Origin: a virus
Length of the DNA: 56,620 nucleotides
IMG/VR virus record: IMGVR_UViG_3300049450_000140
Location: 1 to 56,620 of that record
Reading direction: 5' to 3' (one strand)
The notes under the pieces: model-generated
Database searches by the model: none
What the model was told of the DNA's origin: nothing
The model's input: only the letters and a program-made list of their open reading frames with translations
Made by a program: the position numbers and the translations under genes
In this document: piece by piece, positions 1-56,620 of the stretch
Position numbering within the stretch: position 1 is the stretch's first letter
How the letters are laid out: every line of letters starts with the position of its first letter

Positions 1-2667
1 CGTACCCTCCACCGTCGCGGGGGGTGCAGCGGGCACCGCGGGAGTTGCAGCCGGATTCCCGGCCGTGGGCACCGTGGAGGGTACGGGCGCAGCGAGTCCC
101 GCGGAGGGCAGTGTGGAGGGTACGGGCGCTGCCGCGGGCACCGCGGAGGGTGCTGCCGTGGGCACCGTGGAGGGTGCGAGGCCGCCGTCGTAGCCGCCCA
201 GGCGGACGCGCAGCTGCCGGTAATTGGCGTCGCGGCGCTTCTGCGGCAGGTACCCCAGGTCATTGAGGCGCAGTCCCCACGCCGTCATCTTGGGGATGTC
301 ATGCGGGGCGACGTTGACCCGGCGGCACCAGGCGACGAACTCCTGGTACAGCTGGCCCGCCTTCGTGCCCGCCTCCCAGTGCTCGCACTCCTCGGTCAGC
401 CACGCGTACGCCAGGTCCTGCGCGGCTGCCGCGGTGTCCGCCGCCGCGCGCACGCACAGCGGCGCCCGCTCGGTGGAGGCCGACTCCGGGTCCGCCAGCC
501 ACGCGGCGGCCTGCGCCATCATCATCGCCAGCACCGCCGGCGCCTCCGCGCGCCAGGCCGGGCCGGCCAGCGGGCCGATCGCCGCGCGGGCCGCGCGCAC
601 CGCCTCGGGGTCGCCCTCGCACGGGATGAGCCGCACCCGGCTGCGCACGGCCCCGTCCGTGAGCTTCGGCTCCGACCCGGGGTTGGCCGTCAGGATGAGC
701 GTGTGCGTGGGCTTGAAGGTGATCGGGTTCTCGGCCATCCGGTTGCCGGTCAGCTCCCCGCCGCCGGTCAGCTGCTTGAGCCGCTCCTGGGCCTGCTGCC
801 CGGACCGGGGCGCCTCATCGATGAACGAGCAGCGGCGCCCCTTCAGCGCGTGCACGATGGAGGCGTGGCTGCGGTCGGCCGGGGCCAGCAGCCGCGGGTC
901 GGCCGCGTGCGCGTAACTGCCCAGCACCGACATCAGCAGCGCGATCACCTGCGTCTTGCCCCGGTTGGTCGGCCCGAGCAGGATCGGCAGCGCCTTGTCG
1001 CTGTACCCGGTCAGCGTGACCGCCAGCACCCGGACGGCCCACGCGCGCACCTCCGGATCTGGCCAGACGGCTGCCAGGAAGGCATCCCACAGCGGCGTCG
1101 CCCCCCGCCGCGGCGCGCACCCGGCGCTGTGCATGTGCACGGTCTCCAGGCTCAGCGCGGCCTGCACCGGGCCGCTCCCGCAGGCCCGCAGGTCGTAGGG
1201 GTAGCCGCCGGCCCACAGGATCTCGGCGTCATGGTCCAGGCCGGCCATGTCCAGCGAGCACGGGTGGTGCCCGCCCATCACCTGGGCCGTCATCTTGGCC
1301 GCGATGGCGCCGGCCCCGGCGTTGGTGCCGAACCGGGCGCGCCGCTTGGCCTGCTCGTGCGGCTCGGTGCCCTCCGGGGCTCCTGAGTCACCGCGCGGCA
1401 GCAGCCAGAACATCTCCTCCACCGCCCAGCGGGCCTGCTCGCCCGGCCGGGCCTCCCAGCGCAGCGGGCCGCGCAGCAGCCAGGTCCCGGCGTCGGCGGC
1501 GTAGCGCAGCCCGGGGTAGGTGCGCATGAGGATGTCGCGGGCCAGCACCGAGTCCAGCTGGGCGGAGGTGGCGAACAGGTGCGCGCCCCAGGCGTGCCTC
1601 GGTGACCACTGGGCCGGCGCCTCCAGCGCGTCGTCGGCGCTGGCGTCGTCGTCCAGCGGGGCGGCCAGCGCGTCCCAGCCCAGCGGCCGGGCGTCCATGC
1701 ACGGGTCGGCGTACGGGTCGGGGATCGCCCGGCCCGCCGCCTTGCGCGCGGCGGTGAACAGCATCCGGTCGAACTCCCCGCCGCGGTTCTCCGCCCCGGT
1801 CAGCTCCTCCCAGCGCTGCTCCAGCCAGCCCAGCACCGACCCGGCCCCCGCGTGGCCCTCCGCGCCGAGGGCGATGACGTGGTAGACGTGCCCGGTCATC
1901 GCGTCGTGCCGCGAGCCGGCCGGGGCTCCTGCCAGCTCGGCCGCCGCCGCGCGCCCCGCCTCGTCGGCTTCCGCGCACGGCATCCGCTGGTCTGCGAGCA
2001 GCCAGTCCAGCAGCGCCCGCCCGCTGGCGGGGTCAGCGGGCGGCGGCCCGGCAGTGGTGGCGCCTTCCGCCAGCCGCTTGGCCCAGGAGTCCGGCAGCAG
2101 CGGGAAGTCGCCCGGCCGCGGTACCTCCCCGTCCATGGCGGGCGTGCCGTCCGGGCGGTACCAGCGGTAGCGGGCGCCGGCGCCGGCGTGCGGGGACGGC
2201 GCGACCACGGCGTAGCGGTGATGGCGCTGGATGACGTCGATGTCGGCGCCGCACCGGGTGGCGTAGCGGCCGGCGGGCACCCGGAAGAACATGATGCGGG
2301 ACAGCCCGGGCCCGGCCGGCGTGCCCCGCGCGGTCGAGGACCAGGTCGGCGGCAGCGCGCCCAGCTCCGCCTCAAGCTGCGCCAGCGTGGCGGCGCCGGC
2401 CTTGACGGTGCCGTTCTTCACGTAGTCGTCCACGTCGATGCCGATGACGCCGTCCGGCATCCGCAGCGCGACGGAGAACCCGGACATCCCGTTGCCGGCC
2501 CAGCCCACGATGTCCTCGGTGGTGGTGTCCGTCCCGGTGGCCCCGGTGAATCCCGCCGGCGGGGGGAACTTGGCGTCCGGCGGGACCGGGATCACGCACG
2601 GCCAGCCGGCCAGGACGTAGTCCGCGGCGGCACCGGAGAACACTCCTGCCCCGCCCGTCGCGCTCAT
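1..2667 (-). CDS. Bifunctional primase-polymerase / SF3 (D5-like) helicase, 3' end outside window
   Basis: Phage/plasmid replication protein that would prime DNA synthesis and unwind the fork. The frame is open from ATG at 2667 to the window edge (889 codons). The N-terminal prim-pol domain holds an acidic metal site, GIDVDDY near residue 72, and GADIDV near 139. The C-terminal half is a superfamily 3 helicase: Walker A GPTNRGKT (about 565-572), Walker B CSFIDEAP (about 612) and motif C LILTANPG (about 656). After about residue 829 it becomes a Pro/Ala/Ser/Thr tail built from repeats of the type PSTVPTAAPSAVPA, still running at position 1. A GGAG box lies upstream of the ATG. The domain order is typical of phage and plasmid primases; the tail is unusual. 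Confidence 0.88.
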   Translation of the reverse strand, partial: MSATGGAGVFSGAAADYVLAGWPCVIPVPPDAKFPPPAGFTGATGTDTTTEDIVGWAGNGMSGFSVALRMPDGVIGIDVDDYVKNGTVKAGAATLAQLEAELGALPPTWSSTARGTPAGPGLSRIMFFRVPAGRYATRCGADIDVIQRHHRYAVVAPSPHAGAGARYRWYRPDGTPAMDGEVPRPGDFPLLPDSWAKRLAEGATTAGPPPADPASGRALLDWLLADQRMPCAEADEAGRAAAAELAGAPAGSRHDAMTGHVYHVIALGAEGHAGAGSVLGWLEQRWEELTGAENRGGEFDRMLFTAARKAAGRAIPDPYADPCMDARPLGWDALAAPLDDDASADDALEAPAQWSPRHAWGAHLFATSAQLDSVLARDILMRTYPGLRYAADAGTWLLRGPLRWEARPGEQARWAVEEMFWLLPRGDSGAPEGTEPHEQAKRRARFGTNAGAGAIAAKMTAQVMGGHHPCSLDMAGLDHDAEILWAGGYPYDLRACGSGPVQAALSLETVHMHSAGCAPRRGATPLWDAFLAAVWPDPEVRAWAVRVLAVTLTGYSDKALPILLGPTNRGKTQVIALLMSVLGSYAHAADPRLLAPADRSHASIVHALKGRRCSFIDEAPRSGQQAQERLKQLTGGGELTGNRMAENPITFKPTHTLILTANPGSEPKLTDGAVRSRVRLIPCEGDPEAVRAARAAIGPLAGPAWRAEAPAVLAMMMAQAAAWLADPESASTERAPLCVRAAADTAAAAQDLAYAWLTEECEHWEAGTKAGQLYQEFVAWCRRVNVAPHDIPKMTAWGLRLNDLGYLPQKRRDANYRQLRVRLGGYDGGLAPSTVPTAAPSAVPAAAPVPSTLPSAGLAAPVPSTVPTAGNPAATPAVPAAPPATVEGT

Positions 2668-2754
2668 GTGGTGGCTCCGCTCACGGCGTGGTCCTCCCCT
2701 GGCAGGGTGCGGGGTGTCTCGCGCCCGCGCGTGAGCGGCTGCGCGCTGGTGATG

Positions 2755-2943
2755 TTACGCGGTCAGCGCGGCGAGCAGCTGCGTGCGCTCGTCCTGGGTA
2801 AGGCTGTCGATCTCGGCCAGCAGGCGGGCCACGCGCAGCTGCGAGGCCGCGGCCAGGGCGCGCTCGTCCTCGCTGCCGTAATGCCTGGTGTAGGCGGCCT
2901 TCTTCCGGGCCAGGGAGACGAGCGGGGGCGCGAGGAGCGACAT
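2755..2943 (-). CDS. Small hypothetical protein
   Basis: A 62-residue protein starting MSLLAPPLVSLARKKAAYTR and ending in an amphipathic helical region (LLAEIDSLTQDERTQLLAAL). The frame is open further upstream to 3117, but that extension is Thr/Pro/Cys-rich and not protein-like, so the 2943 start is preferred. It lies just upstream of the primase in the same direction. An AT-rich stretch at 3060-3100 could carry promoters for both this gene and the divergent prolyl-tRNA synthetase. No family recognised. Confidence 0.5.
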   Translation of the reverse strand: MSLLAPPLVSLARKKAAYTRHYGSEDERALAAASQLRVARLLAEIDSLTQDERTQLLAALTA

Positions 2944-3115
2944 GGCCCCGAACGTACTCCGCGTGCACGAGGCGGTGCAAGGAGAATCGCAAGGTTCCCG
3001 CAGGTCTGTTGGGGTCGTGGTTGTCGACGCCAGGCGTGTGCTCATGACCAGGCAATCAGTATTACTGTCTGTAAAAGTCTTTAACAAGAAGTTGAGCAGG
3101 GTACGCTTTGCGGTC

Positions 3116-4520
3116 ATGGCGCAAGTACTTACTCCTCAAGGCGAAGACTTTCCCCGCTGGTACCAGGATGTGATCGCGAAGGCCGAACTGGCCGACAACG
3201 GGCCGGTGCGCGGGACCATGGTGGTACGCCCGGCCGGCTATGCGATCTGGGAGCGGATGGTGGCCGAGGTCGAGGCGCGGATCAAGGCGACCGGAGCACA
3301 AAACGTGTACTTCCCGCTGTTTGTTCCGGAGAACTACTTCGCACGCGAGGCGGAACACGTGGAGGGCTTCAGCCCGGAGCTCACCCTCGTGACACACGCC
3401 GGCGGCAAGGAACTGCCCGAACCCGTGGTCGTGCGCCCCACGAGCGAAACGATGTTCGGCGAAATGATGGCCAAGTGGATTTCGAGCTATCGCGACCTGC
3501 CGCTGCTACTCAACCAGTGGGCGAACGTGGTGCGTTGGGAGATGCGGCCGCGGATCTTCCTGAGAACGTCTGAGTTCCTCTGGCAAGAGGGCCACACCGC
3601 CCATGTGGACTTCGCCGACTCCCGGGCGTTCGCGCGCCGGATCCTGCACGAGGTGTACCGGGACTACATGGTCAACGTACTCGCGATGCCAGTCGTTCTC
3701 GGCCGGAAGACGGTGAAGGAACGCTTCGCCGGGGCGACCTGCACCTACACGTTCGAGGGCATGATGCGCGACGGGAAGGCGCTGCAGATGGGTACCGTGC
3801 ACGAGTTCACCGAGAACTTCGCGCGCGCCTTCAACATCAAGTTCACCAGCGCGTCCGGCGGGCAGGAGTTCTGCAACACGACGTCATGGGGCAGCTCGAC
3901 GCGGATGGTCGGCGGCATGATCATGTGCCACGGCGACGACAACGGTCTGCGGGTGCCACCCCGCCTCGCCCCGATCCAAGCGCTCGTGGTGGCCGTGACG
4001 GCCGGTGAAGGCGTCGTCGCCACCGCGCACAAGCTGCGGGACGCACTGCGTGATGCGGGCGTCCGGGTCAGCTTGGACGACCGGGTCGACACGCCATACG
4101 GGCGCCGGGCGATTGATGCCGAGTTGAAGGGCTATCCGATTCGGGTGGAGGTCGGTCCCCGCGATATCGCCGAAGGCCGGGTGACGGTGGTGCGGCGTCA
4201 GTGGCACGAAGGAGCCCGTCGTATTCGACGATGTGATGTCGACGGTGGTCGCCGCATTGGAGAAAGATCAGCAGTCGCTGTACGACGAGGCGTTGGCCTA
4301 CCGCGAGGCGAAGACCGTCGACGTGTCCACGGTGGACGAGGCCATCGAGGCGTCGGCGTCTGGTTGGGCGCGGGTGCCCTGGGACCGCGTCGGACTTGAC
4401 GGCGAAGCGAAGGCGAACGCTTCCGGGGTCTCCGTACGGTGCCTGTTCCGTCCGGACGGCGGCCTGCCGGACGCCGACGACGAGCCGGGAATAATCGCCA
4501 TTCTCGGTCGGTCCTACTGA
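3116..4520 (+). CDS. proS: Prolyl-tRNA synthetase (archaeal/eukaryotic-like type), interrupted by a +1 frameshift
   Basis: Class II synthetase that charges tRNA-Pro. From ATG 3116 (MAQVLTPQGEDFPRWYQDV) the sequence follows the compact ProRS type without an editing insertion: VVRPTSETMF, RWEMRPRIFLRTSEFLWQEG (motif 2) and GGMIMCHGDDNGLRVPPR (motif 3). The anticodon-binding domain follows. At about 4193-4200 the frame shifts by +1. The first frame runs on to 4399 as low-quality Arg-rich sequence, while the proper C-terminal domain continues in the other frame (SGTKEPVVFDDVMSTVV to GIIAILGRSY, stop at 4520). Joined, it is about 467 residues, normal for the family. The shift may be a sequencing error, a recent mutation or recoding; no homopolymer is present there. 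Base composition is lower in GC than the neighbours, so transfer is likely. Confidence 0.85.
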
Positions 4521-4742
4521 CGCATCCACTCCCGGCCGGCATTTCGCGCCGGGTGCGGCCGCGAACCACCCTCCCGCTGCGGTGCGGACTCGACTTGTAC
4601 GCTCTCCCGCCAGGTACCACAACCGGGCGCGGACGAGTCGTGGCACGGTGGCGGCGCCGCCCGCCAGCAGCGCAGCGCCCGGCAGCGTCTGCGAGCCGTC
4701 CGGCAACTGGACGTTGTGGACGGCATCACGGGCCTCGGTCAC
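4068..4742 (-). other. Possible coupled ORF downstream of the HIT gene, antisense to the ProRS 3' end
   Basis: GTG at 4742 overlaps the HIT stop by four bases (GTGA), the coupling seen throughout the window. The first 70 or so codons (VTEARDAVHNVQLPDGSQ and on) fall between the convergent HIT and ProRS genes and could be real. The remaining 450 nt lie antisense to the ProRS coding sequence. It may be the remnant of a gene cut by arrival of the ProRS gene, or simply an open frame in GC-rich DNA. No family recognised. Confidence 0.22.
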
Positions 4743-5335
4743 GAGCGCGCCGCCCCGTCCTTGCGCTGGCCGGTCCACGGGAGCGCCAGGCCGTCACCGT
4801 CGCGGCGCGGGACGACGTGGACGTGCAGGTGCATGACCGTCTGCGTGGCCGCCGCTCCCGCGGAGGTGATGATGTTGCACGCGGTCAGTCCCATGTCCCG
4901 GGCGAGCTCGGCGGCCAGCCCGGTAGCGCTGCTCGCGTCCAGCGGGCCCTCCAGCGCGCTCGGCACGTGCTTGCGGGAGACGACAAGGAAATGACCTGGC
5001 GTGACCGGGTTGCGCGGCTGGAACGCCACGCTGAACTTGTCCTCGTAGTCGAACTCGCCGTTGGCGACGCGGTCGCAGAACGGGCAGTCCGGGCTCTTGC
5101 CAGGCATCGCGGGGGTCTCGGTCACGGGCTCTCCCCGGTGCGGCCCGGCGAGCAAGAGCCGGCCGACCCGCGCAGCCTGGCTGCTGGTAATGCTCTCCGG
5201 GGCGGTGGCCAGGACGCCGTCAGCCTCATCCTCGCGGCGCGCGGCTTCAATGTCGGCCATCAGCTCCTCGTCCGTGGAGCCGGGTGCCCAGCGGCGACGC
5301 GGACGGCTGACTGACTTGTCAGGAGTCCCATGCAT
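4739..5335 (-). CDS. HIT-family nucleotide hydrolase/transferase with N-terminal extension
   Basis: Histidine-triad protein, 198 residues. The catalytic triad is HLHVHVVP at 169-176. The domain begins with CPFC (84-87), and the usual substrate-pocket segments FQPRNPVTPGHFLVV and SAGAAATQTV follow. HIT proteins hydrolyse or transfer nucleotidyl groups on the alpha-phosphate. The first 75 residues (EELMADIEAARREDEADG) are charged and helical and not part of the HIT fold; a shorter start nearer residue 77 (MPGKSPDCPFC) is possible. A promoter-like region lies at 5340-5390 between this gene and the divergent 5384 gene. Confidence 0.85.
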   Translation of the reverse strand: MHGTPDKSVSRPRRRWAPGSTDEELMADIEAARREDEADGVLATAPESITSSQAARVGRLLLAGPHRGEPVTETPAMPGKSPDCPFCDRVANGEFDYEDKFSVAFQPRNPVTPGHFLVVSRKHVPSALEGPLDASSATGLAAELARDMGLTACNIITSAGAAATQTVMHLHVHVVPRRDGDGLALPWTGQRKDGAARS

Positions 5336-5383
5336 CTCGCCAGCATACCGTAAGATACTTCAGGACCCGGAGCGGCAGAGAGT

Positions 5384-6640
5384 ATGATGCGGTCTATGAC
5401 GGAGACGGTCACGGAAGAGGCTTACCGCAGGTATGTCGCCCTGGCTGAGGAGCATGCCGACGAGCATCCAGGCATGGAGCCGAGGACGGTGAGCGCAAAC
5501 ATCGCAGCAGAAATGGAGGTACCGCAGCTTCGCGCATTCGCCATCTCCATGCTGACGACCTTCGTGGTCAGTCATCGCCGCCGACTGGCCCGGGAAGCTG
5601 AGGAGCGTGCCGTAAGCCTGGCAGTCAAGCGGATGCAAGAGGCCCGCGCAGCTGAGCAAGAGCGACAGCGGCTAGGACGTGAAGCTGAGCAGGAACGGGC
5701 ACGTGAGTATGAGCAGCAAGCTCAGGAAGCTTCCCAGCGGCTGACAGACGACATGAACTCCGACAATGCAGAGGTGGCCGCGCAAGCACGAAAGTTCCTG
5801 GAGCAATACCAGGATAACCCCGGTTTTCCGCTCTCTTACAGGAGGGCCATCGGTGCCTTGCGGGGCCAGCAGGAGCAGGAAGTGAGGGACCGGGAACGCG
5901 AAGAAGCGGAGCGGGAGCAGAAGAACCGGGAGTCGAGGGCGGGCAGTGAAGAATTCTTCCAGTGCCTGTATGACGATCCTGCTACAGAAATCAGCTGGTT
6001 GCACACGTATTTTCCTGATTACTTCAGCGGTTCGACCTTCCCAGGAAGCCTGGCTTTTCACCGCTGGTGCGCAGGCCGGTTTGACGGGTGGTTTCAGCAG
6101 GTGCGGGAGGACATGGCAGTTCTTACCGAGGAGGCTCGCCGGGATCGGCTGGCTCGCAACGAAGTTAACCGAGAGGCGAGCAGGCTCTGTGAAAGGCATG
6201 GTCGTCGTGAATGCACCGGGCAGCTAACGGTGAAGGGGCAGAAGCCCAGGGATTGCCATCGCGCGAGCGTCGCAGGCGGTTTGTGCTCTAAGCACGGGGT
6301 AACAGCGCTTGAGAGCTGGACGCCCGACGACTGGTGGCTAGCTCAGACGTTTTACCCTGGAGGTCCCGTTAAGCTTCGGACAGATGAGCTCATCGCTGAC
6401 GTAGCAAGGAAGACCCGGATCGAGGTAACGGAAGAGCTGCTCAGCACCCGGTTCGCGCTCGGGGACGGCACGATGGTTACCTGGGGAACGGCTACGATTA
6501 GCCAGCATCGTCAGCGGATAGAGATGCTAGCTAAAAACGCTGCTGGCATCGTTGAGACTGCTGGTCGGCATAAGGCAGCAATTTACATGTGCGAAGAGGC
6601 TGAAGTCGACCGGCTAGATGATCTGCCCTCGGCAGCCTAG
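5384..6640 (+). CDS. Coiled-coil hypothetical protein of unusual (lower-GC) composition
   Basis: A 418-residue protein of no recognised family. A long charged coiled coil occupies roughly residues 65-185 (runs of E, R and Q such as RQRLGREAEQERAREYEQQA). A globular C-terminal part follows with paired Cys/His (LCERHGRRECTG, DCHRASVAGGLCSKHG, about 285-325) that could bind zinc. Codon use is clearly less GC-rich than in the neighbouring genes, suggesting separate acquisition. Start is uncertain: ATGs at 5384, 5387 and 5396 are all possible, and a TATGAT box overlaps the first two, so a leaderless message from 5396 is conceivable. Confidence 0.75.
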   Translation: MMRSMTETVTEEAYRRYVALAEEHADEHPGMEPRTVSANIAAEMEVPQLRAFAISMLTTFVVSHRRRLAREAEERAVSLAVKRMQEARAAEQERQRLGREAEQERAREYEQQAQEASQRLTDDMNSDNAEVAAQARKFLEQYQDNPGFPLSYRRAIGALRGQQEQEVRDREREEAEREQKNRESRAGSEEFFQCLYDDPATEISWLHTYFPDYFSGSTFPGSLAFHRWCAGRFDGWFQQVREDMAVLTEEARRDRLARNEVNREASRLCERHGRRECTGQLTVKGQKPRDCHRASVAGGLCSKHGVTALESWTPDDWWLAQTFYPGGPVKLRTDELIADVARKTRIEVTEELLSTRFALGDGTMVTWGTATISQHRQRIEMLAKNAAGIVETAGRHKAAIYMCEEAEVDRLDDLPSAA

Positions 6641-6660
6641 CCCCCGTCATCATCTCCAGG

Positions 6661-6834
6661 TCATCCTGCCGTGAGTGCCGCGCCGATGGCAGCCACGACG
6701 CAGAGCACGGCCAGCAGGCCGCCGAGGAGGTTCACCGCGTCGCGGAGCGCCTGCGTCCACATCCCGCGCGCCAGGACGAGCATCACCGCGCTGGCCGCGC
6801 CGGAGATGACCGCCAGGGTAATGTCCTGCGTCAC
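6661..6834 (-). CDS. Small membrane protein (57 aa)
   Basis: GTG at 6834 overlaps the stop of the upstream gene (GTGA). The protein begins MTQDITLAVISGAASAVMLV and carries two hydrophobic stretches, the second LLGGLLAVLCVVAAIGAAL, so it should sit in the membrane with two helices. It is the last gene of the left arm of the minus-strand array and converges on the coiled-coil gene. Function unknown; holin-like topology is only a guess. Confidence 0.55.
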   Translation of the reverse strand: MTQDITLAVISGAASAVMLVLARGMWTQALRDAVNLLGGLLAVLCVVAAIGAALTAG

Positions 6835-7025
6835 TGCGCCATCAGCTCCGCCAGCTCACGGGTGACGAGGCGGCGCTCCCGGGCGCGCTGCCCGCGCCGG
6901 CGCAGGCGGCTTCCGCCAGTCCCGCGCCAGGCGTCGTAGTGCCGGTGACCGCAACGGCTCCGGCCGCAGTCGCCGGGACGCTCGTCGTGATTGCGACTGT
7001 GCGCCGCCGCCAGCATCCGGGTCAT
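6831..7025 (-). CDS. Small basic protein, degenerate member of the LTLxEMM array
   Basis: A 64-residue, Arg-rich protein (MTRMLAAAHSRNHDERPGDC). Its start at 7025 lies five bases before the stop of the array gene upstream. The C-terminus, RERRLVTRELAELMAQ, is a weakened version of the RARALTLAEMMAQ ending of the neighbour. It is His/Cys-containing but has no clear metal site. It may be a decaying copy or a divergent member of the family. Confidence 0.5.
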   Translation of the reverse strand: MTRMLAAAHSRNHDERPGDCGRSRCGHRHYDAWRGTGGSRLRRRGQRARERRLVTRELAELMAQ

Positions 7026-7027
7026 CG

Positions 7028-7354
7028 TCACTGCGCCATCATCTCCGCCAGCGTTAGCGCGCGGGCCCGCAGCAGCGGCAGGAGGACGCTCACCGGATCG
7101 CGCCCGCCCAGGATCGCCAGGTACTCCTCCCGGGTCACGCCGACCCTGTCCAGGATGAGCACATGGGCCGGCCACTCCTGGTGGTATCCCGCGAGCGTCC
7201 ACGTGCGCTCCGCGCCCCCCGCGGTGATGATGGCATGCGCCTGCTCCCGGGTGACGGCCAGCCCGTCCAGCCAGGTCCGGTTCACGAAACGGCTGCCGGG
7301 CGGGCTCTTCTCGATGTGCAGCGTCCAGCCGTCGCGCGCCCGCGTCACGGTCAT
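7028..7354 (-). CDS. LTLxEMM-array protein (108 aa)
   Basis: A clear member of the array family. It starts MTVTRARDGWTLHIEK, which contains the family motif RDGWTL. Two internal motifs follow, LAVTREQAHAI and VGVTREEYLAILGGRDP, and the tail is LRARALTLAEMMAQ. The three elements look like successive copies of phi-x-V-T-x-x-E-A-x-A-I, the last ending the protein. Function unknown. Start and stop are coupled to the neighbours; the LTLAEMM codons include a GGAGATGATGG stretch that can serve as the ribosome-binding site of the next gene. Confidence 0.75.
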   Translation of the reverse strand: MTVTRARDGWTLHIEKSPPGSRFVNRTWLDGLAVTREQAHAIITAGGAERTWTLAGYHQEWPAHVLILDRVGVTREEYLAILGGRDPVSVLLPLLRARALTLAEMMAQ

Positions 7355-7674
7355 CTCGCCATCATCTCCAGCAGGACCGCGCCCCCGGCCATGACGGCGC
7401 GGCTGGCTTCCGGGTCGGCCAGCGCCCAGCGGGCGTGCTCGCGCATGCTGTACGCGGGGTCAGGGACGCGCCAGCCCGCGATGCGCTCCCAGAGCGCGGC
7501 CGTGGGGATGACGGCGACCCGGCCGCACATCCGGCAGCGCGGCCCTAGCCCGTCGCGCCAGCCCAGGAGCATCGCCCCGGTGCACCCGGCCGCGCGCAGC
7601 AGTCGCTGCGCGTACTCCTCCGGCACCGGGTAGCTTCCTGACGGCCGCGGGCCCGGGAGCAGCAGGCGGTTCAC
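7351..7674 (-). CDS. CxxC protein within the array, partial tail motif
   Basis: GTG at 7674 overlaps the upstream stop (GTGA). The 107-residue product has RCRMCGRVAVIP (possible half of a zinc site) and ends AGGAVLLEMMAR, which keeps only the EMM part of the array tail. Residues 60-90 (WERIAGWRVPDPAYSMREHA) look globular. No family recognised; its position between two true array members suggests a related role. Confidence 0.6.
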   Translation of the reverse strand: MNRLLLPGPRPSGSYPVPEEYAQRLLRAAGCTGAMLLGWRDGLGPRCRMCGRVAVIPTAALWERIAGWRVPDPAYSMREHARWALADPEASRAVMAGGAVLLEMMAR

Positions 7675-8000
7675 CGGCTCATCATCTCCGCCAGCGTCAG
7701 CGCCCGGGCCCGCAGCGGCGGCCACAGCACGTGCCGCGGGTCGCGTCCGCCCCGGATCAGCTGCGCCTCTTCCCAGCTCACCTCGATGCCGCCGTCCACG
7801 CCTATCGCCGGCCAGCCGCCCGGTGCCTGGAACACCCGCAGCGCGGCCCGCTCGCCGGGCGTCACGTTTGCGACCGGCCCGCGCAGCGCGAACCGGACGT
7901 ACTTGTCACGGCCGCGCAGCGGCTCCACGGTCAGCGTCCAGCCGTCCCCGGCGACGGGCAGCCCCCAGCCGTCCCGGGCCAGCCCGTGGCGATTACTCAC
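7671..8000 (-). CDS. LTLxEMM-array protein (109 aa)
   Basis: Array-family protein with GTG start at 8000 coupled to the upstream stop. The N-terminus holds two DGW elements, RDGWGLP and GDGWTLTVEP. The middle has VANVTPGERAALRVF and IEVSWEEAQLIRGGRDP, which match the T/S-x-x-E-A unit of the family. It ends LRARALTLAEMMSR. The middle diverges strongly from its neighbour while the ends are kept, as in the other copies. Confidence 0.72.
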   Translation of the reverse strand: MSNRHGLARDGWGLPVAGDGWTLTVEPLRGRDKYVRFALRGPVANVTPGERAALRVFQAPGGWPAIGVDGGIEVSWEEAQLIRGGRDPRHVLWPPLRARALTLAEMMSR

Positions 8001-8677
8001 CAGGCCGTGCCGCCTGACCCGGCGTGCCGGACGGCGTCACGGACGGCCATGGCCCAGGACCCGTAGTCGCCGCCGCGGCAGTTCCGGTTCCGGCCCTGGT
8101 CCCAGTGCGGGCAGGCCCAGCGCCACAGCCGCACGCCGTCATAGCGCAGGCCGGTGCTGCGCACGCGTGCCTTGTGCCTGGCTGGCGCGGCCGTCTCGTC
8201 ATCAGCTCCTTCCGGGTCAGCGGCCGGCCAGCGGCCCGGCTGAGCGGGCAGCACGTACGTCACCGGGTCAGCGGCCGGCCAGCGGCCCGCCGCGAGCAGC
8301 GCCGCCCGGTGGAAGGCCCCGTTGCGGGCGCACGCCCAGCACGACGGCCGCGGGAACGGCATCGGGTGCTCCGCGCAGTCTGCTCGCTGCGCGAGGACGA
8401 CCCGGGTGATCTCCTCGCGCAGCTCCTGCTCGCTCATGACGTCAGGATCAGCGTCGCCGGCCGTGACGTCCTTAGCGACGTCAGCGGCGATGACCTCGAA
8501 CTCCCCGCCATTTAGCAGGTCGGTCATCTCCCGGCCCCAGCCCTTGCCCCGGTAACTGGACAGCGCGGTCGCCGCGTCCGCCAGCGTCCCGCCGTATACG
8601 GTGACCGTGACCAGCAGCGTGCCCGTCACCTCATCCGGTGCCTTCTCGTCATTGCGGTTGCTGCCCTGGTAGCTCAC
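7997..8677 (-). CDS. Hypothetical protein with Cys pairs and an internal 9-residue duplication
   Basis: GTG start at 8677 overlaps the upstream stop. The N-terminal half (TGTLLVTVTVYGGTLADAAT) looks like an alpha/beta domain. Cys pairs appear at RPSCWACARNG and in the C-terminal segment ACPHWDQGRNRNCRGG. GRWPAADP occurs twice, 18 residues apart, from a near-perfect DNA repeat at about 8213-8239 and 8264-8290. No family recognised. It is the second gene of the left minus-strand unit. Confidence 0.6.
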   Translation of the reverse strand: MSYQGSNRNDEKAPDEVTGTLLVTVTVYGGTLADAATALSSYRGKGWGREMTDLLNGGEFEVIAADVAKDVTAGDADPDVMSEQELREEITRVVLAQRADCAEHPMPFPRPSCWACARNGAFHRAALLAAGRWPAADPVTYVLPAQPGRWPAADPEGADDETAAPARHKARVRSTGLRYDGVRLWRWACPHWDQGRNRNCRGGDYGSWAMAVRDAVRHAGSGGTAW

Positions 8678-8886
8678 GGCTCGCGCTCCCATCCCCCTGT
8701 CCCCTGCACTCGCTCAGGCCCCCGGTAGATCACGCGGCCCTTGCTGGTGCAGACCTCCGGCTCGCAGTGGTCGCACGGGCTAGCCGGGGAGCAGGTTTGC
8801 TCACAGTCGTGGCAGTACAGGGAGGACCAGCCGTTGCCTGCATACGGATCGATGCCCCCGTGACCCTTCATGCCCTTAGTGCTCAT
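8674..8886 (-). CDS. Small zinc-ribbon-like protein
   Basis: Seventy residues, beginning MSTKGMKGHGGIDPYAGNG, with a dense metal-binding segment CHDCEQTCSPASPCDHC and a further Cys eleven residues on. It is the first gene of a minus-strand unit whose candidate promoter lies at 8903-8916, divergent from the 8959 gene. No strong ribosome-binding site precedes the ATG. Function unknown; a small nucleic-acid or protein-binding zinc module is likely. Confidence 0.6.
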   Translation of the reverse strand: MSTKGMKGHGGIDPYAGNGWSSLYCHDCEQTCSPASPCDHCEPEVCTSKGRVIYRGPERVQGTGGWEREP

Positions 8887-8902
8887 GTAGTCCAGGATAG
8901 CA

Positions 8903-8916
8903 GTCTTAGAGTATCG
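8903..8916. promoter_or_regulatory. Recurrent ATACTCTNNNAGAC promoter-like element (divergent)
   Basis: Read on the minus strand it is CGATACTCTAAGAC, one of about ten near-copies in gene-start regions of this window. GATACT fits a -10 box for the 8886 gene; read on the plus strand, GAGTATCGT could serve the 8959 gene. It lies between divergent genes. No convincing -35 box is visible. Confidence 0.45.
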
Positions 8917-8958
8917 TGGGGTATCAGTCAGTCCATGTAAAGAAGAAAGGGAAGCCTG

Positions 8959-9651
8959 ATGCCCCCAGCGAAGGCCACCACCACGGGCGCGATCTCGCTC
9001 CAGCGGCTCGGCCGCTCCATGATCCGGGTGCCCGTCCAGGGCCTCACCCCGCTCATCACCAACAAGTTCAGCGCCAAGGCCCAGCAGATCATGCTCGACC
9101 GGCAGATGGGCAAGCCCGTCGAGCGCCAGCCGAAGGACCCGGAGCAGAACTTCCGCGACGCCCAGCACCTGCTCCCCGGCGGCGCCCCCGCGTTCCCCTC
9201 GGTCGGCTTCAAGGCCGCCATCGTGGACGCGGCCCGGTTCTTCAAGGGCTCCAAGCTGCCCATGACGGACCTGCGCCGGATGATCTTCGTCAACGGCGAG
9301 CCGGGCACCGACCAGGCGAACCGCACGCTGCTGGTCCCCGTCTGGGGGGAGTGGACCGGCGAGGAGTCGGCGCTCGTCCCGGCCACCGCGGTGATGCGCC
9401 AGGACTACGCGCGCAACGAGACCGGCGTCGCCGACATCCGCTTCCGGCCGGAGTACTGGCCGTGGTCGGCGGTGCTGGAGGTGGTCTGGGTGCGCAACTC
9501 GCTGACGCTGGAGTCCGTCATCGCGCTGGTGGACGCCGCCGGCTTCGCGGGCATCGGCGAGTGGCGCCCGGCCAGCAAGGAATCCAATACTGGCTCCTAC
9601 GGCACGTTCCGGGTGCCGGACGACGCCGAGGTCAAGGAGATAGTCCTGTGA
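8959..9651 (+). CDS. Conserved phage protein, recombination-associated (GEWRP family)
   Basis: A 230-residue protein with a good ribosome-binding site (AAGAAAGGGAAG) before the ATG. I recognise the layout from memory as a phage family of unknown function often found near recombination genes: LITNKFSAKAQQIMLDRQ, then FPSVGFKAAIVDAARF, then a C-terminal GIGEWRPASK followed by GTFRV. The next gene overlaps its stop (GTGA). The function is not established; the context suggests a role in DNA metabolism. Confidence 0.72.
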   Translation: MPPAKATTTGAISLQRLGRSMIRVPVQGLTPLITNKFSAKAQQIMLDRQMGKPVERQPKDPEQNFRDAQHLLPGGAPAFPSVGFKAAIVDAARFFKGSKLPMTDLRRMIFVNGEPGTDQANRTLLVPVWGEWTGEESALVPATAVMRQDYARNETGVADIRFRPEYWPWSAVLEVVWVRNSLTLESVIALVDAAGFAGIGEWRPASKESNTGSYGTFRVPDDAEVKEIVL

Positions 9652-10115
9652 GGGATGAGGTACTGAAGGCCCTGAAGGGGCTGGAGGACTCCCGCGGCAA
9701 GCTGCACGCCGATGAGGTCGTGGCGGCAGCACGGCCGGAGGACAGCGCGCTGCACGGGCTGTTCACCTGGGATGACGCCATCGCCGCGGCGCAGCGCCGC
9801 CTGGAGGAGGCCCGCGGCCTGATCCGCAGCTACCGGGTGGCCGTCGTCCGCGAGGTCGCGTCCGGCGGCCAGCGCGCGGTCATGATGCGCAAGTACGTGG
9901 CCGACCGGATGATCGGCATCCCCTCGCCGCCCGGCACGTACTCCAGCGTCACCTCGCTCACGACGCAGGAGCAGGGCCTGATCCTGCTGCGCATCCGCCG
10001 CGAGGTCCGCTCCATGGCCCAGCGGTACCGCGACTACCCCGAGTTCTGGCAGGAGCTTGCCGAGGTCATCGCCGAGCACGAGGCGCAGGTGAAGAAGGCA
10101 GCAGCATCCGGCTGA
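9648..10115 (+). CDS. Hypothetical helical protein coupled to the GEWRP protein
   Basis: GTG at 9648 overlaps the preceding stop by four bases. The 155-residue product is mainly helical and charged (WDDAIAAAQRRLEEARGLIR, then LLRIRREVRSMAQRYRDY). Its last codons (KKAAASG, stop) and the following AAAGGGATGGAC form the sequence that is repeated five more times in the pentameric region downstream. A ribosome-binding site and ATG right after the stop suggest a gene once followed here. Confidence 0.65.
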   Translation: MRDEVLKALKGLEDSRGKLHADEVVAAARPEDSALHGLFTWDDAIAAAQRRLEEARGLIRSYRVAVVREVASGGQRAVMMRKYVADRMIGIPSPPGTYSSVTSLTTQEQGLILLRIRREVRSMAQRYRDYPEFWQELAEVIAEHEAQVKKAAASG

Positions 10116-11720
10116 AAGGGATGGACATGGCAAGGCGGGGTCCGGCGAGGCTTGGTGCGGCAGGCGAGGCACGGCATGGTGCGGCGTGGCGTGGTCCGGT
10201 CCGGCAGGCACGGCATGGTGCGGCTCGGCATGGTCCGGCCCGGCGGGGTCCGGCCCGGCAGGCAAGGCGCGGCGTGGCAAGGCTTGGCTAGGCGGGGCAG
10301 GCACGGGAGCAGCAGCATCCGGCGCAAAGGGATGGACTTGGCAAGGCGGGGCAGGCACGGTGTGGCGCGGCAAGGCGCGGTGCGTCATGGCCCGGCAGGC
10401 ATGGCGTGGCGTGGCTAGGCGCGGCTCGGCACGGCCTGGCAGGCATGGCTCGGTTCGGCGGGGTGGGGCGTGGCTTGGCAGGCAGGGCATGGCGCGGAGC
10501 GGAACGACATGGCTCGGCAGGTCTGGCCGGCACGGGAGCAGCAGCATCCGGCGTAAAGGGATGGACGTGGCATGGTGCGGTGCGGCAGGGCCAGGCGCGG
10601 CAGGCGAGGCACGGCACGGCAGGGCGCGGCGCGGCAGGGCAGGTAGGGCTTGGCACGGGGTGGCGTGGCATGGCAGGCAGGGACCGGTAAGGCTCGGTGC
10701 GTCATGGCGCGGTCAGGCAGGTCAGGCTCGGTGAGGCTAGGCCGGGACCGGCAGGGACGGGAGCAGCAGCATCCGGCGTAAAGGGATGGACGCGGCAGGG
10801 CAGGGTCCGGCGAGGCCAGGCGGGGCAGGCATGGCGAGGCTGGCCAAGGAGAGGCATGGCGCGATGTGGCGAGGCCGGGCAGGCACGGCAAGGCACGGCG
10901 AGGCAAGGTCTGGCAAGGCAGGCATGGCTCGGGCTGGCATGGCCAGGCGGGGCTAGGCGGGGACCGGCAGGCAGGGCGTGGCTTGGCACGGGGTGGCGCG
11001 CGTCGGCGCGGCAGGCATGGCGTGGCCTGGCTGGGTCAGGCGCGGCGCGGCAGGGCAGGCGAGGTCAGGGCCGGCACGGCTAGGCACGGCTGGGATCGGC
11101 TCGGCAGCCGCGGTGAGGTTAGCCATGGCCAGGTGCGGCGCGGCAGGCACGGGAGCAGCAGCATCCGGCGCAAAGGGATGGACACGGCTAGGCACGGCAG
11201 GGCATGGCGAGGTCTGGCGCGGCAGGTGAGGTTAGGCGCGGCAAGGTCTGGCATGGCGGGGCAGGTGAGGTTAGGCGCGGCGAGGTCTGGCGTGGCCGGG
11301 CAGGCACGGGAGCAGCAGCATCCGGCGTAAAAGGGATGGACACGGCGGGGCAAGGCGGGGTGACGCAAGGCCAGGACTGGCAGGCATGGCATGGCTAGGC
11401 TCGGCAGGGCTCGGCTAGGCAGGCATGGCTAGGCTCGGCAGGCCCCGGCGCGGCACGGCAGGGCAGGCGCGGCATGGCTTGGCTAGGTGAGGCGAGGTCC
11501 GGCAGGCATGGCTAGGCAGGGCAAGGTCTGGCGTGGCAGGCATGGCTAGGCGTGGTGCGGCTGGGCTAGGCTCGGCTGGGCAGGCAGGGCTTGGCGTGGC
11601 GCGGCTGGGCAAGGCTCGGCAGGCGTCGCAAGGCTAGGCAGGGCTGGGCGCGGCCCGCCCCGGCAGGAATGGCTCGGCTAGGACGGGCCTGGCTAGGCAG
11701 GCACGGGAGCCCGGCGCCGT
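10116..11720 (+). repeat. 1.6-kb pentameric (GGCNN)n region with embedded gene-end/RBS repeats
   Basis: The plus strand consists of GG dinucleotides every five bases, roughly GGCNN with free last positions, for about 1.6 kb. Long reading frames are open here on both strands because the pattern rarely makes a stop; none looks like a protein. Embedded in it are copies of a 29-bp sequence, GCAGCAGCATCCGG plus YRNAAAGGGATGGAC, at 10309, 10538, 10763, 11155 and 11312. They match the end of the preceding gene and its downstream ribosome-binding site at 10098. Spacings are 211, 229, 225, 392 and 157 bases. GG spaced by three bases could form two-layer G-quadruplexes. Function unknown. Confidence 0.85.
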
Positions 11721-11761
11721 TTCACTCGGTGCCGGGCCCTGTTACCGGTATCTTGGGGTCT

Positions 11762-13003
11762 ATGACTGACCTGACGGAGACCCTGTCCGCGGACCAGCGC
11801 CGCGCGCTCACGCAGATCCTGGCGTGGCATGAGGCCGGGGGCTGGCCGCCGCTGACCCTGGGCGGGCTGGCGGGAACCGGGAAGACTAGCCTGATCTGCT
11901 GCCTGCCGCAGTTCCTGCCTGATATCCGGATCGCGTTCGCCGCCTACACCGGTAAGGCGACGTCCGTGCTGCGGCGCAAGCTCCCCGGTGACGTCCCCCC
12001 GGATCATGCGTCCACCCTGCACCGGCTGCTCTACCGTGCCTGTGAGGTTACGGTGTGCACCGAGAGTGACACGGTAATGAAGGAGGCGGACGTTCAGTGC
12101 CGCGCGCACGCCGGACGGGGCTGGGAGTGCGCGGTGCGCCGCCAGCTGAGCTTCACGCCGGCGCCGGAGCCGCTCGCCGGCATCGGACTGGTCGTGGCCG
12201 ACGAGGCATCGATGATCCCCGAGCAGCTCTGGAAGGACCTGACCGGCCATGGCGTTCCGGTGCTGGCGGTCGGCGACCACGGCCAGCTGCCGCCCGTCCG
12301 CTCGTCCTTCAACTTGATGGCCAGCCCGGATATCCGGCTGGAGAAGATCCACCGGCAGAACGAGGAAAGCCCGTCTGGCATGGCCATCCTCACCATGGCG
12401 CGGTGGGCGCGCGAGCAGGGCCACGTGCCGCCCGGCTGGTACGGGCCGGATGCGGTCAAGCTGACGATGGCCGAGCATGAGTCCGGGCTGGCCGGCCTGC
12501 ACCCGGCTGAGGCGGACCTGATCATCTGCGCGACTAACGCCGCAAGGACAGCGCACAACCAGCTGATGCGCGCGTGGCACGGCCGGTCCGGGCCGCCGCA
12601 GGTCGGCGATACGGTGACCTGCCTTCGCAATAACCACGCAGAGGGCCTGTACAACGGTCAGCGCGGGACCATCCTGGCCGTGGGAGGGGTAACAGGGCCC
12701 GGTAGTGAGGCCACATTCCAGGCTGTCATCGAATGCGAGGACCTCCTCCGCCCGTGGTCGGGGACGGTATCAGCGCTGCCGTTCGGTGACCCGAAGTTCC
12801 AGGCATCCTGCGTCAGGGACCGTCATGTCGCGCTCTTTGACTATGGCTACGCACTCACAGCCCACAAGGCACAGGGAAGTTCGGCCGAGAAGGTGCTGGT
12901 CATTGAGGAGGGCTGGCCGGCGCCCGGAACTGGCGAGCGCAGCCGGTGGCTGTACACCGCGGTGACGAGGGCGGAGCGGTCACTGACTATCGCCGGATGG
13001 TAA
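11762..13003 (+). CDS. RecD/Pif1-like SF1 DNA helicase
   Basis: ATP-dependent 5'-3' DNA helicase type, 413 residues from ATG 11762. Motifs in order: Walker A GLAGTGKTS (35-43), a threonine-rich AAYTGKATSVL, Walker B VVADEASM (about 140), GDHGQLPPV (motif III) and RLEKIHRQ (motif IV). The C-terminal UvrD_C_2-like part has ALTAHKAQGSSAEKVLV and LYTAVTRAERSL. A possible -10 TATCTT lies seven bases before the ATG, so the message may be leaderless. It follows the pentameric region directly and likely acts in phage replication or recombination. Confidence 0.85.
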   Translation: MTDLTETLSADQRRALTQILAWHEAGGWPPLTLGGLAGTGKTSLICCLPQFLPDIRIAFAAYTGKATSVLRRKLPGDVPPDHASTLHRLLYRACEVTVCTESDTVMKEADVQCRAHAGRGWECAVRRQLSFTPAPEPLAGIGLVVADEASMIPEQLWKDLTGHGVPVLAVGDHGQLPPVRSSFNLMASPDIRLEKIHRQNEESPSGMAILTMARWAREQGHVPPGWYGPDAVKLTMAEHESGLAGLHPAEADLIICATNAARTAHNQLMRAWHGRSGPPQVGDTVTCLRNNHAEGLYNGQRGTILAVGGVTGPGSEATFQAVIECEDLLRPWSGTVSALPFGDPKFQASCVRDRHVALFDYGYALTAHKAQGSSAEKVLVIEEGWPAPGTGERSRWLYTAVTRAERSLTIAGW

Positions 13004-13008
13004 AGGTA

Positions 13009-13025
13009 GTCTCTTAGAGTATGAT
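13009..13025. promoter_or_regulatory. Recurrent ATACTCTNNNAGAC promoter-like element
   Basis: GTCTCTTAGAGTATGAT lies right after the helicase stop and before the ParB-like gene. On the plus strand TATGAT is a good -10 box about 35 bases before the TTG start; on the minus strand it is the ATACTCTAAGAGAC form seen elsewhere. Confidence 0.45.
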
Positions 13026-13059
13026 GTGAGTGAGAAGCTACCCCTTGAAAGGGATTCCG

Positions 13060-13854
13060 TTGGCAAAGAAGGTCATCTACCCCGAGGCTCCGCCGCAGAA
13101 CTACGAGGACACCATGCTGCCGGTCGGCATACTGGTGTCCGCGTTCGCCACCTTGCGCGGGCCGCAGCGCAACCGCCCCGAGGACAGCGTCAGGTACCTG
13201 TCAACGCTCAGGGCGAGGGCCAAGGCGTTCCAGGACTACAATCCTGTGCTACTGCGCCCGCGCGTCGTGTCCTACCGTTCTGACAGCCACCAGTACTGGA
13301 CGCTGGACGGCAACGCCTCCAACCACTGGCTGCACGAGAAGTTCGGCCCGAACCACCTGGTCCCGTGCCGGGTGCTCCGCGGCCTGACGCTGGCCCAGGA
13401 GAACCGCATCTTCCAGGACCTTCAGCGGCTGAAGAAGGTGACGCTGACCGAGGCGGCCCGCAGTGACATCGAGTTCGATGACGGCAGCCTCGCGTTCACC
13501 GTCAACCGCATGTTCGAGGAGCAGGGCTTCACGATAGGCCAGCGGACCGACAGCGCCACCACGATCGGCATCAGCGCGGGTACCTACGTGCTGGCCATCG
13601 GCGGCGAGCCCCGGCTACGGGAGACGCTGCGCGCCCTGCGCGAGTGCTTCCCCGGTGACGACAAGCGGCGCACGAACGTGACGCTGGTCAAGGCGGTGGG
13701 CCTGGCCCTGGGCAACGCCGAGCTGGAGCACGAGCGCCTGATGCGGGCGATGAAGGCGGCCGGCACCTGGGAGCTGGCCGGCGCCGCGCAGGGCCGCGGC
13801 TCCGAGCACGCCGTGCTGGCGAAGATCCGGGCAGCGTATGACAAGGCGGAGTAG
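13060..13854 (+). CDS. ParB-like (DUF6551-type) protein
   Basis: A 264-residue protein with a ParB/sulfiredoxin-like N-terminal half: VVSYRSDSHQYWTLDGNASN, then VPCRVLRGLTLAQENRIFQDL. This is the layout of phage ParB-nuclease-like proteins, in which a pocket holds DGxxR; here it reads DGNASN, so the catalytic Arg/His is absent. TTG at 13060 is chosen as start because GAAAGGG lies six bases upstream; GTG at 13030 is in frame. The C-terminal half is helical and may bind DNA. It may act in recombination or replication control. Confidence 0.68.
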   Translation: MAKKVIYPEAPPQNYEDTMLPVGILVSAFATLRGPQRNRPEDSVRYLSTLRARAKAFQDYNPVLLRPRVVSYRSDSHQYWTLDGNASNHWLHEKFGPNHLVPCRVLRGLTLAQENRIFQDLQRLKKVTLTEAARSDIEFDDGSLAFTVNRMFEEQGFTIGQRTDSATTIGISAGTYVLAIGGEPRLRETLRALRECFPGDDKRRTNVTLVKAVGLALGNAELEHERLMRAMKAAGTWELAGAAQGRGSEHAVLAKIRAAYDKAE

Positions 13855-13876
13855 CCCGCGCGCATGGCAGGGTCAG

Positions 13877-14101
13877 TCAGCACCGGTAACCGTCGTCCCA
13901 TTCCTCCCAGAAATGCCGGGCGCACACGTCCGTCCCCGGCCGCGCCATCGAGTGGAACCGCACCGGCTCACGGCACCCCTTCACCGAGCAAGTGCCCGCC
14001 CAGCACGCGGCCAGGAAGAGAAGCGCCGATACGCACACGGCGATGAGTACCCAGCCCCACCCGGTCACCTGCTGGCCGGGCCGGGCTGATGGCAGGGACA
14101 C
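13877..14101 (-). CDS. Small membrane protein with cytoplasmic or external Cys segment
   Basis: Seventy-four residues with one strong transmembrane helix (WVLIAVCVSALLFLAACWAG), followed by CSVKGC and a His/Trp-rich tail ending DVCARHFWEEWDDGYRC. Four Cys and His suggest a metal site or disulfides. GTG start at 14101. Its 5' end overlaps the 5' end of the divergent 14089 gene by 13 bases, an unusual arrangement. Confidence 0.6.
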   Translation of the reverse strand: MSLPSARPGQQVTGWGWVLIAVCVSALLFLAACWAGTCSVKGCREPVRFHSMARPGTDVCARHFWEEWDDGYRC

Positions 14102-14265
14102 TGGGCCGGTGCCACGGCTTCACGGGCCGGCCCGGCGATCCCTCTTGCTACCACCCCGGCCCCGGGATACTGCCCGTGTGGGCATCCGACCTGGCTGCCT
14201 GGGTCATCGTGGTCCTGATCATCGGCGTACTCGCTCTCGTCGTCCGGAAGATCGCCAGGTACTAG
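14089..14265 (+). CDS. Small single-pass membrane protein (58 aa)
   Basis: ATG at 14089 (MAGTLGRCHGFTGRPGDPSC) leads into one transmembrane helix, WASDLAAWVIVVLIIGVLAL, ending VVRKIARY, with positive charge after the helix. Its TAG stop shares the palindrome CTAG with the TAG stop of the opposing array gene at 14262, so the two genes end on the same four bases. Function unknown. Confidence 0.5.
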   Translation: MAGTLGRCHGFTGRPGDPSCYHPGPGILPVWASDLAAWVIVVLIIGVLALVVRKIARY

Positions 14266-14435
14266 CCCAGCATCTCGGCCAGGGTCAGTGGCCGGGCTGC
14301 CAGCGGCAGCGGCCCCCCGGTCGTTGCCCGCCATCGCGTGAAAGCGGCCTCATGCAGGCAGCGGGCCTTGGCTGCGGTGATGATCCCGGCCAGGTACAGC
14401 CTCGCCAGGAGCTGCACGTAGTCCCCGTGGCTCAC
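14262..14435 (-). CDS. Short LTLxEMM-array protein (57 aa)
   Basis: Last gene of the main array. It lacks the RDGWTL start and one internal unit, keeping AAKARCLHEAAFTRW and the tail AARPLTLAEMLG. GTG start at 14435 overlaps the upstream stop. It begins MSHGDYVQLLARLYLAGI. A half-length copy like this supports the idea that the family is built from repeat units gained and lost one at a time. Confidence 0.65.
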   Translation of the reverse strand: MSHGDYVQLLARLYLAGIITAAKARCLHEAAFTRWRATTGGPLPLAARPLTLAEMLG

Positions 14436-14806
14436 GTGCCCAGCATCTCCTGAAGGCTCAGCGGCCGGGCGCGCAGCACCAGCGGCCACAGCCACTGCCG
14501 CGCCCCGTCCGGGCCGCGCAGCAGCACGTCCAGCGGGCTGGCCCCGCCCGCGATGGCGAGCATCTCCTCCGCGGTGACGTCGATGAACTCGAACAGGTAA
14601 GCCTCCGGGTACCGCATGACGCCGTCGTCCCGGGTCCGCATCACCCCGCTGCCGCCCCGCGCTAGCCGGACCGCCCTGGCCTGCTCGCCGCCGGTAACCT
14701 CCAGGGCCAGCTGCCACCGCCGCGGCCCGCCCGGGTAGTCCCGGACCTGGGTCAGCGTCCACGGCTGCGGCCGGGGGGCATCGTAGGTAATTCCTGGTGG
14801 CCGCAT
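14432..14806 (-). CDS. LTLxEMM-array protein (124 aa)
   Basis: Array member beginning MRPPGITYDAPRPQPWTLTQ (PWTL takes the place of GWTL). Internal units are LEVTGGEQARAVRLARGG and IDVTAEEMLAIAGGASPLDV; the tail is LRARPLSLQEMLGT. Unlike most neighbours its start is 31 bases from the upstream stop, with GGAAAGCGAG in between as a possible ribosome-binding site. Confidence 0.72.
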   Translation of the reverse strand: MRPPGITYDAPRPQPWTLTQVRDYPGGPRRWQLALEVTGGEQARAVRLARGGSGVMRTRDDGVMRYPEAYLFEFIDVTAEEMLAIAGGASPLDVLLRGPDGARQWLWPLVLRARPLSLQEMLGT

Positions 14807-14837
14807 GGCGTGCGCACTCGCTTTCCGTTGTCCTGCG

Positions 14838-15089
14838 TCACGTGCCTAGCATCTCCTGAAGGCTCAGCGGCCGGGCGCGCAGCACGATCGTGCCGGGCGG
14901 CAGGGACGCCCTGTCCTGCCGGGCCCGCACCTCATTCAGGGTCATCACGCCGGCCTGGCGCTGGAGCTGCCAGACCGACGCCCGCAGTGCCGCGACCTGG
15001 CGGTCCCCGGCTTCTTGCCGGGCGGCCTGGTCACGGTGGACGGACACCAGGAAGCCCGTCAGGTCCCGCCAGGAGTAGCCCTCGCTCAT
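14838..15089 (-). CDS. LTLxEMM-tailed helical protein (83 aa)
   Basis: The tail VLRARPLSLQEMLGT matches the next array gene, but the body differs: residues 15-55 are a charged helix (VHRDQAARQEAGDRQVAALR). It contains MTLNEVRARQDRA, similar to a phage portal-associated motif but too short to assign. The shared tail on an unrelated body argues that the tail is a portable module. ATG start overlaps the upstream stop. Confidence 0.68.
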   Translation of the reverse strand: MSEGYSWRDLTGFLVSVHRDQAARQEAGDRQVAALRASVWQLQRQAGVMTLNEVRARQDRASLPPGTIVLRARPLSLQEMLGT

Positions 15090-15499
15090 GCGCCCATCAT
15101 CTCCTGAAGGCTCAGCGGCCGTGCCCTGATCCGCGGCGCCAGCGCGGCCACCGGGTCGGTGCCGTCTACGATGGCCGCCGCCTCGTCCATGGTCAGCTCA
15201 ATGTCGTCCATCACCAGGACCGGGCCAGGGCCGTAGCCGTAGTGCACGCTGGCCCGCGGCGGCGCGAAGTGCCCCAGGCGACGGCCGGTGATGGCATCCG
15301 CCTCGCGGGGCGTCACCGTCAGGCCGGACAGCACGTACCGCACGTCGGTGGTCACGCGCGGGATGAGGTACTCGGAGTAACAGGTCAGCGGCGCCTCGTA
15401 CTGCCAGGTCTCCAGCGTCCAGTTATCGCGCCGGGCCATCCCGTTCCGGCTGCCGTGGAAGGTGCGGGCCAGTCGCCAGCCCGGCCAGTCCCAGCTCAT
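15086..15499 (-). CDS. LTLxEMM-array protein (137 aa)
   Basis: Full-type member: RRDNWTLETWQYEAP near the start, internal units LTVTPREADAITGRR and IELTMDEAAAIVDGTDPVAA, tail IRARPLSLQEMMGA. The N-terminus is longer than usual (MSWDWPGWRLARTFHGSRNG). Start is ATG 15499, overlapping the upstream stop by four bases. Function unknown. Confidence 0.73.
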   Translation of the reverse strand: MSWDWPGWRLARTFHGSRNGMARRDNWTLETWQYEAPLTCYSEYLIPRVTTDVRYVLSGLTVTPREADAITGRRLGHFAPPRASVHYGYGPGPVLVMDDIELTMDEAAAIVDGTDPVAALAPRIRARPLSLQEMMGA

Positions 15500-15942
15500 T
15501 CCCTCATCATCTCCTCCAGGGTCAGCGCGCGGGCGCGCAGCGGCGGGGCCAGCATGGCCAGCGGGTCGGCCCCGCGCCAGACGCGCACCGTCTCCTCCGT
15601 GGTCAGCACCATCTTCATCGGCCGCAGCGGGCCGTTGCCGTGGCCCAGGTGCCAGGGCAGGTCCCCCGGCCGGTGCCGCATGACCTGGCTCGCCTGCCCG
15701 GCCGTCACCATCAGGTTCTCCAGCACGTACAGCGGGCGCGTATCGCCGAAGTGACCGTACGGGGCGGTGCCGGCCCGCAGCGTCCAGCCGTCCCGCTCGG
15801 CGAGCGTCACCCCGGTCAGTGCTGCCGGCAGGACGTCGAAGTCAATGGACCAGTCCGGGATATAAGCCACGGGCTGGCCGAGCAGCGCGCCCGGCCCCGT
15901 GCCGAGGTACATGATCCCGTTCCTGCCGGTGACGCGGGTCAC
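15496..15942 (-). CDS. Array protein with tail-tube-like N-terminus fused to an LTLxEMM module (148 aa)
   Basis: The first 40 residues (MTRVTGRNGIMYLGTGPGAL and on through PVAYIPDWSIDFDV) align with the start of the 56139 tail-tube-like protein (MSRIHGRNGIAYIGVNPADL, PMAFLSDWSINFVV), about 19 identities in 40. After this comes a normal array body: LAERDGWTLRAG, LMVTAGQASQVMRHR, VLTTEETVRVWRGADPLAML, tail LRARALTLEEMMRE. It is therefore a fusion of a virion-type segment with the unknown module. GTG start at 15942 is coupled (GTGA). Confidence 0.75.
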   Translation of the reverse strand: MTRVTGRNGIMYLGTGPGALLGQPVAYIPDWSIDFDVLPAALTGVTLAERDGWTLRAGTAPYGHFGDTRPLYVLENLMVTAGQASQVMRHRPGDLPWHLGHGNGPLRPMKMVLTTEETVRVWRGADPLAMLAPPLRARALTLEEMMRE

Positions 15943-16268
15943 GTGCCCGTCATCTCCGCCAGGGTCAGCGACCGCGCGTACAGCGGCGGCATCAGCACGT
16001 TCAGCGGGTGCCTGCCGCCCGCGATGGCGTGAGCCTCGGCCGGCGTGACCTCCAGGTGCAGGAGGAAGAAGCTGCCGAACGGGTACTCGTGCTCAACGGT
16101 GAGCACGGCCCGGCCCGTGGTGATGGCGCGGGCCTGGCTCCTCGTCACCCGCAGCCCGGACAGCGTGCAGCGAACCGGGGAGGACACGGTCCCGTACGGG
16201 AAGGCGCCCTCCCACGCCGCGTCCAGCGTCCAGCCGTCCCGGGCGGCGAGCATCTCGCTGCACGTCAT
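15939..16268 (-). CDS. LTLxEMM-array protein (109 aa)
   Basis: A textbook member of the family: LAARDGWTLDAAWEG near residue 10, LRVTRSQARAITTGR at about 40, LEVTPAEAHAIAGGRHPLNV at about 72, and tail YARSLTLAEMTGT. The ATG at 16268 overlaps the upstream stop. The middle segments between the units (for example EHEYPFGSFFLLH) are the variable part between paralogs. Confidence 0.75.
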   Translation of the reverse strand: MTCSEMLAARDGWTLDAAWEGAFPYGTVSSPVRCTLSGLRVTRSQARAITTGRAVLTVEHEYPFGSFFLLHLEVTPAEAHAIAGGRHPLNVLMPPLYARSLTLAEMTGT

Positions 16269-16648
16269 GCGCCCGTCATCTCCGCCAGGGTCAGCGACCG
16301 CGCGTACAGCGGCGGCAGCAGCACCGCCATCGGGTGCTCCCCGGACAGCATGCGGTCCGCCTCCTGCGGCGTGACCTGAATCCGGGACAGGGACAAGACG
16401 GGGGTGACGTTCGCGCCGTACTGGTGCATGAAGGTTCTGGTAATCCAGCTGCCTGCACCCCGACGCCATGGCCGCGGTCGCGCCGACATCAGCCGCTCGG
16501 CGTCTCCGGGCGTCACCGGGAGGTCATGCAGCGTGAAGAGTACCTCCCGGTGCCCTGGCGACATGACGCCCATCGAGTGCTCCCAGTGCTCCTGCGCGGT
16601 CAGCACCGCGCCGCACCGCAGCCGTCGTTTCATGACTATCCTGCTCAT
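16265..16648 (-). CDS. LTLxEMM-array protein (127 aa)
   Basis: Begins MSRIVMKRRLRCGAVLTAQE, so the RDGWTL element is missing. Internal units are LPVTPGDAERLMSAR and IQVTPQEADRMLSGEHPMAV; the tail YARSLTLAEMTGA is nearly identical to the neighbour. It is coupled at both ends. The basic N-terminus distinguishes it from the other copies. Confidence 0.72.
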   Translation of the reverse strand: MSRIVMKRRLRCGAVLTAQEHWEHSMGVMSPGHREVLFTLHDLPVTPGDAERLMSARPRPWRRGAGSWITRTFMHQYGANVTPVLSLSRIQVTPQEADRMLSGEHPMAVLLPPLYARSLTLAEMTGA

Positions 16649-16965
16649 GCGCCCATCATCTCCCTCAGGGTCAGTGACCGGGCCCGGAAGCGAGGGGTCA
16701 GCACGGTTACCGGATTTGCCCCGTCCTGGATTGCGCGGGCTTGCTCCCAGGTGAGGCTGACGCCGTGCATGATCAGGCACTCAGGGCTTACCCACCACAT
16801 GTGCGATGACCGGGCGGTCATGGCCTGGAGCTGCGCGTCCGTTACCGTCAGCCCGTCCAGCTGGTACACGTGCCGGAGCTGGTACACGTGCCGGAGCAGG
16901 CTGCCGCTCCGGGGCCAGCGCCACGCGCTCAGCGTCCAGCCGTCTCGCTGCGCCAGCACGCTCAT
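16645..16965 (-). CDS. LTLxEMM-array protein with internal 6-residue duplication (106 aa)
   Basis: Starts MSVLAQRDGWTLSAW, the same start as the next gene. Internal units: LTVTDAQLQAMTARS and VSLTWEQARAIQDGANPVTV; tail FRARSLTLREMMGA. RHVYQL occurs twice in a row, from an 18-bp tandem duplication (about 16858-16896) that keeps frame, which looks recent. Coupled ATG start at 16965. Confidence 0.75.
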   Translation of the reverse strand: MSVLAQRDGWTLSAWRWPRSGSLLRHVYQLRHVYQLDGLTVTDAQLQAMTARSSHMWWVSPECLIMHGVSLTWEQARAIQDGANPVTVLTPRFRARSLTLREMMGA

Positions 16966-17273
16966 GCGCTCATCATCTCCCTCAGGGTCAGTGACCGGGC
17001 GTGCAGCGGGGGAGCCAGCACCGTCAGCGGGTCGCGTCCCAGCAGCCCGATCGCGTGCGCCTCCGCCCGGTCCAGCTCCAGCGTCATGACCCATCCGCCG
17101 GGGACGGGGACCCGGAACCAGGACCCGGTCCGGCCGCAGCGGTACAAGATGGCGGCGCACTGCTCCTGCGTCACGGCCAGCTCGCGCAGGATGAACGCAG
17201 CACAGGGGAAGTCAGGAGGGGAAGGCGGGCCTGTCTCCAGCGTCCAGCCGTCTCGCTGCGCCAGCACGCTCAT
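16962..17273 (-). CDS. LTLxEMM-array protein (103 aa)
   Basis: Starts MSVLAQRDGWTLETG, sharing twelve residues with the downstream paralog before diverging. Internal units: LAVTQEQCAAILYRC and LELDRAEAHAIGLLGRDPLTV; tail LHARSLTLREMMSA. The shared ends with different middles suggest duplication followed by fast change of the core. Confidence 0.75.
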   Translation of the reverse strand: MSVLAQRDGWTLETGPPSPPDFPCAAFILRELAVTQEQCAAILYRCGRTGSWFRVPVPGGWVMTLELDRAEAHAIGLLGRDPLTVLAPPLHARSLTLREMMSA

Positions 17274-17632
17274 GCACCCATCATCTCCGCCAGGGTCAGC
17301 GGCCGGGCCCAGGTCCGGGGCAGCAGCACCGTCAGCGGGTGAGCGCCGCGCCGGATGGCCATCGCCTCAGCCTCGCTGAGCAAGATCCCGCTGACCATCG
17401 CGAGCCCGGCCGTCATCGCAAGCCCGGCTGCCATGGCGGTCAGCCAGTACGGAGCGTCGTCCCGGACGGCGGCGGCCCGCTCGTACTGCGCCTGCGTCAT
17501 GACCACGTCGTCCAGCGTCCAGGTGACGCAGTGCAGCCGGGAAGCACTCTCCCAGGACGGCCACCAGCGGTCTTCCTCGTACGTCAGCGCCCAGCCGCCC
17601 CGGAACCCTATCCGGCCCCGGTGCCTGCTCAC
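17270..17632 (-). CDS. LTLxEMM-array protein with hydrophobic insertion (120 aa)
   Basis: The N-terminal GGWALTYEEDRWW replaces RDGWTL. Units are VVMTQAQYERAAAVR and ILLSEAEAMAIRRGAHPLTV; tail TWARPLTLAEMMGA. A hydrophobic segment AMAAGLAMTAGLAMVSG lies between the units and could insert into a membrane; it contains a short repeat (GLAMxxGLAM). GTG start 17632 is coupled. Confidence 0.72.
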   Translation of the reverse strand: MSRHRGRIGFRGGWALTYEEDRWWPSWESASRLHCVTWTLDDVVMTQAQYERAAAVRDDAPYWLTAMAAGLAMTAGLAMVSGILLSEAEAMAIRRGAHPLTVLLPRTWARPLTLAEMMGA

Positions 17633-17865
17633 GTGCCCGTCCGCTCGCGCCAGCCCGGCTCGTCATCCTCGTCGTCATCATCATCCTCGCCCGGGGAGGA
17701 CGGCTCAAGGATGATCACCGCGACGCTGGCGGGCAGCCCGATGAGCGCGGGCAGGAACGCGATCTCCAGCACTGATCCCCTGGCGACCGCCTGGGCTGCC
17801 AGGATCACGGCCGCGAGTGCCGCCGCCACGCCGGCCAGGCCCGCCACTAGCCGCCAGGCGCTCAC
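17629..17865 (-). CDS. Two-helix membrane protein with acidic tail (78 aa)
   Basis: Two hydrophobic helices (VAGLAGVAAALAAVILAAQA and IAFLPALIGLPASVAVIIL) are followed by a run of acids, EDDDDDEDDE, and GWRERTGT. The end resembles that of the next gene upstream (DWHERTGT), but there is no LTLxEMM tail. Coupled GTG start. It could anchor something at the membrane or be a small holin-like protein; neither is shown. Confidence 0.6.
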   Translation of the reverse strand: MSAWRLVAGLAGVAAALAAVILAAQAVARGSVLEIAFLPALIGLPASVAVIILEPSSPGEDDDDDEDDEPGWRERTGT

Positions 17866-18053
17866 GTGCCCGTCCGCTCGTGCCAGTCCGCGTGCTGCGC
17901 CCGGTTGTCGACGGGCGGTGGCTGCTCGCCGGCCACGGCGACGCTTCCCTCTGCGGAGGCGGACAGCCGGAGGTAGGTGATGGCGCCGCAGCGCGGGCAG
18001 GAATTCGAGGTCAGCACCATCCGGAAGCTGCTCTCCCCGTCAGCCGGCATCAT
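17862..18053 (-). CDS. Small zinc-knuckle protein (63 aa)
   Basis: Has one CPRCGAITYLRLS motif and a disordered remainder ending DWHERTGT. Only one CxxC pair is present, so zinc would need a partner chain or His residues (H54, H58). ATG start at 18053 overlaps the stop of the RuvC-like gene (ATGA), so the two are probably made together. Confidence 0.6.
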   Translation of the reverse strand: MMPADGESSFRMVLTSNSCPRCGAITYLRLSASAEGSVAVAGEQPPPVDNRAQHADWHERTGT

Positions 18054-18631
18054 GAGAAGCCCTCCAGTTCTTCCAGCGACAGTGACCGGGCATAGAGCGT
18101 GCCCGCCTTGCGCGAGAGCGGATCGGGCATGCCACAGTCGTGGATCATGGCAAACAAAGCATGCCTGCACGCGTCGGCAGCGTGCGGCATGCCGTGGCAC
18201 TGCTCCAGCAGCCCTGCCGCCTTCAGCCGGGCGTCGGTTGCCCAGGGTTTCACTTCTGCTGCGCTGCGCCAGTGCCACCTGGCGAGCCGGTCCAGGTCGC
18301 TGATCACCTGCCGGGTGGCGGTAGCGTTCGCGCCCCTGGCCCCGGCGCCGCGCCCGGTGATGAACCGCTCGCCGGCGCAGATGATCCGGGCCGGCCCCTC
18401 GCTGGCCTCCAGCAGCCAGCTCGCCAGCGGGTACGCGCCCGCGGCATTGCACTGGAAGACCAGGGGACGCTGCCCCGGCCCGGAGCACAGCCACGCGATG
18501 CCCGTGACAGGGCCGGGGTCGACGCCGAGCACGCAGGTTACCGCCGGCTGCGGGCCCTGGGTTAGCCGGCGCAGCAGGTCCTGCTGTGCCGCGGTCAGGG
18601 CAGGCCCGGCCCGCGGCGCTTCCTCAGTCAC
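18050..18631 (-). CDS. RuvC-fold Holliday-junction resolvase-like nuclease with LTLxEMM-type tail
   Basis: 193 residues. The RNase H/RuvC fold is visible from VLGVDPGPVTGIAWL (Asp38), ICAGERFITG (Glu88) and HAADACRHALF (Asp153, His157), a full acidic catalytic set. It should cut branched DNA during phage recombination or packaging. The C-terminus, GTLYARSLSLEELEGFS, closely matches the YARSLTLAEMTG tail of the array proteins encoded downstream in the same transcript, outside the nuclease fold. Start GTG 18631 overlaps the stop of a 7-codon mini-ORF. Confidence 0.8.
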   Translation of the reverse strand: MTEEAPRAGPALTAAQQDLLRRLTQGPQPAVTCVLGVDPGPVTGIAWLCSGPGQRPLVFQCNAAGAYPLASWLLEASEGPARIICAGERFITGRGAGARGANATATRQVISDLDRLARWHWRSAAEVKPWATDARLKAAGLLEQCHGMPHAADACRHALFAMIHDCGMPDPLSRKAGTLYARSLSLEELEGFS

Positions 18632-18651
18632 AGGGCGGCCACCCCCGTCAT
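18628..18651 (-). CDS. Seven-codon linking mini-ORF
   Basis: ATG GTG-rich mini-cistron encoding MTGVAAL. Its ATG overlaps the stop of the zinc-finger gene (ATGA) and its own stop overlaps the GTG of the RuvC-like gene (GTGA). It would carry terminating ribosomes to the RuvC start across a gap that would otherwise break the chain of overlaps. A product function is unlikely; a coupling role is inferred. Confidence 0.35.
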   Translation of the reverse strand: MTGVAAL

Positions 18652-18776
18652 TTCGTTCCCCGGCCGCCGCAGGCGCTGCACGTGCCCGTCCAGTCGCAGT
18701 TCCGGCAACCGTCCCCGCCGCAGGCGTTGTGGTCCCCGGTGCCCTCGCACGCGGTGCACTTGCCGAAGATGATCAG
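18648..18776 (-). CDS. DnaJ-type zinc-finger microprotein (42 aa), probable CTG start
   Basis: The frame reads CTACEGTG, then ACGGDGCRNCDWTG, then CSACGGRG: CxxCxGxG-type knuckles as in the DnaJ Cys-rich domain. The only plausible initiator is CTG at 18776, since the upstream stop is in the same frame two codons before it. That CTG overlaps the stop of the preceding gene as CTGA, the same geometry as the ATGA and GTGA joints nearby. Such free-standing DnaJ-like zinc modules are common in phages; the substrate is unknown. Confidence 0.62.
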   Translation of the reverse strand: MIIFGKCTACEGTGDHNACGGDGCRNCDWTGTCSACGGRGTK

Positions 18777-19225
18777 GGCCGGTCACCTGCCCCCCGGTGG
18801 GACGACTCCTCGCCCGGGCCCTGGCCGGCCTGCTGCGCCCGGATGCCGTCCAGCACCCGGTGCAGCAGCGGGAACGCGGCGGCGTCGCCCAGGCCGTGCC
18901 CGTCCCCGTCGCCGTCCAGGTTCTCCAGGATGTGGCGGCCGATACTGAGCTGCCACCCCGTGTCATCCCGGGACTGGAACGTGGCCAGGGCGCGCAGCAG
19001 GTCGCGCAGTTCGCCGACGTTACCGCAGCAGGGCTGCACCTCGCTGTCCTCGCCCTCGCTGGCCAGGTGCAGCCATTCGTCAGCGGTCAGGCCGTACAGC
19101 CACGTCCTCGGTCCCGCGCCGGCGAAAGCCGTCAGCGCAGCCTGCGGGGTCTGCGCCTCGCACTCGAACCGCGAGTTAACCTGCCCGTCAGCGCTGGTCA
19201 GCACGATGGTGAACTGCCTTGTCAC
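18773..19225 (-). CDS. Hypothetical protein (150 aa)
   Basis: Begins MTRQFTIVLTSADGQVNSRF, an apparent beta-rich N-terminus. A region with TWLYGLTADEWLHLASEGED and CCGN follows, then a Gly/Asp-rich loop (LDGDGDGHGLGD). No family recognised. GTG start coupled to the upstream stop; the next gene initiates on CTG overlapping its stop. Confidence 0.6.
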   Translation of the reverse strand: MTRQFTIVLTSADGQVNSRFECEAQTPQAALTAFAGAGPRTWLYGLTADEWLHLASEGEDSEVQPCCGNVGELRDLLRALATFQSRDDTGWQLSIGRHILENLDGDGDGHGLGDAAAFPLLHRVLDGIRAQQAGQGPGEESSHRGAGDRP

Positions 19226-19938
19226 GGCGCGTACCGGCGGTACCCGGCCGCCTTCACGTCACCGGGGAACGGCTCCGGGTCGGCCGGGCCGGTGATCCCC
19301 ATCGCCTCCAGCTCCGCCAGCTCCTTGTAGCCGATGACCAGCACGTCCGGCCTCCCGTGCGCGCGGGTGAACGAGGTGCGGCCCACCGGGTCGTGGCGCT
19401 CGGCTCCGGCGTGCGTGCCCAGCCCCCGGGAGGCGTTCGGGGTCATGCCCCGGGTGCCGCCGCGGGTCTCGAAGCCGCTGACCGGGGGCGCTGCTCCTCC
19501 CGCGGCGGCGGTCCAGGCGGGCGCGTGCTGTTCTACCCAGGCGGCGATGCCGATCACGCCGCAGCCTGCCGCGGACCCGGTGGCCTGCTCCGCGACCGAC
19601 CCGGCCGGGTCCCCGAAGACCAGCTCCCGGGAGGAGTCGTCCCCGGTGCGGAAGCCGGCGAACCGGTACTCCCCGTGCGCGGGGATGACCAGGCCCTGGC
19701 TGCGCTCCAGGGACGCCTCCTCCTCGGTGATCAGGCTCATGCCGTCCACGGCGGCGAGCACCTCGATGCGCCGGGTGCCCAGGTTCCGCACCGCGATCAG
19801 GTAGCTGGCCCCGGCGGTTCCGGGAATGTAGGGGTAGCCGTCTGCCGGGCGCTGGTAGAAGGGCAGCCGGCGCCCGGCGCAGATCACCTCTGCGGTGATC
19901 GTGCGCTCCGGGCTGGTAAGGGATGTTCCGTGGTACAT
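19222..19938 (-). CDS. Hypothetical protein (238 aa)
   Basis: ATG at 19938 is preceded by AGAAAGG. The N-terminal half has beta-type sequence (ASYLIAVRNLGTRRIEVLAA, VIPAHGEYRFAGFRTGDD). The middle is Ala/Gly-rich and the C-terminal part has RPDVLVIGYKELAELEAMG. No known family. Its leader contains a second, imperfect copy of the end of the 20037 gene (see the repeat at 19944-20100). Confidence 0.6.
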   Translation of the reverse strand: MYHGTSLTSPERTITAEVICAGRRLPFYQRPADGYPYIPGTAGASYLIAVRNLGTRRIEVLAAVDGMSLITEEEASLERSQGLVIPAHGEYRFAGFRTGDDSSRELVFGDPAGSVAEQATGSAAGCGVIGIAAWVEQHAPAWTAAAGGAAPPVSGFETRGGTRGMTPNASRGLGTHAGAERHDPVGRTSFTRAHGRPDVLVIGYKELAELEAMGITGPADPEPFPGDVKAAGYRRYAP

Positions 19939-19943
19939 GCGTG

Positions 19944-20100
19944 CCTTTCTGACGGTCGGGCCAGCGTCTGGGCTCGGTGAAGTCCCCGTGCCGGGCGGGC
20001 TGATATCCCGTCCGGCACTGGGACCCTTCCTAACGGTCAGGCCAGCGTCTGGGGCTCGGTGAAGTCCCAGTGCCGGACGGGGCGGATATCCCATCCGGCA
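19944..20100. repeat. Tandem imperfect duplication of about 75 bp
   Basis: Two copies, 19944-20017 and 20024-20100, differ by a few bases (GGCCAGCGTCTGGGCTCGG against GGCCAGCGTCTGGGGCTCGG). The right copy encodes the last 22 residues of the 45-residue gene and its following ribosome-binding site. The left copy is out of frame and supplies the ribosome-binding site of the 19938 gene. So a gene end plus RBS was duplicated here, as in the 10-kb pentameric region. Confidence 0.7.
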
Positions 20101-20174
20101 TCCCGCTTGGCCTGGCCGGCTGCCAGCGGGCCGTTGGAGTACGAGGCCCCGTGGGAGGAGCTCTGTCCCATCAT
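20037..20174 (-). CDS. Small hypothetical protein (45 aa)
   Basis: MMGQSSSHGASYSNGPLAAG leads to DIRPVRHWDFTEPQTLA. A strong ribosome-binding site (AAAAAGGAGAAG) precedes the ATG. There is no recognised family. The 3' part has been tandemly duplicated downstream. Confidence 0.5.
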   Translation of the reverse strand: MMGQSSSHGASYSNGPLAAGQAKRDAGWDIRPVRHWDFTEPQTLA

Positions 20175-20201
20175 GTGCTTCTCCTTTTTCTTTTTCTTTT
20201 C

Positions 20202-20360
20202 TCAGGGTCGCTTTACCCTGCGCTCGCAGTCCTGCGAGCCGTCGCCGTCGCACAGGATGCTCACGTCGGTGTCCCATAGGTAGCCTGCGCCCACGGGGAC
20301 GTCGGTGTCGATGCCCTTGAAGAGCTTCCCGCACCACCAGCAGCGCTTGTCGGTGATCAC
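20202..20360 (-). CDS. Small zinc-finger-like protein (52 aa)
   Basis: Contains CWWCGKLFKGID and later CDGDGSQDCERRV, two Cys pairs about 30 residues apart, as in a zinc ribbon. GTG at 20360 overlaps the upstream stop. Function unknown. Confidence 0.6.
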   Translation of the reverse strand: MITDKRCWWCGKLFKGIDTDVPVGAGYLWDTDVSILCDGDGSQDCERRVKRP

Positions 20361-20938
20361 GGCTGCTCCCTGCTCGCCAGGGTCGCCAGCAGCTGCCGCA
20401 TGGCCGGGGACTGCATGAGGGCCTGGCACCGGGCGCACAGGTCCTCAGCGGCGGGGTCCCCGCAGTTCGGGCACTCGCCTTGCCAGCGGAAGGTCGTGCG
20501 CGCTGCCGCGGCGGTCTCCGTGAGGCGCCGCTCAGCCTCACTGAGCGTCAGGCCCCATCCCCCGGGCGAGGTGAAGCGCTCTGGCTCCTCCCCCTGTGCC
20601 GTCACCACCTGGTAACGGCCGAAGCCGGGCGCGAGCGGGTCCCGGAGCCGCGACTTGACGAGCCGCAGGCCCTGCCGCCTGGCCATCCTGCGCAGGCGGT
20701 TCACGCGGACCTTGACGTCCTGGGCGCTGGCGGGCACCGTGACCCTGTCCTCCAGCTGGCCCCGCAGCAGGGCGAGCAGCCTCACGATCATCGCCACGGC
20801 CGCTTCATCGCCGGCGATGTCCAGGTCAGTGACGATCCGCGTGACCAGCATCGGCCAGAAGCCCGGGTGCGTCTCCTTGGCTGCGCTGATGCTGGCGATG
20901 AGGGTCATGGCGCGGCCAGTGTCACTGAAGCTGATCAC
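20357..20938 (-). CDS. Hypothetical protein with C-terminal zinc ribbon (193 aa)
   Basis: An N-terminal helical region (LVTRIVTDLDIAGDEAAVAM) is followed by a basic stretch, RVNRLRRMARRQGLRLVKSR, that could bind nucleic acid. Next comes GWGLTLSEAERRLTETA, which resembles the T-x-x-E-A unit of the array family. A zinc ribbon follows (ECPNCGDPAAEDLCARC). GTG start is coupled. A regulatory or nucleic-acid-binding role is plausible only. Confidence 0.6.
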   Translation of the reverse strand: MISFSDTGRAMTLIASISAAKETHPGFWPMLVTRIVTDLDIAGDEAAVAMIVRLLALLRGQLEDRVTVPASAQDVKVRVNRLRRMARRQGLRLVKSRLRDPLAPGFGRYQVVTAQGEEPERFTSPGGWGLTLSEAERRLTETAAAARTTFRWQGECPNCGDPAAEDLCARCQALMQSPAMRQLLATLASREQP

Positions 20939-21231
20939 GGTGCCTCCTCCGGCGGGCAGGTGCAGTAGTCCGCCATCCCGCCCGAGCAGAAGGAGCACTC
21001 GCCAGGGCGGGCAGCCCGGTTCGGGCGCAGGTGCCGGGTGACGTAGTGCCGCTCGGCGGCGACGAGCAGCTCGCCCAGGTCCCAGGTGACGGCAGCGATG
21101 ACGGGGCCGTGCACGGAGCACGACAGCCGTATCCAGGCCGGGTCGCCCGGGACGACGGCCACGGTGAAGTCCGTCTCCTCGTCATCCGGCCACAGCCTGC
21201 GGGCGACGGCCCGCTCCTCGCCCGTGATCAC
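20935..21231 (-). CDS. Hypothetical protein (98 aa)
   Basis: An acidic/beta N-terminal region (DDEETDFTVAVVPGDPAWIR) leads to a C-terminal CSFCSGGMADYCTC cluster that could hold zinc. GTG start coupled to the upstream stop. No family recognised. Confidence 0.58.
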   Translation of the reverse strand: MITGEERAVARRLWPDDEETDFTVAVVPGDPAWIRLSCSVHGPVIAAVTWDLGELLVAAERHYVTRHLRPNRAARPGECSFCSGGMADYCTCPPEEAP

Positions 21232-21491
21232 GGCCCTCTCCTCTTCCAGGCGCGATGCGGGCGGGTACCGCCCCGTGCATGGCGGTCATGCCAGGCGCTG
21301 TCCCGGCGGTCGCAGTAGTCACCGAGCGCGGCAGCCGCCCGTCGCCAGCCGCGGGGGGTCTCGCTGATCTTGAAGCGCAGGGTATTGTCCGCGCGGACGC
21401 CGTAGAAGAAGCCCTCCAGCCGCTCCCACGGCCCCCGGTACCTGATGCGCAGCAGCAGCCGGGCCTCGGGCAGCTTCCCCCCGCTGGTCAT
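21228..21491 (-). CDS. Basic hypothetical protein (87 aa)
   Basis: Arg-rich throughout: ARLLLRIRYRGPWERLEGFF, then PRGWRRAAAALGDYCDRRDS. The high positive charge suggests nucleic-acid binding. Coupled at both ends; no family recognised. Confidence 0.55.
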   Translation of the reverse strand: MTSGGKLPEARLLLRIRYRGPWERLEGFFYGVRADNTLRFKISETPRGWRRAAAALGDYCDRRDSAWHDRHARGGTRPHRAWKRRGP

Positions 21492-21826
21492 GGCCGCGCC
21501 CCCTGCCGGATCTCCGCCGGGCTCAGGTACTCACTCAGCCCCGCCAGGGCGCGCAGGCCGGCCACGGGCGTGACGGCGAGCACGGCGCTGGCGCGCCCCT
21601 CCGCGCCGAGCATCGCCAGGGCGGCCATGTTCAGGTGCCGGCCGCAGGCCAGCTGCGCGTCGCTGCGGCGGCTGCCGATGCTGACCCGCCAGGACGCCCG
21701 TGCCCGGCAAGCGTGCCCGGTGCCGTCCGGGGCCTGGCAGCGCGCGAGGTCACGCGGCTCGCCGGCCTGCCCGGAGCCGGGGACCACCGGCCTGCGGGGA
21801 GCCGGCCCGCTCACTGCGCCGGTCAC
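21488..21826 (-). CDS. Hypothetical protein (112 aa)
   Basis: Contains a CQAPDGTGHACRARASWRVS segment and CGRHLNMAALAML, a Cys/His arrangement seen in small phage zinc proteins, then a hydrophobic helix and LSPAEIRQGARP at the end. Function unknown. GTG start coupled. Confidence 0.58.
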   Translation of the reverse strand: MTGAVSGPAPRRPVVPGSGQAGEPRDLARCQAPDGTGHACRARASWRVSIGSRRSDAQLACGRHLNMAALAMLGAEGRASAVLAVTPVAGLRALAGLSEYLSPAEIRQGARP

Positions 21827-22038
21827 GGCGCCATCCTGATGACGAGGCCGCCGTTGCCGGTGGCGTCAATGAACAGCCGGCTGGGCGAGTGCGGGGTGAA
21901 CGTCCCCGCGTCGCCGTTGCGCAGCCACTCCAGCAGCCGGTCCGCGTCCTTCGAGCTGAGCTCTGCCTGGTACTCGTGGCCGGCGCAGTGCAGGGCGCAC
22001 ATGCCACTGCACCGTGCCCGGATGGGGATATCAGGCAT
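21823..22038 (-). CDS. Hypothetical protein (71 aa)
   Basis: A Cys/His-containing N-terminus (ARCSGMCALHCAGHEYQAEL) is followed by a helix-strand body (SSKDADRLLEWLRNGDAG, LFIDATGNGGLVIRM). Its ATG overlaps the 3' end of the Cys-rich gene upstream. No recognised family. Confidence 0.58.
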   Translation of the reverse strand: MPDIPIRARCSGMCALHCAGHEYQAELSSKDADRLLEWLRNGDAGTFTPHSPSRLFIDATGNGGLVIRMAP

Positions 22039-22261
22039 GGCAGTGGCAATCGATGCAACGGCAGTCGCACGTGGCGGAGCACGTGCATGTTCGGACGTTC
22101 CCGCAACTACGGCATCCGCGGTGCGCAGTCATCATCACCGTCCTCCTTCTAAGTCTCTCGCAGTATAACCTGCGTGCGCGCTCTTCCGCGCTGTCAGCTG
22201 CGCGGTCCAGCACCCGGGTGAGCACGGCGAGCCAGAATGAGCGCGGCGTGGCGGCGCTCAC
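22031..22261 (-). CDS. Helix plus metallothionein-like Cys-rich protein (76 aa; internal 34-aa start at 22135)
   Basis: The full frame starts at ATG 22261, overlapping the upstream stop, with a helical region (FWLAVLTRVLDRAADSAEER). The last 34 residues contain nine Cys: CRSCGNVRTCTCSATCDCRC and IDCHCHA. An internal ATG (22135) has its own strong ribosome-binding site (AGAAGGAGG) and a promoter-like element in front. The 34-residue metallothionein-like peptide could therefore be made alone. Metal storage or buffering is suggested by composition only. Confidence 0.6.
   Translation of the reverse strand: MSAATPRSFWLAVLTRVLDRAADSAEERARRLYCERLRRRTVMMTAHRGCRSCGNVRTCTCSATCDCRCIDCHCHA
22151..22169 (-). 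promoter_or_regulatory. Promoter-like element inside a coding region
   Basis: On the minus strand it reads GTTATACTGCGAGAGACTT, a member of the recurrent ATACT-NNN-AGAC family. It is followed by AGAAGGAGG and the internal ATG at 22135. It lies inside the 22031-22261 frame and includes a rare TTA codon. Confidence 0.38.
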
Positions 22262-22491
22262 CAGTCGTCCTCGGCTTCGTTCACGGGGCGCATCCGCACC
22301 TTGCGCAATTCGTCGCCCTCCAGCGCCTCGTCCCGCGCCGTGAGCTGCCCTAGCTCCCGGTGCTGGCGCAGGATGCGCTCACGGGCCTGCGCGGGGATGG
22401 CGACCAGTGCCGGGCACAGGCCCGAGCCGTGCAGCGCGCAGTCCGGGTCATCCCAGCAGTCCCCGGTGTGCTGGCAGAAGCCCGCGCTCAC
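22258..22491 (-). CDS. Hypothetical Cys-rich protein (77 aa)
   Basis: Four Cys in the first 26 residues (CQHTGDCWDDPDCALHGSGL, then C) form a possible zinc site. The rest is helical and charged (ALVAIPAQARERILRQHREL). GTG start 22491 overlaps the upstream stop. No family recognised. Confidence 0.58.
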   Translation of the reverse strand: MSAGFCQHTGDCWDDPDCALHGSGLCPALVAIPAQARERILRQHRELGQLTARDEALEGDELRKVRMRPVNEAEDDW

Positions 22492-22634
22492 GGCTTATCC
22501 CCCTCGTCCCAGAACCGGGACATCCGCAGGCGGCAGCCCCAGCCGCCGTACCAGTAAACGCGGCCGTCCTCGACGGCGGGCACGCGGTCCAGGATCTCGT
22601 CCGCCAGCCAGGCCAGCCACCGCAGCGCCCTCAT
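22488..22634 (-). CDS. Small Trp-rich protein (48 aa)
   Basis: MRALRWLAWLADEILDRVPA followed by VYWYGGWGCRLRMSRFW: an amphipathic helix and a Trp/Tyr-rich second half. ATG at 22634 and TGA at 22488 are both in four-base overlaps with neighbours, which supports it as a real gene. Function unknown. Confidence 0.52.
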   Translation of the reverse strand: MRALRWLAWLADEILDRVPAVEDGRVYWYGGWGCRLRMSRFWDEGDKP

Positions 22635-22849
22635 TGCAGCCGGCCCTTCTCCAGCACGTAGCCCAGCATGATCGCGTCATCGGTGACCGTGACGGTGATC
22701 GCGTCGTCAGCCGGCTCCTTGCCGTGCGCCGATCGATACGCTGAGCACGCCCAGCTGATCATCTTCGACAGCTCGATGGCGTTCGACGGCATGCTCAGCT
22801 CGAAGACCTGCCGGGTGGTGGTTTCCTTCCAGGCCGTGCAGTCAGCCAT
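22631..22849 (-). CDS. Hypothetical protein (72 aa)
   Basis: MADCTAWKETTTRQVFELSM begins an alpha/beta small protein; the C-terminal half reads ADDAITVTVTDDAIMLGYVL. The start overlaps the upstream TAA (TAATG). No family recognised. Confidence 0.58.
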   Translation of the reverse strand: MADCTAWKETTTRQVFELSMPSNAIELSKMISWACSAYRSAHGKEPADDAITVTVTDDAIMLGYVLEKGRLQ

Positions 22850-23172
22850 TACCGCTGCTCCTCCCCCTGCTTCCACGTCCCGGGCGGCGCCTCTCCCCCG
22901 CTCAGCCAGAACAGCCGCGGGTCATCGCTCAGCCGCTCGTGGAGCTTGTACGGCACCCCGCCGGCTTCCTCCAGCAAGCTCAGCAGCTCGCGGGCGATGT
23001 CCCGGGCCTGGTCGATCCCGCTGACGGCGCGCGGGCTGCCGCTCTCCTGCGGGTGCTGCGGGCAGCTGCACGGCGCATCGCAGAACTTGCAGGCCAGGCG
23101 GCAGGCGTCGTGCAGTGCCGGGTCGCTGGCCAGGTGCTCGTGATAGCACGCGGTGGACAGGTAGTGACTCAT
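22849..23172 (-). CDS. Cys/His-rich hypothetical protein (107 aa)
   Basis: The N-terminal half has a cluster CRLACKFCDAPCSCPQH that should bind metal, preceded by CYHEHLASD. The C-terminal half is helical (ARDIARELLSLLEEAGGVPY) and ends in a flexible tail. ATG start overlaps the upstream stop. A phage zinc protein of unknown role. Confidence 0.6.
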   Translation of the reverse strand: MSHYLSTACYHEHLASDPALHDACRLACKFCDAPCSCPQHPQESGSPRAVSGIDQARDIARELLSLLEEAGGVPYKLHERLSDDPRLFWLSGGEAPPGTWKQGEEQR

Positions 23173-23336
23173 GTTTCCTCCAGGGCCTTGCGGTACGTGT
23201 CAACTGCGGCCCAGGCCGCATGGAAGGCCACGGAGGAAGGTCCCATCCGGCCTAGCGTGGTGCGCGGGTCCTTGGACTGCGCGAGGATCGTGCGCACGGC
23301 GATCATGGCCCTTTCCATGGCATCCCGCTCGGTCAA
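23169..23336 (-). CDS. Small helical protein with TTG start (55 aa)
   Basis: TERDAMERAMIAVRTILAQS and SVAFHAAWAAVDTYRKALEE are two helices. TTG at 23336 follows GGGAAAGG by six bases, a proper ribosome-binding site. The stop overlaps the next ATG (ATGA). Function unknown. Confidence 0.52.
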   Translation of the reverse strand: MTERDAMERAMIAVRTILAQSKDPRTTLGRMGPSSVAFHAAWAAVDTYRKALEET

Positions 23337-23340
23337 TGCC

Positions 23341-23394
23341 TTACCTTTCCCCCACGGCGCACGGCGCGCAGAGCCCGGTGAAGCGGACGATCAT
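23341..23394 (-). CDS. CxxC micro-ORF (17 aa)
   Basis: MIVRFTGLCAPCAVGER. Its ATG overlaps the methyltransferase stop by four bases (ATGA), and its last codons form the ribosome-binding site of the next gene. The CxxC pair is suggestive, but at this length it may just be a coupling cistron. Confidence 0.35.
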   Translation of the reverse strand: MIVRFTGLCAPCAVGER

Positions 23395-24149
23395 GGCTCA
23401 CGCCCTTTCAGGATCAGGTCGTTCATCAGGAACATGCCGATGAACTCGGTGTAGCACGGGGGAATCGCCTGCGCGATCTCCGCCAGGTTCATCCAGCTGA
23501 TCCCGATCGCGGCCTGCTGGACCGCCAGCGGGACGCGGTACTCGCCGATGTTGCACACGGTGCGCCCGTTCGGCCGGTTGGAGCTGCCCGGGTACTTGCG
23601 TGCCGTGAACCGGCCGTGGTCACAGGGAACCGAGGGGATCGTCACCGTCGACTCGAACAGCCGGTGCCGCCGTACCTCGATGCCGAACGACGTGCCGCAC
23701 AGCATGACCGGGTCCTTCAGGTGCGCCCGCGCGCCGTAGACGTTCTCGATCACGTACGGCAGCCCGGTGGCCGCCAGCAGCTCGCGGGTTGGCGGAATCA
23801 GGTTCGGGTGATCCTGCTTCACGTGCGCCTTGTTGTTCCCGTATACGGTGGCGAACTGGCAAGGGCAGCTGGCGTGGATCGCGGCGACGTCCTTCAGCCG
23901 GTACGGCACGACGCTGCCCGTGGGCTGGTAGGTGAAGGACAGTGGCTTCCCGGCGATCAGGTCGCCCAGCGCCTTGACGGCGTCGCCCTGGAAGAACGGG
24001 AACGGGTAGTGCGGCTGCGGCTGGTGATCGATGCCGATGACGGCGAAGCCGGCCAGCCAGTACCCCCAGGCTATGCCGCCAGCCCCGCAGTAGGCATCGA
24101 GCAGCAGCGGCCGGCCGAGCGCGGCGTCCCAGGCCAGCGGCGTGTTCAC
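23391..24149 (-). CDS. DNA cytosine-5 methyltransferase
   Basis: Methylates cytosine in DNA with S-adenosylmethionine, probably to protect phage DNA from host restriction. 252 residues: motif I DAYCGAGGIAWG (18-29), catalytic motif IV SCPCQFAT (Cys97), motif VI PYVIENVYGA (ENV at 135-137), RRHRLFES, and the C-terminal motif AIPPCYTEFIG. It is short, with a small target-recognition region, as in compact phage enzymes. No restriction partner is adjacent. ATG start at 24149 overlaps the stop of no other gene but couples to 24146. Confidence 0.87.
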   Translation of the reverse strand: MNTPLAWDAALGRPLLLDAYCGAGGIAWGYWLAGFAVIGIDHQPQPHYPFPFFQGDAVKALGDLIAGKPLSFTYQPTGSVVPYRLKDVAAIHASCPCQFATVYGNNKAHVKQDHPNLIPPTRELLAATGLPYVIENVYGARAHLKDPVMLCGTSFGIEVRRHRLFESTVTIPSVPCDHGRFTARKYPGSSNRPNGRTVCNIGEYRVPLAVQQAAIGISWMNLAEIAQAIPPCYTEFIGMFLMNDLILKGREP

Positions 24150-24328
24150 GGCAGCTCCCCGGTCTCTTCGCGCGTCAGCAGCAGCCCGCCGTAGAGGAAG
24201 CCCGCGCCGAAAGCCCTGGTCATGATCGCCATCTCATCGTCGTTCAGGGCATGCCAGGCGTGCTCGTATTCCAGCCACTCCGTGAAGCAGCTGGCCATGA
24301 TCGTGCTCAGGTCAGCCAGGCTGCTCAT
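24146..24328 (-). CDS. Hypothetical protein (60 aa)
   Basis: MSSLADLSTIMASCFTEWLE followed by DDEMAIMTRAFGAGFLYGGL. Helical, acidic, no recognised family. Coupled to the methyltransferase, whose start overlaps its stop. Confidence 0.55.
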   Translation of the reverse strand: MSSLADLSTIMASCFTEWLEYEHAWHALNDDEMAIMTRAFGAGFLYGGLLLTREETGELP

Positions 24329-24672
24329 TGCCTGCCATCCTCCTGGACTTCCCGGCCGCGTACTGCCCGGTCTTCATGTCCCGGGTCACTGCCTTCCCGG
24401 TTGGCCAGCGCGCCGTCAGTGACGGTTAGCCCCAGTGCCCGCAGCTCACCCGGGAACGCCCGCGCCGCGGCCTGCGCCATGATCATCCGCTGAAGTGCGT
24501 GAACGTGCAGCCGGACTTCGGCCAGGTCATCGTCGCGCGTCAGCGGGGAATGGCCGGCCAGCTCCTCGAATTGCCGGTAGGCCAGGCCGAGCGCCCGGAT
24601 GAGGTTACGCTCGGCCGCGGTCAGCAGCGGCTCCGGGTGGCTTGCGCAGCCTGGTACCCCGCACTCGGTCAT
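24325..24672 (-). CDS. Hypothetical protein (115 aa)
   Basis: Starts MTECGVPGCASHPEPLLTAA (a Cys pair), then helical segments (LIRALGLAYRQFEELAGHSP, EVRLHVHALQRMIMAQAAAR). The C-terminus is charged. ATG at 24672 overlaps the upstream stop. Unknown function. Confidence 0.58.
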   Translation of the reverse strand: MTECGVPGCASHPEPLLTAAERNLIRALGLAYRQFEELAGHSPLTRDDDLAEVRLHVHALQRMIMAQAAARAFPGELRALGLTVTDGALANREGSDPGHEDRAVRGREVQEDGRQ

Positions 24673-24860
24673 GATGGCTCCTGCCTCCTCGCCTTCCTGG
24701 CCGCGAGCACCGCTGCGATCCGTTCCGGGTGCGGGTGCGCGATCGGAACCGGGTCGCTGGCGCTGCGGCTCGTGCACCACTGCCCGGCCGCCGACCCGCA
24801 CAGCGGGCAGCGGACGCGCCGGATCGCGGTGATCTCGTACCGGGCACCGGGCTTGCTCAC
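24669..24860 (-). CDS. Zinc-finger domain protein of phage type (63 aa)
   Basis: Single zinc-ribbon-like module RCPLCGSAAGQWCTSR followed by HPHPERI, the CPxCGxxxGxxC...H..R pattern common in actinobacterial and phage proteins (from memory). GTG start coupled. Probably binds nucleic acid or protein. Confidence 0.65.
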   Translation of the reverse strand: MSKPGARYEITAIRRVRCPLCGSAAGQWCTSRSASDPVPIAHPHPERIAAVLAARKARRQEPS

Positions 24861-25105
24861 CGGGCACCGTCCCTGGCCTCCATCGGTACCTTGCCCCAGT
24901 CGATGGTGACGGTCACCACGTTCCGGCCGTCATCCAGGTCGTGCGCCAGGGTGACCGCGTCGGCCGGCAGCTCGGCGAGCACCCAGTCCAGGGCCTCGCT
25001 GAGCGTCAGCCGCCGGCTGCCCATCCGCGTTAGCCCCGGCTGGCCGCGGGGGCGCTTCCAGTACGTGGTGACGGTGAAGCTGACCTTCGGGGCCGTCTCG
25101 CTCAT
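24857..25105 (-). CDS. Hypothetical protein (82 aa)
   Basis: SFTVTTYWKRPRGQPGLTRM, then RRLTLSEALDWVLAELPADA, then NVVTVTIDWGKVPM: a beta-alpha-beta layout. The LTLSEA element resembles the repeat unit of the array proteins. ATG start coupled. Function unknown. Confidence 0.58.
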   Translation of the reverse strand: MSETAPKVSFTVTTYWKRPRGQPGLTRMGSRRLTLSEALDWVLAELPADAVTLAHDLDDGRNVVTVTIDWGKVPMEARDGAR

Positions 25106-25341
25106 AGCCCGCGCTCCCTCTTCTCCCGCAGGACCAGCCGGGACAGGTGCATGACGGCCGCGCGCTGGTGGGCCGGCGTGTCCAGCGGCATGAAGCCGGA
25201 GATCGCGATGCCCAGCTCCCGGCACTCGGCGAAGACGATCACCAGCATGTCGACCGCGCTCTCGTCAACGTCCAGCGCGCCGTGCCACGGGTGATCCTGC
25301 CCGTTGCGGTCTTCCCCTCCGGGGCTTAGCCAGGCGGTCAT
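25102..25341 (-). CDS. Hypothetical protein (79 aa)
   Basis: MTAWLSPGGEDRNGQDHPWH then VDMLVIVFAECRELGIAISG and a basic C-terminal helix (VMHLSRLVLREKRERG). No family recognised; coupled both sides. Confidence 0.58.
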   Translation of the reverse strand: MTAWLSPGGEDRNGQDHPWHGALDVDESAVDMLVIVFAECRELGIAISGFMPLDTPAHQRAAVMHLSRLVLREKRERGL

Positions 25342-25904
25342 CGTTCCACCTCATCGCCGCGCGCAGGGCCTAGCCCGAACACGTGCCCGATGCCCAGGCG
25401 CAGCGCCAGCTCGTAGTTGCGGGCAGGCTTCCCCGGGTCCGCGTCCGACTCCAGCGAGAGGCCGTCCCGCTGGCATGCCGCCTCAAGGATCTCCCGCGCC
25501 AGCGCCTCGGCGGCGTCCGGTTCCGGACCAGTTCCCGTCCCCAGGTCGGCGAGCGCCTGCTTCCAGCTAGTGAACCTGACGGCCCTGTCATCGAGGTAAG
25601 CGGAGGCGCCCAGCTTCCGGTTAGTGACGAGCAGCACGCCCCGGGTTTCCCAGAACACGCCGTCCCAGTCGCGGTCATGCCGGAAGGCCGAGTCATCGGT
25701 GCTGACCTTGAACCCGTGGTCATGAAGCCAGCCTGCGACCTGCGCGGTGTTCCGGGACGTGAAGATGAAGACCGCGTGCCTGCTCATCAGCTGCCGTAGC
25801 CCGTCCAGCGCCCCGTCGAACGGCAAGTCGTAGATGGACCCGTCCTGCCAGCCGCGTGAGTACCGGTGAATAACTCCGTCAAAGTCAATCGCTACCGTGG
25901 TCAC
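25338..25904 (-). CDS. HAD-superfamily phosphatase
   Basis: 188 residues. Motif I is VAIDFDGVIHRYSRGW (nucleophile Asp), motif II VFIFTSRN, and the C-terminal motif region is LDDRAVRFTSW. The small cap region suggests a nucleotidase or polynucleotide 3'-phosphatase-like enzyme. GTG at 25904 (VTTVAIDFDGV) is chosen because it overlaps the upstream stop. Likely in phage nucleotide metabolism or end repair; the substrate is not known. Confidence 0.75.
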   Translation of the reverse strand: MTTVAIDFDGVIHRYSRGWQDGSIYDLPFDGALDGLRQLMSRHAVFIFTSRNTAQVAGWLHDHGFKVSTDDSAFRHDRDWDGVFWETRGVLLVTNRKLGASAYLDDRAVRFTSWKQALADLGTGTGPEPDAAEALAREILEAACQRDGLSLESDADPGKPARNYELALRLGIGHVFGLGPARGDEVER

Positions 25905-26251
25905 CGGCTCATCAGCTCCCGCAGCGTCAGCGGCCGGGCGTGCAGGTACGGCCCCTTGCTGAGGCTGGCCGGGTCCCGCGTCAGCTTCGGCTCCCCGAAC
26001 TTCATGCCTTCCAGGACCGGGATGCCGGTCAGCAGCCATTCCGGGCTCTTGCGCTGTTCCTGGTACATGCGGTAGCTCATGTTCATTACTTCTGCGTTCA
26101 GGCACGGGTGCAGCCAGCGCGGGTGCATTACCCACCACAGGTGACAGGCCCAGGGCCCGCGGCGAGGGGCGTCCAGGAGCCGGAACCGGTAGTACTCATC
26201 GACCAGGTACGCCCACAGGTCCTGGTAGCTCACCTGCGACGGGTCATTCAT
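25901..26251 (-). CDS. LTLxEMM-tailed protein outside the array (116 aa)
   Basis: The tail HARPLTLRELMSR matches the array family. The body is different and is shared with the 28151 protein: LWWVMHPRWLHPCLNAEV aligns with LYWVMSHECRNVIMQL, and GIPVLEGMKFGEPKLTRDP with GYPVIAGPAYGPPLLTDDP. The two therefore form a second subfamily carrying the tag. ATG at 26251 lies just inside the 3' end of the upstream gene. Confidence 0.7.
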   Translation of the reverse strand: MNDPSQVSYQDLWAYLVDEYYRFRLLDAPRRGPWACHLWWVMHPRWLHPCLNAEVMNMSYRMYQEQRKSPEWLLTGIPVLEGMKFGEPKLTRDPASLSKGPYLHARPLTLRELMSR

Positions 26252-27278
26252 CCTCGCCGGCTCCGTGCCCAGCGGCGTGCCCTGCTTCGCTATCGTCATC
26301 GAGGGCAATCCCGAGATCGGCCCGCTTGCGGTAATCATCCAGCAGCCCGTTCACGGCGTGCCAGGGGTCGCCGCCGAGCAGGTCCCGCCAGCCCCTCAGC
26401 CATGCCTCGACGTCATCCCCGCGCCGGGCCTGGTGCCGGGACTCGCCGATGGCCGCGGAGTCAAGGCGACGGCGCGTGGCTGCCCGCATCTCGGGCGAGA
26501 CTGGGGCATTGGCCACCGCCCAGAAGCGCCGGGCGTACTCAGCGCGCTCCTCGTCCGTGAGTCCGTCATCCCCGCGCCGGGCCTGCTCCGCCTCGGACTG
26601 GCCGCGCTGCGCGTACTGCATCTCCGGGGTGACGTCGCAAGTGCACTCATCGTCCGGCCGGCTCAGCGACGCGTCTCCGCACCACGGCTGGTGCTCATCC
26701 GGCTCCGCGAAGAGCATCCGGATCTTCTCCTCGCCCTCCGCGGTCATGAACCGCGCGAGCTCCTCGCGATAGGAGACGGTGGCCGGCGCCGCGAGGTCCG
26801 GCTCCCCCGTCAGGGCCTCAACCTGCCCCCGGTACGGCGGCGTGACGCACTGCCACAGCCTCAGCTTCCCGGCGTCGCGGGCCATCCGGATCGTCTGCCA
26901 GGTGCCGCTGCGCTGCGACCGCGGGTCCTCCTCCGGGAATGCCGGGAAGCCGAAGACCTGGTCAGCCCTGGCCACTAGCTCCCGGTTCCGGTCGGCGTAG
27001 TTGGTGCCCGGGGGCATGTCGATGACGGTCACCAGCGGCAGGCTCCCGGTGCGCGTCCACCAGGGGTCGACCTGACGGCGGTTACACGGGACCACCACGA
27101 CGTGCTCAGCGGCCGGCCTGGTCACGTACAGCCAGGCGCCGATCCAGGCGTCCCCGCCCTGGCAGGCCCCGGTGACGTAGCGGTCCGCGAGCGGCACCCG
27201 GGCGGACAGCACGCTGGCCACGACGGACGGCGGCGGGGCGAAGTTAAAGCGGGAGGCGGTGAAGGAGATCGTGGTCAC
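26244..27278 (-). CDS. SLOG-like Rossmann protein with long acidic C-terminal region
   Basis: 344 residues. The first 155 look like a SLOG/LOG-type nucleotide-binding fold: SFTASRFNF, VTGACQGGDAWIGAWLY, VVVPCNRRQVDPWW, NYADRNRELVARADQVFGF, QRSGTWQTIRMARDAGK. SLOG domains bind or process nucleotide signals and occur in bacterial conflict systems. The C-terminal part is charged, with Cys (CTCDV) and a helical bundle (ARRGDDVEAWLRGWRDLL). GTG 27278 is used because it overlaps the upstream stop. It may sense or degrade a nucleotide messenger; this is inference. Confidence 0.62.
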   Translation of the reverse strand: MTTISFTASRFNFAPPPSVVASVLSARVPLADRYVTGACQGGDAWIGAWLYVTRPAAEHVVVVPCNRRQVDPWWTRTGSLPLVTVIDMPPGTNYADRNRELVARADQVFGFPAFPEEDPRSQRSGTWQTIRMARDAGKLRLWQCVTPPYRGQVEALTGEPDLAAPATVSYREELARFMTAEGEEKIRMLFAEPDEHQPWCGDASLSRPDDECTCDVTPEMQYAQRGQSEAEQARRGDDGLTDEERAEYARRFWAVANAPVSPEMRAATRRRLDSAAIGESRHQARRGDDVEAWLRGWRDLLGGDPWHAVNGLLDDYRKRADLGIALDDDSEAGHAAGHGAGEDE

Positions 27279-27565
27279 TGCGGCCACTCCTTGCCCAGCT
27301 CGTCTAGCTCGTCCAGTGGCCGCTGCCGGGCTCTCTTCCGCAGCCGCGCACTGTCAGCCGAGAACAGGATCGCGGCGGCGACGGCGCAGGCCACGGCTGC
27401 CCATGCCGCGACGGGATTGAAGAAGGCCACCGCTATCGATGTCTCCTCCCCGGTCAGGAGGAGGGCCATCCAGCCGAGGTACCGCGCTGGCCGGCGCCGG
27501 ATGGTGAACGCGATGGTCCGGCTCACGTCCCGCGCCCGCCACCTCACCTCTGCCCGCCTGCTCAC
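27275..27565 (-). CDS. Two-helix membrane protein (96 aa)
   Basis: A basic N-terminus (RRAEVRWRARDVSRTIAFTI) precedes two hydrophobic segments (LGWMALLLTGEE and NPVAAWAAVACAVAAAILF). The tail is charged. Coupled ATG start at 27565. Function unknown. Confidence 0.6.
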   Translation of the reverse strand: MSRRAEVRWRARDVSRTIAFTIRRRPARYLGWMALLLTGEETSIAVAFFNPVAAWAAVACAVAAAILFSADSARLRKRARQRPLDELDELGKEWPQ

Positions 27566-27921
27566 CGCGGCTTGCCCAGGTACGCGGAGTTGGTGGTCTC
27601 AAAGGCGGACGACCAGCGCCAGCGGTCCATCACGACCTGGTCGAACAGCCGGGACTCCAGCTCGACGGTGTTCCCGGTGTGCATCTCCAGCATCCGGATC
27701 TCCCGGTCGTAGTCCTCCGTGTGGTCCTCGGGCACCGGCAGGCTGACGATCAGCCGGATGTCCCGGCCGGCCCGCGCGTCCGCCAGGGACCGGTCCAGCT
27801 CTGCGATGGCGCGGGCCCGGTAGCCTGCCTGCGCCTTCAGGAACGCCTCCCGGTGCGCGGCCCGGTTCTTGCGCAGCACCTCCAGCAGCTCGTCCTTGCG
27901 CACGGTCACGACGTCAGGCAT
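27562..27921 (-). CDS. Conserved actinophage protein of unknown function (119 aa)
   Basis: The pattern VTVRKDELLEVLRKNRAAHR, then LPVPEDHTEDYDREIRMLEM, then TNSAYLG is one I recognise from many actinobacterial phage genomes, where it has no assigned function. Helical N-terminal half and a compact C-terminal half. It lies directly downstream of the RHH gene. Confidence 0.72.
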   Translation of the reverse strand: MPDVVTVRKDELLEVLRKNRAAHREAFLKAQAGYRARAIAELDRSLADARAGRDIRLIVSLPVPEDHTEDYDREIRMLEMHTGNTVELESRLFDQVVMDRWRWSSAFETTNSAYLGKPR

Positions 27922-27933
27922 GAGGTCCCTTTC

Positions 27934-28101
27934 TCAGTCCTCGGCGAAAGCATCCTCGACGGCCTCGTCCCGCAGCGTCAGCCGCCGGGTCACCTCGGCG
28001 CTCAGTGCCTGCTGGCAGATCCGGCTGATGGTGCGCGGGGGCAGCCAGCTGAGCTTCTCCCTTAGCTCCGGCGGCACGTAGATCGTCACCCTGCTATCCA
28101 C
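27934..28101 (-). CDS. Ribbon-helix-helix-type regulator (55 aa)
   Basis: MDSRVTIYVPPELREKLSWL is a beta strand followed by a helix, then RTISRICQQALSAEVTRR, as in CopG/Arc-type DNA-binding proteins that dimerise and contact operators through the strand. GTG 28101 follows GGGAGGTCAC. It heads the long minus-strand gene chain and may autoregulate from the element at 28119-28136. The tail contains RRLTLRDEAVEDAF, faintly like the array tag. Confidence 0.65.
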   Translation of the reverse strand: MDSRVTIYVPPELREKLSWLPPRTISRICQQALSAEVTRRLTLRDEAVEDAFAED

Positions 28102-28118
28102 GTGACCTCCCTTTCTCG

Positions 28119-28136
28119 GTCTTGCAGAGTATAAGT
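28119..28136 (-). promoter_or_regulatory. Promoter-like element before the RHH regulator
   Basis: Minus strand: CTTATACTCTGCAAGACC. TATACT fits a -10 box, and the ribosome-binding site of the RHH gene follows about 10 bases after the element. It belongs to the recurrent family and is a good candidate start of the 28-to-14-kb transcript. Confidence 0.5.
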
Positions 28137-28150
28137 CATCGTACCGTGGG

Positions 28151-28489
28151 CTAGCCCGGCTCACTAGCCAGTTCCGCTAGCGTCAGGTTCCGCGCGATCA
28201 GCTGCACGCGTTGCGCCGCTGCCAGCGGGTCGTCAGTCAGCAGCGGCGGGCCGTAGGCAGGCCCGGCGATGACCGGGTAGCCGAACAGCATGTCCCGCAG
28301 GCCCTCGGTGCGCGACAGCTCCAGGGCCGGCCATCCCTGCGGTGAGCACAGTTGCATGATGACATTGCGACACTCATGGCTCATCACCCAGTACAGGCTC
28401 CGGTGGTCATTGCGCCAGTCGCTGCGGCGCTCGTACGCCTGCCCGACCAGTTCCCGGTACAGGTCCGCGCCGCTCACGCCGCTCATCAC
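28151..28489 (-). CDS. LTLxEMM-tailed protein, second subfamily (112 aa)
   Basis: Paralog of the 25901 gene with the same order of elements: LYWVMSHECRNVIMQL, a GYPVIAGPAYGPPLLTDDP segment, and tail LIARNLTLAELASEPG. The tag is followed by five extra residues, and its ELA replaces EMM. GTG start 28489 is coupled to the HAD gene upstream. Confidence 0.68.
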   Translation of the reverse strand: MMSGVSGADLYRELVGQAYERRSDWRNDHRSLYWVMSHECRNVIMQLCSPQGWPALELSRTEGLRDMLFGYPVIAGPAYGPPLLTDDPLAAAQRVQLIARNLTLAELASEPG

Positions 28490-28830
28490 AGCACCAGCAG
28501 CCGCACGACGTCACTGGCCGCGGCGGCGACGCCGTCCAGGTAGAGCCGGTCGTCATCGACCATGACGGCGATGCCCAGCCGGGCGCACTGCTCGCCTTTC
28601 AGGAGGCCCAGCTGCCGGATGTCCGGGTCAATGCAGCGCATGATCGCCGTGTAGCGCACGCCGAGCGCGGCCAGCGTGCGCTCACGGGCCGGCAGCGTCC
28701 ACTCGCCTGTATCGCCCAGGCCGCCGGTTACCACGTAGACCTCATGGCCGACGTCGTGCAGGTCATTCGCCAGCCGGGCCAGCGCCGGGCGATCGAGCGT
28801 CCCGTCCAGGTCAAAGCCGTATGCAGTCAC
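28486..28830 (-). CDS. Small HAD-superfamily phosphatase (114 aa)
   Basis: TAYGFDLDGTLDRPALARLA carries HAD motif I; VYVVTGGLG is motif II; VDDDRLYLDGVAA is the motif IV region. There is no cap domain and the protein is very short, so it may act on a polymer or protein. GTG 28830 follows GAGGAG. A stretch of about 70 bp of this gene is copied near 29606-29675. Confidence 0.72.
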   Translation of the reverse strand: MTAYGFDLDGTLDRPALARLANDLHDVGHEVYVVTGGLGDTGEWTLPARERTLAALGVRYTAIMRCIDPDIRQLGLLKGEQCARLGIAVMVDDDRLYLDGVAAAASDVVRLLVL

Positions 28831-28840
28831 AGGAACTCCT

Positions 28841-28859
28841 CGTCTTTTACAGTATGATA
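28841..28859. promoter_or_regulatory. Promoter-like element between divergent genes
   Basis: CGTCTTTTACAGTATGATA; minus strand TATCATACTGTAAAAGACG. TATGAT on plus could drive the 28901 gene and CATACT on minus the HAD gene. Part of the recurrent family. Confidence 0.45.
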
Positions 28860-28900
28860 AAGGTAGCTGTTCTTGCCGTTGCCTCCCGGAAGGGCCACTG

Positions 28901-29875
28901 ATGGGAATCCGCATCCAGAAGCACCTTGGGTACGCCCTGACCGGGGTCACGCCAGAAGACGAGCGGGTTAACTGGAAGTTCGCCGAGGGCCGCTGCCACA
29001 GCGGCCACGCGTACCTGCGGTGGCTGGACGAGCGGTACGGGCCCGGTGAGGGCAAGCCGTTCCCGTCCATGGACTGGCTGACCATCCGGCACGAGGCGAA
29101 CTGGCTGGAGCACGACGTTGCCGAGTGCGCTTCCTACGACTACGAGACCTCTGACCACGGCCGGGCCAGCGTCATCGTGGTGCGCCCGCTCTGCCACCCG
29201 GACTGGTCCAGGACTGACGACAGCATCGACTACAGCGCCGACCAGCTGCGTGACGACATGGGGGAATCCCGGCACGAGCTGCTGCGCACCGGGATCTTCC
29301 CGTTCGACGGCCAGCTCATGGATGCCGAGACTGGCGAGCGGCTGCCCCGCGAGGCGCTGACGTGGCGGCAGGTCACCCGGTCCCTGGAAAGCCGTCCCGG
29401 TGACAAGGACAAGCGGCAGGACGCCATTGACGCGATGGAGCTGTTCACCAGGGATCTTCTCCCCCAGTACCCCGGTTACCAGGCAGCGGCGGCCCGCGTC
29501 GTGCCGTGCGTGCCGCAGGAGGTCCGGGACGTGTGCGAGTTCCTGGGGCTGTTCACCAGTGACGAGACCTGGAAGCAGCTGCGCCCGGTGCTGGCGACGT
29601 GGTGGGGGTTACCACGTAGACCTCGTGGCCGGCGCCGTGCAGGTCGTTCGCCAGCCGGGCCAGCGCCGGGCGGTCATGAGGCTGCCTTTCGCTCGCGGTG
29701 CAGGGTCAGGCGCCCGCAGGCCATGGCGATGGCGTCATCATCACTGCGGCCGTGCCCCTCCGTCCAGGCCCTCATGTCCCGGTCATCGTCGTGCCACGAG
29801 ATTCTCGCGGTGCTCAGCCGTGATGCCTTCCAGGCCGCGTACCCCGGATCGTCCGGCGCGAGGCGGTACAGGTAG
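28901..29875 (+). CDS. Hypothetical protein, 3' end rearranged
   Basis: MGIRIQKHLGYALTGVTPED with GGAAGGG before the ATG. About 235 residues look like normal protein (SMDWLTIRHEANWLEHDVAE, CEFLGLFTSDETWKQLRPVL). After that the frame enters about 70 bp copied in reverse sense from the HAD gene (29606-29675) and then runs antisense over the next gene, giving Arg/Pro/Ser-rich sequence. The real C-terminus was probably lost by that duplication. The N-terminal part resembles phage proteins of unknown function. Confidence 0.65.
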   Translation: MGIRIQKHLGYALTGVTPEDERVNWKFAEGRCHSGHAYLRWLDERYGPGEGKPFPSMDWLTIRHEANWLEHDVAECASYDYETSDHGRASVIVVRPLCHPDWSRTDDSIDYSADQLRDDMGESRHELLRTGIFPFDGQLMDAETGERLPREALTWRQVTRSLESRPGDKDKRQDAIDAMELFTRDLLPQYPGYQAAAARVVPCVPQEVRDVCEFLGLFTSDETWKQLRPVLATWWGLPRRPRGRRRAGRSPAGPAPGGHEAAFRSRCRVRRPQAMAMASSSLRPCPSVQALMSRSSSCHEILAVLSRDAFQAAYPGSSGARRYR

Positions 29876-30012
29876 ACCTTGAATCCCCGGGACGTGAGCT
29901 GCGCGGCGTAGTCATGGGGGCGCGACCAGTCAGTCTCCCGCCAGCAGCGCCCGAAGTGGTCCGCGCGGAAGAAGCTGCGGGACATCAGCCGCTCCCTGTC
30001 CTCCTGGCTCAC
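29674..30012 (-). CDS. Hypothetical protein (112 aa)
   Basis: FFRADHFGRCWRETDWSRPH, then GFKVYLYRLAPDDPGYAAWK, then ISWHDDDRDMRAWTEGHGRS. Rich in Trp/His/Asp. No family recognised. GTG start coupled to the SNF2-type helicase gene upstream. The copied HAD fragment begins right after its stop. Confidence 0.58.
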   Translation of the reverse strand: MSQEDRERLMSRSFFRADHFGRCWRETDWSRPHDYAAQLTSRGFKVYLYRLAPDDPGYAAWKASRLSTARISWHDDDRDMRAWTEGHGRSDDDAIAMACGRLTLHRERKAAS

Positions 30013-31754
30013 CGCAAGCCGCCGAGCAGTTCCCTCGCGATGCGGGGGTCCCGGATGAGCTGGCTGAGCTGGCCGCCCTTGATCCGCAGCAGCTCGCGCA
30101 CCCGGTCGTCCACCGTGGCGAGCGCGATGATGTCGATGATCTCCACGCAGTCGTTCTCCTGCCCGATGCGGTGCAGCCGGTCCTCGGCCTGGATGGCCTG
30201 GTCCAGCTGCCAGGAGCGCTGGAGGAATACCGCCGTGCCCGCCGCGGTCAGCGTGATGCCCAGGCTCCCTGCGCCGGCGGTGGCGATCATGACGTCCAGC
30301 TTCCCGGCCTGGAAGGCGTCAATGTCATCCTTGCGAGCGCTCTTGGACTGGCTGCCGGTGATGTAGCCGCACCGGTACCCGGCCTCCTGGCAGGCCGCGC
30401 CCGCGATGTCGGCCAGCTGGCGGGAGACGCTGAACACCACGACCTGCCGGCCCTTGCGCTCGGACAGCACCTCTAGCAGCGCGTCCACCTTCCAGGACGG
30501 CGCCTTCAGCGTGACCTCGTAGTGCTTCTTCTCCTCGCCTGTCTCCGGGTCGTAGTCCACGGTGACCTTGACGTCGCAGGCGGAGCTGGCCAGCTGGCTC
30601 AGCCGGGTGAGCTGGGCCAGGACGCTCATCACCTCCAGCTCCTCGCCGTCCGGCAGGTCGGCGAGCATCTGCGCGGCCATGCCGTCGTACGCCTTGCGCC
30701 ACTCCGGCGGCATTTCCACCCGGCGCACGCTGTAGACCTTCGGCGGCAGCTGGTCCAGCACGTCCGCCTTGGCGACCCGGCGGTACTGGCCCATCAGCAC
30801 GGCGCGGAACTCCGGCTCCATCATGGGGTTCAGGCCCTCGATCTTGTCCTCGTACTCGCCGTCCGTCGTCATGCAGTACCGCTTGACCATGCGCTTGCGG
30901 TCCGGCCAGCTCAGCGGGTCCATTGCCGACAGCGTGGGGTGGATGTCCCCGGTGTCCCGGGTGATCGGCGTCCCGGACAGCCCGAGGAAGGTCCCCGCGT
31001 GCTGGGAGATGCGCCGCAGCGCCTGGGACTGGAGACTGGACTGGTTCTTGGCGTAGTGCACCTCGTCCGCGATGACCGACTTCGCCTTCAGCCGGGCCAG
31101 CGGCCCCTTGACGTCGGCGGCGTCCAGCCGGGCGGTGGCGTAGGTAGTGATCGCCAGCCCGCCCCAGCCCAGCCGCCGGTCCTTCCCGCCGTACATGACC
31201 GGCTGCGGCCAGGCCGGCGCCCACGCCTGGGCGTGCCGCGCCCACACGTCGCCGACGTCCCAGGACGGCACGACCACCACCATCGGGAAGATCTCGTGCC
31301 CGCGCGCCTGGCGCTCCAGCAGCCCGAGCAGGGCGGAGACCGTCTTGCCGGTGCCGGGGTCGTCAAACAAGAGGAATTTTCCTCCCGTCCCGATCATCCG
31401 CGCGGCCTCGTCCTGGTACGGCCTCGGCTCCAGGCCCTCCGGCAGCTTCAGCGGCTCCCGCTCCTCCTGGCCCGCGCCGGCCCGCCGCAGCAGCTCCGCG
31501 GTGATCCACTCCGTCAGCCGCGGGCCCGGTACCCACCGGCCGAGGGTGTTGCCGGAGAAGGTATGCCCCAGCTGGCAGACCGTGGCCCAGGTCAGCGGCC
31601 CGATCAGCGCCCCCGGCGGCTTGCTGCCCTCGAACAGCGGCGTCATCTTGCGCATCGCCGTGGCGGCCTGCTTCACCTCGTGGTCGTCCCCGCTGGCGAT
31701 CACGACGACGTGGGCGCCGTCGCCGGAGATCTCGCCGAAGACGCCGGCGGTCAC
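30009..31754 (-). CDS. SNF2-type SF2 helicase/ATPase
   Basis: 581 residues from GTG 31754. Motif I is FDDPGTGKTVSAL (about 130-142), motif II DEVHYAKN, motif III LSGTPITRD. The second RecA-like domain has VVVFSVSRQLADI, IATAGAGSLGITLTAA and the arginine-finger motif QAEDRLHRIGQ, which is typical of SNF2/RapA-like remodelers. An extra N-terminal 100 residues precede the ATPase core. Phages encode such enzymes for replication restart or defence evasion. It is coupled to the 31751 zinc protein. Confidence 0.85.
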   Translation of the reverse strand: MTAGVFGEISGDGAHVVVIASGDDHEVKQAATAMRKMTPLFEGSKPPGALIGPLTWATVCQLGHTFSGNTLGRWVPGPRLTEWITAELLRRAGAGQEEREPLKLPEGLEPRPYQDEAARMIGTGGKFLLFDDPGTGKTVSALLGLLERQARGHEIFPMVVVVPSWDVGDVWARHAQAWAPAWPQPVMYGGKDRRLGWGGLAITTYATARLDAADVKGPLARLKAKSVIADEVHYAKNQSSLQSQALRRISQHAGTFLGLSGTPITRDTGDIHPTLSAMDPLSWPDRKRMVKRYCMTTDGEYEDKIEGLNPMMEPEFRAVLMGQYRRVAKADVLDQLPPKVYSVRRVEMPPEWRKAYDGMAAQMLADLPDGEELEVMSVLAQLTRLSQLASSACDVKVTVDYDPETGEEKKHYEVTLKAPSWKVDALLEVLSERKGRQVVVFSVSRQLADIAGAACQEAGYRCGYITGSQSKSARKDDIDAFQAGKLDVMIATAGAGSLGITLTAAGTAVFLQRSWQLDQAIQAEDRLHRIGQENDCVEIIDIIALATVDDRVRELLRIKGGQLSQLIRDPRIARELLGGLR

Positions 31755-31960
31755 GTCACGCTCGGCGGAGGGCACTGGTGCGCGCCTGCCCAGTCCAGCA
31801 GGTCGCTGAGCAGGAGGCAGTCCCCGGCGATCCCGCGCGCGGCGGGCATGGCGGACGTCCCGCAGTGCGTGCACCGGATCTCTACCGGGTCGTAGCCCGG
31901 GACTGGCGCGGGCTGCTGCCCCGTCACCGCGAAGTCCCCGGCCCGGATGCCGCTGGTCAC
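31751..31960 (-). CDS. Small Cys-containing protein (69 aa)
   Basis: Contains RCTHCGTSAMP and, 25 residues later, a His-Cys pair (AHQC), a possible zinc site. ATG overlaps the upstream stop, and its own stop overlaps the helicase start. Perhaps a partner of the helicase; not shown. Confidence 0.58.
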   Translation of the reverse strand: MTSGIRAGDFAVTGQQPAPVPGYDPVEIRCTHCGTSAMPAARGIAGDCLLLSDLLDWAGAHQCPPPSVT

Positions 31961-32136
31961 CGCTTCTCCTCCTCGCCCAGTATCCGGTGCACCTGCGCGA
32001 TGGAGATGCCGAACTTCCTGGCGATCAGCATCCGCCAGCTGGTGACGCCGGGCGCGTTCCCGTATTCCGCCTGCCAGCGGTAAAAGCTGTCCCGCGCGCT
32101 CCTGCGGTACGCGCGCACGCGCTGCTCCAGGCCCAT
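31957..32136 (-). CDS. Helix-turn-helix protein (59 aa)
   Basis: VTSWRMLIARKFGISIAQVH followed by RILGEE is a helix-turn-helix with a recognition helix (ISIAQVHRIL). The N-terminus is basic (EQRVRAYRRSARDS). GGGAGG precedes the ATG, and a GATACT box with an inverted repeat (CTGAGTATCTCAG) lies at 32157-32170. First gene of the helicase transcript; likely a regulator. Confidence 0.58.
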   Translation of the reverse strand: MGLEQRVRAYRRSARDSFYRWQAEYGNAPGVTSWRMLIARKFGISIAQVHRILGEEEKR

Positions 32137-32156
32137 GACGGCCTCCCTTCGCTGCC

Positions 32157-32178
32157 CTGAGTATCTCAGGGTCTCAGG
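32157..32178 (-). promoter_or_regulatory. Promoter/operator-like site before the HTH gene
   Basis: Contains CTGAGTATCTCAG, a near-perfect inverted repeat around GATACT on the minus strand. It could be both the -10 box and the binding site of the HTH protein encoded 21 bases downstream. Inference from position only. Confidence 0.4.
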
Positions 32179-32194
32179 CCCGGCAAACGGGAAA

Positions 32195-32229
32195 GCCCCC
32201 GGTTCCTGATCGCAGCAGGAACCGGGGGC
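32195..32229. terminator. Strong GC hairpin terminator
   Basis: GCCCCCGGTTCCTG, a seven-base loop, CAGGAACCGGGGGC: 14 perfect pairs. No T-tract of note. It lies downstream of the minus-strand 32352/32250 genes. Confidence 0.7.
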
Positions 32230-32249
32230 GGTAGTTGACGCGGAGCGCC

Positions 32250-32348
32250 CTACTTCTCGTTTCCGCAGCAGCAGCGCGCTACGCCGTCCCCATCGGTGTA
32301 GGAATTCGTGCAGCGGCTATGGCTGCCGACTGCGCAGAAATCACACAC
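32250..32348 (-). CDS. Cys-rich microprotein (32 aa)
   Basis: MCDFCAVGSHSRCTNSYTDG then GVARCCCGNEK: six Cys in 32 residues, a compact metal-binding peptide. GTG at 32348 lies three bases after the stop of the repeat-rich gene, and the terminator follows. Such tiny zinc proteins recur in this window. Confidence 0.55.
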   Translation of the reverse strand: MCDFCAVGSHSRCTNSYTDGDGVARCCCGNEK

Positions 32349-32351
32349 GGC

Positions 32352-33431
32352 TCAGCCCTGCTGGGTCAGCCGGGCCAGCAGGGCCAGCTGGTCGGAGTCC
32401 AGGTCGGGAACCTGGCCCATGGCGGGAGCCTGCTGGGGTGCCTGCGCCGGGGTGGCCGGCTGTGCGTACTGCTGGGGTGCCTGCGCCGGGGTGGCCGGCT
32501 GTGCGTACTGCTGGGGTGCCTGCGCCGGGGTGGCCGGCTGTGCGTACTGCTGCGGCGGTGCCGGCTGCGCGTACTGCTGCGGCGGTGCCGGCTGCGCGTA
32601 CTGCTGCGGCGATGCCGGCTGCGCGTACTGCTGGGGAGGTGCAGCCTGCGCGTACTGTTGCGGCTGCTGCTGCACATACTGGGGAGGAACGTACGTTTGC
32701 TCCCCGTTCGGCCCGGTGACGGTGAACTGCGGCTGGGCGTAAGGATCAGCCCCGTTTGCCTGGGCAGGAGCCGGCACCTCAGCGGCGGGGGGAGCCTGGC
32801 CGTTCCCGCTCGGCCGCTGGTAGGTGACCTGCTTCATCTTCTGCGCGTTCAGCCCGGGAATGGGGCGCTCGCCCATGTACCGGATGGTGACGACCGCGCC
32901 CATCTCCGGGGGAGTGCCGGGCTTGCAGCCGGCCCGCTCCATCGCGGCCTCCAGCTCGCTGCGGTCCGCGCCCTTGACGTACCAGGCGGCGCGGCCGTCA
33001 GGGAATTCTGCGGAGGGCTGCATCTGGAGCGGGACGACCATCACGTACTTGACGCGCCCGTCCGGGTGCTTGAGGATGATGCGCCGGTCGCGCATGTCGG
33101 TCTGCGCCTGGATGTCAGCCCCGGTGATGGTGCGCGAGACGACGCCGGCGTACGTGAAGCCGACCGGCTTCTTGTCAAAGGTCAGCGACTTGCCCGACCC
33201 CACGGGCTGGTTGTAGAACTCATCGATCGTTCCGGTGGGCACAGGAGCGGGAGGAGGAAGGGGCTCAGCAGGGTGCTGGTAGTACGGCTGCTGCTGCTGC
33301 GGGGGCGCGTACGAGGGCGGGCCCTGGGGAGGGTAGTACGGCTGCTGCGGGGCCGGGGCCTGGGGAGGGTAGTACGGCTGCTGCGGGGCCGGGGCCTGGG
33401 GAGGGTAGTACGGCTGCTGCGGGTACGTCAT
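32352..33431 (-). CDS. Repeat-rich protein with central OB-like domain, candidate ssDNA-binding protein
   Basis: 359 residues. The N-terminus has three copies of PQQPYYPPQAPA. The C-terminus has about eight repeats of QQYAQPA type, some with TPAQAP. The middle (about 68-225) reads GSGKSLTFDKKPVGFTYAGV, then DGRVKYVMVVPLQM, then GAVVTIRYMGER, resembling actinophage proteins with an OB-like beta barrel proposed to bind single-stranded DNA. It ends with a short conserved acidic tip (VPDLDSDQLALLARL), as SSBs do to recruit partners. The disordered Gln/Tyr/Pro arms may promote condensation. Function inferred. Confidence 0.65.
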   Translation of the reverse strand: MTYPQQPYYPPQAPAPQQPYYPPQAPAPQQPYYPPQGPPSYAPPQQQQPYYQHPAEPLPPPAPVPTGTIDEFYNQPVGSGKSLTFDKKPVGFTYAGVVSRTITGADIQAQTDMRDRRIILKHPDGRVKYVMVVPLQMQPSAEFPDGRAAWYVKGADRSELEAAMERAGCKPGTPPEMGAVVTIRYMGERPIPGLNAQKMKQVTYQRPSGNGQAPPAAEVPAPAQANGADPYAQPQFTVTGPNGEQTYVPPQYVQQQPQQYAQAAPPQQYAQPASPQQYAQPAPPQQYAQPAPPQQYAQPATPAQAPQQYAQPATPAQAPQQYAQPATPAQAPQQAPAMGQVPDLDSDQLALLARLTQQG

Positions 33432-33542
33432 GGGTGCCTTGTCCTTGCCAGTGCCAGTGTCATTGTCAGGGACGGGGCGCCTCCCGGCGTGCCCGGAGTA
33501 CGTACGCTACTCCTGCCGTCAGGACGGGGGAAGGAAAACAAG

Positions 33543-33561
33543 TGATATACTGCAACAGACC
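33543..33561 (+). promoter_or_regulatory. Promoter-like element
   Basis: TGATATACTGCAACAGACC: -10 TATACT, followed by GAGGAGGG and the ATG at 33573. Member of the recurrent family; start of the 33.5-35.0-kb plus-strand unit. Confidence 0.5.
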
Positions 33562-33572
33562 CAGAGGAGGGA

Positions 33573-33815
33573 ATGCTGAGCACGCGGAAGACAGTGAGCA
33601 AGAGGAGCAGCCAGGTGGATAAGGCTCGTGAGCAGGCACGCCGGTACATGGAGGCGGTCTACGGGAAGAACGTCTGGTTCAAAGCGCCCGAGACGTTCAG
33701 TAACGTCCTGGAGCGCTGGATCTGGGCCGTTGCCAGCAGCACCGAGGACACGCTCGGCGAGGAGTGCATGACAGCAATCGAAGCCAAGATGACCGAGGTA
33801 AGGCAGGGCGGGTGA
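33573..33815 (+). CDS. Hypothetical protein (80 aa)
   Basis: A basic N-terminus (STRKTVSKRSSQVDKAREQA) followed by helical sequence with AVYGKNVWFKAPETFSNVLE. A GAGGAGGGA box lies directly before the ATG. No recognised family; first gene of a plus-strand unit. Confidence 0.6.
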   Translation: MLSTRKTVSKRSSQVDKAREQARRYMEAVYGKNVWFKAPETFSNVLERWIWAVASSTEDTLGEECMTAIEAKMTEVRQGG

Positions 33816-34336
33816 CCGAGGAGGAACTAGGCAGGCTCATCAACGCCGCCCAGCGCTACGACCATGAGCACCGCCTGCGCGGCCACGGCTGGACGCGCGT
33901 CAGCGACCAGCAGGCCGCCCGCCTCATCCTCGGCGCGCTCGGCGCCATGGCTGCCGCCGCAAACCCAACGCAACCGAACGGTGATGACCGGGACGACTCC
34001 CCGTTCGGGGACCTCGCCACGGAGATTCGCGAGCGGGGTGAGCCATACCAGGATGGCGCCACGCTGCGGCATACAGCCACTGGCGTCCGGGTGGCCTGCC
34101 GGGAGTGCGGTGAGCTGCCGTCACCGGACCTCATGGGCTGGTCGAGCGACTGGCTCACGCTGTGCCAGGATGCCCGGCGCCATGCCCTGGGCGAGGGTCA
34201 CCAGGTCGCCGTCAGCCGGTGGCTCGGGGCCATCTACGGCCCCGTAGCGGAAAGCGCGGGAGGAGGTAGCGAAACTGGGCGGGATCAAGCGCCGCAAGCA
34301 GCTGAAGAGGCTCCAGCGGCGCCAGGCGAAGTTTGA
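33812..34336 (+). CDS. Hypothetical protein with Cys pair (174 aa)
   Basis: GTG at 33812 overlaps the preceding stop. Helical N-terminal half (LINAAQRYDHEHRLRGHGWT), then ATGVRVACRECGELPSPDLM with one CxxC and several His (DARRHALGEGHQVA), a possible zinc domain. The last 30 residues are low complexity and overlap the next gene in another frame. Confidence 0.58.
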   Translation: MTEEELGRLINAAQRYDHEHRLRGHGWTRVSDQQAARLILGALGAMAAAANPTQPNGDDRDDSPFGDLATEIRERGEPYQDGATLRHTATGVRVACRECGELPSPDLMGWSSDWLTLCQDARRHALGEGHQVAVSRWLGAIYGPVAESAGGGSETGRDQAPQAAEEAPAAPGEV

Positions 34337-34427
34337 CGAGCACGGCCCGGACACCAGGGCCAATCCCGGTAAGCAGGAGGGCGGCGGCCAGATGCGCATG
34401 CACCGGCCGGGCAGCAACACGAAGTAG
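34275..34427 (+). CDS. Small basic protein (50 aa), probable CTG start
   Basis: LGGIKRRKQLKRLQRRQAKF then DTRANPGKQEGGGQMRMHRP: strongly basic, likely nucleic-acid binding. The only initiator in frame is CTG at 34275, eight bases after GGAGG; a GTA triplet at 34266 would also fit if it were GTG. The N-terminus overlaps the end of the 33812 gene. Confidence 0.45.
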   Translation: MGGIKRRKQLKRLQRRQAKFDEHGPDTRANPGKQEGGGQMRMHRPGSNTK

Positions 34428-34436
34428 GAGACCGCG

Positions 34437-34628
34437 GTGAAGGACGAAGGCGGCCACGCAGACCGGGGCAGTGCTGTCCGGGAATGGCTGGACCACGTGG
34501 CGAAAGGACTGCGGCCGTGGTCACCGTGGAAGAAGCTGCTGCTGCGCACGAGCCTGGAAGATGCCTATTACCGGGGTTACGACCACGGGCACGCCGACGC
34601 CCGCGAAGACCGGGAAGGAACATCATGA
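34437..34628 (+). CDS. Hypothetical protein (63 aa)
   Basis: VREWLDHVAKGLRPWSPWKK then LEDAYYRGYDHGHADARED: aromatic and charged. GTG start with TAGGAG upstream; its stop overlaps the next ATG. Function unknown. Confidence 0.55.
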   Translation: MKDEGGHADRGSAVREWLDHVAKGLRPWSPWKKLLLRTSLEDAYYRGYDHGHADAREDREGTS

Positions 34629-34807
34629 CGCTCAAGGCGGGGCAGCAGGTGAGCCTGCTGTTCAGCAAGGAGACCACCGGGACCGTCAGCCTCGTGCGCG
34701 ACGGGAATGTCTCGGTAACGTGGAGCCAGGCCGAGCGCGGTAAGCCGCGCATCCGGCGCAGCTACCCTGACGCCGTGGCGCAGCGCGTCCTGCTGCCCCG
34801 GCGCTAA
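34625..34807 (+). CDS. Small beta-rich protein (60 aa)
   Basis: MTLKAGQQVSLLFSKETTGT, then VSLVRDGNVSVTWSQAERGK, then RIRRSYP: SH3-like alternation of strands and charged turns. ATG overlaps the preceding stop (ATGA). Could bind RNA or protein; unknown. Confidence 0.58.
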   Translation: MTLKAGQQVSLLFSKETTGTVSLVRDGNVSVTWSQAERGKPRIRRSYPDAVAQRVLLPRR

Positions 34808-34824
34808 CGGAAAGGAGCCCGCCC

Positions 34825-34860
34825 GTGAGGAGCGAGCAGCATCTCATGCCCAGGCCGTAA
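34825..34860 (+). CDS. Eleven-codon micro-ORF with strong RBS
   Basis: GTG at 34825 after AAAGGAG encodes MRSEQHLMPRP. It could be a leader peptide for the 34891 gene or a chance site; the ribosome-binding site is unusually good. Confidence 0.25.
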   Translation: MRSEQHLMPRP

Positions 34861-34890
34861 GGCGAGCATGAGAGGGGGTGAGATCACCCC

Positions 34891-35028
34891 ATGGCAGCAA
34901 GCAAGACCAGCAAGGGCCGCAAGATCGGGCGGAACAAGGACAAGTGCGCGAAGTACGCCGCCCAGCACCGCAGGACCCGTAACAACCCGGCGCGCACGCA
35001 GCGCCGCGACGAGAAGACCCCGCACTGA
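34891..35028 (+). CDS. Small highly basic protein (45 aa)
   Basis: MAASKTSKGRKIGRNKDKCA, then AAQHRRTRNNPARTQRRDEK: nearly half Arg/Lys/Asn. Similar tiny basic proteins are common in actinophages. A GGGGGTGAG site precedes the ATG and a GC hairpin follows at 35047. Possibly a nucleic-acid binder. Confidence 0.58.
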   Translation: MAASKTSKGRKIGRNKDKCAKYAAQHRRTRNNPARTQRRDEKTPH

Positions 35029-35046
35029 TGAAGAGCTACGACCAGG

Positions 35047-35072
35047 CAGCCCCGGTCTCATGGCCGGGGCTG
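35047..35072 (+). terminator. GC hairpin terminator
   Basis: CAGCCCCGG, eight-base loop, CCGGGGCTG, followed by TCCCCTT. It ends the 33.5-35.0-kb plus unit and lies just before the convergent DUF397 gene. Confidence 0.6.
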
Positions 35073-35092
35073 TCCCCTTGTCCCGGGCGGGC

Positions 35093-35314
35093 CTAGCCCT
35101 TCAGGCTGCCGGTGAACCGTGCCCACGCGGCCGGGCTGACCTCCAGGACCGGGCTGTCCTGGCCGAGCTGGGTGTCGCGGACGCCGACTACGCCGGGCCC
35201 GGTCCCGGCGCCGACGCAGCCGCCGTTGTGCACGCTGTAGCTGGCCTTGCGCCAGGTGCCTGCTTCTACGCAGTTGCCTGTCGCGCTGTACGTGCTCTTG
35301 CGCCATGTATCCAT
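35093..35314 (-). CDS. DUF397 protein with duplicated N-terminal motif (73 aa)
   Basis: DUF397 proteins are actinobacterial partners of XRE-type regulators. The family pattern is visible: WRKSTYSATGNCVEAG, VVGVRDTQLG, VLEVSPAAWARFTGSLKG. The W-R-K-S-x-Y-S unit is present twice (WRKSTYSATGNCVEAG, WRKASYSVHNGGCVGAG) where a normal member has one. ATG 35314. Genes for XRE regulators lie 5-7 kb away (40743, 42329). Confidence 0.82.
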   Translation of the reverse strand: MDTWRKSTYSATGNCVEAGTWRKASYSVHNGGCVGAGTGPGVVGVRDTQLGQDSPVLEVSPAAWARFTGSLKG

Positions 35315-35394
35315 GAAGATACTTCCTTCGCTGACGTTCCCCGAGCTGTCATGATAGCTCGTGCACGTGCACGCGAAGGCCCGGAATGGCCGGA

Positions 35395-35715
35395 TCAGGC
35401 CGCAGGCGCGGGCGGCACGGCCGCGGTCACGGTGCTGACTGCCGTGTCGAGGGCGGCCTGCGTGCCCGCGAGCCGCGTCACGGCATCGTTCAGCGCCGTG
35501 GTGTCGACGCCGGCGGGCAGAGCGGCGATGGCGTCCTTGATCGCCTGCGCGTCCGCGCCGAGCTGGGTCACCTGAGCGCTGACGTCGGCCATGGTGGCCT
35601 GGATCTGCGCTACCGCTGCGTTGATGTCATCCTGCGATGCCATGATCTCTCCTATTTTCCCGGTAAGGCGGTACTCCATCTCGTGGAGCAGCCGCCGGAG
35701 CGTCTCGTCGTTCAT
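35395..35715 (-). CDS. Coiled-coil protein (106 aa)
   Basis: Ala/Asp/Gln-rich heptads: NAAVAQIQATMADVSAQVTQ, LGADAQAIKDAIAALPAGVD, TRLAGTQAALDTAVSTVTAA. This looks like a short trimeric or dimeric coiled coil of the type found in phage structural or accessory proteins. ATG 35715 (MNDETLRRLLHEMEYRL) and ATG 35643 (MASQDDIN, with TAGGAG in front) are both good starts. Confidence 0.6.
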   Translation of the reverse strand: MNDETLRRLLHEMEYRLTGKIGEIMASQDDINAAVAQIQATMADVSAQVTQLGADAQAIKDAIAALPAGVDTTALNDAVTRLAGTQAALDTAVSTVTAAVPPAPAA

Positions 35716-35961
35716 GCTCCCATGATGAGGCGCTCAGCAGTGAGGCTGCCCGCCGCGTGCCGGGGAATTCAGCTGGCCAGCACGCCAGTTTTCCGGGGCA
35801 TGCCTGACCTGCGAAAATCCGCGGGGCAGCGCGGAGCGGCCGAACTCAGACCGGGTGATACGGTTACATACCTCAAGGACTTCATGGCCACAGCGGGCCG
35901 GACAGCGCCACGCAAGGCCATTCACGGTCAGTAACCAGGGAGAGAGCATGGGAGCGGGAAG

Positions 35962-36147
35962 TTACCGGCGCTTCCCGCGCTTCGGCAGCGAGGTCAGGTG
36001 GTACCCGCGGCATGCGGGGCAGCGGTAAGCGCGCTGCTGCAAGCCGGGCTTCCCGGTACCGTTCCCGCGCACGTCCGGCATGAGGGCCAGGGCTATCCGG
36101 GCGTCCAGCAGCGTGCGGTAGCGGATCTTCGCGCAGGTCCCGGTCAG
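35962..36147 (-). CDS. Zinc-finger protein (61 aa), probable CTG start
   Basis: CAKIRYRTLLDARIALALMP then RAYRCPACRGYHLTSLPKRG: a four-ligand pattern (C...CPxC...H) like many phage proteins of the type RxYxCPxCxGWHLT. The natural start is CTG at 36147, which overlaps the nuclease stop as CTGA; in-frame ATG lies 84 bases inside the upstream gene. It is coupled to the Cas4/RecB-like nuclease gene. Confidence 0.6.
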   Translation of the reverse strand: MTGTCAKIRYRTLLDARIALALMPDVRGNGTGKPGLQQRAYRCPACRGYHLTSLPKRGKRR

Positions 36148-36959
36148 CCTCGCCCTCTCGTGATCGTTCCCGGGCAGCCGGGGCCGCCATCGTAGGAGCT
36201 CTGCGGCCGGTACAGGAAGCAGAAATAGCATTCTGTGTCGTCAGGCGTCATGGGAACCTGATTCAGGCTCATCCGCCCGGCCATCACCTCGGCCGCGACT
36301 AGCTTTCGCGTCGCCGTGCGCTCCAGCACGCTGACTACCAGCGCGTCGTCCTCGGGCGTGAGCACGTGATCCCAGACGTACATCCCGTCCAGGGTCGATG
36401 CCGTCCGGGGATACGCTGCCAGGACCACGCGCCGCACGGGCAGTCCGAGCGCACGGAACCCGGCACCGTACAAGATCAGCTGGACCCGGTACTTCCTCGA
36501 CGGCCCGGCCGGCGACTTGACCTTGGCCAGCGACGTTGCGCCGAGCACCTTGTGGTCAACGACGGCCTGCTCCCAGGCGTCGTACAAGTCGGCAGTCCCG
36601 GGGTGGTCCGGATGGGGAGTGACCTTGACTTCCGCCGCCCAGCGGATGACGTGCTCACGAACGTTCTCATCGTGGAAGGCGGCAGCTAGCCAGGCGTGCA
36701 CTGCCGTGCCGACGATCGATGGCCACGGGTCATTGACGTGGTTGGTCGGCGTGATGCCCGCCAGCTTGCCGACTACCTGCTTATCGCACTCGACCCCGAT
36801 CTCGGAGGGACCGAGGTGCACCTGCTGGGACCGGGGCGCCAGCGTTGCCTGCCGGGTGATGACCCCCCGCAGCTCCCGGGCGTAACGGCTGCTCCATTCC
36901 GAGTTTCCCTCCATCCCCCGGGGGGCGGCGGACATGAACTCGGCGGGGGTGATCGTCAT
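36144..36959 (-). CDS. Cas4/RecB-like PD-(D/E)XK nuclease
   Basis: 271 residues from ATG 36959 (CAGGAG upstream). The core reads GTAVHAWLAAAFHDENV, then HPGTADLYD, then AVVDHKVLGATSLAKVK (D...D-H-K metal site), then RVQLILYGAGFRAL (QxxxY motif). Cys lie at GVECDK and at the C-terminus (TECYFCFLY ... GPGC), the positions where Cas4/AddB-type proteins hold an iron-sulfur cluster. It probably degrades or processes DNA ends in phage recombination. No cas genes are nearby. Confidence 0.78.
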   Translation of the reverse strand: MTITPAEFMSAAPRGMEGNSEWSSRYARELRGVITRQATLAPRSQQVHLGPSEIGVECDKQVVGKLAGITPTNHVNDPWPSIVGTAVHAWLAAAFHDENVREHVIRWAAEVKVTPHPDHPGTADLYDAWEQAVVDHKVLGATSLAKVKSPAGPSRKYRVQLILYGAGFRALGLPVRRVVLAAYPRTASTLDGMYVWDHVLTPEDDALVVSVLERTATRKLVAAEVMAGRMSLNQVPMTPDDTECYFCFLYRPQSSYDGGPGCPGTITRGRG

Positions 36960-37174
36960 GAGCAGCTCCTGCCAGGTAAGCGGGCAGCGGACATGGGAAC
37001 CGTGATCTTCTCCTGGACCGCTGTCCGGGTGCCCCAGGCCAGCAGGCACGGCCAGTGGTAGTGCATCGTAGCCGAGGCAAGGCGCAGCTCGCCGTCCCGG
37101 ACGCGCATGGTGCCCCGCGCGTGAACTACGCCGGTAATCAGGTGGCCGCACTCATCGCAGGCAACGCTCAGCAT
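36956..37174 (-). CDS. Small zinc protein (72 aa)
   Basis: SVACDECGHLITGVVHARGT, then MHYHWPCLLAWG: a CxxC...H-x-H-W-x-x-C arrangement. The ATG overlaps nothing upstream; its stop overlaps the nuclease start (ATGA). Likely a structural zinc module. Confidence 0.6.
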   Translation of the reverse strand: MLSVACDECGHLITGVVHARGTMRVRDGELRLASATMHYHWPCLLAWGTRTAVQEKITVPMSAARLPGRSCS

Positions 37175-37178
37175 GGCA

Positions 37179-37469
37179 TTATCCCTTCAGCCTGGTCGTG
37201 AACGCGGCCCAGGCACCGGGGCTGAATTCCAGCACCAGGCTGGCCGCACCAGGCTTGCTGTCCCGGACGCCGACGATGCCAGGGCAGCCCCCGGCCTCTC
37301 CGCGGCCACTCGAATTGCTGTGCGTGCTCTTGCGGTAGGCTGCCGCCTCCACGCACGCTCCCTGGCTGTTGGACCTGGCGGACTTACGCCAGCTGGCGGC
37401 TTCCACGCACGCTCCGTTCGGGTTGCTGTGACTGGACTTGCGCCAGCCGACAGGCATCATCACCTGCAT
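37179..37469 (-). CDS. DUF397 protein with triplicated N-terminal motif (96 aa)
   Basis: Three consecutive units, WRKSSHSNPNGACVEAA, WRKSARSNSQGACVEAA and YRKSTHSNSSGRG, precede the usual IVGVRDSKPG and LVLEFSPGAWAAFTTRLKG. Standard DUF397 has one such unit. ATG 37469 follows GAAAGG. The third unit has lost its Cys. The pattern suggests stepwise tandem growth, or selection for several binding surfaces for XRE-type partners. Confidence 0.82.
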   Translation of the reverse strand: MQVMMPVGWRKSSHSNPNGACVEAASWRKSARSNSQGACVEAAAYRKSTHSNSSGRGEAGGCPGIVGVRDSKPGAASLVLEFSPGAWAAFTTRLKG

Positions 37470-37489
37470 GGTCGTTCCTTTCAGGAGGG

Positions 37490-37735
37490 TCATGACCGGT
37501 GCCTGCGCCGCAGGGCATCGGGGGCGTACATGTTGGCCAGCGTGATAACGAGGTCCCGGGCCAGGACGGGCTGCCTTCCGTGCCGGCCGCGGGCCAGTGC
37601 CTCCAGGACCTCGCGAAGCTCCCTCGCCTGCGGGGACAGGGACTCATCCCGGGACCGGGCCTCGTCAAGGGACCCCAGCGACCACCACAGGTAGGCGTCG
37701 CTGGACTTCGGGGGCATCGGCGGCGGCGACGTCAC
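37490..37735 (-). CDS. Hypothetical protein (81 aa)
   Basis: SSDAYLWWSLGSLDEARSRD, then QARELREVLEALARGRHGRQ: helical. GTG 37735 overlaps the stop of the MazG-like gene. No family recognised. Confidence 0.57.
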   Translation of the reverse strand: MTSPPPMPPKSSDAYLWWSLGSLDEARSRDESLSPQARELREVLEALARGRHGRQPVLARDLVITLANMYAPDALRRRHRS

Positions 37736-38067
37736 GGCACCCGGGACCGGATCTTGGCCAGGACCTCGCCCAGCACCTCGTCCGTGCGCGCGGTGTCCTT
37801 CGTGCAGTGCTGAATGGCCAGGATGGCAGTCCACGCCCGGTCGGCCAGCTCCTTCAGCAGCCGGTCCAGCGCCGCGGGGTCATGCGGCTTGCGGGGATTC
37901 CCCCCGGTGGCGGAGATCAGCTCCGCGATGGACTCGCCTTCCTCTTCCGCCAGCTTGCCGACCCGCAGCCATTGCAGGGCCAGCGGCTGCGCCTGGTACT
38001 CCGCGGAGGCGCCGGCGTCGATCCACTCGTCAACTGCCTTCACGGCAGCCAGCTCACCGGGCGTCAT
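37732..38067 (-). CDS. MazG-like nucleotide pyrophosphohydrolase-type protein (111 aa)
   Basis: LRVGKLAEEEGESIAELISA carries the EExxE metal-binding helix and LLKELADRAWTAILAIQH the ExxD helix, the two halves of the all-alpha NTP-PPase (MazG) site. Similar proteins are frequent in actinophages. Likely removes abnormal nucleotides or lowers an alarmone; the substrate is unknown. Confidence 0.72.
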   Translation of the reverse strand: MTPGELAAVKAVDEWIDAGASAEYQAQPLALQWLRVGKLAEEEGESIAELISATGGNPRKPHDPAALDRLLKELADRAWTAILAIQHCTKDTARTDEVLGEVLAKIRSRVP

Positions 38068-38353
38068 CGCGGCTGTCCTTCCACTCCTGAGGGTCGCTCC
38101 AGGCGCTATTGCGCGAGTACGAGTGCGCGTCCCGGCTGGACAGCCCGGCGGCGCGGCCGGCCGCGTAGCGCTCCCGCCAGACGGGGCCCATGCGCTCCTG
38201 CCGTCGCTGCGCGGAGCCGTTCCCCTTGCAGCGCACGCTCTCGGCCTGGCGGCAGGGCGGGCACAGGGTCACGTCCTCACCGTGCCGCTGATGGCGCTTG
38301 TACGCGGCCGGGGTCCCGCACGGCTCCAGGTCGTCCTTCGCCCGGTTACCCAC
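38054..38353 (-). CDS. Conserved actinophage protein, CGTPAAYKRH family (99 aa)
   Basis: PCGTPAAYKRHQRHGEDVTL followed by CPPCRQAES is a pattern I recall from many actinophage and actinobacterial small proteins; two Cys pairs probably bind zinc. The rest is basic (NGSAQRRQERMGPVWRERYA). It overlaps the MazG-like gene start by 14 bases. Confidence 0.68.
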   Translation of the reverse strand: MGNRAKDDLEPCGTPAAYKRHQRHGEDVTLCPPCRQAESVRCKGNGSAQRRQERMGPVWRERYAAGRAAGLSSRDAHSYSRNSAWSDPQEWKDSRDDAR

Positions 38354-38380
38354 GACTGGGTCCCTGACCGGTGAGGTCCT

Positions 38381-38713
38381 TCATAGTGCGCGCAGCTCCC
38401 AGTGCGCGCTCTTCTTCGCGTACTGCACGTACTTGCGCGGGTCCTCTTCCTTGAGCCGCTTGCTGTCCAGCCGCCAGGACTCGACGTACGTGAGGCTGAG
38501 CGCCGGCATTCCCGGGGGGCCCGCCAGCGTCATCGCCGTGACGCCAGGGCTCGCGGCGGTCCCCTCGGCCTTGATCGCGCCCGTCAGCTCCTCCCACCTC
38601 GCCTTGGCCTCCTCGTACTCGGCCTTCAGCATGTCGTAGCGCGCCATCAGGTCCTCCAGGCGGCTGCCGGGCGTGACCGTCACCGACAGGCGCGGCCTGG
38701 GCTCGCCGCTCAC
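38381..38713 (-). CDS. Coiled-coil hypothetical protein (110 aa)
   Basis: The central helix LEDLMARYDMLKAEYEEAKA is followed by a beta region (ALSLTYVESWRLDSKRLKEE) and YVQYAKKSAHWELRAL. A common phage layout with unknown role. GTG start overlaps the upstream stop. Confidence 0.62.
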   Translation of the reverse strand: MSGEPRPRLSVTVTPGSRLEDLMARYDMLKAEYEEAKARWEELTGAIKAEGTAASPGVTAMTLAGPPGMPALSLTYVESWRLDSKRLKEEDPRKYVQYAKKSAHWELRAL

Positions 38714-38901
38714 GCCCCGCCCTCATCATCGCTGGAGGACACCGGCTGGAGCATGGATGGCGACTGGAGGTCAGCGCCCTTGTGCTGGCACTCGCACCAC
38801 TGTGACCCCAGGACGGCAATGCCGTTCAGGGCCTTCTGGCGAGCCAGCTCGGGGCAGTCACCGTGCTTGCGCTCCCGGCACGCGGGACAGATCATCAGCA
38901 T
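38710..38901 (-). CDS. Small zinc protein (63 aa)
   Basis: MLMICPACRERKHGDCPEL, later GSQWCECQHKGAD: CPxC...HxxC and CxC...H, likely one or two zinc sites. First gene of a minus-strand unit, divergent from 39014. A TATGCT-like box lies near 38930. Confidence 0.6.
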   Translation of the reverse strand: MLMICPACRERKHGDCPELARQKALNGIAVLGSQWCECQHKGADLQSPSMLQPVSSSDDEGGA

Positions 38902-38970
38902 CTCCCGGACTGTGTAAGAGTCTCCAGGAGTCTATGCTACTAGCAGGCCAGGCGGCTTTCCCGGCGAATG

Positions 38971-38986
38971 TGATACTCTAAGAGAC
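38971..38986 (+). promoter_or_regulatory. Recurrent ATACTCTNNNAGAC element, best copy
   Basis: TGATACTCTAAGAGAC is followed by GGAAGGGCAG and the GTG at 39014. It closely matches copies at 8903 and 13009. Confidence 0.5.
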
Positions 38987-39013
38987 TAGTACATCCGAGG
39001 CACGGAAGGGCAG

Positions 39014-39169
39014 GTGACAGGGGTGCGCAGCCATATCTGCTCCGACTGCGGCCAGCTGGTGCGGCACGACCGCTGGGCCAGGCACATCCTCAAGCACGGT
39101 CGCATCGTCCCGGACCCGCACTCGCGCACGTCAGTGACGGACGAGGAGGACCCGGCAGCCGATGGCTGA
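39014..39169 (+). CDS. C2H2-like zinc-finger protein (51 aa)
   Basis: SHICSDCGQLVRHDRWARHI followed by LKHGR is a C-x2-C-x12-H-type finger. GTG 39014 follows GGAAGGGC. The next gene starts inside its last codons. Probable DNA- or RNA-binding module. Confidence 0.58.
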   Translation: MTGVRSHICSDCGQLVRHDRWARHILKHGRIVPDPHSRTSVTDEEDPAADG

Positions 39170-39326
39170 GCGCTGGCGGCGGCTGAGCGAGCGCCTGTGG
39201 CTGTGGTGGCACCGCCGCCACGGCGCGATCGGGTCCGAGCCTGCCGCGAGCCTGAAGCCGGGCGAGTTCAGCCATATCTGCATGGGGTGCACGTCAGTGC
39301 TGTACCTCTTTCACAATGATGGCTGA
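39162..39326 (+). CDS. Small Trp/Arg-rich protein with CxxC (54 aa)
   Basis: MAERWRRLSERLWLWWHRRH is an amphipathic cationic-aromatic helix; FSHICMGCTSVLYLFHNDG ends it. The ATG overlaps the end of the zinc-finger gene. It might lie at the membrane surface; unknown. Confidence 0.5.
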   Translation: MAERWRRLSERLWLWWHRRHGAIGSEPAASLKPGEFSHICMGCTSVLYLFHNDG

Positions 39327-39389
39327 CGTCGTCCTGCTGCTCCGCCAGCCGCCCCGGGCGGCATGATGACAGGAAAGGAGGAAGAGAGC

Positions 39390-39524
39390 ATGGGAGACAT
39401 CGGGACTGACGAGCCACTGAAGCGGCGCATCCTGGAGCCGATGCCGGCCACCGAGCCGGTACCTGAGATCACGCCAGAGCCTGTCATTGAGCCAGTGCGG
39501 GTGCCGGAGGAAGTTCCGGCGTGA
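39390..39524 (+). CDS. Pro/Glu-repeat small protein (44 aa)
   Basis: RRILEPMPATEPVPEITPEP then VIEPVRVPEEVPA: repeats of E-P-x-x-x, extended and disordered. AAAGGAGGAAG precedes the ATG. The stop overlaps the GTG of the next gene, a membrane-tethered protein. Confidence 0.52.
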   Translation: MGDIGTDEPLKRRILEPMPATEPVPEITPEPVIEPVRVPEEVPA

Positions 39525-40567
39525 CAGTGACGACCATCATGCGCATCATCCAGTTCGCGGTCTTCATCCTCGTCTGGGGGACGGCCCTGCACTGGGTGAC
39601 GCGCACGCCGAGAAAGGGAAAGACGGGCATGACCCAGGCTGCCTGTCCCGGCCGGAAGAACCCGGCCTGCACGTGCACAGGCTCATGCGGCACGACCCCG
39701 GGGCCGGGGCACTGCCTGTGCACGGAGTGCGTGAGCATCACGATCAGGAAGGCCAGCGGGACCTTCTCCGGGACGACCGCGTCCTCAGCGTCGCTCGCGA
39801 GCCTCTTCGGCTTCCCCGCGCAGGGCTCCCGGCTGGGGAACGGCGGCGTCACGGGGTTCGACGGGGCCAGGGCCAAGGGCAGCGACGATTACGAGCTCGC
39901 CATCGGCAGCGTGCACGGGCTGAGGCAGTGGAAGCTGCCGTTCGACTCCCTGCTGCACACCATCATGGCCACCGACCAGCGGCCCTGCACCGAGGCCCTG
40001 TGGCATCCGGGCAGCGAGCCCCCGCTGCTGACCGGCGTCACCGGGTTCGCCTGGCCGCCTGGCATCGTGGAGGCCCGGTGCAAGAACTTCCAGGATCACG
40101 AGCCGCCGGTCGAGTACGACCCCGTGCGCAAGGGCTCGTGCGGCTGCGGCTTCTGGGGCTACTGGAAGATGGCCGACCAGACCTGGCACGACAAGCTCCC
40201 GGTGTTCGGCATCATGGAGGGCACCGGCCGGGTGGTGATCGGCTCCAAGGGATTCCGCGCGCAGAAGGGCCGGATCATCGCCCTGGTGCCGGCGTTCACC
40301 ATCGACGTCGCCGCCACCCCGGACCCGGTCCCGGGACCGTACTACGGCTCGTGGCAGCAGCTCTCGCCGTATGAGCCCGCGGTCCCGGAGCTGTCCGCCG
40401 AGGGGGCCGGGGACCGCGAGCGGGAGATAGCGGAATCCCGCCAGCGCGCAGACGCCTGGCTGGGCGTCATCATGGAGCTGCTCGGCCTCATGTACCCCGA
40501 GGCCCGGGTCTTCGCGACCCTCAAGGGCATGCTCGCGTGCGTCCCGCCCGGGGAGGTCACCCAGTGA
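39521..40567 (+). CDS. Hypothetical protein with N-terminal membrane helix and Cys cluster (348 aa)
   Basis: GTG 39521 overlaps the previous stop. One transmembrane helix (IQFAVFILVWGTALHWV) leads to a Cys cluster, CPGRKNPACTCTGSCG, and a large domain with CGCGFWGYW and GIMEGTGRVVIGSKGFRAQK, a pattern I recall from actinobacterial and phage hypothetical proteins. An internal ATG at 39629 (MTQAACPGRK) with GGGAAAGAC upstream may give a soluble form. Function unknown. Confidence 0.62.
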   Translation: MTVTTIMRIIQFAVFILVWGTALHWVTRTPRKGKTGMTQAACPGRKNPACTCTGSCGTTPGPGHCLCTECVSITIRKASGTFSGTTASSASLASLFGFPAQGSRLGNGGVTGFDGARAKGSDDYELAIGSVHGLRQWKLPFDSLLHTIMATDQRPCTEALWHPGSEPPLLTGVTGFAWPPGIVEARCKNFQDHEPPVEYDPVRKGSCGCGFWGYWKMADQTWHDKLPVFGIMEGTGRVVIGSKGFRAQKGRIIALVPAFTIDVAATPDPVPGPYYGSWQQLSPYEPAVPELSAEGAGDREREIAESRQRADAWLGVIMELLGLMYPEARVFATLKGMLACVPPGEVTQ

Positions 40568-40746
40568 GGGTGTACCTCGGCCTGCACAAGACAACCGGTG
40601 ACGCGTGGACGACCAAGGGCATGTACCTGGAGGAGGCCAGCGGGATCATGTGCCAGCTGGATGACGGGTCCATGGTCGTCGTCGTGAATGACGGCCGGGT
40701 ACTGCGCTTCAGCGCTGAGGGCCTGGGGACGGAGGTCCCCCAGTGA
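40564..40746 (+). CDS. Small beta-rich protein (60 aa)
   Basis: RVYLGLHKTTGDAWTTKGMY, then SMVVVVNDGRVLRFSAEGLG: strands with turns. GTG 40564 and its stop are in GTGA overlaps with both neighbours. Unknown function. Confidence 0.56.
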   Translation: MRVYLGLHKTTGDAWTTKGMYLEEASGIMCQLDDGSMVVVVNDGRVLRFSAEGLGTEVPQ

Positions 40747-41138
40747 GCCTGCCCGAGCTGCGCGCCGCGGCCGGCCAGCGGCAGGACGAGCGGGCACTGG
40801 CCGCCAGGCTGCGCGGTAGCCGGGCCGCCGCGAGGCTGTCCCAGGACGAGGTGGCGGCCCGGCTCGGGTACGTCAGGTCCGTCGTCTCCGCCATCGAGAA
40901 CGGCAAGCGCAAGGTTACCGGGCTGGAGCTGCGCCGGCTGGCGAGCATCTACCAGGTCAGCGCCGGCTACCTGCTCGGTGAGGAGGCCGCCGTGGCCGAG
41001 CATGCCCGGGAAGAGCTCCTCCGGATCTTCGCGAGGCTGGGGGAGAGGGACCGCGGGCTCGTCCTGCGCTACGCCACCTTCGTGGCCGCGCACACGAGAG
41101 AGGAAGCAAGTGAAAGTGCAGATCAGTCACGGGAGTGA
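40743..41138 (+). CDS. XRE-family transcriptional regulator (131 aa)
   Basis: Helix-turn-helix: AARLSQDEVAARLGYVRSVV followed by SAIENGKRKVTGLEL and a LASIYQVSAGYLLG ending, the classic XRE domain (about 24-82). The C-terminal helices may dimerise. In Actinobacteria XRE proteins of this sort pair with DUF397 partners, two of which are encoded at 35093 and 37179. GTG start coupled. Confidence 0.82.
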   Translation: MSLPELRAAAGQRQDERALAARLRGSRAAARLSQDEVAARLGYVRSVVSAIENGKRKVTGLELRRLASIYQVSAGYLLGEEAAVAEHAREELLRIFARLGERDRGLVLRYATFVAAHTREEASESADQSRE

Positions 41139-41343
41139 TCCCGAGGAGCCGTCCTGGTTCGTCGTCAGTCCGCTGCCCGGTGAGGTCAAAGGTCACGGGA
41201 TAACGAATGAGATGGCCGTGCAGTCCCTCCTGGATGCCGGGCGCACCGTCTGCGAGGTTGAGGCAGCGCCATGGCAGGGCTGCCCCTCGGGCCGGGAGGC
41301 CAGGCAGGCACGCAGGCGAGAGCAGGAGGAGAGTCATGGATGA
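41110..41343 (+). CDS. Hypothetical protein (77 aa)
   Basis: KVQISHGSDPEEPSWFVVSP, then VQSLLDAGRTVCEVEAAPWQ, basic C-terminus. GAGAGGAAGC precedes GTG 41110, which lies inside the XRE gene end. No family recognised. Confidence 0.52.
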   Translation: MKVQISHGSDPEEPSWFVVSPLPGEVKGHGITNEMAVQSLLDAGRTVCEVEAAPWQGCPSGREARQARRREQEESHG

Positions 41344-41545
41344 CCTGATCGCGGCACTGGTCATCTTCCGCAAGTACGGCAATCCGGAGAGCCCGACCGT
41401 CTGCGAGCACGACGTGCTGTGGGTGAACATTGACCCGGCGCTGGTGACGCCTGAGGACGTGCAGCGGCTGAAGGCCCTGGGTTTCCTCACCCCCTCATCC
41501 GGAGACGAGGCCGGGTTCATGTCCTTTAAGTTCGGGAGCTGCTAA
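41336..41545 (+). CDS. Hypothetical protein (69 aa)
   Basis: LIAALVIFRKYGNPESPTVC, then LVTPEDVQRLKALGFL, ending MSFKFGSC. Similar small proteins of this outline occur in phages; no function. GGAGGAGAG precedes the ATG. The stop and the macro-gene start overlap (TAATG). Confidence 0.6.
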   Translation: MDDLIAALVIFRKYGNPESPTVCEHDVLWVNIDPALVTPEDVQRLKALGFLTPSSGDEAGFMSFKFGSC

Positions 41546-42060
41546 TGATCACCATCCAGCGGGCACCGCTGCTGTACGTCACCGGGGACGCCACGATGCC
41601 GCAGGCGGACGGGCAGCGCATCATCGCGCACGTCTGCAACGACATCGGCGCCTGGGGCTCCGGGTTCGTCATGGCCATCTCCGCGCGGTGGCCGGAGCCG
41701 GAGGAGGAATACCGGCTGTGGGCGCGGGAGGGGCCGCACTTCGAGCTCGGGTACACGCAGCTGGTCCGCGTCGATGACCAGACGGTGGTGGCCAACATGA
41801 TCGCGCAGCGGGGCACTGCCAGCTCGCCCGCCGGCGACGGGCTGCCGCCGGTCCGGTACGCCGAGCTCGGCGGCGCGCTGCGGGCGGTCGGTGAGGAGGC
41901 CCGCAAGACCGGTGCCTCCGTGCACATGCCGCGGATCGGCTGCGGGCTGGGCGGGGGCCGCTGGGACCAGGTACGGCCAGTCATCGAGTGGTCCCTGTGC
42001 CGGCGCGGCGTCCCGGTCACCATCTACGACCTGCCAGCCGGAGAAGCACCTCGACCGTGA
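41545..42060 (+). CDS. Macro-domain protein (171 aa)
   Basis: Macro domains bind ADP-ribose and can remove it from proteins or nucleic acids or hydrolyse ADP-ribose 1''-phosphate. Diagnostic segments: YVTGDATMPQADGQRIIAHV, NDIGAWGSGFVMAISARWP, ANMIAQRGTAS, VHMPRIGCGLGGGRWDQV and VTIYDLP. The binding Asn/Gly loop is intact. In a phage it could undo host ADP-ribosylation-based defence or process nucleotides; this is inference. Confidence 0.85.
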   Translation: MITIQRAPLLYVTGDATMPQADGQRIIAHVCNDIGAWGSGFVMAISARWPEPEEEYRLWAREGPHFELGYTQLVRVDDQTVVANMIAQRGTASSPAGDGLPPVRYAELGGALRAVGEEARKTGASVHMPRIGCGLGGGRWDQVRPVIEWSLCRRGVPVTIYDLPAGEAPRP

Positions 42061-42311
42061 ACGTCACCCAGCAGACCGAGGTCACCATCAAGGTCCCCCG
42101 GCTTGAGGCGGACATGATCGCCCAGACGCTCGGCGAGGTCCTGGGCGCCATGGGGAGCTGCTGCCGGTGCACGTCACCGGAAGCCTTCTCTAACGGGAAC
42201 CACAACTGGCGCACTGACCCGCGCCTGCTGACGGAGCTGTACAACCTGCTGCGCCCCGCAGGGTGGCCGCCGCTGTTACCCGGGATGCTGCTGATCTTCA
42301 AAATAGTCTGA
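42057..42311 (+). CDS. Hypothetical protein (84 aa)
   Basis: TEVTIKVPRLEADMIAQTLG then GSCCRCTSPEAFSNGNHNWR, and LLTELYNLLRPAGW: a mixed small domain with a CCxC cluster. GTG start coupled to the macro gene. Unknown. Confidence 0.57.
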   Translation: MNVTQQTEVTIKVPRLEADMIAQTLGEVLGAMGSCCRCTSPEAFSNGNHNWRTDPRLLTELYNLLRPAGWPPLLPGMLLIFKIV

Positions 42312-42328
42312 AGGGGTATCATGACGGG

Positions 42329-42751
42329 ATGACCAGCAGCGGAAGGGCAGGGACCACTGCCATCAAGCGACCGGGCGCGGGAATCGACATTGACCGCGCC
42401 CGCCTTGTCCGCATGCGCCAGAGCAGGCTGATGAACCGGGCGCAGCTGGCTGAGGCGATGAGCAACGGCCCGTGCTCGCATTGCGGCCGGCCGTACAGCC
42501 ACGAGGCACTGTGCCCGAGTGAGGGCAAGTACACCATCACGCCGGACGCCATCGCCAAGATCGAGAACGGCCACCGCAGGCCGAAGACCGCCACCCTCGC
42601 TCAGATGTGCGACGCGCTGGGCTGCGAGCCGGCGGACCTCCTGCCCCCCGGGAGCGTGATCCCCGTGTTCCGCGAGCCCGTGTTCCGCGTTCCCTGCCCG
42701 CGGTGCGAGGCGCTCTCCGGCCACGAGCCCGGGTGCGCCGGCCCGGCGTGA
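42329..42751 (+). CDS. XRE-type regulator with zinc insertions (140 aa)
   Basis: DRARLVRMRQSRLMNRAQLA, then DAIAKIENGHRRPKTATLAQ, then MCDALGCEPADLLPPG: an HTH with a Cys/His loop (CSHCGRPYSHEALC) inserted before the recognition helix. A second CPRCEALSGHEPGC lies at the C-terminus. It could sense metal or redox. The start region has a promoter-like AGGGGTATCATG in place of a clear ribosome-binding site; leaderless start possible. Confidence 0.74.
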   Translation: MTSSGRAGTTAIKRPGAGIDIDRARLVRMRQSRLMNRAQLAEAMSNGPCSHCGRPYSHEALCPSEGKYTITPDAIAKIENGHRRPKTATLAQMCDALGCEPADLLPPGSVIPVFREPVFRVPCPRCEALSGHEPGCAGPA

Positions 42752-43035
42752 GCGAGGACGCGACGGCCGCTTCCCTGCCCGCAGAGCTGGCTGTCGCCCT
42801 GCGGCGGGGAACGGAGGCGCGGCACCGCGGGGAGTATGAGCGCCGGATCACCGACATGGGCGAGGCCGGCTGGTACTGGCACCTGTACCTGGACGGCCAG
42901 CGGCTCAACGGCGGCCTGAGCGCCACCCGCGAGGAGGCCGTCATCGCGGCCGGGTGCGCCGTCACCTTCGACCGGGCGGGTCATTACTGCCCTTCCTCCT
43001 GCGGGCCGTCGCGCCTGGAGACTGCCCTCCTGTAA
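42748..43035 (+). CDS. Hypothetical protein (95 aa)
   Basis: SLPAELAVALRRGTEARHRG, then WYWHLYLDGQRLNGGLSATR, then a C-terminal CPSSCG. GTG start overlaps the regulator stop. No family recognised. Confidence 0.57.
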   Translation: MSEDATAASLPAELAVALRRGTEARHRGEYERRITDMGEAGWYWHLYLDGQRLNGGLSATREEAVIAAGCAVTFDRAGHYCPSSCGPSRLETALL

Positions 43036-43153
43036 CGCTGGTCCTCGTTTAAGCACGGCTCCCGGCGTAAACTCCCGTGCAAGGAGCTGAGCGCCTTCCG
43101 GCCGGCATCTCCCTGGACTACGAATTCCGCGTCAGGGCAGATGAGGTAGTGGG

Positions 43154-43411
43154 TTGGGAGCGCATGACATCATCACCCTGCTGGAGAACGGCGGGGCGAT
43201 CGTCGTCTTCATTGGCCTTCTCATCTCAGGCCAGGTTGTCCGCAAGGGCGAGCTGGACGACATGCGCAAGCAGCGTGATGACTGGAAGGCCGCCGCCGAG
43301 CTCAACCAGAAGGTCGCCGAGCAGGTACTTGACCAGGGTGGCGCCGCCAAGGAGCTTTTTGCCGCGATGAAGCGCATCGCAGTTGAGGCAGGGAAGCAGC
43401 CAGGCCCATGA
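43154..43411 (+). CDS. Single-pass membrane protein with coiled coil (85 aa)
   Basis: TTG 43154. IITLLENGGAIVVFIGLLIS is a membrane helix, followed by a charged coiled coil (GELDDMRKQRDDWKAAAELN). This layout is frequent next to holin-like genes in actinophages. The stop overlaps the next ATG. A role in the lysis or membrane complex is a guess. Confidence 0.6.
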   Translation: MGAHDIITLLENGGAIVVFIGLLISGQVVRKGELDDMRKQRDDWKAAAELNQKVAEQVLDQGGAAKELFAAMKRIAVEAGKQPGP

Positions 43412-43605
43412 GGTGGAGATTCTGGGTGCGGACCGAGAGCAATGACGCCCGCGAGGCCCGAGAGGCCCGCGAGGCGGCAGAGGCCCGGCTGCGTGCGGCA
43501 CGGCATAATGTGGTAGTCCCGCTCAGCGAGATGCGGCAGGACAACCACGTGTCAGCCCGGCTTGATGTCCTCATCACGCGGGCGGCCCGGCACCGGGGAG
43601 GGTGA
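43408..43605 (+). CDS. Small conserved actinophage-type protein (65 aa)
   Basis: MRWRFWVRTESNDAREAREA then LRAARHNVVVPLSEMRQDNH and VSARLDVLI: a basic-aromatic start and charged helix. Resembles phage proteins found beside the holin-like gene that follows. ATG overlaps the previous stop. Confidence 0.58.
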   Translation: MRWRFWVRTESNDAREAREAREAAEARLRAARHNVVVPLSEMRQDNHVSARLDVLITRAARHRGG

Positions 43606-44012
43606 GGGGTTTGCCACAGGATCACGTTCTCACGGTCATCGACCACGTGCTCATCAACGCGGCGTTCATCACGTCACTGCTGTTCGTCCCGGTCACGTCC
43701 GTCTACTGGCCCTGGTGGCAGTCCTGGTGGGGCCGCAACATCGTCATCCTGGAACTGTGCATCGCCGGCACGCTCTTCGGCTCGTGGCTGTTCCTTGACT
43801 TCGGGATCTCCTCCGACGTACTCCAGTGGGTCGCGGCCTTCTTCCTCTCGGCAATCGTCGGCATCGTCGCCTGGCGGGCGGTCATGATCTGGTTCGAGCA
43901 GCGCAGGGGAGCCCGCAAGCACTCCGATTACCCTAATCCCCGTCATGACGGGCGCCTCACCCCCGGGCTGACCGATCAGCAGCAGCTATCCCGCGACGAG
44001 AACGGTCACTGA
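43602..44012 (+). CDS. Putative phage holin-like membrane protein (136 aa)
   Basis: Three hydrophobic helices (AAFITSLLFVPVTSVYWPWW, ILELCIAGTLFGSWLFLDFG, WVAAFFLSAIVGIVAWRAVM) and a charged C-terminus, with WWGRN before the second helix. From memory this is a widespread actinophage family sometimes called a putative holin. GTG 43602 is coupled. A strong terminator follows. Confidence 0.65.
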   Translation: MRGLPQDHVLTVIDHVLINAAFITSLLFVPVTSVYWPWWQSWWGRNIVILELCIAGTLFGSWLFLDFGISSDVLQWVAAFFLSAIVGIVAWRAVMIWFEQRRGARKHSDYPNPRHDGRLTPGLTDQQQLSRDENGH

Positions 44013-44018
44013 AAAGGC

Positions 44019-44054
44019 GAAGGCCCCTCGCACGTCGCCATGCGAGGGGCCTTC
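44019..44054. terminator. Strong bidirectional hairpin terminator
   Basis: GAAGGCCCCTCGCA, eight-base loop, TGCGAGGGGCCTTC: 14 perfect pairs between convergent units (43602 plus, 44078 minus). Confidence 0.75.
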
Positions 44055-44077
44055 GGGCACAGGGGCGGCGTACGCGC

Positions 44078-44794
44078 TCAGGCTGCGGGAACGACCTGGA
44101 TCGCCGTAATTGCCAGGTCGTCCAGGACATAACTGCCCGCGCCAGTATCGGAGTCGTAGCCGAATGCGTAGACGTGCAGCGTGGTAGCCGTGCTCAGCGT
44201 GAATAGCCCGGACCCGCTGAAGTAGCTGTCAATCGTGGCGTGCGTCCCGGACTCCAGCGCGCCGGCGCCGGCATTCAGCAGGTCCCCGGTGAAACCGCTG
44301 TTCTTTACCTGGTCGTAGACGAAGAACTGGGGAAACTCCTCGACTGCCCCGGTGCCGCCGGAGGGCGGGGTGGCCTTGGCGGCCAGGCTCAGCTGGTAAG
44401 TGCCCGCGGGCAGGCTGACCGTGCCGACTTCCGTGGAGTTGGCGACGAACCCGCCTCCTGTCGGCACGCTGGCGACGGCGCCGAGATCGTGGACGCCCGC
44501 GCTTACTACCCCGGACGGTCCCTGCGCTCCGGCGTCACCTTGCGGGCCGGCCGCGCCCGTGCTGCCCTTCGGTCCCTGCGCGCCGACGATGATGGACGTG
44601 GTTCCGGCCGGGCAGGTTGCGGACGGCGTGGACAGGAACGTCACCGCGACGTGCCCGCTGCCCTCGCAGGCGTACACGGCCTTCGGCTGGATGACGGTGG
44701 CGGCGCCTGCCGCGTACGCGGCTCCGGCGGCTGTTCCCGTGAGGGCGATGGCCGCAACGGCTGCCGCCGCGAGGCGCTTTCCGGACAAGGTCAT
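44078..44794 (-). CDS. Secreted collagen-like protein with C-terminal beta domain (238 aa)
   Basis: Signal peptide: MTLSGKRLAAAAVAAIALTG, then GAAYAAG. Residues 70-95 contain Gly-x-y repeats (GAQGPKGSTGAAGPQGDAGA). The C-terminal 140 residues are beta-rich (SLPAGTYQLSLAAKATPP, YVLDDLAITAIQVVP), like C1q/TNF-like or CBM-like trimeric heads. Actinobacteria export such proteins to the surface. In a prophage it might change the lysogen's surface or block adsorption. Own promoter (TTATAAG near 44831) and terminator. Confidence 0.75.
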   Translation of the reverse strand: MTLSGKRLAAAAVAAIALTGTAAGAAYAAGAATVIQPKAVYACEGSGHVAVTFLSTPSATCPAGTTSIIVGAQGPKGSTGAAGPQGDAGAQGPSGVVSAGVHDLGAVASVPTGGGFVANSTEVGTVSLPAGTYQLSLAAKATPPSGGTGAVEEFPQFFVYDQVKNSGFTGDLLNAGAGALESGTHATIDSYFSGSGLFTLSTATTLHVYAFGYDSDTGAGSYVLDDLAITAIQVVPAA

Positions 44795-44870
44795 TTGCTG
44801 CCTTTCAGAGGTGATTGCCTGCGAGAGGCAGCGTACCTTATAAAAGTCTGTTGCGGTCGTCCGGGCAGGC

Positions 44871-44909
44871 GGAAGGCCCTCTGCTGGGGGGGAGGGCAGA
44901 GGGCCTTCC
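44871..44909. terminator. Strong hairpin terminator
   Basis: GGAAGGCCCTCTGC, G-rich loop, GCAGAGGGCCTTCC: 14 pairs. It lies downstream of the NlpC/P60 gene on the minus strand. Confidence 0.72.
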
Positions 44910-44926
44910 TGTCTACCGGGAGGGGG

Positions 44927-45724
44927 CTACACGACCCGGTAAAAAGCGGTGGGCCTCCAGGAGCTCCCGGCGTAGTACGTGAAGCCGATCACCGTGCCGG
45001 AGTGGTGCGCGCCCCACGTCACCCCTGACCGGACGTACAGCTCCACGTGGCCGGTGCCGTAGAAGGCCGCGTCTCCCGGCTGCGGGCTGTACGTGCGCGC
45101 GAGCTTGCCCGAGCCGAGCATCGCCACCGTGTTGTGCGGCAGGGAGATGCCGTCCGCGTGCAGGTAAGCGGCCATCACCAGGCCCGAGCAGTCGAATCCG
45201 CCAGGGCCGGAGCCGCCCCATACGTACGGCTTGCCCGCCTGAGCGAATGCCCAGGCCAGCGCGCGGGCCGCCAGGGATGACCCGGTCGTCACCGGGTGCG
45301 AGCCGGGCACGGTGAAGCCCAGGGCCGCCGACCAGTGCCCGTGCACGTCATGGACTGACCGCCCGGCGCGCACCGCGGCAGAGTACCGTCCCGGTGCCAG
45401 CACGACAGTGACCCCGGCATGCCGCAGGCCATCGGGCACCACCCGGTCGAAGCGGGATGGCCCGGTGATGCGCAGCTCGTAGTCACTGGCGCCGCGGACG
45501 GCGTTCCAGCGCAGGACTGCCCGGTGCGGGGCGACCGCCGCGCGCAGTCCCGCCGGGGCCGCCAGCTCGGGGAGCGCGGTGGCCTGCGAGGCAGCCGCGG
45601 CGGTGGCCGCTGGCGCTGAAGGCGCTGCCAGGGCCTGCGCGGCAGGGAGGACGGCCAGCCCGGCGGACATCGCCAGGACAGCCAGGATGCGCTTGATCAA
45701 GGTCTTCCTCTCCATTACGGGCAT
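44927..45724 (-). CDS. Secreted NlpC/P60 peptidoglycan hydrolase with FN3-like domain (265 aa)
   Basis: Signal peptide (LIKRILAVLAMSAGLAVLPA, AQALAAP). Residues 60-140 look like a fibronectin-III-like domain (HRAVLRWNAVRGASDYELRI). The C-terminal NlpC/P60 domain has YVWGGSGPGGFDCSGLVMAA (Cys179), GHVELYV (His226) and GAHHSG. It cuts peptide bonds in peptidoglycan. ATG 45724 and ATG 45715 are both possible; the gene overlaps the previous one. Part of the wall-hydrolase cluster. Confidence 0.82.
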   Translation of the reverse strand: MPVMERKTLIKRILAVLAMSAGLAVLPAAQALAAPSAPAATAAAASQATALPELAAPAGLRAAVAPHRAVLRWNAVRGASDYELRITGPSRFDRVVPDGLRHAGVTVVLAPGRYSAAVRAGRSVHDVHGHWSAALGFTVPGSHPVTTGSSLAARALAWAFAQAGKPYVWGGSGPGGFDCSGLVMAAYLHADGISLPHNTVAMLGSGKLARTYSPQPGDAAFYGTGHVELYVRSGVTWGAHHSGTVIGFTYYAGSSWRPTAFYRVV

Positions 45725-46140
45725 GACATCTTCTCCCGGAACTCCTCAGCCTGCCGGGCCATCTGATCGAGCCATTCGGCGTCGGACAGCCCGATAGCAG
45801 GCTGAGGCGCGGTGACGTTCACCGGGCCTTGCCGGTAGGGCTCGGCGACGCGGGGCAGCAGCGCGGTGGCCTGGACCGGGGTGATCCGCTGCCTGACGGG
45901 CGGGAGGCTCACCCAGCCGTCCGGCGTGACGGGGGGACGCCACTCCGCAGAGCGCCGGGCGGCTGGCATGGCGCTCACGGTCGCGTCAAGGCTGGCCTCG
46001 AACGCGCCGCGTGAGTACCCCCGCTTGTAACCGAGGACCCCGCCCAGCAGCCAGGCGCCGCAGCACCCGATGATCCCGGCGATCAGCGCGAGGGACGCGA
46101 CCGTCACCGGGGAGGAGATGACGGCGGTCATGGCGGTCAC
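45715..46140 (-). CDS. Membrane-anchored hypothetical protein (141 aa)
   Basis: One N-terminal helix (VASLALIAGIIGCCGAWLLG) then KRGYSRGAFEASLDATVSAM and a Pro-rich region, ending LSDAEWLDQMARQAEEFREK. GTG 46140 overlaps the transglycosylase stop. Between two wall hydrolases, so probably part of the same envelope process. Confidence 0.6.
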   Translation of the reverse strand: MTAMTAVISSPVTVASLALIAGIIGCCGAWLLGGVLGYKRGYSRGAFEASLDATVSAMPAARRSAEWRPPVTPDGWVSLPPVRQRITPVQATALLPRVAEPYRQGPVNVTAPQPAIGLSDAEWLDQMARQAEEFREKMSCP

Positions 46141-46976
46141 TGGCACACCCACTGGGCGAAGGTGTCGCCGCTGGCCCGGAACTTGGCCACGGCGTTGAGC
46201 GCGTTGACGTGCGCGTCGCGCAAGCTGCCCCCGAAGGCGGTGACCTGGCCGAGGATCTGCCACAAGCCGGTCGCGCCGCTGGGGTTGTGCGCGAAGGTGT
46301 TCCAGCCGCTCTCGCACATGGCGATCCGCAGCGCGTGGCTGACCGCCCAGGACGGGCCGCCGGCGCACAGCCAGAGCATGCTCATCTGGGAGGCGGTCAG
46401 GTGACCGGACGGGTCAGAGCAGCCGGATGACCCGGATGAGGAGGACCCTCCGGAGGAGCCTGCGGGCTGGTGGTGCGCGACAGGCGCGACGCTGTGCGCC
46501 TTCTTCGCGGCAGCCTGCTCGATGAGGAGCTGCCGTGCGGCGGCTGCCGCGGCCTTCTTCTGCGCGGCCAGGCGCGTGAGTACTGCCAGGTGCGTCGTGT
46601 GAGACAGGTGAGCCTGGTGCACGGCCAGGGCGTCGGCCTTCGCGGTGGCCAGGCCCGTAGCCGCGGCCCGCTGCGCCTTGTCTAGGGCAGGACTGCCCGT
46701 ATCCGCGTACGTGACCGGGATGGCAGCCGCGGCAGGGACAGCAAGCGCGTCGGCGGCGCCGAGCGCGGGGCTGGCCGGGGCTACCAGCGCCAGCGCGGTG
46801 CCGGCGGTAACGGCCGCGACGGCCAGGGCCGCAATTCCCGTGCGGGCCGGGGTGAGGAACCGCGATGTGCGAACCGCGGGCATCGGGGTAGTGCAGTCAG
46901 CAGGACCTGCTGCCCGCGGCAGCGGCATCGTGCCTGCCTCTGCCGAGGGCTGTGGCCGGTAACGGCGCCACCTCAT
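46137..46976 (-). CDS. Secreted transglycosylase/lysozyme-like protein (279 aa)
   Basis: A basic N-terminus and a hydrophobic signal/anchor segment (TGIAALAVAAVTAGTALALV), an Ala/Lys-rich helical stalk (AAQKKAAAAAARQLLIEQAA), a Ser/Gly linker, then the catalytic domain: ALRIAMCESGWNTFAHNPSG, ATGLWQILG. Glu222 is the likely catalytic acid of an SLT/Rpf-like fold. It would cleave glycan strands. Leader region 46977-47127 has no gene. Confidence 0.75.
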   Translation of the reverse strand: MRWRRYRPQPSAEAGTMPLPRAAGPADCTTPMPAVRTSRFLTPARTGIAALAVAAVTAGTALALVAPASPALGAADALAVPAAAAIPVTYADTGSPALDKAQRAAATGLATAKADALAVHQAHLSHTTHLAVLTRLAAQKKAAAAAARQLLIEQAAAKKAHSVAPVAHHQPAGSSGGSSSSGSSGCSDPSGHLTASQMSMLWLCAGGPSWAVSHALRIAMCESGWNTFAHNPSGATGLWQILGQVTAFGGSLRDAHVNALNAVAKFRASGDTFAQWVCQ

Positions 46977-47127
46977 GGCGCATCACGCTCCTGGATTGAG
47001 ACGGGGAAAGACTCCGAAACATCCAGAAGCCAAGCACGTGCATCTGCAAGCGCACAAGCAGAACGGCGAGTGAATCACGAATGAATCACGAGCCCGGGCC
47101 GCACAGCCCTGACCCGTGATCGATTCG

Positions 47128-47409
47128 TTACTTCCAGGCGATGGTGGCCACGGCAGCGGTCAGCACGATGAACGCCACCGCCATCACCACCGCGACGACC
47201 GCGATCGTGACCCATGCGGTCGTGACCATCCGCCCAGGCGGGGGCTTATCGCGCAGGATCGGCTGCGGGCCGGAGTTGATCTTCTGGAGCATCCGCACGA
47301 CGGTGGACTGGCTGACGTCCCCGATCGTCTCGGCGATCTTGCGGGTGGACATCCCGATCGACCGCATCCTGCGGACCTGTTCCTCCAGCTCTGAATCGGT
47401 CAGACTCAC
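47128..47409 (-). CDS. HTH protein anchored by a C-terminal membrane helix (93 aa)
   Basis: EEQVRRMRSIGMSTRKIAET followed by IGDVSQSTVVRMLQKI is a resolvase/Hin-like HTH. After a short linker comes a long hydrophobic helix, AWVTIAVVAVVMAVAFIVLT. A DNA-binding domain fixed to the membrane could tether DNA or act as a membrane-linked regulator. GTG start coupled. Unusual for a 93-residue protein. Confidence 0.7.
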   Translation of the reverse strand: MSLTDSELEEQVRRMRSIGMSTRKIAETIGDVSQSTVVRMLQKINSGPQPILRDKPPPGRMVTTAWVTIAVVAVVMAVAFIVLTAAVATIAWK

Positions 47410-47594
47410 TGAGTCACGCCCCGCTCCGCCTCGAAGGCGCGGACCTCGTCAGCCAGCTCCCACCACGCGTCCCACGTTGCGCGCCATCGCTCAGCGACGT
47501 CATCGGGCACTTCCGTCTCTCCTTCAGTCCCGTAGCCCCCGAACCGCAGGTACAGCGCCGGGTACTGATCGTCCCAGTCGATGAGCACCCTCAC
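47406..47594 (-). CDS. Small hypothetical protein (62 aa)
   Basis: RVLIDWDDQYPALYLRFGGY then a helix (VAERWRATWDAWWELADEVR). Reminiscent of small actinobacterial DUF-type proteins that begin with a YDxxxDALYI-like strand. GTG start overlaps the upstream stop. Confidence 0.6.
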   Translation of the reverse strand: MRVLIDWDDQYPALYLRFGGYGTEGETEVPDDVAERWRATWDAWWELADEVRAFEAERGVTQ

Positions 47595-48118
47595 CGCGCC
47601 ACCGCCCAGCCCTGTGTGACCACGAATTCTGCCCAGTCCGCGGGCTGGATGCGCCTTTCATCTCCCGCGGGACGTGCCAGGGCCGCCTTGTCGTACAGCA
47701 GCGCCGCCACCGCGGAGCACACCGCGTGCCCCTGGACCTGGCCGTGCACGGGGCTCCACAGGTGCAGGTCGTCCAGGCCGTCGCCGATGATGGCCGCCCA
47801 GTCGTACGGCATGCCGAGGATCGCCACCGCGCCGTCCGTGATGACCTTGCGCTGCGCGTCCGTCTTCGGCTGGGCGACGTTGGACAGCGTCCACCGCGAG
47901 GACAGGTAGTCGCTCGCGTTCCGCCAGCCGACCCCGCCGGGCCGTCCCTCGATGACCCACAGCGTCCCGCTGGCATCCCAGTGGTGCACGACGGCGACGT
48001 GGTTACTCAGGTTCGGCTTGTCCAGCAGCGCTGACCCCAGGCGGATCATCGTGTCCGGCCACGCGCCAGGGGTGCGGGTAGCCAGGACGTCCCCTGGCAG
48101 GAGTCCGTTGATTGTCAT
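47591..48118 (-). CDS. Permuted NlpC/P60 (YiiX-like) cysteine hydrolase (175 aa)
   Basis: GDVLATRTPGAWPDTMIRLG then NHVAVVHHW (catalytic His) and the Cys in GHAVCSAVAALLYDK at the C-terminal side: the circularly permuted papain-like order. Such enzymes act on peptidoglycan or lipids. AAGGAGGGGCAG precedes the ATG. Part of the putative lysis cluster. Confidence 0.68.
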   Translation of the reverse strand: MTINGLLPGDVLATRTPGAWPDTMIRLGSALLDKPNLSNHVAVVHHWDASGTLWVIEGRPGGVGWRNASDYLSSRWTLSNVAQPKTDAQRKVITDGAVAILGMPYDWAAIIGDGLDDLHLWSPVHGQVQGHAVCSAVAALLYDKAALARPAGDERRIQPADWAEFVVTQGWAVAR

Positions 48119-48146
48119 CTGCCCCTCCTTGACGGTGCTTCCCTGA

Positions 48147-49040
48147 TCATGCGCCTGGCGCAACGGTAACGGAATCCACCTTCGGTGATTTTCTGTCACT
48201 GAACGTAACTGAAAAGAGCGCAGCCGGGGAAGCGGGACTGCCGTAAGGGCCGGGGCAGCAGGGCCGTAACCGCTCCCATGCCATGGTGCGCACATCTAGC
48301 ACGGCGTAGTTTCCGTCACTGCCATCGCAGTCCAGGCCGGTGACTTCTACCGGGCCGTAGCCGAAGTCGCAGTTGCGCTGGTAGGCCCGGTGCAGGTGCC
48401 CGTGCATGATCCACCGCGGCTGCACGGCACTGACCACGTCCTGGAGCCGCTCGCGGTGCGCGTCACTGCGCGCCAGGTCGCGGTCATCCCAGAAGGACGG
48501 CGGCGGCCCGAATGAGTGCCGCACGCCTGCGGGACAGTCATGGGTGACAAGGACGTCCGCCGGGCCGGCCGCGATGGCCTCGCGCGCCTGCGACCTCGTG
48601 ATCTCCTCCTGCGGCCACCAGCTGATGCCCTCGTGCCGGATCGCCCGGTCCACGCTCACCGCGCCGCCCAGTGCGTGCCACGTACGGCCGTGCCAGGTCC
48701 AGCGGGTGTTGCGCGGTAGCCACCACATGCCGGGCGCCGGCTCAGCGGTCCCCTCGCGGATGTCAAACCGGTGCAGCCGGGTGAAATCCTCGTGGTTGCC
48801 GTCAATGAACCACAGCGTCACGCCCTTCTCCCGGCAGGCTCGCCTGACCTCGTGCACGTACCGCTGTCCCGCGGGGCCAGGCCAGATACCGAAGTCGCCC
48901 AAATGAAGGATTACCGGCTGCTCCTCGCCCTCCAGCAGCCGCGCTGCCACGCCGATGACGTGCAGCGCCCAGGGCGTATTGCCGTGCCAGTCCCCGGCGA
49001 CGATGATCGTGCCCGGGGCGTCCCCGGCGAGATCGCTCAT
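48147..49040 (-). CDS. Metallophosphoesterase (297 aa)
   Basis: Calcineurin-like fold: GDWHGN (16-21), LGDFG (48-51), GNHE (81-84), THD (166-168), HGHLH (213-217), all metal ligands present. Phage versions hydrolyse phosphodiesters or phosphomonoesters in nucleotides or RNA ends. ATG start overlaps the upstream membrane-protein stop. Substrate not inferable. Confidence 0.85.
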   Translation of the reverse strand: MSDLAGDAPGTIIVAGDWHGNTPWALHVIGVAARLLEGEEQPVILHLGDFGIWPGPAGQRYVHEVRRACREKGVTLWFIDGNHEDFTRLHRFDIREGTAEPAPGMWWLPRNTRWTWHGRTWHALGGAVSVDRAIRHEGISWWPQEEITRSQAREAIAAGPADVLVTHDCPAGVRHSFGPPPSFWDDRDLARSDAHRERLQDVVSAVQPRWIMHGHLHRAYQRNCDFGYGPVEVTGLDCDGSDGNYAVLDVRTMAWERLRPCCPGPYGSPASPAALFSVTFSDRKSPKVDSVTVAPGA

Positions 49041-49366
49041 GGCTGGCCCGGCGGCGTGTCCTCAGCAGCATGCAGGTCACTGGTGCTCTTCAAGCCGGCT
49101 GCCGTCCTGAGAACCGGTGCCAGGGGAGCGGGCACCGCCGCGAGGGAGTTCCCGTTGCCGTCGCGCGGGTCGCTGACCGGGGTGACGTACTGACGGCTGA
49201 GCAGCGCGAGGAGCGCGCCGGCGCCGGAGACGATCACGGTGGCGTCAACCGGGCCGCGGTGATTGACGGCGTTGTAGATCATGACCACGGCGGCGAGCAC
49301 CGCGCCGACCGCGGCCAGGTAGCCGTTGGGGTTCGTGGCCGGGCTGGCGAGCCTCGGGATTTCCAT
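49037..49366 (-). CDS. Two-helix membrane protein, holin-like (109 aa)
   Basis: GYLAAVGAVLAAVVMIYNAV and VDATVIVSGAGALLALLSRQ are two helices with the short loop NHRGP; the motif RQYVTPVSDPRDGNG follows, a pattern I recall from actinophage membrane proteins near endolysins. AGGAGGAG precedes the ATG. It is the first gene of the unit controlled by the LexA-overlapped promoter at 49457. Confidence 0.68.
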   Translation of the reverse strand: MEIPRLASPATNPNGYLAAVGAVLAAVVMIYNAVNHRGPVDATVIVSGAGALLALLSRQYVTPVSDPRDGNGNSLAAVPAPLAPVLRTAAGLKSTSDLHAAEDTPPGQP

Positions 49367-49456
49367 GGCTTCTCCTCCTGGGGAGTATCTGCGGGTATCG
49401 TAACAGGAGCCAGCGCGTGCGTCAGGGCAAGATTCTCGCTGCGGACGCGAATTGCC

Positions 49457-49474
49457 ATTATAGAACGTTTGTTC
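49457..49474 (-). promoter_or_regulatory. Promoter with overlapping SOS (LexA) box
   Basis: The minus strand has a perfect TATAAT (49462-49457). Immediately upstream is GAACGTTTGTTC (49463-49474), the GAAC-N4-GTTC form of the actinobacterial LexA box. The box occupies the -10/-35 spacer, so LexA would block the promoter until DNA damage. Target: the 49366 membrane protein, with the phosphoesterase and wall hydrolases behind it. Confidence 0.62.
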
Positions 49475-49520
49475 GAAAAGATACCTTTGACCTTTAGGAA
49501 TAAACATCCAGCGCCTCTTG

Positions 49521-49552
49521 TTATACTCTATGATACGCTAAGCGTAGCTTAG
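49521..49552 (+). promoter_or_regulatory. Promoter-like element with adjacent inverted repeat
   Basis: TTATACTCTATGATAC gives a -10 TATACT (second candidate GATACG). CTAAGCGTAGCTTAG just after it (49538-49552) is an inverted repeat that could be an operator. Drives the DUF932 unit. Confidence 0.5.
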
Positions 49553-49602
49553 AGGCCGCTCACGCCAGCCCGGCATGAGACGGCACGGAAGAAAGGGCAG
49601 TA

Positions 49603-50769
49603 GTGCCAGCAGACGTCGAAAAGATGTTTAGTGTACGAGAGATGCCATGGCATCGCCAGGGCGAAGTGCTCGATGACTACCCGCAGAGCTTCCAGGAGGC
49701 CCGCGTCCTCGCGGGCCTGGACTGGGACCCGGTCGCGCACCCGGTGCCGGCCGATATCCTCCTGTCCCCCGACCAGTTCCGCCAGCACGCCATGGAGATC
49801 CTGCTCCGTGAGAACGGCCAGCCCACGGCCGAGACGGCGGCGCAGCTCACCCGGCTGTGGGAGGCTTCCTTCCGGAACCCGGACAAGGCCGCCGGGGTCA
49901 TCGGCGCCGTGCAGTTCGGCTCCTTCACCGGCACGATCGTCAGCGACGCCGCCCAGGAGAAGTGGAGCCGGATCGCCCGCAGCGACACCGGGGCCACGCT
50001 CTCCTACCAGCGCGACAGCTACCACATCGTGCCCAACAGCGCGTTCGGTGAGATCATCGACGCGATCCTCGGGACTGAGCCGGGCACGGTGAAGCTGGAG
50101 ACCGGCGGCAGCCTGTCCGGCGGCAAGAAGGTCTGGATGCTCGCCCGGCTGGACGAGCCGCACCAGGTGCAGGCTGGCGGGCGCATCGACGCGTCCTACA
50201 GCTTCCCGTACCTGGGAGTGACCAGTGACCACACCGGTAACGCGAGCTGCTGCGCCCGGCTGACCGAGGTCCGCATCGTCTGCGGGAACACCTTCGGCGC
50301 GGCCGAGGCGGAGGGCAAGCGGACCGGCGCGGTGTTCTCGTTCAGCCACCGCGGCAACTGGCGGGACCGGCTGGAGGAAGCCCGCGGGGCACTCCAGTTC
50401 GCCCGGCAGGAGAACGCGGAGTACGTCACGGCCATGAGCGACCTGCTCGGGATCAAGGTCACCCCGGCTCAGCAGCAGATGTGGCTGAAGGAATTCATTC
50501 CCGCGCCCCCGGACGGCATCATCTCCGACCGGGTCATGGCCAACATCGAGGAGGCCCGCGCCGCGGTGCTCGGCTTCCTGAACGGGCCGACCGTGGAGGG
50601 CGCCGGGATCGGCGGCACCGCGTACGGCCTGGTGCAGGCAGCCGGCGAGTACCTGGACCACGCCCGGACCTCCCGGACCTGGGAGAGCAAGCTGAACCGC
50701 AACCTGCTCAAGTCCGAGCCGCTGAAGGCAAAGGCCGCGAAGCTGGCCCGCGAGGCGGCGCTGGCATGA
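49603..50769 (+). CDS. DUF932 phage/plasmid protein (388 aa)
   Basis: Starts MPADVEKMFSVREMPWHRQG, the typical start of phage-plasmid DUF932 proteins. Middle: VQFGSFTGTIVSDAAQEKW, DSYHIVPNSAFGEIIDAILG and GSLSGGKKVWMLARLDEP; C-terminal helical region HRGNWRDRLEEARGALQFAR. Function is not established; members are linked to recombination or replication (LATG-type). GTG 49603. First gene of the 49.6-55.5-kb plus unit. Confidence 0.82.
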   Translation: MPADVEKMFSVREMPWHRQGEVLDDYPQSFQEARVLAGLDWDPVAHPVPADILLSPDQFRQHAMEILLRENGQPTAETAAQLTRLWEASFRNPDKAAGVIGAVQFGSFTGTIVSDAAQEKWSRIARSDTGATLSYQRDSYHIVPNSAFGEIIDAILGTEPGTVKLETGGSLSGGKKVWMLARLDEPHQVQAGGRIDASYSFPYLGVTSDHTGNASCCARLTEVRIVCGNTFGAAEAEGKRTGAVFSFSHRGNWRDRLEEARGALQFARQENAEYVTAMSDLLGIKVTPAQQQMWLKEFIPAPPDGIISDRVMANIEEARAAVLGFLNGPTVEGAGIGGTAYGLVQAAGEYLDHARTSRTWESKLNRNLLKSEPLKAKAAKLAREAALA

Positions 50770-50975
50770 ACGCGGCCTGGCATTACCGCGAAGCCGAGCG
50801 GCTGCTCGCTGAGTACGCAACTGCCAGCCATGGCGGCCATGTGATCACGCCGCGTGTGCTGACCAGGGCGCAAGTCCACGCGACGCTCGCGCTGGCCGGC
50901 GCGACTGACGGAGGACTCGCCGCTGAGGCAGAAGACCTGGAGGAAAGGAAGGAGCCTGAGAGCCTTGAGCACTGA
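50766..50975 (+). CDS. Small helical protein (69 aa)
   Basis: NAAWHYREAERLLAEYATAS then ITPRVLTRAQVHATLALAGA: the HxxxAExLL layout of phage proteins found near DUF932-type genes. ATG overlaps the DUF932 stop. No known function. Confidence 0.62.
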   Translation: MNAAWHYREAERLLAEYATASHGGHVITPRVLTRAQVHATLALAGATDGGLAAEAEDLEERKEPESLEH

Positions 50976-51411
50976 AGCGCCAGACCGCACGACCGCGACC
51001 GCCCCGCGCACCCCGCGCTGGGCAGGCGTCCGGCACTACCAGGTGAGCGTCGGCGATGACGTGTTCATCGACCGCTGGCGGCTGCTCACCGTCCCGGCGC
51101 TCACCCTGCTGGTAACGCGGATCTTCGGACCGGACAGCGGGCGTGACCCGCACGACCACGCGCGGTCCTTTATTTCCGTCGCGGTCAGCGGCGGGTACAC
51201 GGAGAAGGTCTGGGACACTCGCGACATGTCCCGGCCGCCGGTCACCCGCCACCACCGTCCGTGGCGGCCGTACCTGCTGCGCCGCAGCCAGGCGCACACC
51301 ATCACGCAGGTGACGGGCAAGCTCGCGACGATCGTGCTGGCCGGCCCGCACCACGGGACGTTCCGGTTCTGGACCCCCGAGGGCCCGGTGGACTACAAGG
51401 ATTACGGGTGA
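50965..51411 (+). CDS. Cupin-like phage protein (148 aa)
   Basis: DPHDHARSFISVAVSGGYTE is a cupin metal-binding strand set (His-x-His), and RSQAHTITQVTGKLATIVLA, GPHHGTFRFWTPEGPVDYKD complete it. TTG 50965 follows GGAAGGAG. Often encoded by actinophages with unknown substrate, possibly a nucleotide or sugar modification. Confidence 0.66.
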   Translation: MSTEAPDRTTATAPRTPRWAGVRHYQVSVGDDVFIDRWRLLTVPALTLLVTRIFGPDSGRDPHDHARSFISVAVSGGYTEKVWDTRDMSRPPVTRHHRPWRPYLLRRSQAHTITQVTGKLATIVLAGPHHGTFRFWTPEGPVDYKDYG

Positions 51412-51483
51412 GCACGCCGTAACCAAAGGCTCCGCCCCGCTGACCGGAGTGACCCGGCCGGCGGGGCGGGAGAGGAAGGGCAC

Positions 51484-51735
51484 GTGAAGCAGGTAATCAT
51501 CGCGGACAAGGCCGGCTTCTGCACGCACCTGGGCAACCTGGCCGCCGGGCACCGCGAGACGGCCCTGGGCGCCCGGACGATCAAGGCCAGGAACCGGGAG
51601 CTGGGCATAGCCGAGGGACTGGAGATCGCCGTGCGCGCGGTCGAAGCCTGGGAGGCTCCCCCTGCTGAGCGAGGCGGCCCACCGGACTCCGGCAGGGTAG
51701 AACTGGAGGCAGGCTCCCCGCCGGCTGGGGCTTAA
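51484..51735 (+). CDS. Hypothetical protein (83 aa)
   Basis: KQVIIADKAGFCTHLGNLAA then ARTIKARNRELGIAEGLEIA: helical, with a Pro/Gly-rich C-terminus. GTG 51484 has GAGGAAGGG upstream. Unknown. Confidence 0.55.
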   Translation: MKQVIIADKAGFCTHLGNLAAGHRETALGARTIKARNRELGIAEGLEIAVRAVEAWEAPPAERGGPPDSGRVELEAGSPPAGA

Positions 51736-51832
51736 CCTTTCTCCCCGGTTACAACAGCATCCCTGCCTCGGGTGCGCACAGGAGGCATTTCATCGACGGG
51801 CGCACGGAAGGGTGATACGGCGGGGACGCCCA

Positions 51833-51898
51833 GGAAAGGCGCAGGCGCATACCGGGATGAATATCCCCGGGCAAGCGGTTCGAGTCCGCTCCTTTCCG
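51833..51898 (+). other. tRNA-like element without a D-arm
   Basis: Within a 206-base gene-free stretch. The 5' GGAAAGG pairs perfectly with CCTTTCC (51891-51897) as a 7-bp acceptor stem. AGCGG-TTCGAGT-CCGCT (51874-51890) is a perfect T-arm. A CCGGG...CCCGG hairpin sits at the anticodon position, but its loop is not canonical. Only about 12 bases remain for a D-arm, too few for a normal tRNA. An upstream GGAAGGG (51806) could be another acceptor strand. Could be a degenerate tRNA, a tRNA mimic or a tRNA-derived attachment site. Confidence 0.4.
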
Positions 51899-51941
51899 CT
51901 CACTGCCATCCACCGCAAAAGAAAGAGAAAAGGGAAAGAAA

Positions 51942-52088
51942 ATGAGGAAGATCGAACTCGGGCTCATCCTGGCCTCTGCCGGGGCTGCCGCGCTGTCGGC
52001 GATCCTGGCCTTCCGCCGGATGATCGCCAGCCTGGAGGACGCTGAGGGCACCGGGCCCGGCGACTGGGACGACGCCGCCGACAGCTGA
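51942..52088 (+). CDS. Small membrane-anchored protein (48 aa)
   Basis: LGLILASAGAAALSAILAFR is a membrane helix followed by RMIASLEDAEGTGPGDWDDA. Preceded by AAAGGGAAAG. A phage membrane protein of unknown role. Confidence 0.52.
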   Translation: MRKIELGLILASAGAAALSAILAFRRMIASLEDAEGTGPGDWDDAADS

Positions 52089-52145
52089 TCCAGCCGGGCC
52101 GCCCTCCGGAGACGGAAGGCGGCCCGTGGCAGGTAAGGGGAGACA

Positions 52146-52385
52146 GTGAACCCGAAGATGCCCCAGCATGAGTTCCGTGTTACCTGGCTGCACCTGGCCG
52201 GAGATGATCCCACCGTGCTAAGCCACATGACCATCCAGGCCACGTCAGTTCCCAACGCGCTCACGAGGTTCTATGCAGCCATGCGGGAGCAGGGCCACGG
52301 AAAGGGCCGGGAGAGGGCCGGGTTCCATGTCCTCAGCATGTCGAACATGAGCCTGGAAAGGCAGGAAAATGGCAGCACCCTGTGA
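52146..52385 (+). CDS. Hypothetical protein (79 aa)
   Basis: HEFRVTWLHLAGDDPTVLSH then TSVPNALTRFYAAMREQGHG: beta strand plus helix, similar in outline to small phage proteins. GTG 52146 with AAGGGGAG upstream. The C-terminus overlaps the next gene. Confidence 0.55.
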   Translation: MNPKMPQHEFRVTWLHLAGDDPTVLSHMTIQATSVPNALTRFYAAMREQGHGKGRERAGFHVLSMSNMSLERQENGSTL

Positions 52386-52620
52386 CCAGTGCGGGGGCAC
52401 GATCAAGAAGCACGCGATCGGGTGCCTTGCCGGGCTGGGCGCCTACCAGGGCCGCGACGCCGGGAACAAGAAGTGCGGCTCAACGCACGAGGAAACCGGC
52501 GGCCAGCCGCACCTCACGCACCGCTGCGATCTCATCGTCATGGGCGAGCGCGGCAAGAAGGGCGCGAGCCATCCCGGGTCGCACGTCTGCTACCAGCCCG
52601 ACTGCACGGTGACCTGGTAA
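52369..52620 (+). CDS. Zinc-binding protein (83 aa)
   Basis: CDQCGGTIKKHAIGC, then CGSTHEETGGQPHLTHRC and CYQPDCTV: many Cys/His, probably two zinc sites. Start ATG 52369 lies inside the previous gene. Unknown function. Confidence 0.6.
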   Translation: MAAPCDQCGGTIKKHAIGCLAGLGAYQGRDAGNKKCGSTHEETGGQPHLTHRCDLIVMGERGKKGASHPGSHVCYQPDCTVTW

Positions 52621-52664
52621 TGAGCGAGCGCGCGGCCAAGCAGGTCATCGTCAAGGAAGGATGA
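52620..52664 (+). CDS. Fourteen-codon micro-ORF
   Basis: MSERAAKQVIVKEG; ATG shares a base with the previous TAA, and its last codons (AAGGAAGGATGA) hold the ribosome-binding site for the 52671 gene. Probably a coupling cistron. Confidence 0.28.
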   Translation: MSERAAKQVIVKEG

Positions 52665-52670
52665 CAAGGA

Positions 52671-53543
52671 ATGAGCATTAGCCAGCACGAGGCGGTCGGC
52701 GTCCTGCGCAGGACGATCTTCCGCCCGGGATGGAGGATCAGCGCCGCGCCGGCGCCGGGTGACGGCGACCGGGTGCACGTGGGCATCGAGATCGAGACCG
52801 TCGACTCCAGCTTCATCACCCGGGGCGGGGAGTACCGCGTCCCGCTCACCGAGCGCGCCCTCATCCGGGTGAGCGCCAGCGACTACGAGAGCACGGAAGC
52901 GCTGCTGTTCCGGCTGCTGGGATTCATCCGGCACGAGCTCACCGGGCACGAGGACCGGGAGTTCCTGCGGACGTGGGACCCGGATGCAGAGCGCTGGACC
53001 GCCCCCTTCCACGCGCACGTCCCGGAGGGCGAGCAGGCGTGGGACCGCATGCAGGCACTCTCGCAGCCCGCCGTGACCCGGGTGAGCGTCAGCGAGAGCG
53101 AGCCGTGGCTGACCGGGGCCGACTGCGACGACTACGTCTGCTGGGCCGAAGACGATAACAAGCGGGCGGCCCGTGCCCGGGTCGTGAGCGCGGGCTGTGA
53201 CAACGCCGACGATCGCGGCGACTGCTGGGAGAGCGGCAATGGCCGGGCCGTCCGCGCGGCTGGCTGCGAGGAAGCCGACGACGCGGCCCTCAGCGAGTGC
53301 ACGGAGCAGCGCGTGCGCGCGGCCGGCTGCGAGGACGGCGTCAACGACCAGGACTGCTGGGAGAACGGCGGACGGGTGCTCGTGAACGCCGGCTGCGCCC
53401 AGGACGGCGAGGTCAGCTGCTCCGCCGACATCGATTCCCGGCGCATATTCGAGTTCCCGCTCGTGAACGCGGCAGCCCACCCGGTGGCCGTGGCCGTGGC
53501 CGGGTGCAATGAATGCGATGGCGGGTGCGCCGCATGGGGCTGA
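52671..53543 (+). CDS. Protein with C-terminal Cys-repeat region (290 aa)
   Basis: The N-terminal 150 residues are an unknown domain (VHVGIEIETVDSSFITRGGE, LFRLLGFIRHELTGHEDREF). The C-terminal half has four repeats of about 21 residues with the pattern V-x-A-G-C-x9-11-C-W/T-E, for example RVVSAGCDNADDRGDCWESG and RVRAAGCEDGVNDQDCWENG, ending CNECDGGCAAW. Twelve or more Cys and many Asp suggest metal binding or disulfide-stapled loops. No known family. Confidence 0.62.
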   Translation: MSISQHEAVGVLRRTIFRPGWRISAAPAPGDGDRVHVGIEIETVDSSFITRGGEYRVPLTERALIRVSASDYESTEALLFRLLGFIRHELTGHEDREFLRTWDPDAERWTAPFHAHVPEGEQAWDRMQALSQPAVTRVSVSESEPWLTGADCDDYVCWAEDDNKRAARARVVSAGCDNADDRGDCWESGNGRAVRAAGCEEADDAALSECTEQRVRAAGCEDGVNDQDCWENGGRVLVNAGCAQDGEVSCSADIDSRRIFEFPLVNAAAHPVAVAVAGCNECDGGCAAWG

Positions 53544-53794
53544 CGACCCTGCCGGAGGAGGCGCGGAAGGTCCTGCGCGATCACTGCTGGTCGCTGCGGA
53601 ACCGGATCAGGGCGGCAGATGACCTCAGCGTGCCCTGCCCGCCCGGGAGATGGCGGTGGGCGGACGTGAAGCTGAGCGGCTACGGTCGCAAGACGGAAGG
53701 GGAACTGGCCGCCGACCAGGCCCGTGCCCGCGTGCTGGCCCTGGATCTCCGCCGGGAGCTGGCCGTGATCGAGGGCTACCTGGGAACGCAATGA
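53534..53794 (+). CDS. Hypothetical protein (86 aa)
   Basis: MGLTTLPEEARKVLRDHCWS then PPGRWRWADVKLSGYGRKTE and ALDLRRELAVIEGYLG. A longer start at 53513 exists but is Arg-rich and overlaps the previous gene. Overlaps the stop of 52671. Unknown function. Confidence 0.56.
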   Translation: MGLTTLPEEARKVLRDHCWSLRNRIRAADDLSVPCPPGRWRWADVKLSGYGRKTEGELAADQARARVLALDLRRELAVIEGYLGTQ

Positions 53795-54060
53795 TCCGGT
53801 TCTTTGTCAGCGTGACGCTGCCGTCGCTGCTGGTCGCGACCGTGTGGATGGGGGCCCTCGGCTTCTGGGCGACCCGGAAGATCCGCGGCTACCAGCGGGA
53901 ACGGTGCGCCGTCCATGCGCAGCGCCGTTCCCTGAAGCTGGCGCAGGACGCGCTCGCCACGGCAATCAGTGACTCCCTGGCATCAGGAAGCACCAGGGAG
54001 CTGGCCCTGCCCGCGTATGAGGCGCTCGGCAGGCTACTGCAAGAAAGGGAAATCAGTTGA
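53791..54060 (+). CDS. Single-pass membrane protein (89 aa)
   Basis: FFVSVTLPSLLVATVWMGAL is the membrane helix; the rest is a charged helical tail. ATG overlaps the previous stop, and its own stop overlaps TTG of the SPFH-like gene, so the two membrane proteins are coupled. Confidence 0.58.
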   Translation: MIRFFVSVTLPSLLVATVWMGALGFWATRKIRGYQRERCAVHAQRRSLKLAQDALATAISDSLASGSTRELALPAYEALGRLLQEREIS

Positions 54061-54989
54061 GGATCAGCAGGAGGCTTGCCGGGACGATCCTGGTGAGCGC
54101 AACGGCCGTAGCGGCCGGCCTGGCGGCGCTGGCATCGTGCACGCACGCCCAGCCCGCCATCTCCCAGTGCGCGATCGTCACCGGTCACGGCTACGCCAGC
54201 GGGACGCAGAACGTGGTGGCCATCGCGCACCCGGGGCAGTACGTGAATATCGGCAACGACAACACGGCCTGGTACTACCCGTGCGACGCCCGGAACTACC
54301 GGACCTCACCGTCCGGCGGCGACCGTAACAACCCGATGTCGGTACGGACAGGCGCCGGAAAGGACGGCACTCCTGGCATGCCCGTGCACGTCTGGACCTC
54401 GGTGTACTTTACGCCTACCCAGGTAGACAAGGTGATGCCGGCCTTCCTCGCGTTCTGCCTCAAGTACGGCTGCGCGGAGAGCTCGGACCAGACGGACGCC
54501 AGCGTGGCGCTGAACCCGCACTCCTCCACTCCCGGCTGGAACGCCATGCTGGCCGAGAACATGGGGCCGGCCGTTGACCGGGCCACCAATGACGTCATCG
54601 GCCAGTTCGGGCCGTCACTGTGGACCGACCCGGTTTCCTGGCCGGCACTGGGCGCGAAGATCGCGCAAGACCTGAATGCTGAGCTAGACGTGGCAGCAGG
54701 GACAAAGGCTCCCTACTTCTGCGGCGATGCCAGCACGGTGACGAACTGCGTCCCGATGCTAGTGACCGTCGACAACGTGACGCCGACCGACCCGGCCGTC
54801 CAGCAGCTGTACAACCAGCAGATCGCGGCGGAGCAGGCGCTGAGCGTCAACGCCGCCCGGCTGGCCGCAGCCCAGAAGCTGTACGGGCCGTACGCGCAGT
54901 ACTTCCTGGGCCTGCAAGACCTGGCGGACCAGTGCAAGACGTGCACGATCTACGTTGGCGCGCCGAACACGATCCCGGCGGGCAAGTGA
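54057..54989 (+). CDS. SPFH/band-7-like lipoprotein (310 aa)
   Basis: TTG 54057 overlaps the previous stop (TTGA). Lipoprotein-type signal, RLAGTILVSATAVAAGLAAL then ASCTHAQ. The body has QYVNIGNDNTAWYYPCDARN, MPVHVWTSVYFTP and a C-terminal helix (QQIAAEQALSVNAARLAAAQ), ending with two Cys pairs (CKTC). The layout resembles membrane SPFH/band-7 proteins seen in actinobacterial phages (from memory). It precedes an amyloid-motif protein. Confidence 0.58.
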   Translation: MRISRRLAGTILVSATAVAAGLAALASCTHAQPAISQCAIVTGHGYASGTQNVVAIAHPGQYVNIGNDNTAWYYPCDARNYRTSPSGGDRNNPMSVRTGAGKDGTPGMPVHVWTSVYFTPTQVDKVMPAFLAFCLKYGCAESSDQTDASVALNPHSSTPGWNAMLAENMGPAVDRATNDVIGQFGPSLWTDPVSWPALGAKIAQDLNAELDVAAGTKAPYFCGDASTVTNCVPMLVTVDNVTPTDPAVQQLYNQQIAAEQALSVNAARLAAAQKLYGPYAQYFLGLQDLADQCKTCTIYVGAPNTIPAGK

Positions 54990-55291
54990 TGACTGGCCAG
55001 CAGGACGCCCGGATCGAGAGCGTCACTATCACCACGGGAGGAGACGCCAGGGTTTTCACGGTCGGCCCGGAAGCGGAAGTCCCGCAGTCGGTCACGGTCA
55101 CCATGGCCGGCGGCAAGAAAATTACCGTGAACGCGGGCGGCGCGCACCTGGGCAGTGATCAAACGATCACTGTCAGCGCGGACGGGGCCATCTCCGTTAC
55201 GAGGTGCGCTAAGGCGCCGGAGGCGGACGCCGGTACCGGGGCGCGCGGTGTCCAGTTCGGCAACGGCAACACTCAGGTTAATTCATGGTGA
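54989..55291 (+). CDS. Beta-rich protein with C-terminal amyloid-signalling-type motif (100 aa)
   Basis: Starts MTGQQDARIESVTITTGGDA, then repeated beta hairpins (VTVTMAGGKKITVNAGGAHL, QTITVSADGAISVT). After a flexible linker it ends in GVQFGNGNTQVNSW, which fits the bacterial RHIM-like/prion motif of the form GVQxGxxNxQxN. Such motifs connect NLR-type sensors to effectors by templated fibres. Here the motif is on a phage protein next to an SPFH-like lipoprotein. ATG overlaps the preceding stop. Confidence 0.65.
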   Translation: MTGQQDARIESVTITTGGDARVFTVGPEAEVPQSVTVTMAGGKKITVNAGGAHLGSDQTITVSADGAISVTRCAKAPEADAGTGARGVQFGNGNTQVNSW

Positions 55292-55497
55292 GCCCCGTGA
55301 GCCAGCCGGTAACGACGTACGTTACGCAGGACGGCAAGGCGTGGCTGAACGTCCAGCACCCTGACGGGCTTGTCCCGCCGCCGACGATCGAGCTGCACCG
55401 GCCGCTCAGCGGTCCCGTGACGTTCTACTTCGCCAGTTGCTACAGCCTGGCGATCCCGCCGGAAGCGCAGGAAGCGGCGGGCAAGGCAGCCTCCTGA
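55288..55497 (+). CDS. Hypothetical protein (69 aa)
   Basis: TTYVTQDGKAWLNVQHPDGL then PLSGPVTFYFASCYSLAIPP. GTG 55288 overlaps the amyloid-motif gene stop (GTGA); ATG 55285 is also in frame. Last gene before a strong terminator. Unknown. Confidence 0.56.
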   Translation: MSPVSQPVTTYVTQDGKAWLNVQHPDGLVPPPTIELHRPLSGPVTFYFASCYSLAIPPEAQEAAGKAAS

Positions 55498-55512
55498 GGA
55501 AAGGAAAGTAAA

Positions 55513-55547
55513 AAGGCCCCGCCTCTTCACGAGGCGGGGCCTTTTTT
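55513..55547 (+). terminator. Intrinsic terminator
   Basis: AAGGCCCCGCCTC, five-base loop, GAGGCGGGGCCTT followed by TTTTATT: a textbook rho-independent terminator, usable in both directions. Confidence 0.85.
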
Positions 55548-55758
55548 ATTGTCCTTCGTCCGGTTCCTCTGGGTACAGGGCCTCAATCGCATGAATGTCC
55601 CGGATCTCCATGCCGCCGGCGATCGTCCAGCCCTCGGCGACCACCACGAAGGGCGTGCCCCGTGGCGGCGGGTCGCAGTGCCAGGACAGCGCTCGCCGGT
55701 AACCGCTTGCAGGCTGCTCTCTCATGCGGATTAGCGTATCACCCGGTCTTATCCCCAT
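55546..55758 (-). CDS. Hypothetical protein (70 aa)
   Basis: ALSWHCDPPPRGTPFVVVAE then MEIRDIHAIEALYPEEPDEG. Start may be ATG 55758 or the internal ATG 55725 (MREQPASGYRR) near GATACGCT. Downstream of the HNH gene; no family recognised. Confidence 0.48.
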   Translation of the reverse strand: MGIRPGDTLIRMREQPASGYRRALSWHCDPPPRGTPFVVVAEGWTIAGGMEIRDIHAIEALYPEEPDEGQ

Positions 55759-56045
55759 TCCAGGTTCCCCAGCGAGTCATCCTGCCTGCCCCCCGGGCCG
55801 TGCCGGGCGCGCATTTCCCCTCCTGGCCCGCGGAATGCCGCCAGCACCAGCCGCCCTACGGTAACCGTCCGGACGCGGCCGTACTTGCTCAGCCGCACGG
55901 TGCGGTATCCCGCGGAATTCAGCTGCGCCCTCAGCAAGCCACCGCGCGTGAAAGGCCGCGCCATCGCGTAGACGTTCCCCAGGTCGCTGACCTCGTACCA
56001 GCCCTGGTATCCCGGAACAGGGAGCCATCGCTCCTCATGCGACAC
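55749..56045 (-). CDS. NUMOD4/HNH-type homing endonuclease-like protein (98 aa)
   Basis: ERWLPVPGYQGWYEVSDLGN is a NUMOD4 module, which binds DNA in homing enzymes. GGLLRAQLNSAGYRTVRLSK and VGRLVLAAFRGPGGEMRARH follow, then GRQDDSLGNLEWG, the HNH end (H..N..NLxW). The His/Asn pattern seems intact but the protein is very short. A stand-alone homing nuclease inserted before a structural gene is common in phages. Confidence 0.7.
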   Translation of the reverse strand: MSHEERWLPVPGYQGWYEVSDLGNVYAMARPFTRGGLLRAQLNSAGYRTVRLSKYGRVRTVTVGRLVLAAFRGPGGEMRARHGPGGRQDDSLGNLEWG

Positions 56046-56138
56046 TTACCAAACTAGCTGGTATACGCTGCTGCCAGCATAAAGCCGCGGCCATGCCCGG
56101 AGCCGGCTCCCCACACAGTTCGTGAGGAGTCAGCTACT

Positions 56139-56573
56139 GTGAGTCGTATCCATGGTCGCAACGGGATCGCCTACATCGGCGTGAACCCGGCCGACCTGGC
56201 CGCCCCGATGGCCTTCCTGTCGGACTGGTCGATCAACTTCGTCGTCAACAAGGTCGACGTCACCACCATGGGCGACCAGAACCTGATCTGGGTGGCTGGC
56301 CTGCCTGACGCCTCCGGCGACTTCAGCGGTTTCTATGACACGGCCACGGCGCAGACGTACGTTGCCGCCACGGACGGCCTGCCGCGCAACTTCTACCTGT
56401 ACCCGAGCACGCTGGGCGTGCAGGGCGCGGCCCCTGGCCAGTATTTCTTCGGCCAGATCCTCCCGGACTACTCTCTCGCCGGCGGCGTGACCGCGGCCGT
56501 GTCGCTGAAGTCCACCTGGAATGCCGCGACCAGGATCTCCCGGTACCCGACCACGGGCATCGCCGGCACCTAA
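56139..56573 (+). CDS. Tail-tube (major tail protein)-like protein (144 aa)
   Basis: MSRIHGRNGIAYIGVNPADL, then MAFLSDWSINFVVNKVDVTT, then a beta-rich body (GDFSGFYDTATAQTYVAATD) ending VSLKSTWNAATRISRYP. The size, single beta domain and pattern of a strand with a G-D-F-S/T-G turn fit siphophage tail-tube-like proteins, but the match is by eye. GAGGAG precedes GTG 56139. Its first 40 residues are also found at the start of the 15496 array protein. It may mark the start of a structural module. Confidence 0.55.
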   Translation: MSRIHGRNGIAYIGVNPADLAAPMAFLSDWSINFVVNKVDVTTMGDQNLIWVAGLPDASGDFSGFYDTATAQTYVAATDGLPRNFYLYPSTLGVQGAAPGQYFFGQILPDYSLAGGVTAAVSLKSTWNAATRISRYPTTGIAGT

Positions 56574-56620
56574 TCCCCGGGCACGGGAAAGGCGCGCGTG
56601 CGAGGTCACCCTGCCGCACG

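Follow-up and report, generated by a model that had tools for sequence, protein, structure and literature searches.

The internal proteins of phage T4 carry the capsid-targeting sequence, a short terminal peptide that is the sole feature common to highly diverse small phage proteins according to two reports (PMC3012670, PMC5694885). The cargo-loading peptide of encapsulins, as described in a further report (PMC7355545), is about 10 residues long, mostly C-terminal, and present on cargo proteins of different kinds, and it binds to the interior of an HK97-fold shell. The virus described here, a large soil bacteriophage (IMG/VR record IMGVR_UViG_3300049450_000140), carries a C-terminal tag of about 10 residues, common to at least 17 proteins, and several of the bodies that carry it have no sequence relation to one another. 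The whole stretch of DNA analysed, 56,620 nucleotides long, is referred to as the window, and genes are named by their lower coordinate (Table 1). In a longer record of this virus (158,651 bases) there are 17 tagged proteins, the 15 of the window and two more; 15 of the 17 tagged genes are located away from the head genes.

Table 1. Tagged genes of the window and selected untagged genes
Coordinates	Strand	Feature	Tag	Remark
7028..7354	-	repeat-family protein	ARALTLAEMMAQ	
7671..8000	-	repeat-family protein	ARALTLAEMMSR	
14262..14435	-	57-aa protein outside the repeat family	ARPLTLAEMLG	not followed by a called coupled gene
14432..14806	-	repeat-family protein	ARPLSLQEMLGT	
14838..15089	-	protein with portal-like segment	ARPLSLQEMLGT	
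15086..15499	-	repeat-family protein	ARPLSLQEMMGA	
15496..15942	-	major-tail-protein-like N-terminus, then repeat module	ARALTLEEMMRE	
15939..16268	-	repeat-family protein	ARSLTLAEMTGT	AlphaFold2 model, pLDDT 85.8
16265..16648	-	repeat-family protein	ARSLTLAEMTGA	
16645..16965	-	repeat-family protein	ARSLTLREMMGA	
16962..17273	-	repeat-family protein	ARSLTLREMMSA	
17270..17632	-	repeat-family protein	ARPLTLAEMMGA	
17629..17865	-	small coupled protein, membrane-like by eye	untagged	end RERTGT
17862..18053	-	coupled small protein	untagged	end HERTGT
18050..18631	-	RuvC-like protein	ARSLSLEEL	
25901..26251	-	homolog of 28151	ARPLTLRELMSR	E 2e-10, one comparison, tag included
28151..28489	-	protein resembling major capsid protein	ARNLTLAEL	
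56139..56573	+	major tail protein, relative of 15496 N-terminus	untagged	phrog_10528, E 1e-4

Occurrence and conservation of the tag

The 15 tails described in the earlier note, including those of 18050, 25901 and 28151, were all confirmed at their positions. The motif [AV]RxL[TS]Lx[EQ][ML] gave 17 six-frame matches in the 158,651-base record, all 17 at most six residues from a stop, and none in seven related phage records; on these counts a chance origin of the shared tails was rejected. Clustering of C-termini gave one cluster of 18 rows, representing 17 proteins because 25901 was counted twice as two overlapping pieces, while the largest clusters obtained in the same way elsewhere in the proteins had three members (mid-protein segments) and five (N-termini). 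Counted a second way, the leading four-residue pattern at C-termini was present in 18 genes, two of them unrelated matches, against at most six for mid-protein or N-terminal windows. An assembly artefact was likewise rejected, since records from two other samples contain stretches of 20,360 and 17,101 bases with 100% identity to this virus.

The tag is kept at the protein level: its residues are constant and synonymous codons differ between copies. Over 8 columns, mean pairwise codon identity is 0.667, where codon usage predicts 0.491; for the different tag of the related phage G005, described below, it is 0.345 against a predicted 0.286 (6 columns), so that in both tags synonymous sites vary while the residues stay, which points to selection on the peptide. 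Three tags, that of 14262 and two outside the window, are followed by the next called same-strand gene only after 5,376, 247 and 299 bases and therefore do not serve a coupled gene as ribosome-binding sites. Codon variation and the uncoupled tags led to the rejection, in large part, of a ribosome-binding-site or recombination artefact; the tails align at the protein level and not by chance.

Repeat family

Ten of the twelve array genes belong to one repeat family (HMM E <= 9e-20 with the tag removed, the HMM having been built from the same ten proteins that it scored). By the same HMM, again with the tag removed, 14262 and 14838 are not members. Seven tagged proteins lie outside the family and ten of the 17 inside it, and it is on account of the seven that the tail counts as a tag and not as a trait of the family. 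RDGWTL, claimed for most of the genes, is exact in five of the ten (7028, 15496, 15939, 16645, 16962); the other five have a degenerate or hardly recognisable form. The reading of 6831 and 7351 as decayed members was not borne out (HMM E 5.2 and 3.1); 6831 resembles 7028 only in the last 24 bases (23 of 24, counted by eye), and this likeness may be a common stop/ribosome-binding junction. The earlier reading of the set as small proteins that evolve fast and are coupled in translation was supported. Net charge per 100 aa is +1.2 and +0.6 for tagged against -2.2 and -3.3 for untagged small genes, a weak difference.

The repeat module of nine of the ten window repeat proteins (16645 left out) had no match above the curated threshold in Pfam and PHROGs; with 15 members there was no accepted match in NCBIfam (best E 0.014), and against PDB sequences none to E 1. 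As judged by profile searches, the repeat family is one without an accepted database relative, in agreement with the earlier statement that no known family shows this pattern. One of 15 repeat proteins, L145:13776, weakly matched PADLOC PtuB1 (Septu) at E 2.7e-4 (18.7 bits, residues 135-182 of 206), and no PtuB1 match was obtained for its close paralog L145:13432 or for nine scanned window proteins. Fold searches gave best Foldseek E-values of 0.26 (PDB) and 0.11 (BFVD) and VIA-align Z of at most 4.9; the kinase-lobe rows that dominate these matches, with Z below 5, were not believed.

Virion-protein-like pieces

Six tagged proteins hold virion-like pieces: a capsid delta domain, a capsid segment (two proteins, one of them linked indirectly), portal, tail tube, and tape measure, the last a weak resemblance. 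The tagged delta protein is a stand-alone capsid delta domain encoded by the second called gene before the portal. The 28151 protein resembles major capsid protein residues 273-348, residues 35-65 of 14838 match positions 351-381 of the portal HMM, and residues 1-37 of 15496 are major-tail-protein-like with 54% identity. Three of the virion-like matches cover no more than 31-55 residues. The same phage also has the full virion genes, all untagged, and its own virion proteins do not rank as the nearest relatives of the pieces (rank 31 of 50, 44 of 50 and 18 of 29, with scores that differ little).

Among 245 untagged small genes (241 distinct), none reached E 0.1 with the capsid and portal models, for which the virion proteins were picked after the resemblance had been seen by eye. 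When 182 families of these phages were used, a partial match to some longer family was found for nine of the 245 untagged genes and for two of 34 tagged proteins, namely 28151 and the delta protein; by this comparison, carrying a partial copy is not in itself special to tagged genes. One of the nine families matched by untagged genes has a member close to the G003 portal gene. Adaptors, anti-defence factors and virion-associated proteins, the roles suggested in the earlier note, all stay candidates; the pieces provide new evidence, in this one virus, for a link to virion proteins.

The RuvC-like label of 18050 comes from the naming in the earlier note and from weak matches to annotated RuvC-like resolvases, and phrog_1981 is a family of unknown function. 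None of its homologs in five relatives (G005, G007-G010) has such a tag.

A different tag in a related phage

The capsid proteins of G005 are 87% identical to those of this virus and the proteases 76%. G005 encodes 17 tagged proteins with the common tail LxxVPW(R/Q)P, none of the 17 with detectable virion similarity. Its repeat proteins are homologous to those of this virus, yet end in this unrelated tag. Across the tagged proteins of G005, 1 to 21 residues lie between tag and protein end. In a G005 protein model the tag is a middling-confidence coil outside the folded units. The tagged array includes a stand-alone ClpC1-type N-terminal domain gene, a frame that has no VPW tag. Because the capsids are 87% identical but the tags share nothing, the receptor of the tag is probably not the capsid shell itself. 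When the genes that this virus has in common with G005 alone were searched for a partner, nine rows resulted, including an array gene, and no convincing candidate.

An ARxLTL DNA pattern was found in 16 IMG/VR stretches; five are this virus, and none of the other 11 has the motif at most six residues from a stop, the nearest having it seven residues away in a 21-codon frame. The peptide pattern matched 10 stretches in the genome_contigs set, none confirmed as a relative. The VPW pattern was found in 78 stretches, with a looser match near a stop at 19 loci, four of them G005/G004; the other 15, with one or two matches each, show by eye no common tag and were set aside. Of 46 loci with a RuvC-like homolog, three have a clear multi-gene tag (this virus twice, and G005); clusters of three at L307 and L312 have the appearance of low-complexity or wrong-frame ends. 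No tag cluster was seen by eye in G007-G010, where the cluster of nine in G009 and that of four in G010 are rich in Pro, Ala and Gly. Past roughly 89.6 kb of G001 there are no syntenic hits in G003, whose fragment therefore probably lacks the array region. No literature on such a tag or on decoys was found; subscription papers lay outside the search, which makes this weak evidence of absence.

Interpretation

The best explanation is a phage-private C-terminal address tag by which a fast-evolving protein set is docked on one common partner, with somewhat better than even chances among the readings considered here and about even chances once unlisted alternatives are allowed for. One partner, phage-encoded or host-derived, would bind the tag, and the changing bodies, among them repeat modules, pieces like virion proteins and a RuvC-like resolvase, would thereby be gathered at one place. 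The different common peptides of the two related phages suggest that each phage has its own address label. Virion assembly and packaging, at the prohead core or portal, would be the best guess for the place; the prohead as destination is on balance doubtful, and it would make the tag the C-terminal counterpart of the T4 capsid-targeting sequence. Points against the best explanation are the G005 set with no detectable virion similarity, the occurrence of partial matches among untagged genes, the position of 15 of the 17 tagged genes away from the head genes, and the outcome of the partner-gene search.

A rather unlikely alternative is that the bodies mimic proteins recognised by host immune sensors or by the assembly of rival phages, and that the tag recruits a factor that disables or removes whatever the mimic has caught. 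The pieces match phage protein classes reported as immunity triggers (PMC11087589): capsid protein for CapRel and, with EF-Tu, for Lit; portal for Avs; and tail tube for DSR2. The low ranks of the phage's own proteins among the relatives of the pieces, with scores that differ little, the ClpC1-type domain inside the G005 array and the weak PtuB1 match of one G005 repeat protein fit this reading as well. However, the G005 tagged proteins lack detectable virion similarity, the ClpC-like frame is itself without the VPW tag, sensor and partner are hypothetical, and three of the matches are short. Its modular form, in which each lineage would combine a private tag and a private partner with swappable baits, partial virion copies among them, that divert sensors or rival assembly, is unlikely.

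It is improbable that the tag is a degron by which the proteins, by themselves or together with whatever they bind, are handed to a host protease (ClpC1P, for example), which would yield short-lived early proteins. A C-terminal position on unrelated proteins, the coil-like state in the G005 model and the ClpC1-type N-domain gene would agree with this, but for a conserved host protease a complete change between related phages is unexpected unless the hosts differ, and residues follow the tag in G005.

The tag could also be the mere last element of the repeat fold, spread by fusion and with no function of its own, which is quite improbable. The tag forms a short helix in the 15939 model (block mean pLDDT 87) and the majority family accounts for ten carriers; against this stand the seven non-repeat proteins on which the tag is kept, the homologous G005 repeat proteins with another tag, and the synonymous variation that points to peptide-level selection. 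The proposal that the tail is a third, truncated unit could for the same reasons apply at best to the repeat proteins, and the position of the G005 tag outside the folded units counts against it.

That the tail is really a translation-coupling element of the DNA, a Shine-Dalgarno sequence and start codon that happen to be read as peptide, is very improbable: in many of these genes a GAG-ATG-ATG or like run immediately precedes an overlapping start, and the untagged 17629 and 17862 have the same last bases as 15939, but the tags without a called coupled gene largely refute it, ARxLTL is conserved upstream of the run, in coupled G005 genes additional codons separate the tag from the stop, and the use of E codons matches expectation (0.78 vs 0.79).

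If the tag is an address, it would provide a sequence handle for collecting a phage's anti-host or virion-cargo proteins missed by homology searches. The two phages also offer a natural case of a whole protein set whose common end peptide differs between relatives.

Comparison with known systems

As in T4, one short peptide is found on otherwise unrelated proteins of one phage. The T4 sequence is an N-terminal propeptide cut off by the prohead protease, whereas here all 17 tags are C-terminal and change between relatives with 87% identical capsid proteins, and packaging in the head is putative. The encapsulin cargo-loading peptide is likewise a terminal peptide of similar size on unrelated proteins; shell binding is here at most putative, and the unrelated tags of two phages with 87% identical capsid proteins speak indirectly against it. 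With the HK97-type major capsid protein (delta domain), the portal and the major tail protein the tagged pieces share sequence similarity, but they are partial segments fused to the tag.

C-terminal tag

The virus recorded in the window and in the 158,651-base record G001 places a private, protein-level C-terminal signal, the peptide ARxLTLxEMM and its variants, on unrelated small proteins, and a related phage (G005) carries a different one. The window, a virus record of 56,620 bases, corresponds in reverse orientation to part of G001, with identities of 100%, 100%, 99.99% and 99.97% in the four pieces compared, and an 88,635-base record is 100% identical to 17,101 bases of the window. Genes outside the window were called using our own simple codon model. 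The scans were made in IMG/VR and a single genome collection.

All 15 tails listed in the earlier note were found in the window, and two further tagged genes lie elsewhere in G001 (Table). Translated in all six frames, G001 contains the motif [AV]RxL[TS]Lx[EQ][ML] 17 times, always at most 6 residues from a stop, and all 17 tags share one strand; there were no matches across seven related records, of which G004 and G005 overlap. The copies differ in synonymous codons (mean pairwise codon identity 0.667 vs 0.491 expected from codon usage alone), and some neighbouring copies look recently duplicated. The tag also persists without a coupled gene, at 14262 (genes are named by start coordinate), where the next called same-strand gene begins 5,376 bases on, and at the two genes outside the window, where the distances are 247 and 299 bases. 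An alignment at the DNA level alone, one of the outcomes that would have undone the earlier proposal, is largely contradicted by both the codon variation and the tags kept without a coupled gene. The final two to four codons past the tag are similar even in untagged 17629 and 17862; they form a stop/start junction and so are not part of the tag. The resemblance of the ERTGT gene ends to that of 15939 is probably due to this junction.

Features of G001, the window and G005
Record	Coordinates (strand)	Feature	Remark
G001	L037:100-396	Tagged gene outside the window	Second called gene before portal gene
G001	L038:11434-11763	Tagged gene outside the window	
G001		Head module: portal, head protease, major capsid protein	Consecutive genes
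Window	2942-4399 (+)	Open frame	Pfam matches to class II aminoacyl-tRNA synthetase core and anticodon-binding domains
Window	~10100-11680	Many degenerate internal repeats	Self-match identity ~70-90%; between the two tagged-gene blocks
Window	11762-13003 (+)	Dda-like helicase (phrog_325)	In tagged-gene region
Window	17629-18053 (-)	Two adjoining untagged genes	Both end in ERTGT; last bases like those of tagged 15939
Window	30009-31874 (-)	SNF2-type helicase	In tagged-gene region
G005	L145:13776-14117 (-)	Repeat protein	
G005	L145:14335-14766 (-)	Stand-alone ClpC1-type N-terminal domain	Within VPW-tagged array; E 4e-64 for the best match among PDB sequences
G005	L145:15557-15682	Second, partial copy of this domain	Opposite-strand gene beside it HNH endonuclease-like by eye

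Repeat family

The twelve array genes had been proposed to be one paralogous set, and this holds for ten. With the tag removed these form a single family (HMM E 5e-34 to 9e-20), a measure of coherence and not an independent discovery because the model was built from the same ten genes; 14262 and 14838 fall outside it (HMM E above 0.4), as do 6831, 7351 and the remaining tagged proteins, all likewise above 0.4. In line with the earlier note, no accepted match to a known family was obtained for the repeat proteins: nine of the ten (all but 16645) were scanned with no accepted Pfam or PHROGs match, and comparison of the family with NCBIfam and PDB sequences gave none either. AlphaFold2 returned a confident model (pLDDT 85.8, pTM 0.72) with a predicted N-terminal hairpin and two units, each of strands and a helix; comparison of the module fold gave no clear structural match. 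The tag is modelled in G001 as a short helix (block mean pLDDT 87).

A second tag in a related phage

G005 (184,980 bases) encodes a capsid protein 86.6% identical to that of G001. G+C content is 0.688 in G001 and 0.592 in G005, about 10 points apart despite 87% capsid protein identity, and the hosts may differ. The nearest relative having a long contig, G003, is a fragment from which the array region seems to be missing. Four repeat-family homologs were found in G005 at HMM E 4e-14 to 6e-4, and a fifth, L146:10765, is weak (E 0.012). These proteins terminate in LxxVPW(R/Q)P (the VPW tag) or a near form, which aligns roughly at the position of the ARxLTL tag. It is carried by 17 G005 proteins at four places, among them both repeat proteins and short proteins rich in cysteine; a possible eighteenth, on the opposite strand, is uncertain. 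The pattern Lx[VAI][VI]PW lies at most 16 residues from the stop in 15 of its 16 occurrences in G005 (23 in the sixteenth) and has 0 to 3 matches in each other record: three in G004, all tags, and three in G003, one of them 4 residues from the stop. G004, from the same sample as G005, contains part of the VPW-tagged set. The G005 copies of the tag are near saturation in codon identity (0.345 vs 0.286 expected), and the tag is modelled in a G005 repeat protein as coil outside the folded units (block mean pLDDT 68-75). Residues 39-87 of repeat protein L145:13776 weakly match the model of PtuB1 from the Septu defence system (E 2.7e-4), a match missing from its close paralog and from the nine scanned window members.

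Virion-protein-like pieces in tagged proteins

G001 also encodes a tape measure protein and a major tail protein. Its capsid protein as query retrieved 258 related IMG/VR stretches; we retained the top 80 loci, and several sit in contigs of 107-210 kb. HMMs built from capsid relatives (80) and portal relatives (68) were searched against 279 proteins of G001 and G005, namely 34 tagged proteins with the tag removed and the products, 40-200 residues long, of 245 called genes without a tag (241 distinct), the virion proteins having been picked after the resemblances were already noticed. The product of L037:100-396, which has a capsid delta domain, matches capsid residues 8-62 (E 1.6e-12), 28151 matches capsid residues 273-348 (E 2.6e-7) and 14838 matches portal residues 351-381 (E 2.8e-4); among the 245 untagged genes the best capsid-model E was 0.17 and none reached E 1 with the portal model. 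The product of 25901 is related to 28151 and alone gave no match to the capsid protein. Residues 1-37 of 15496 share 54% identity with the beginning of the major tail protein (E 6e-11 in a single comparison), and its N-terminus matches the G003 homolog (phmmer E 3e-8). The similarity of L038:11434 to the tape measure protein is weak (E 6e-5 when compared singly; E 0.008 in the 279-protein set, best untagged gene 0.12). A virion-like piece is therefore present in six of the 17 tagged G001 proteins, including one weak and one indirect case; none was detected among the 17 tagged G005 proteins.

A wider test with 182 families of these phages counts against the virion link: a partial match to a longer family turned up for 9 of the 245 untagged genes but for just 2 of the 34 tagged proteins; one of the nine families matched by untagged genes has a member near the G003 portal gene. 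Other proteins lie closer to the pieces than those of the virus itself: its capsid protein ranks 31 of 50 for the delta-domain protein and 44 of 50 for 28151, and its portal ranks 18 among 29 hits for 14838. The scores are only a few bits apart, so that these ranks say little. The delta-domain gene and the tape-measure-like gene are both missing from the syntenic places of G003 and G005.

Comparison with known systems

A common partner would read the tag. A role in virion assembly is favoured by the bodies that resemble the delta domain, capsid, portal and tail proteins, and perhaps by the RuvC-like resolvase; it is opposed by the change of tag between phages whose capsid proteins are 87% identical, and by the tagged set of G005, in which no virion-like bodies were found. 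The tagged proteins could also act as decoys, because capsid, portal and tail-tube proteins are reported to trigger bacterial immunity (PMC11087589). Assembly and decoy roles cannot be separated by sequence alone. Going by the accounts cited, the described logic nearest to a phage-private tag is the capsid-targeting sequence of T4 (PMC3012670, PMC5694885), and the nearest C-terminal analogue is the encapsulin cargo peptide (PMC7355545).
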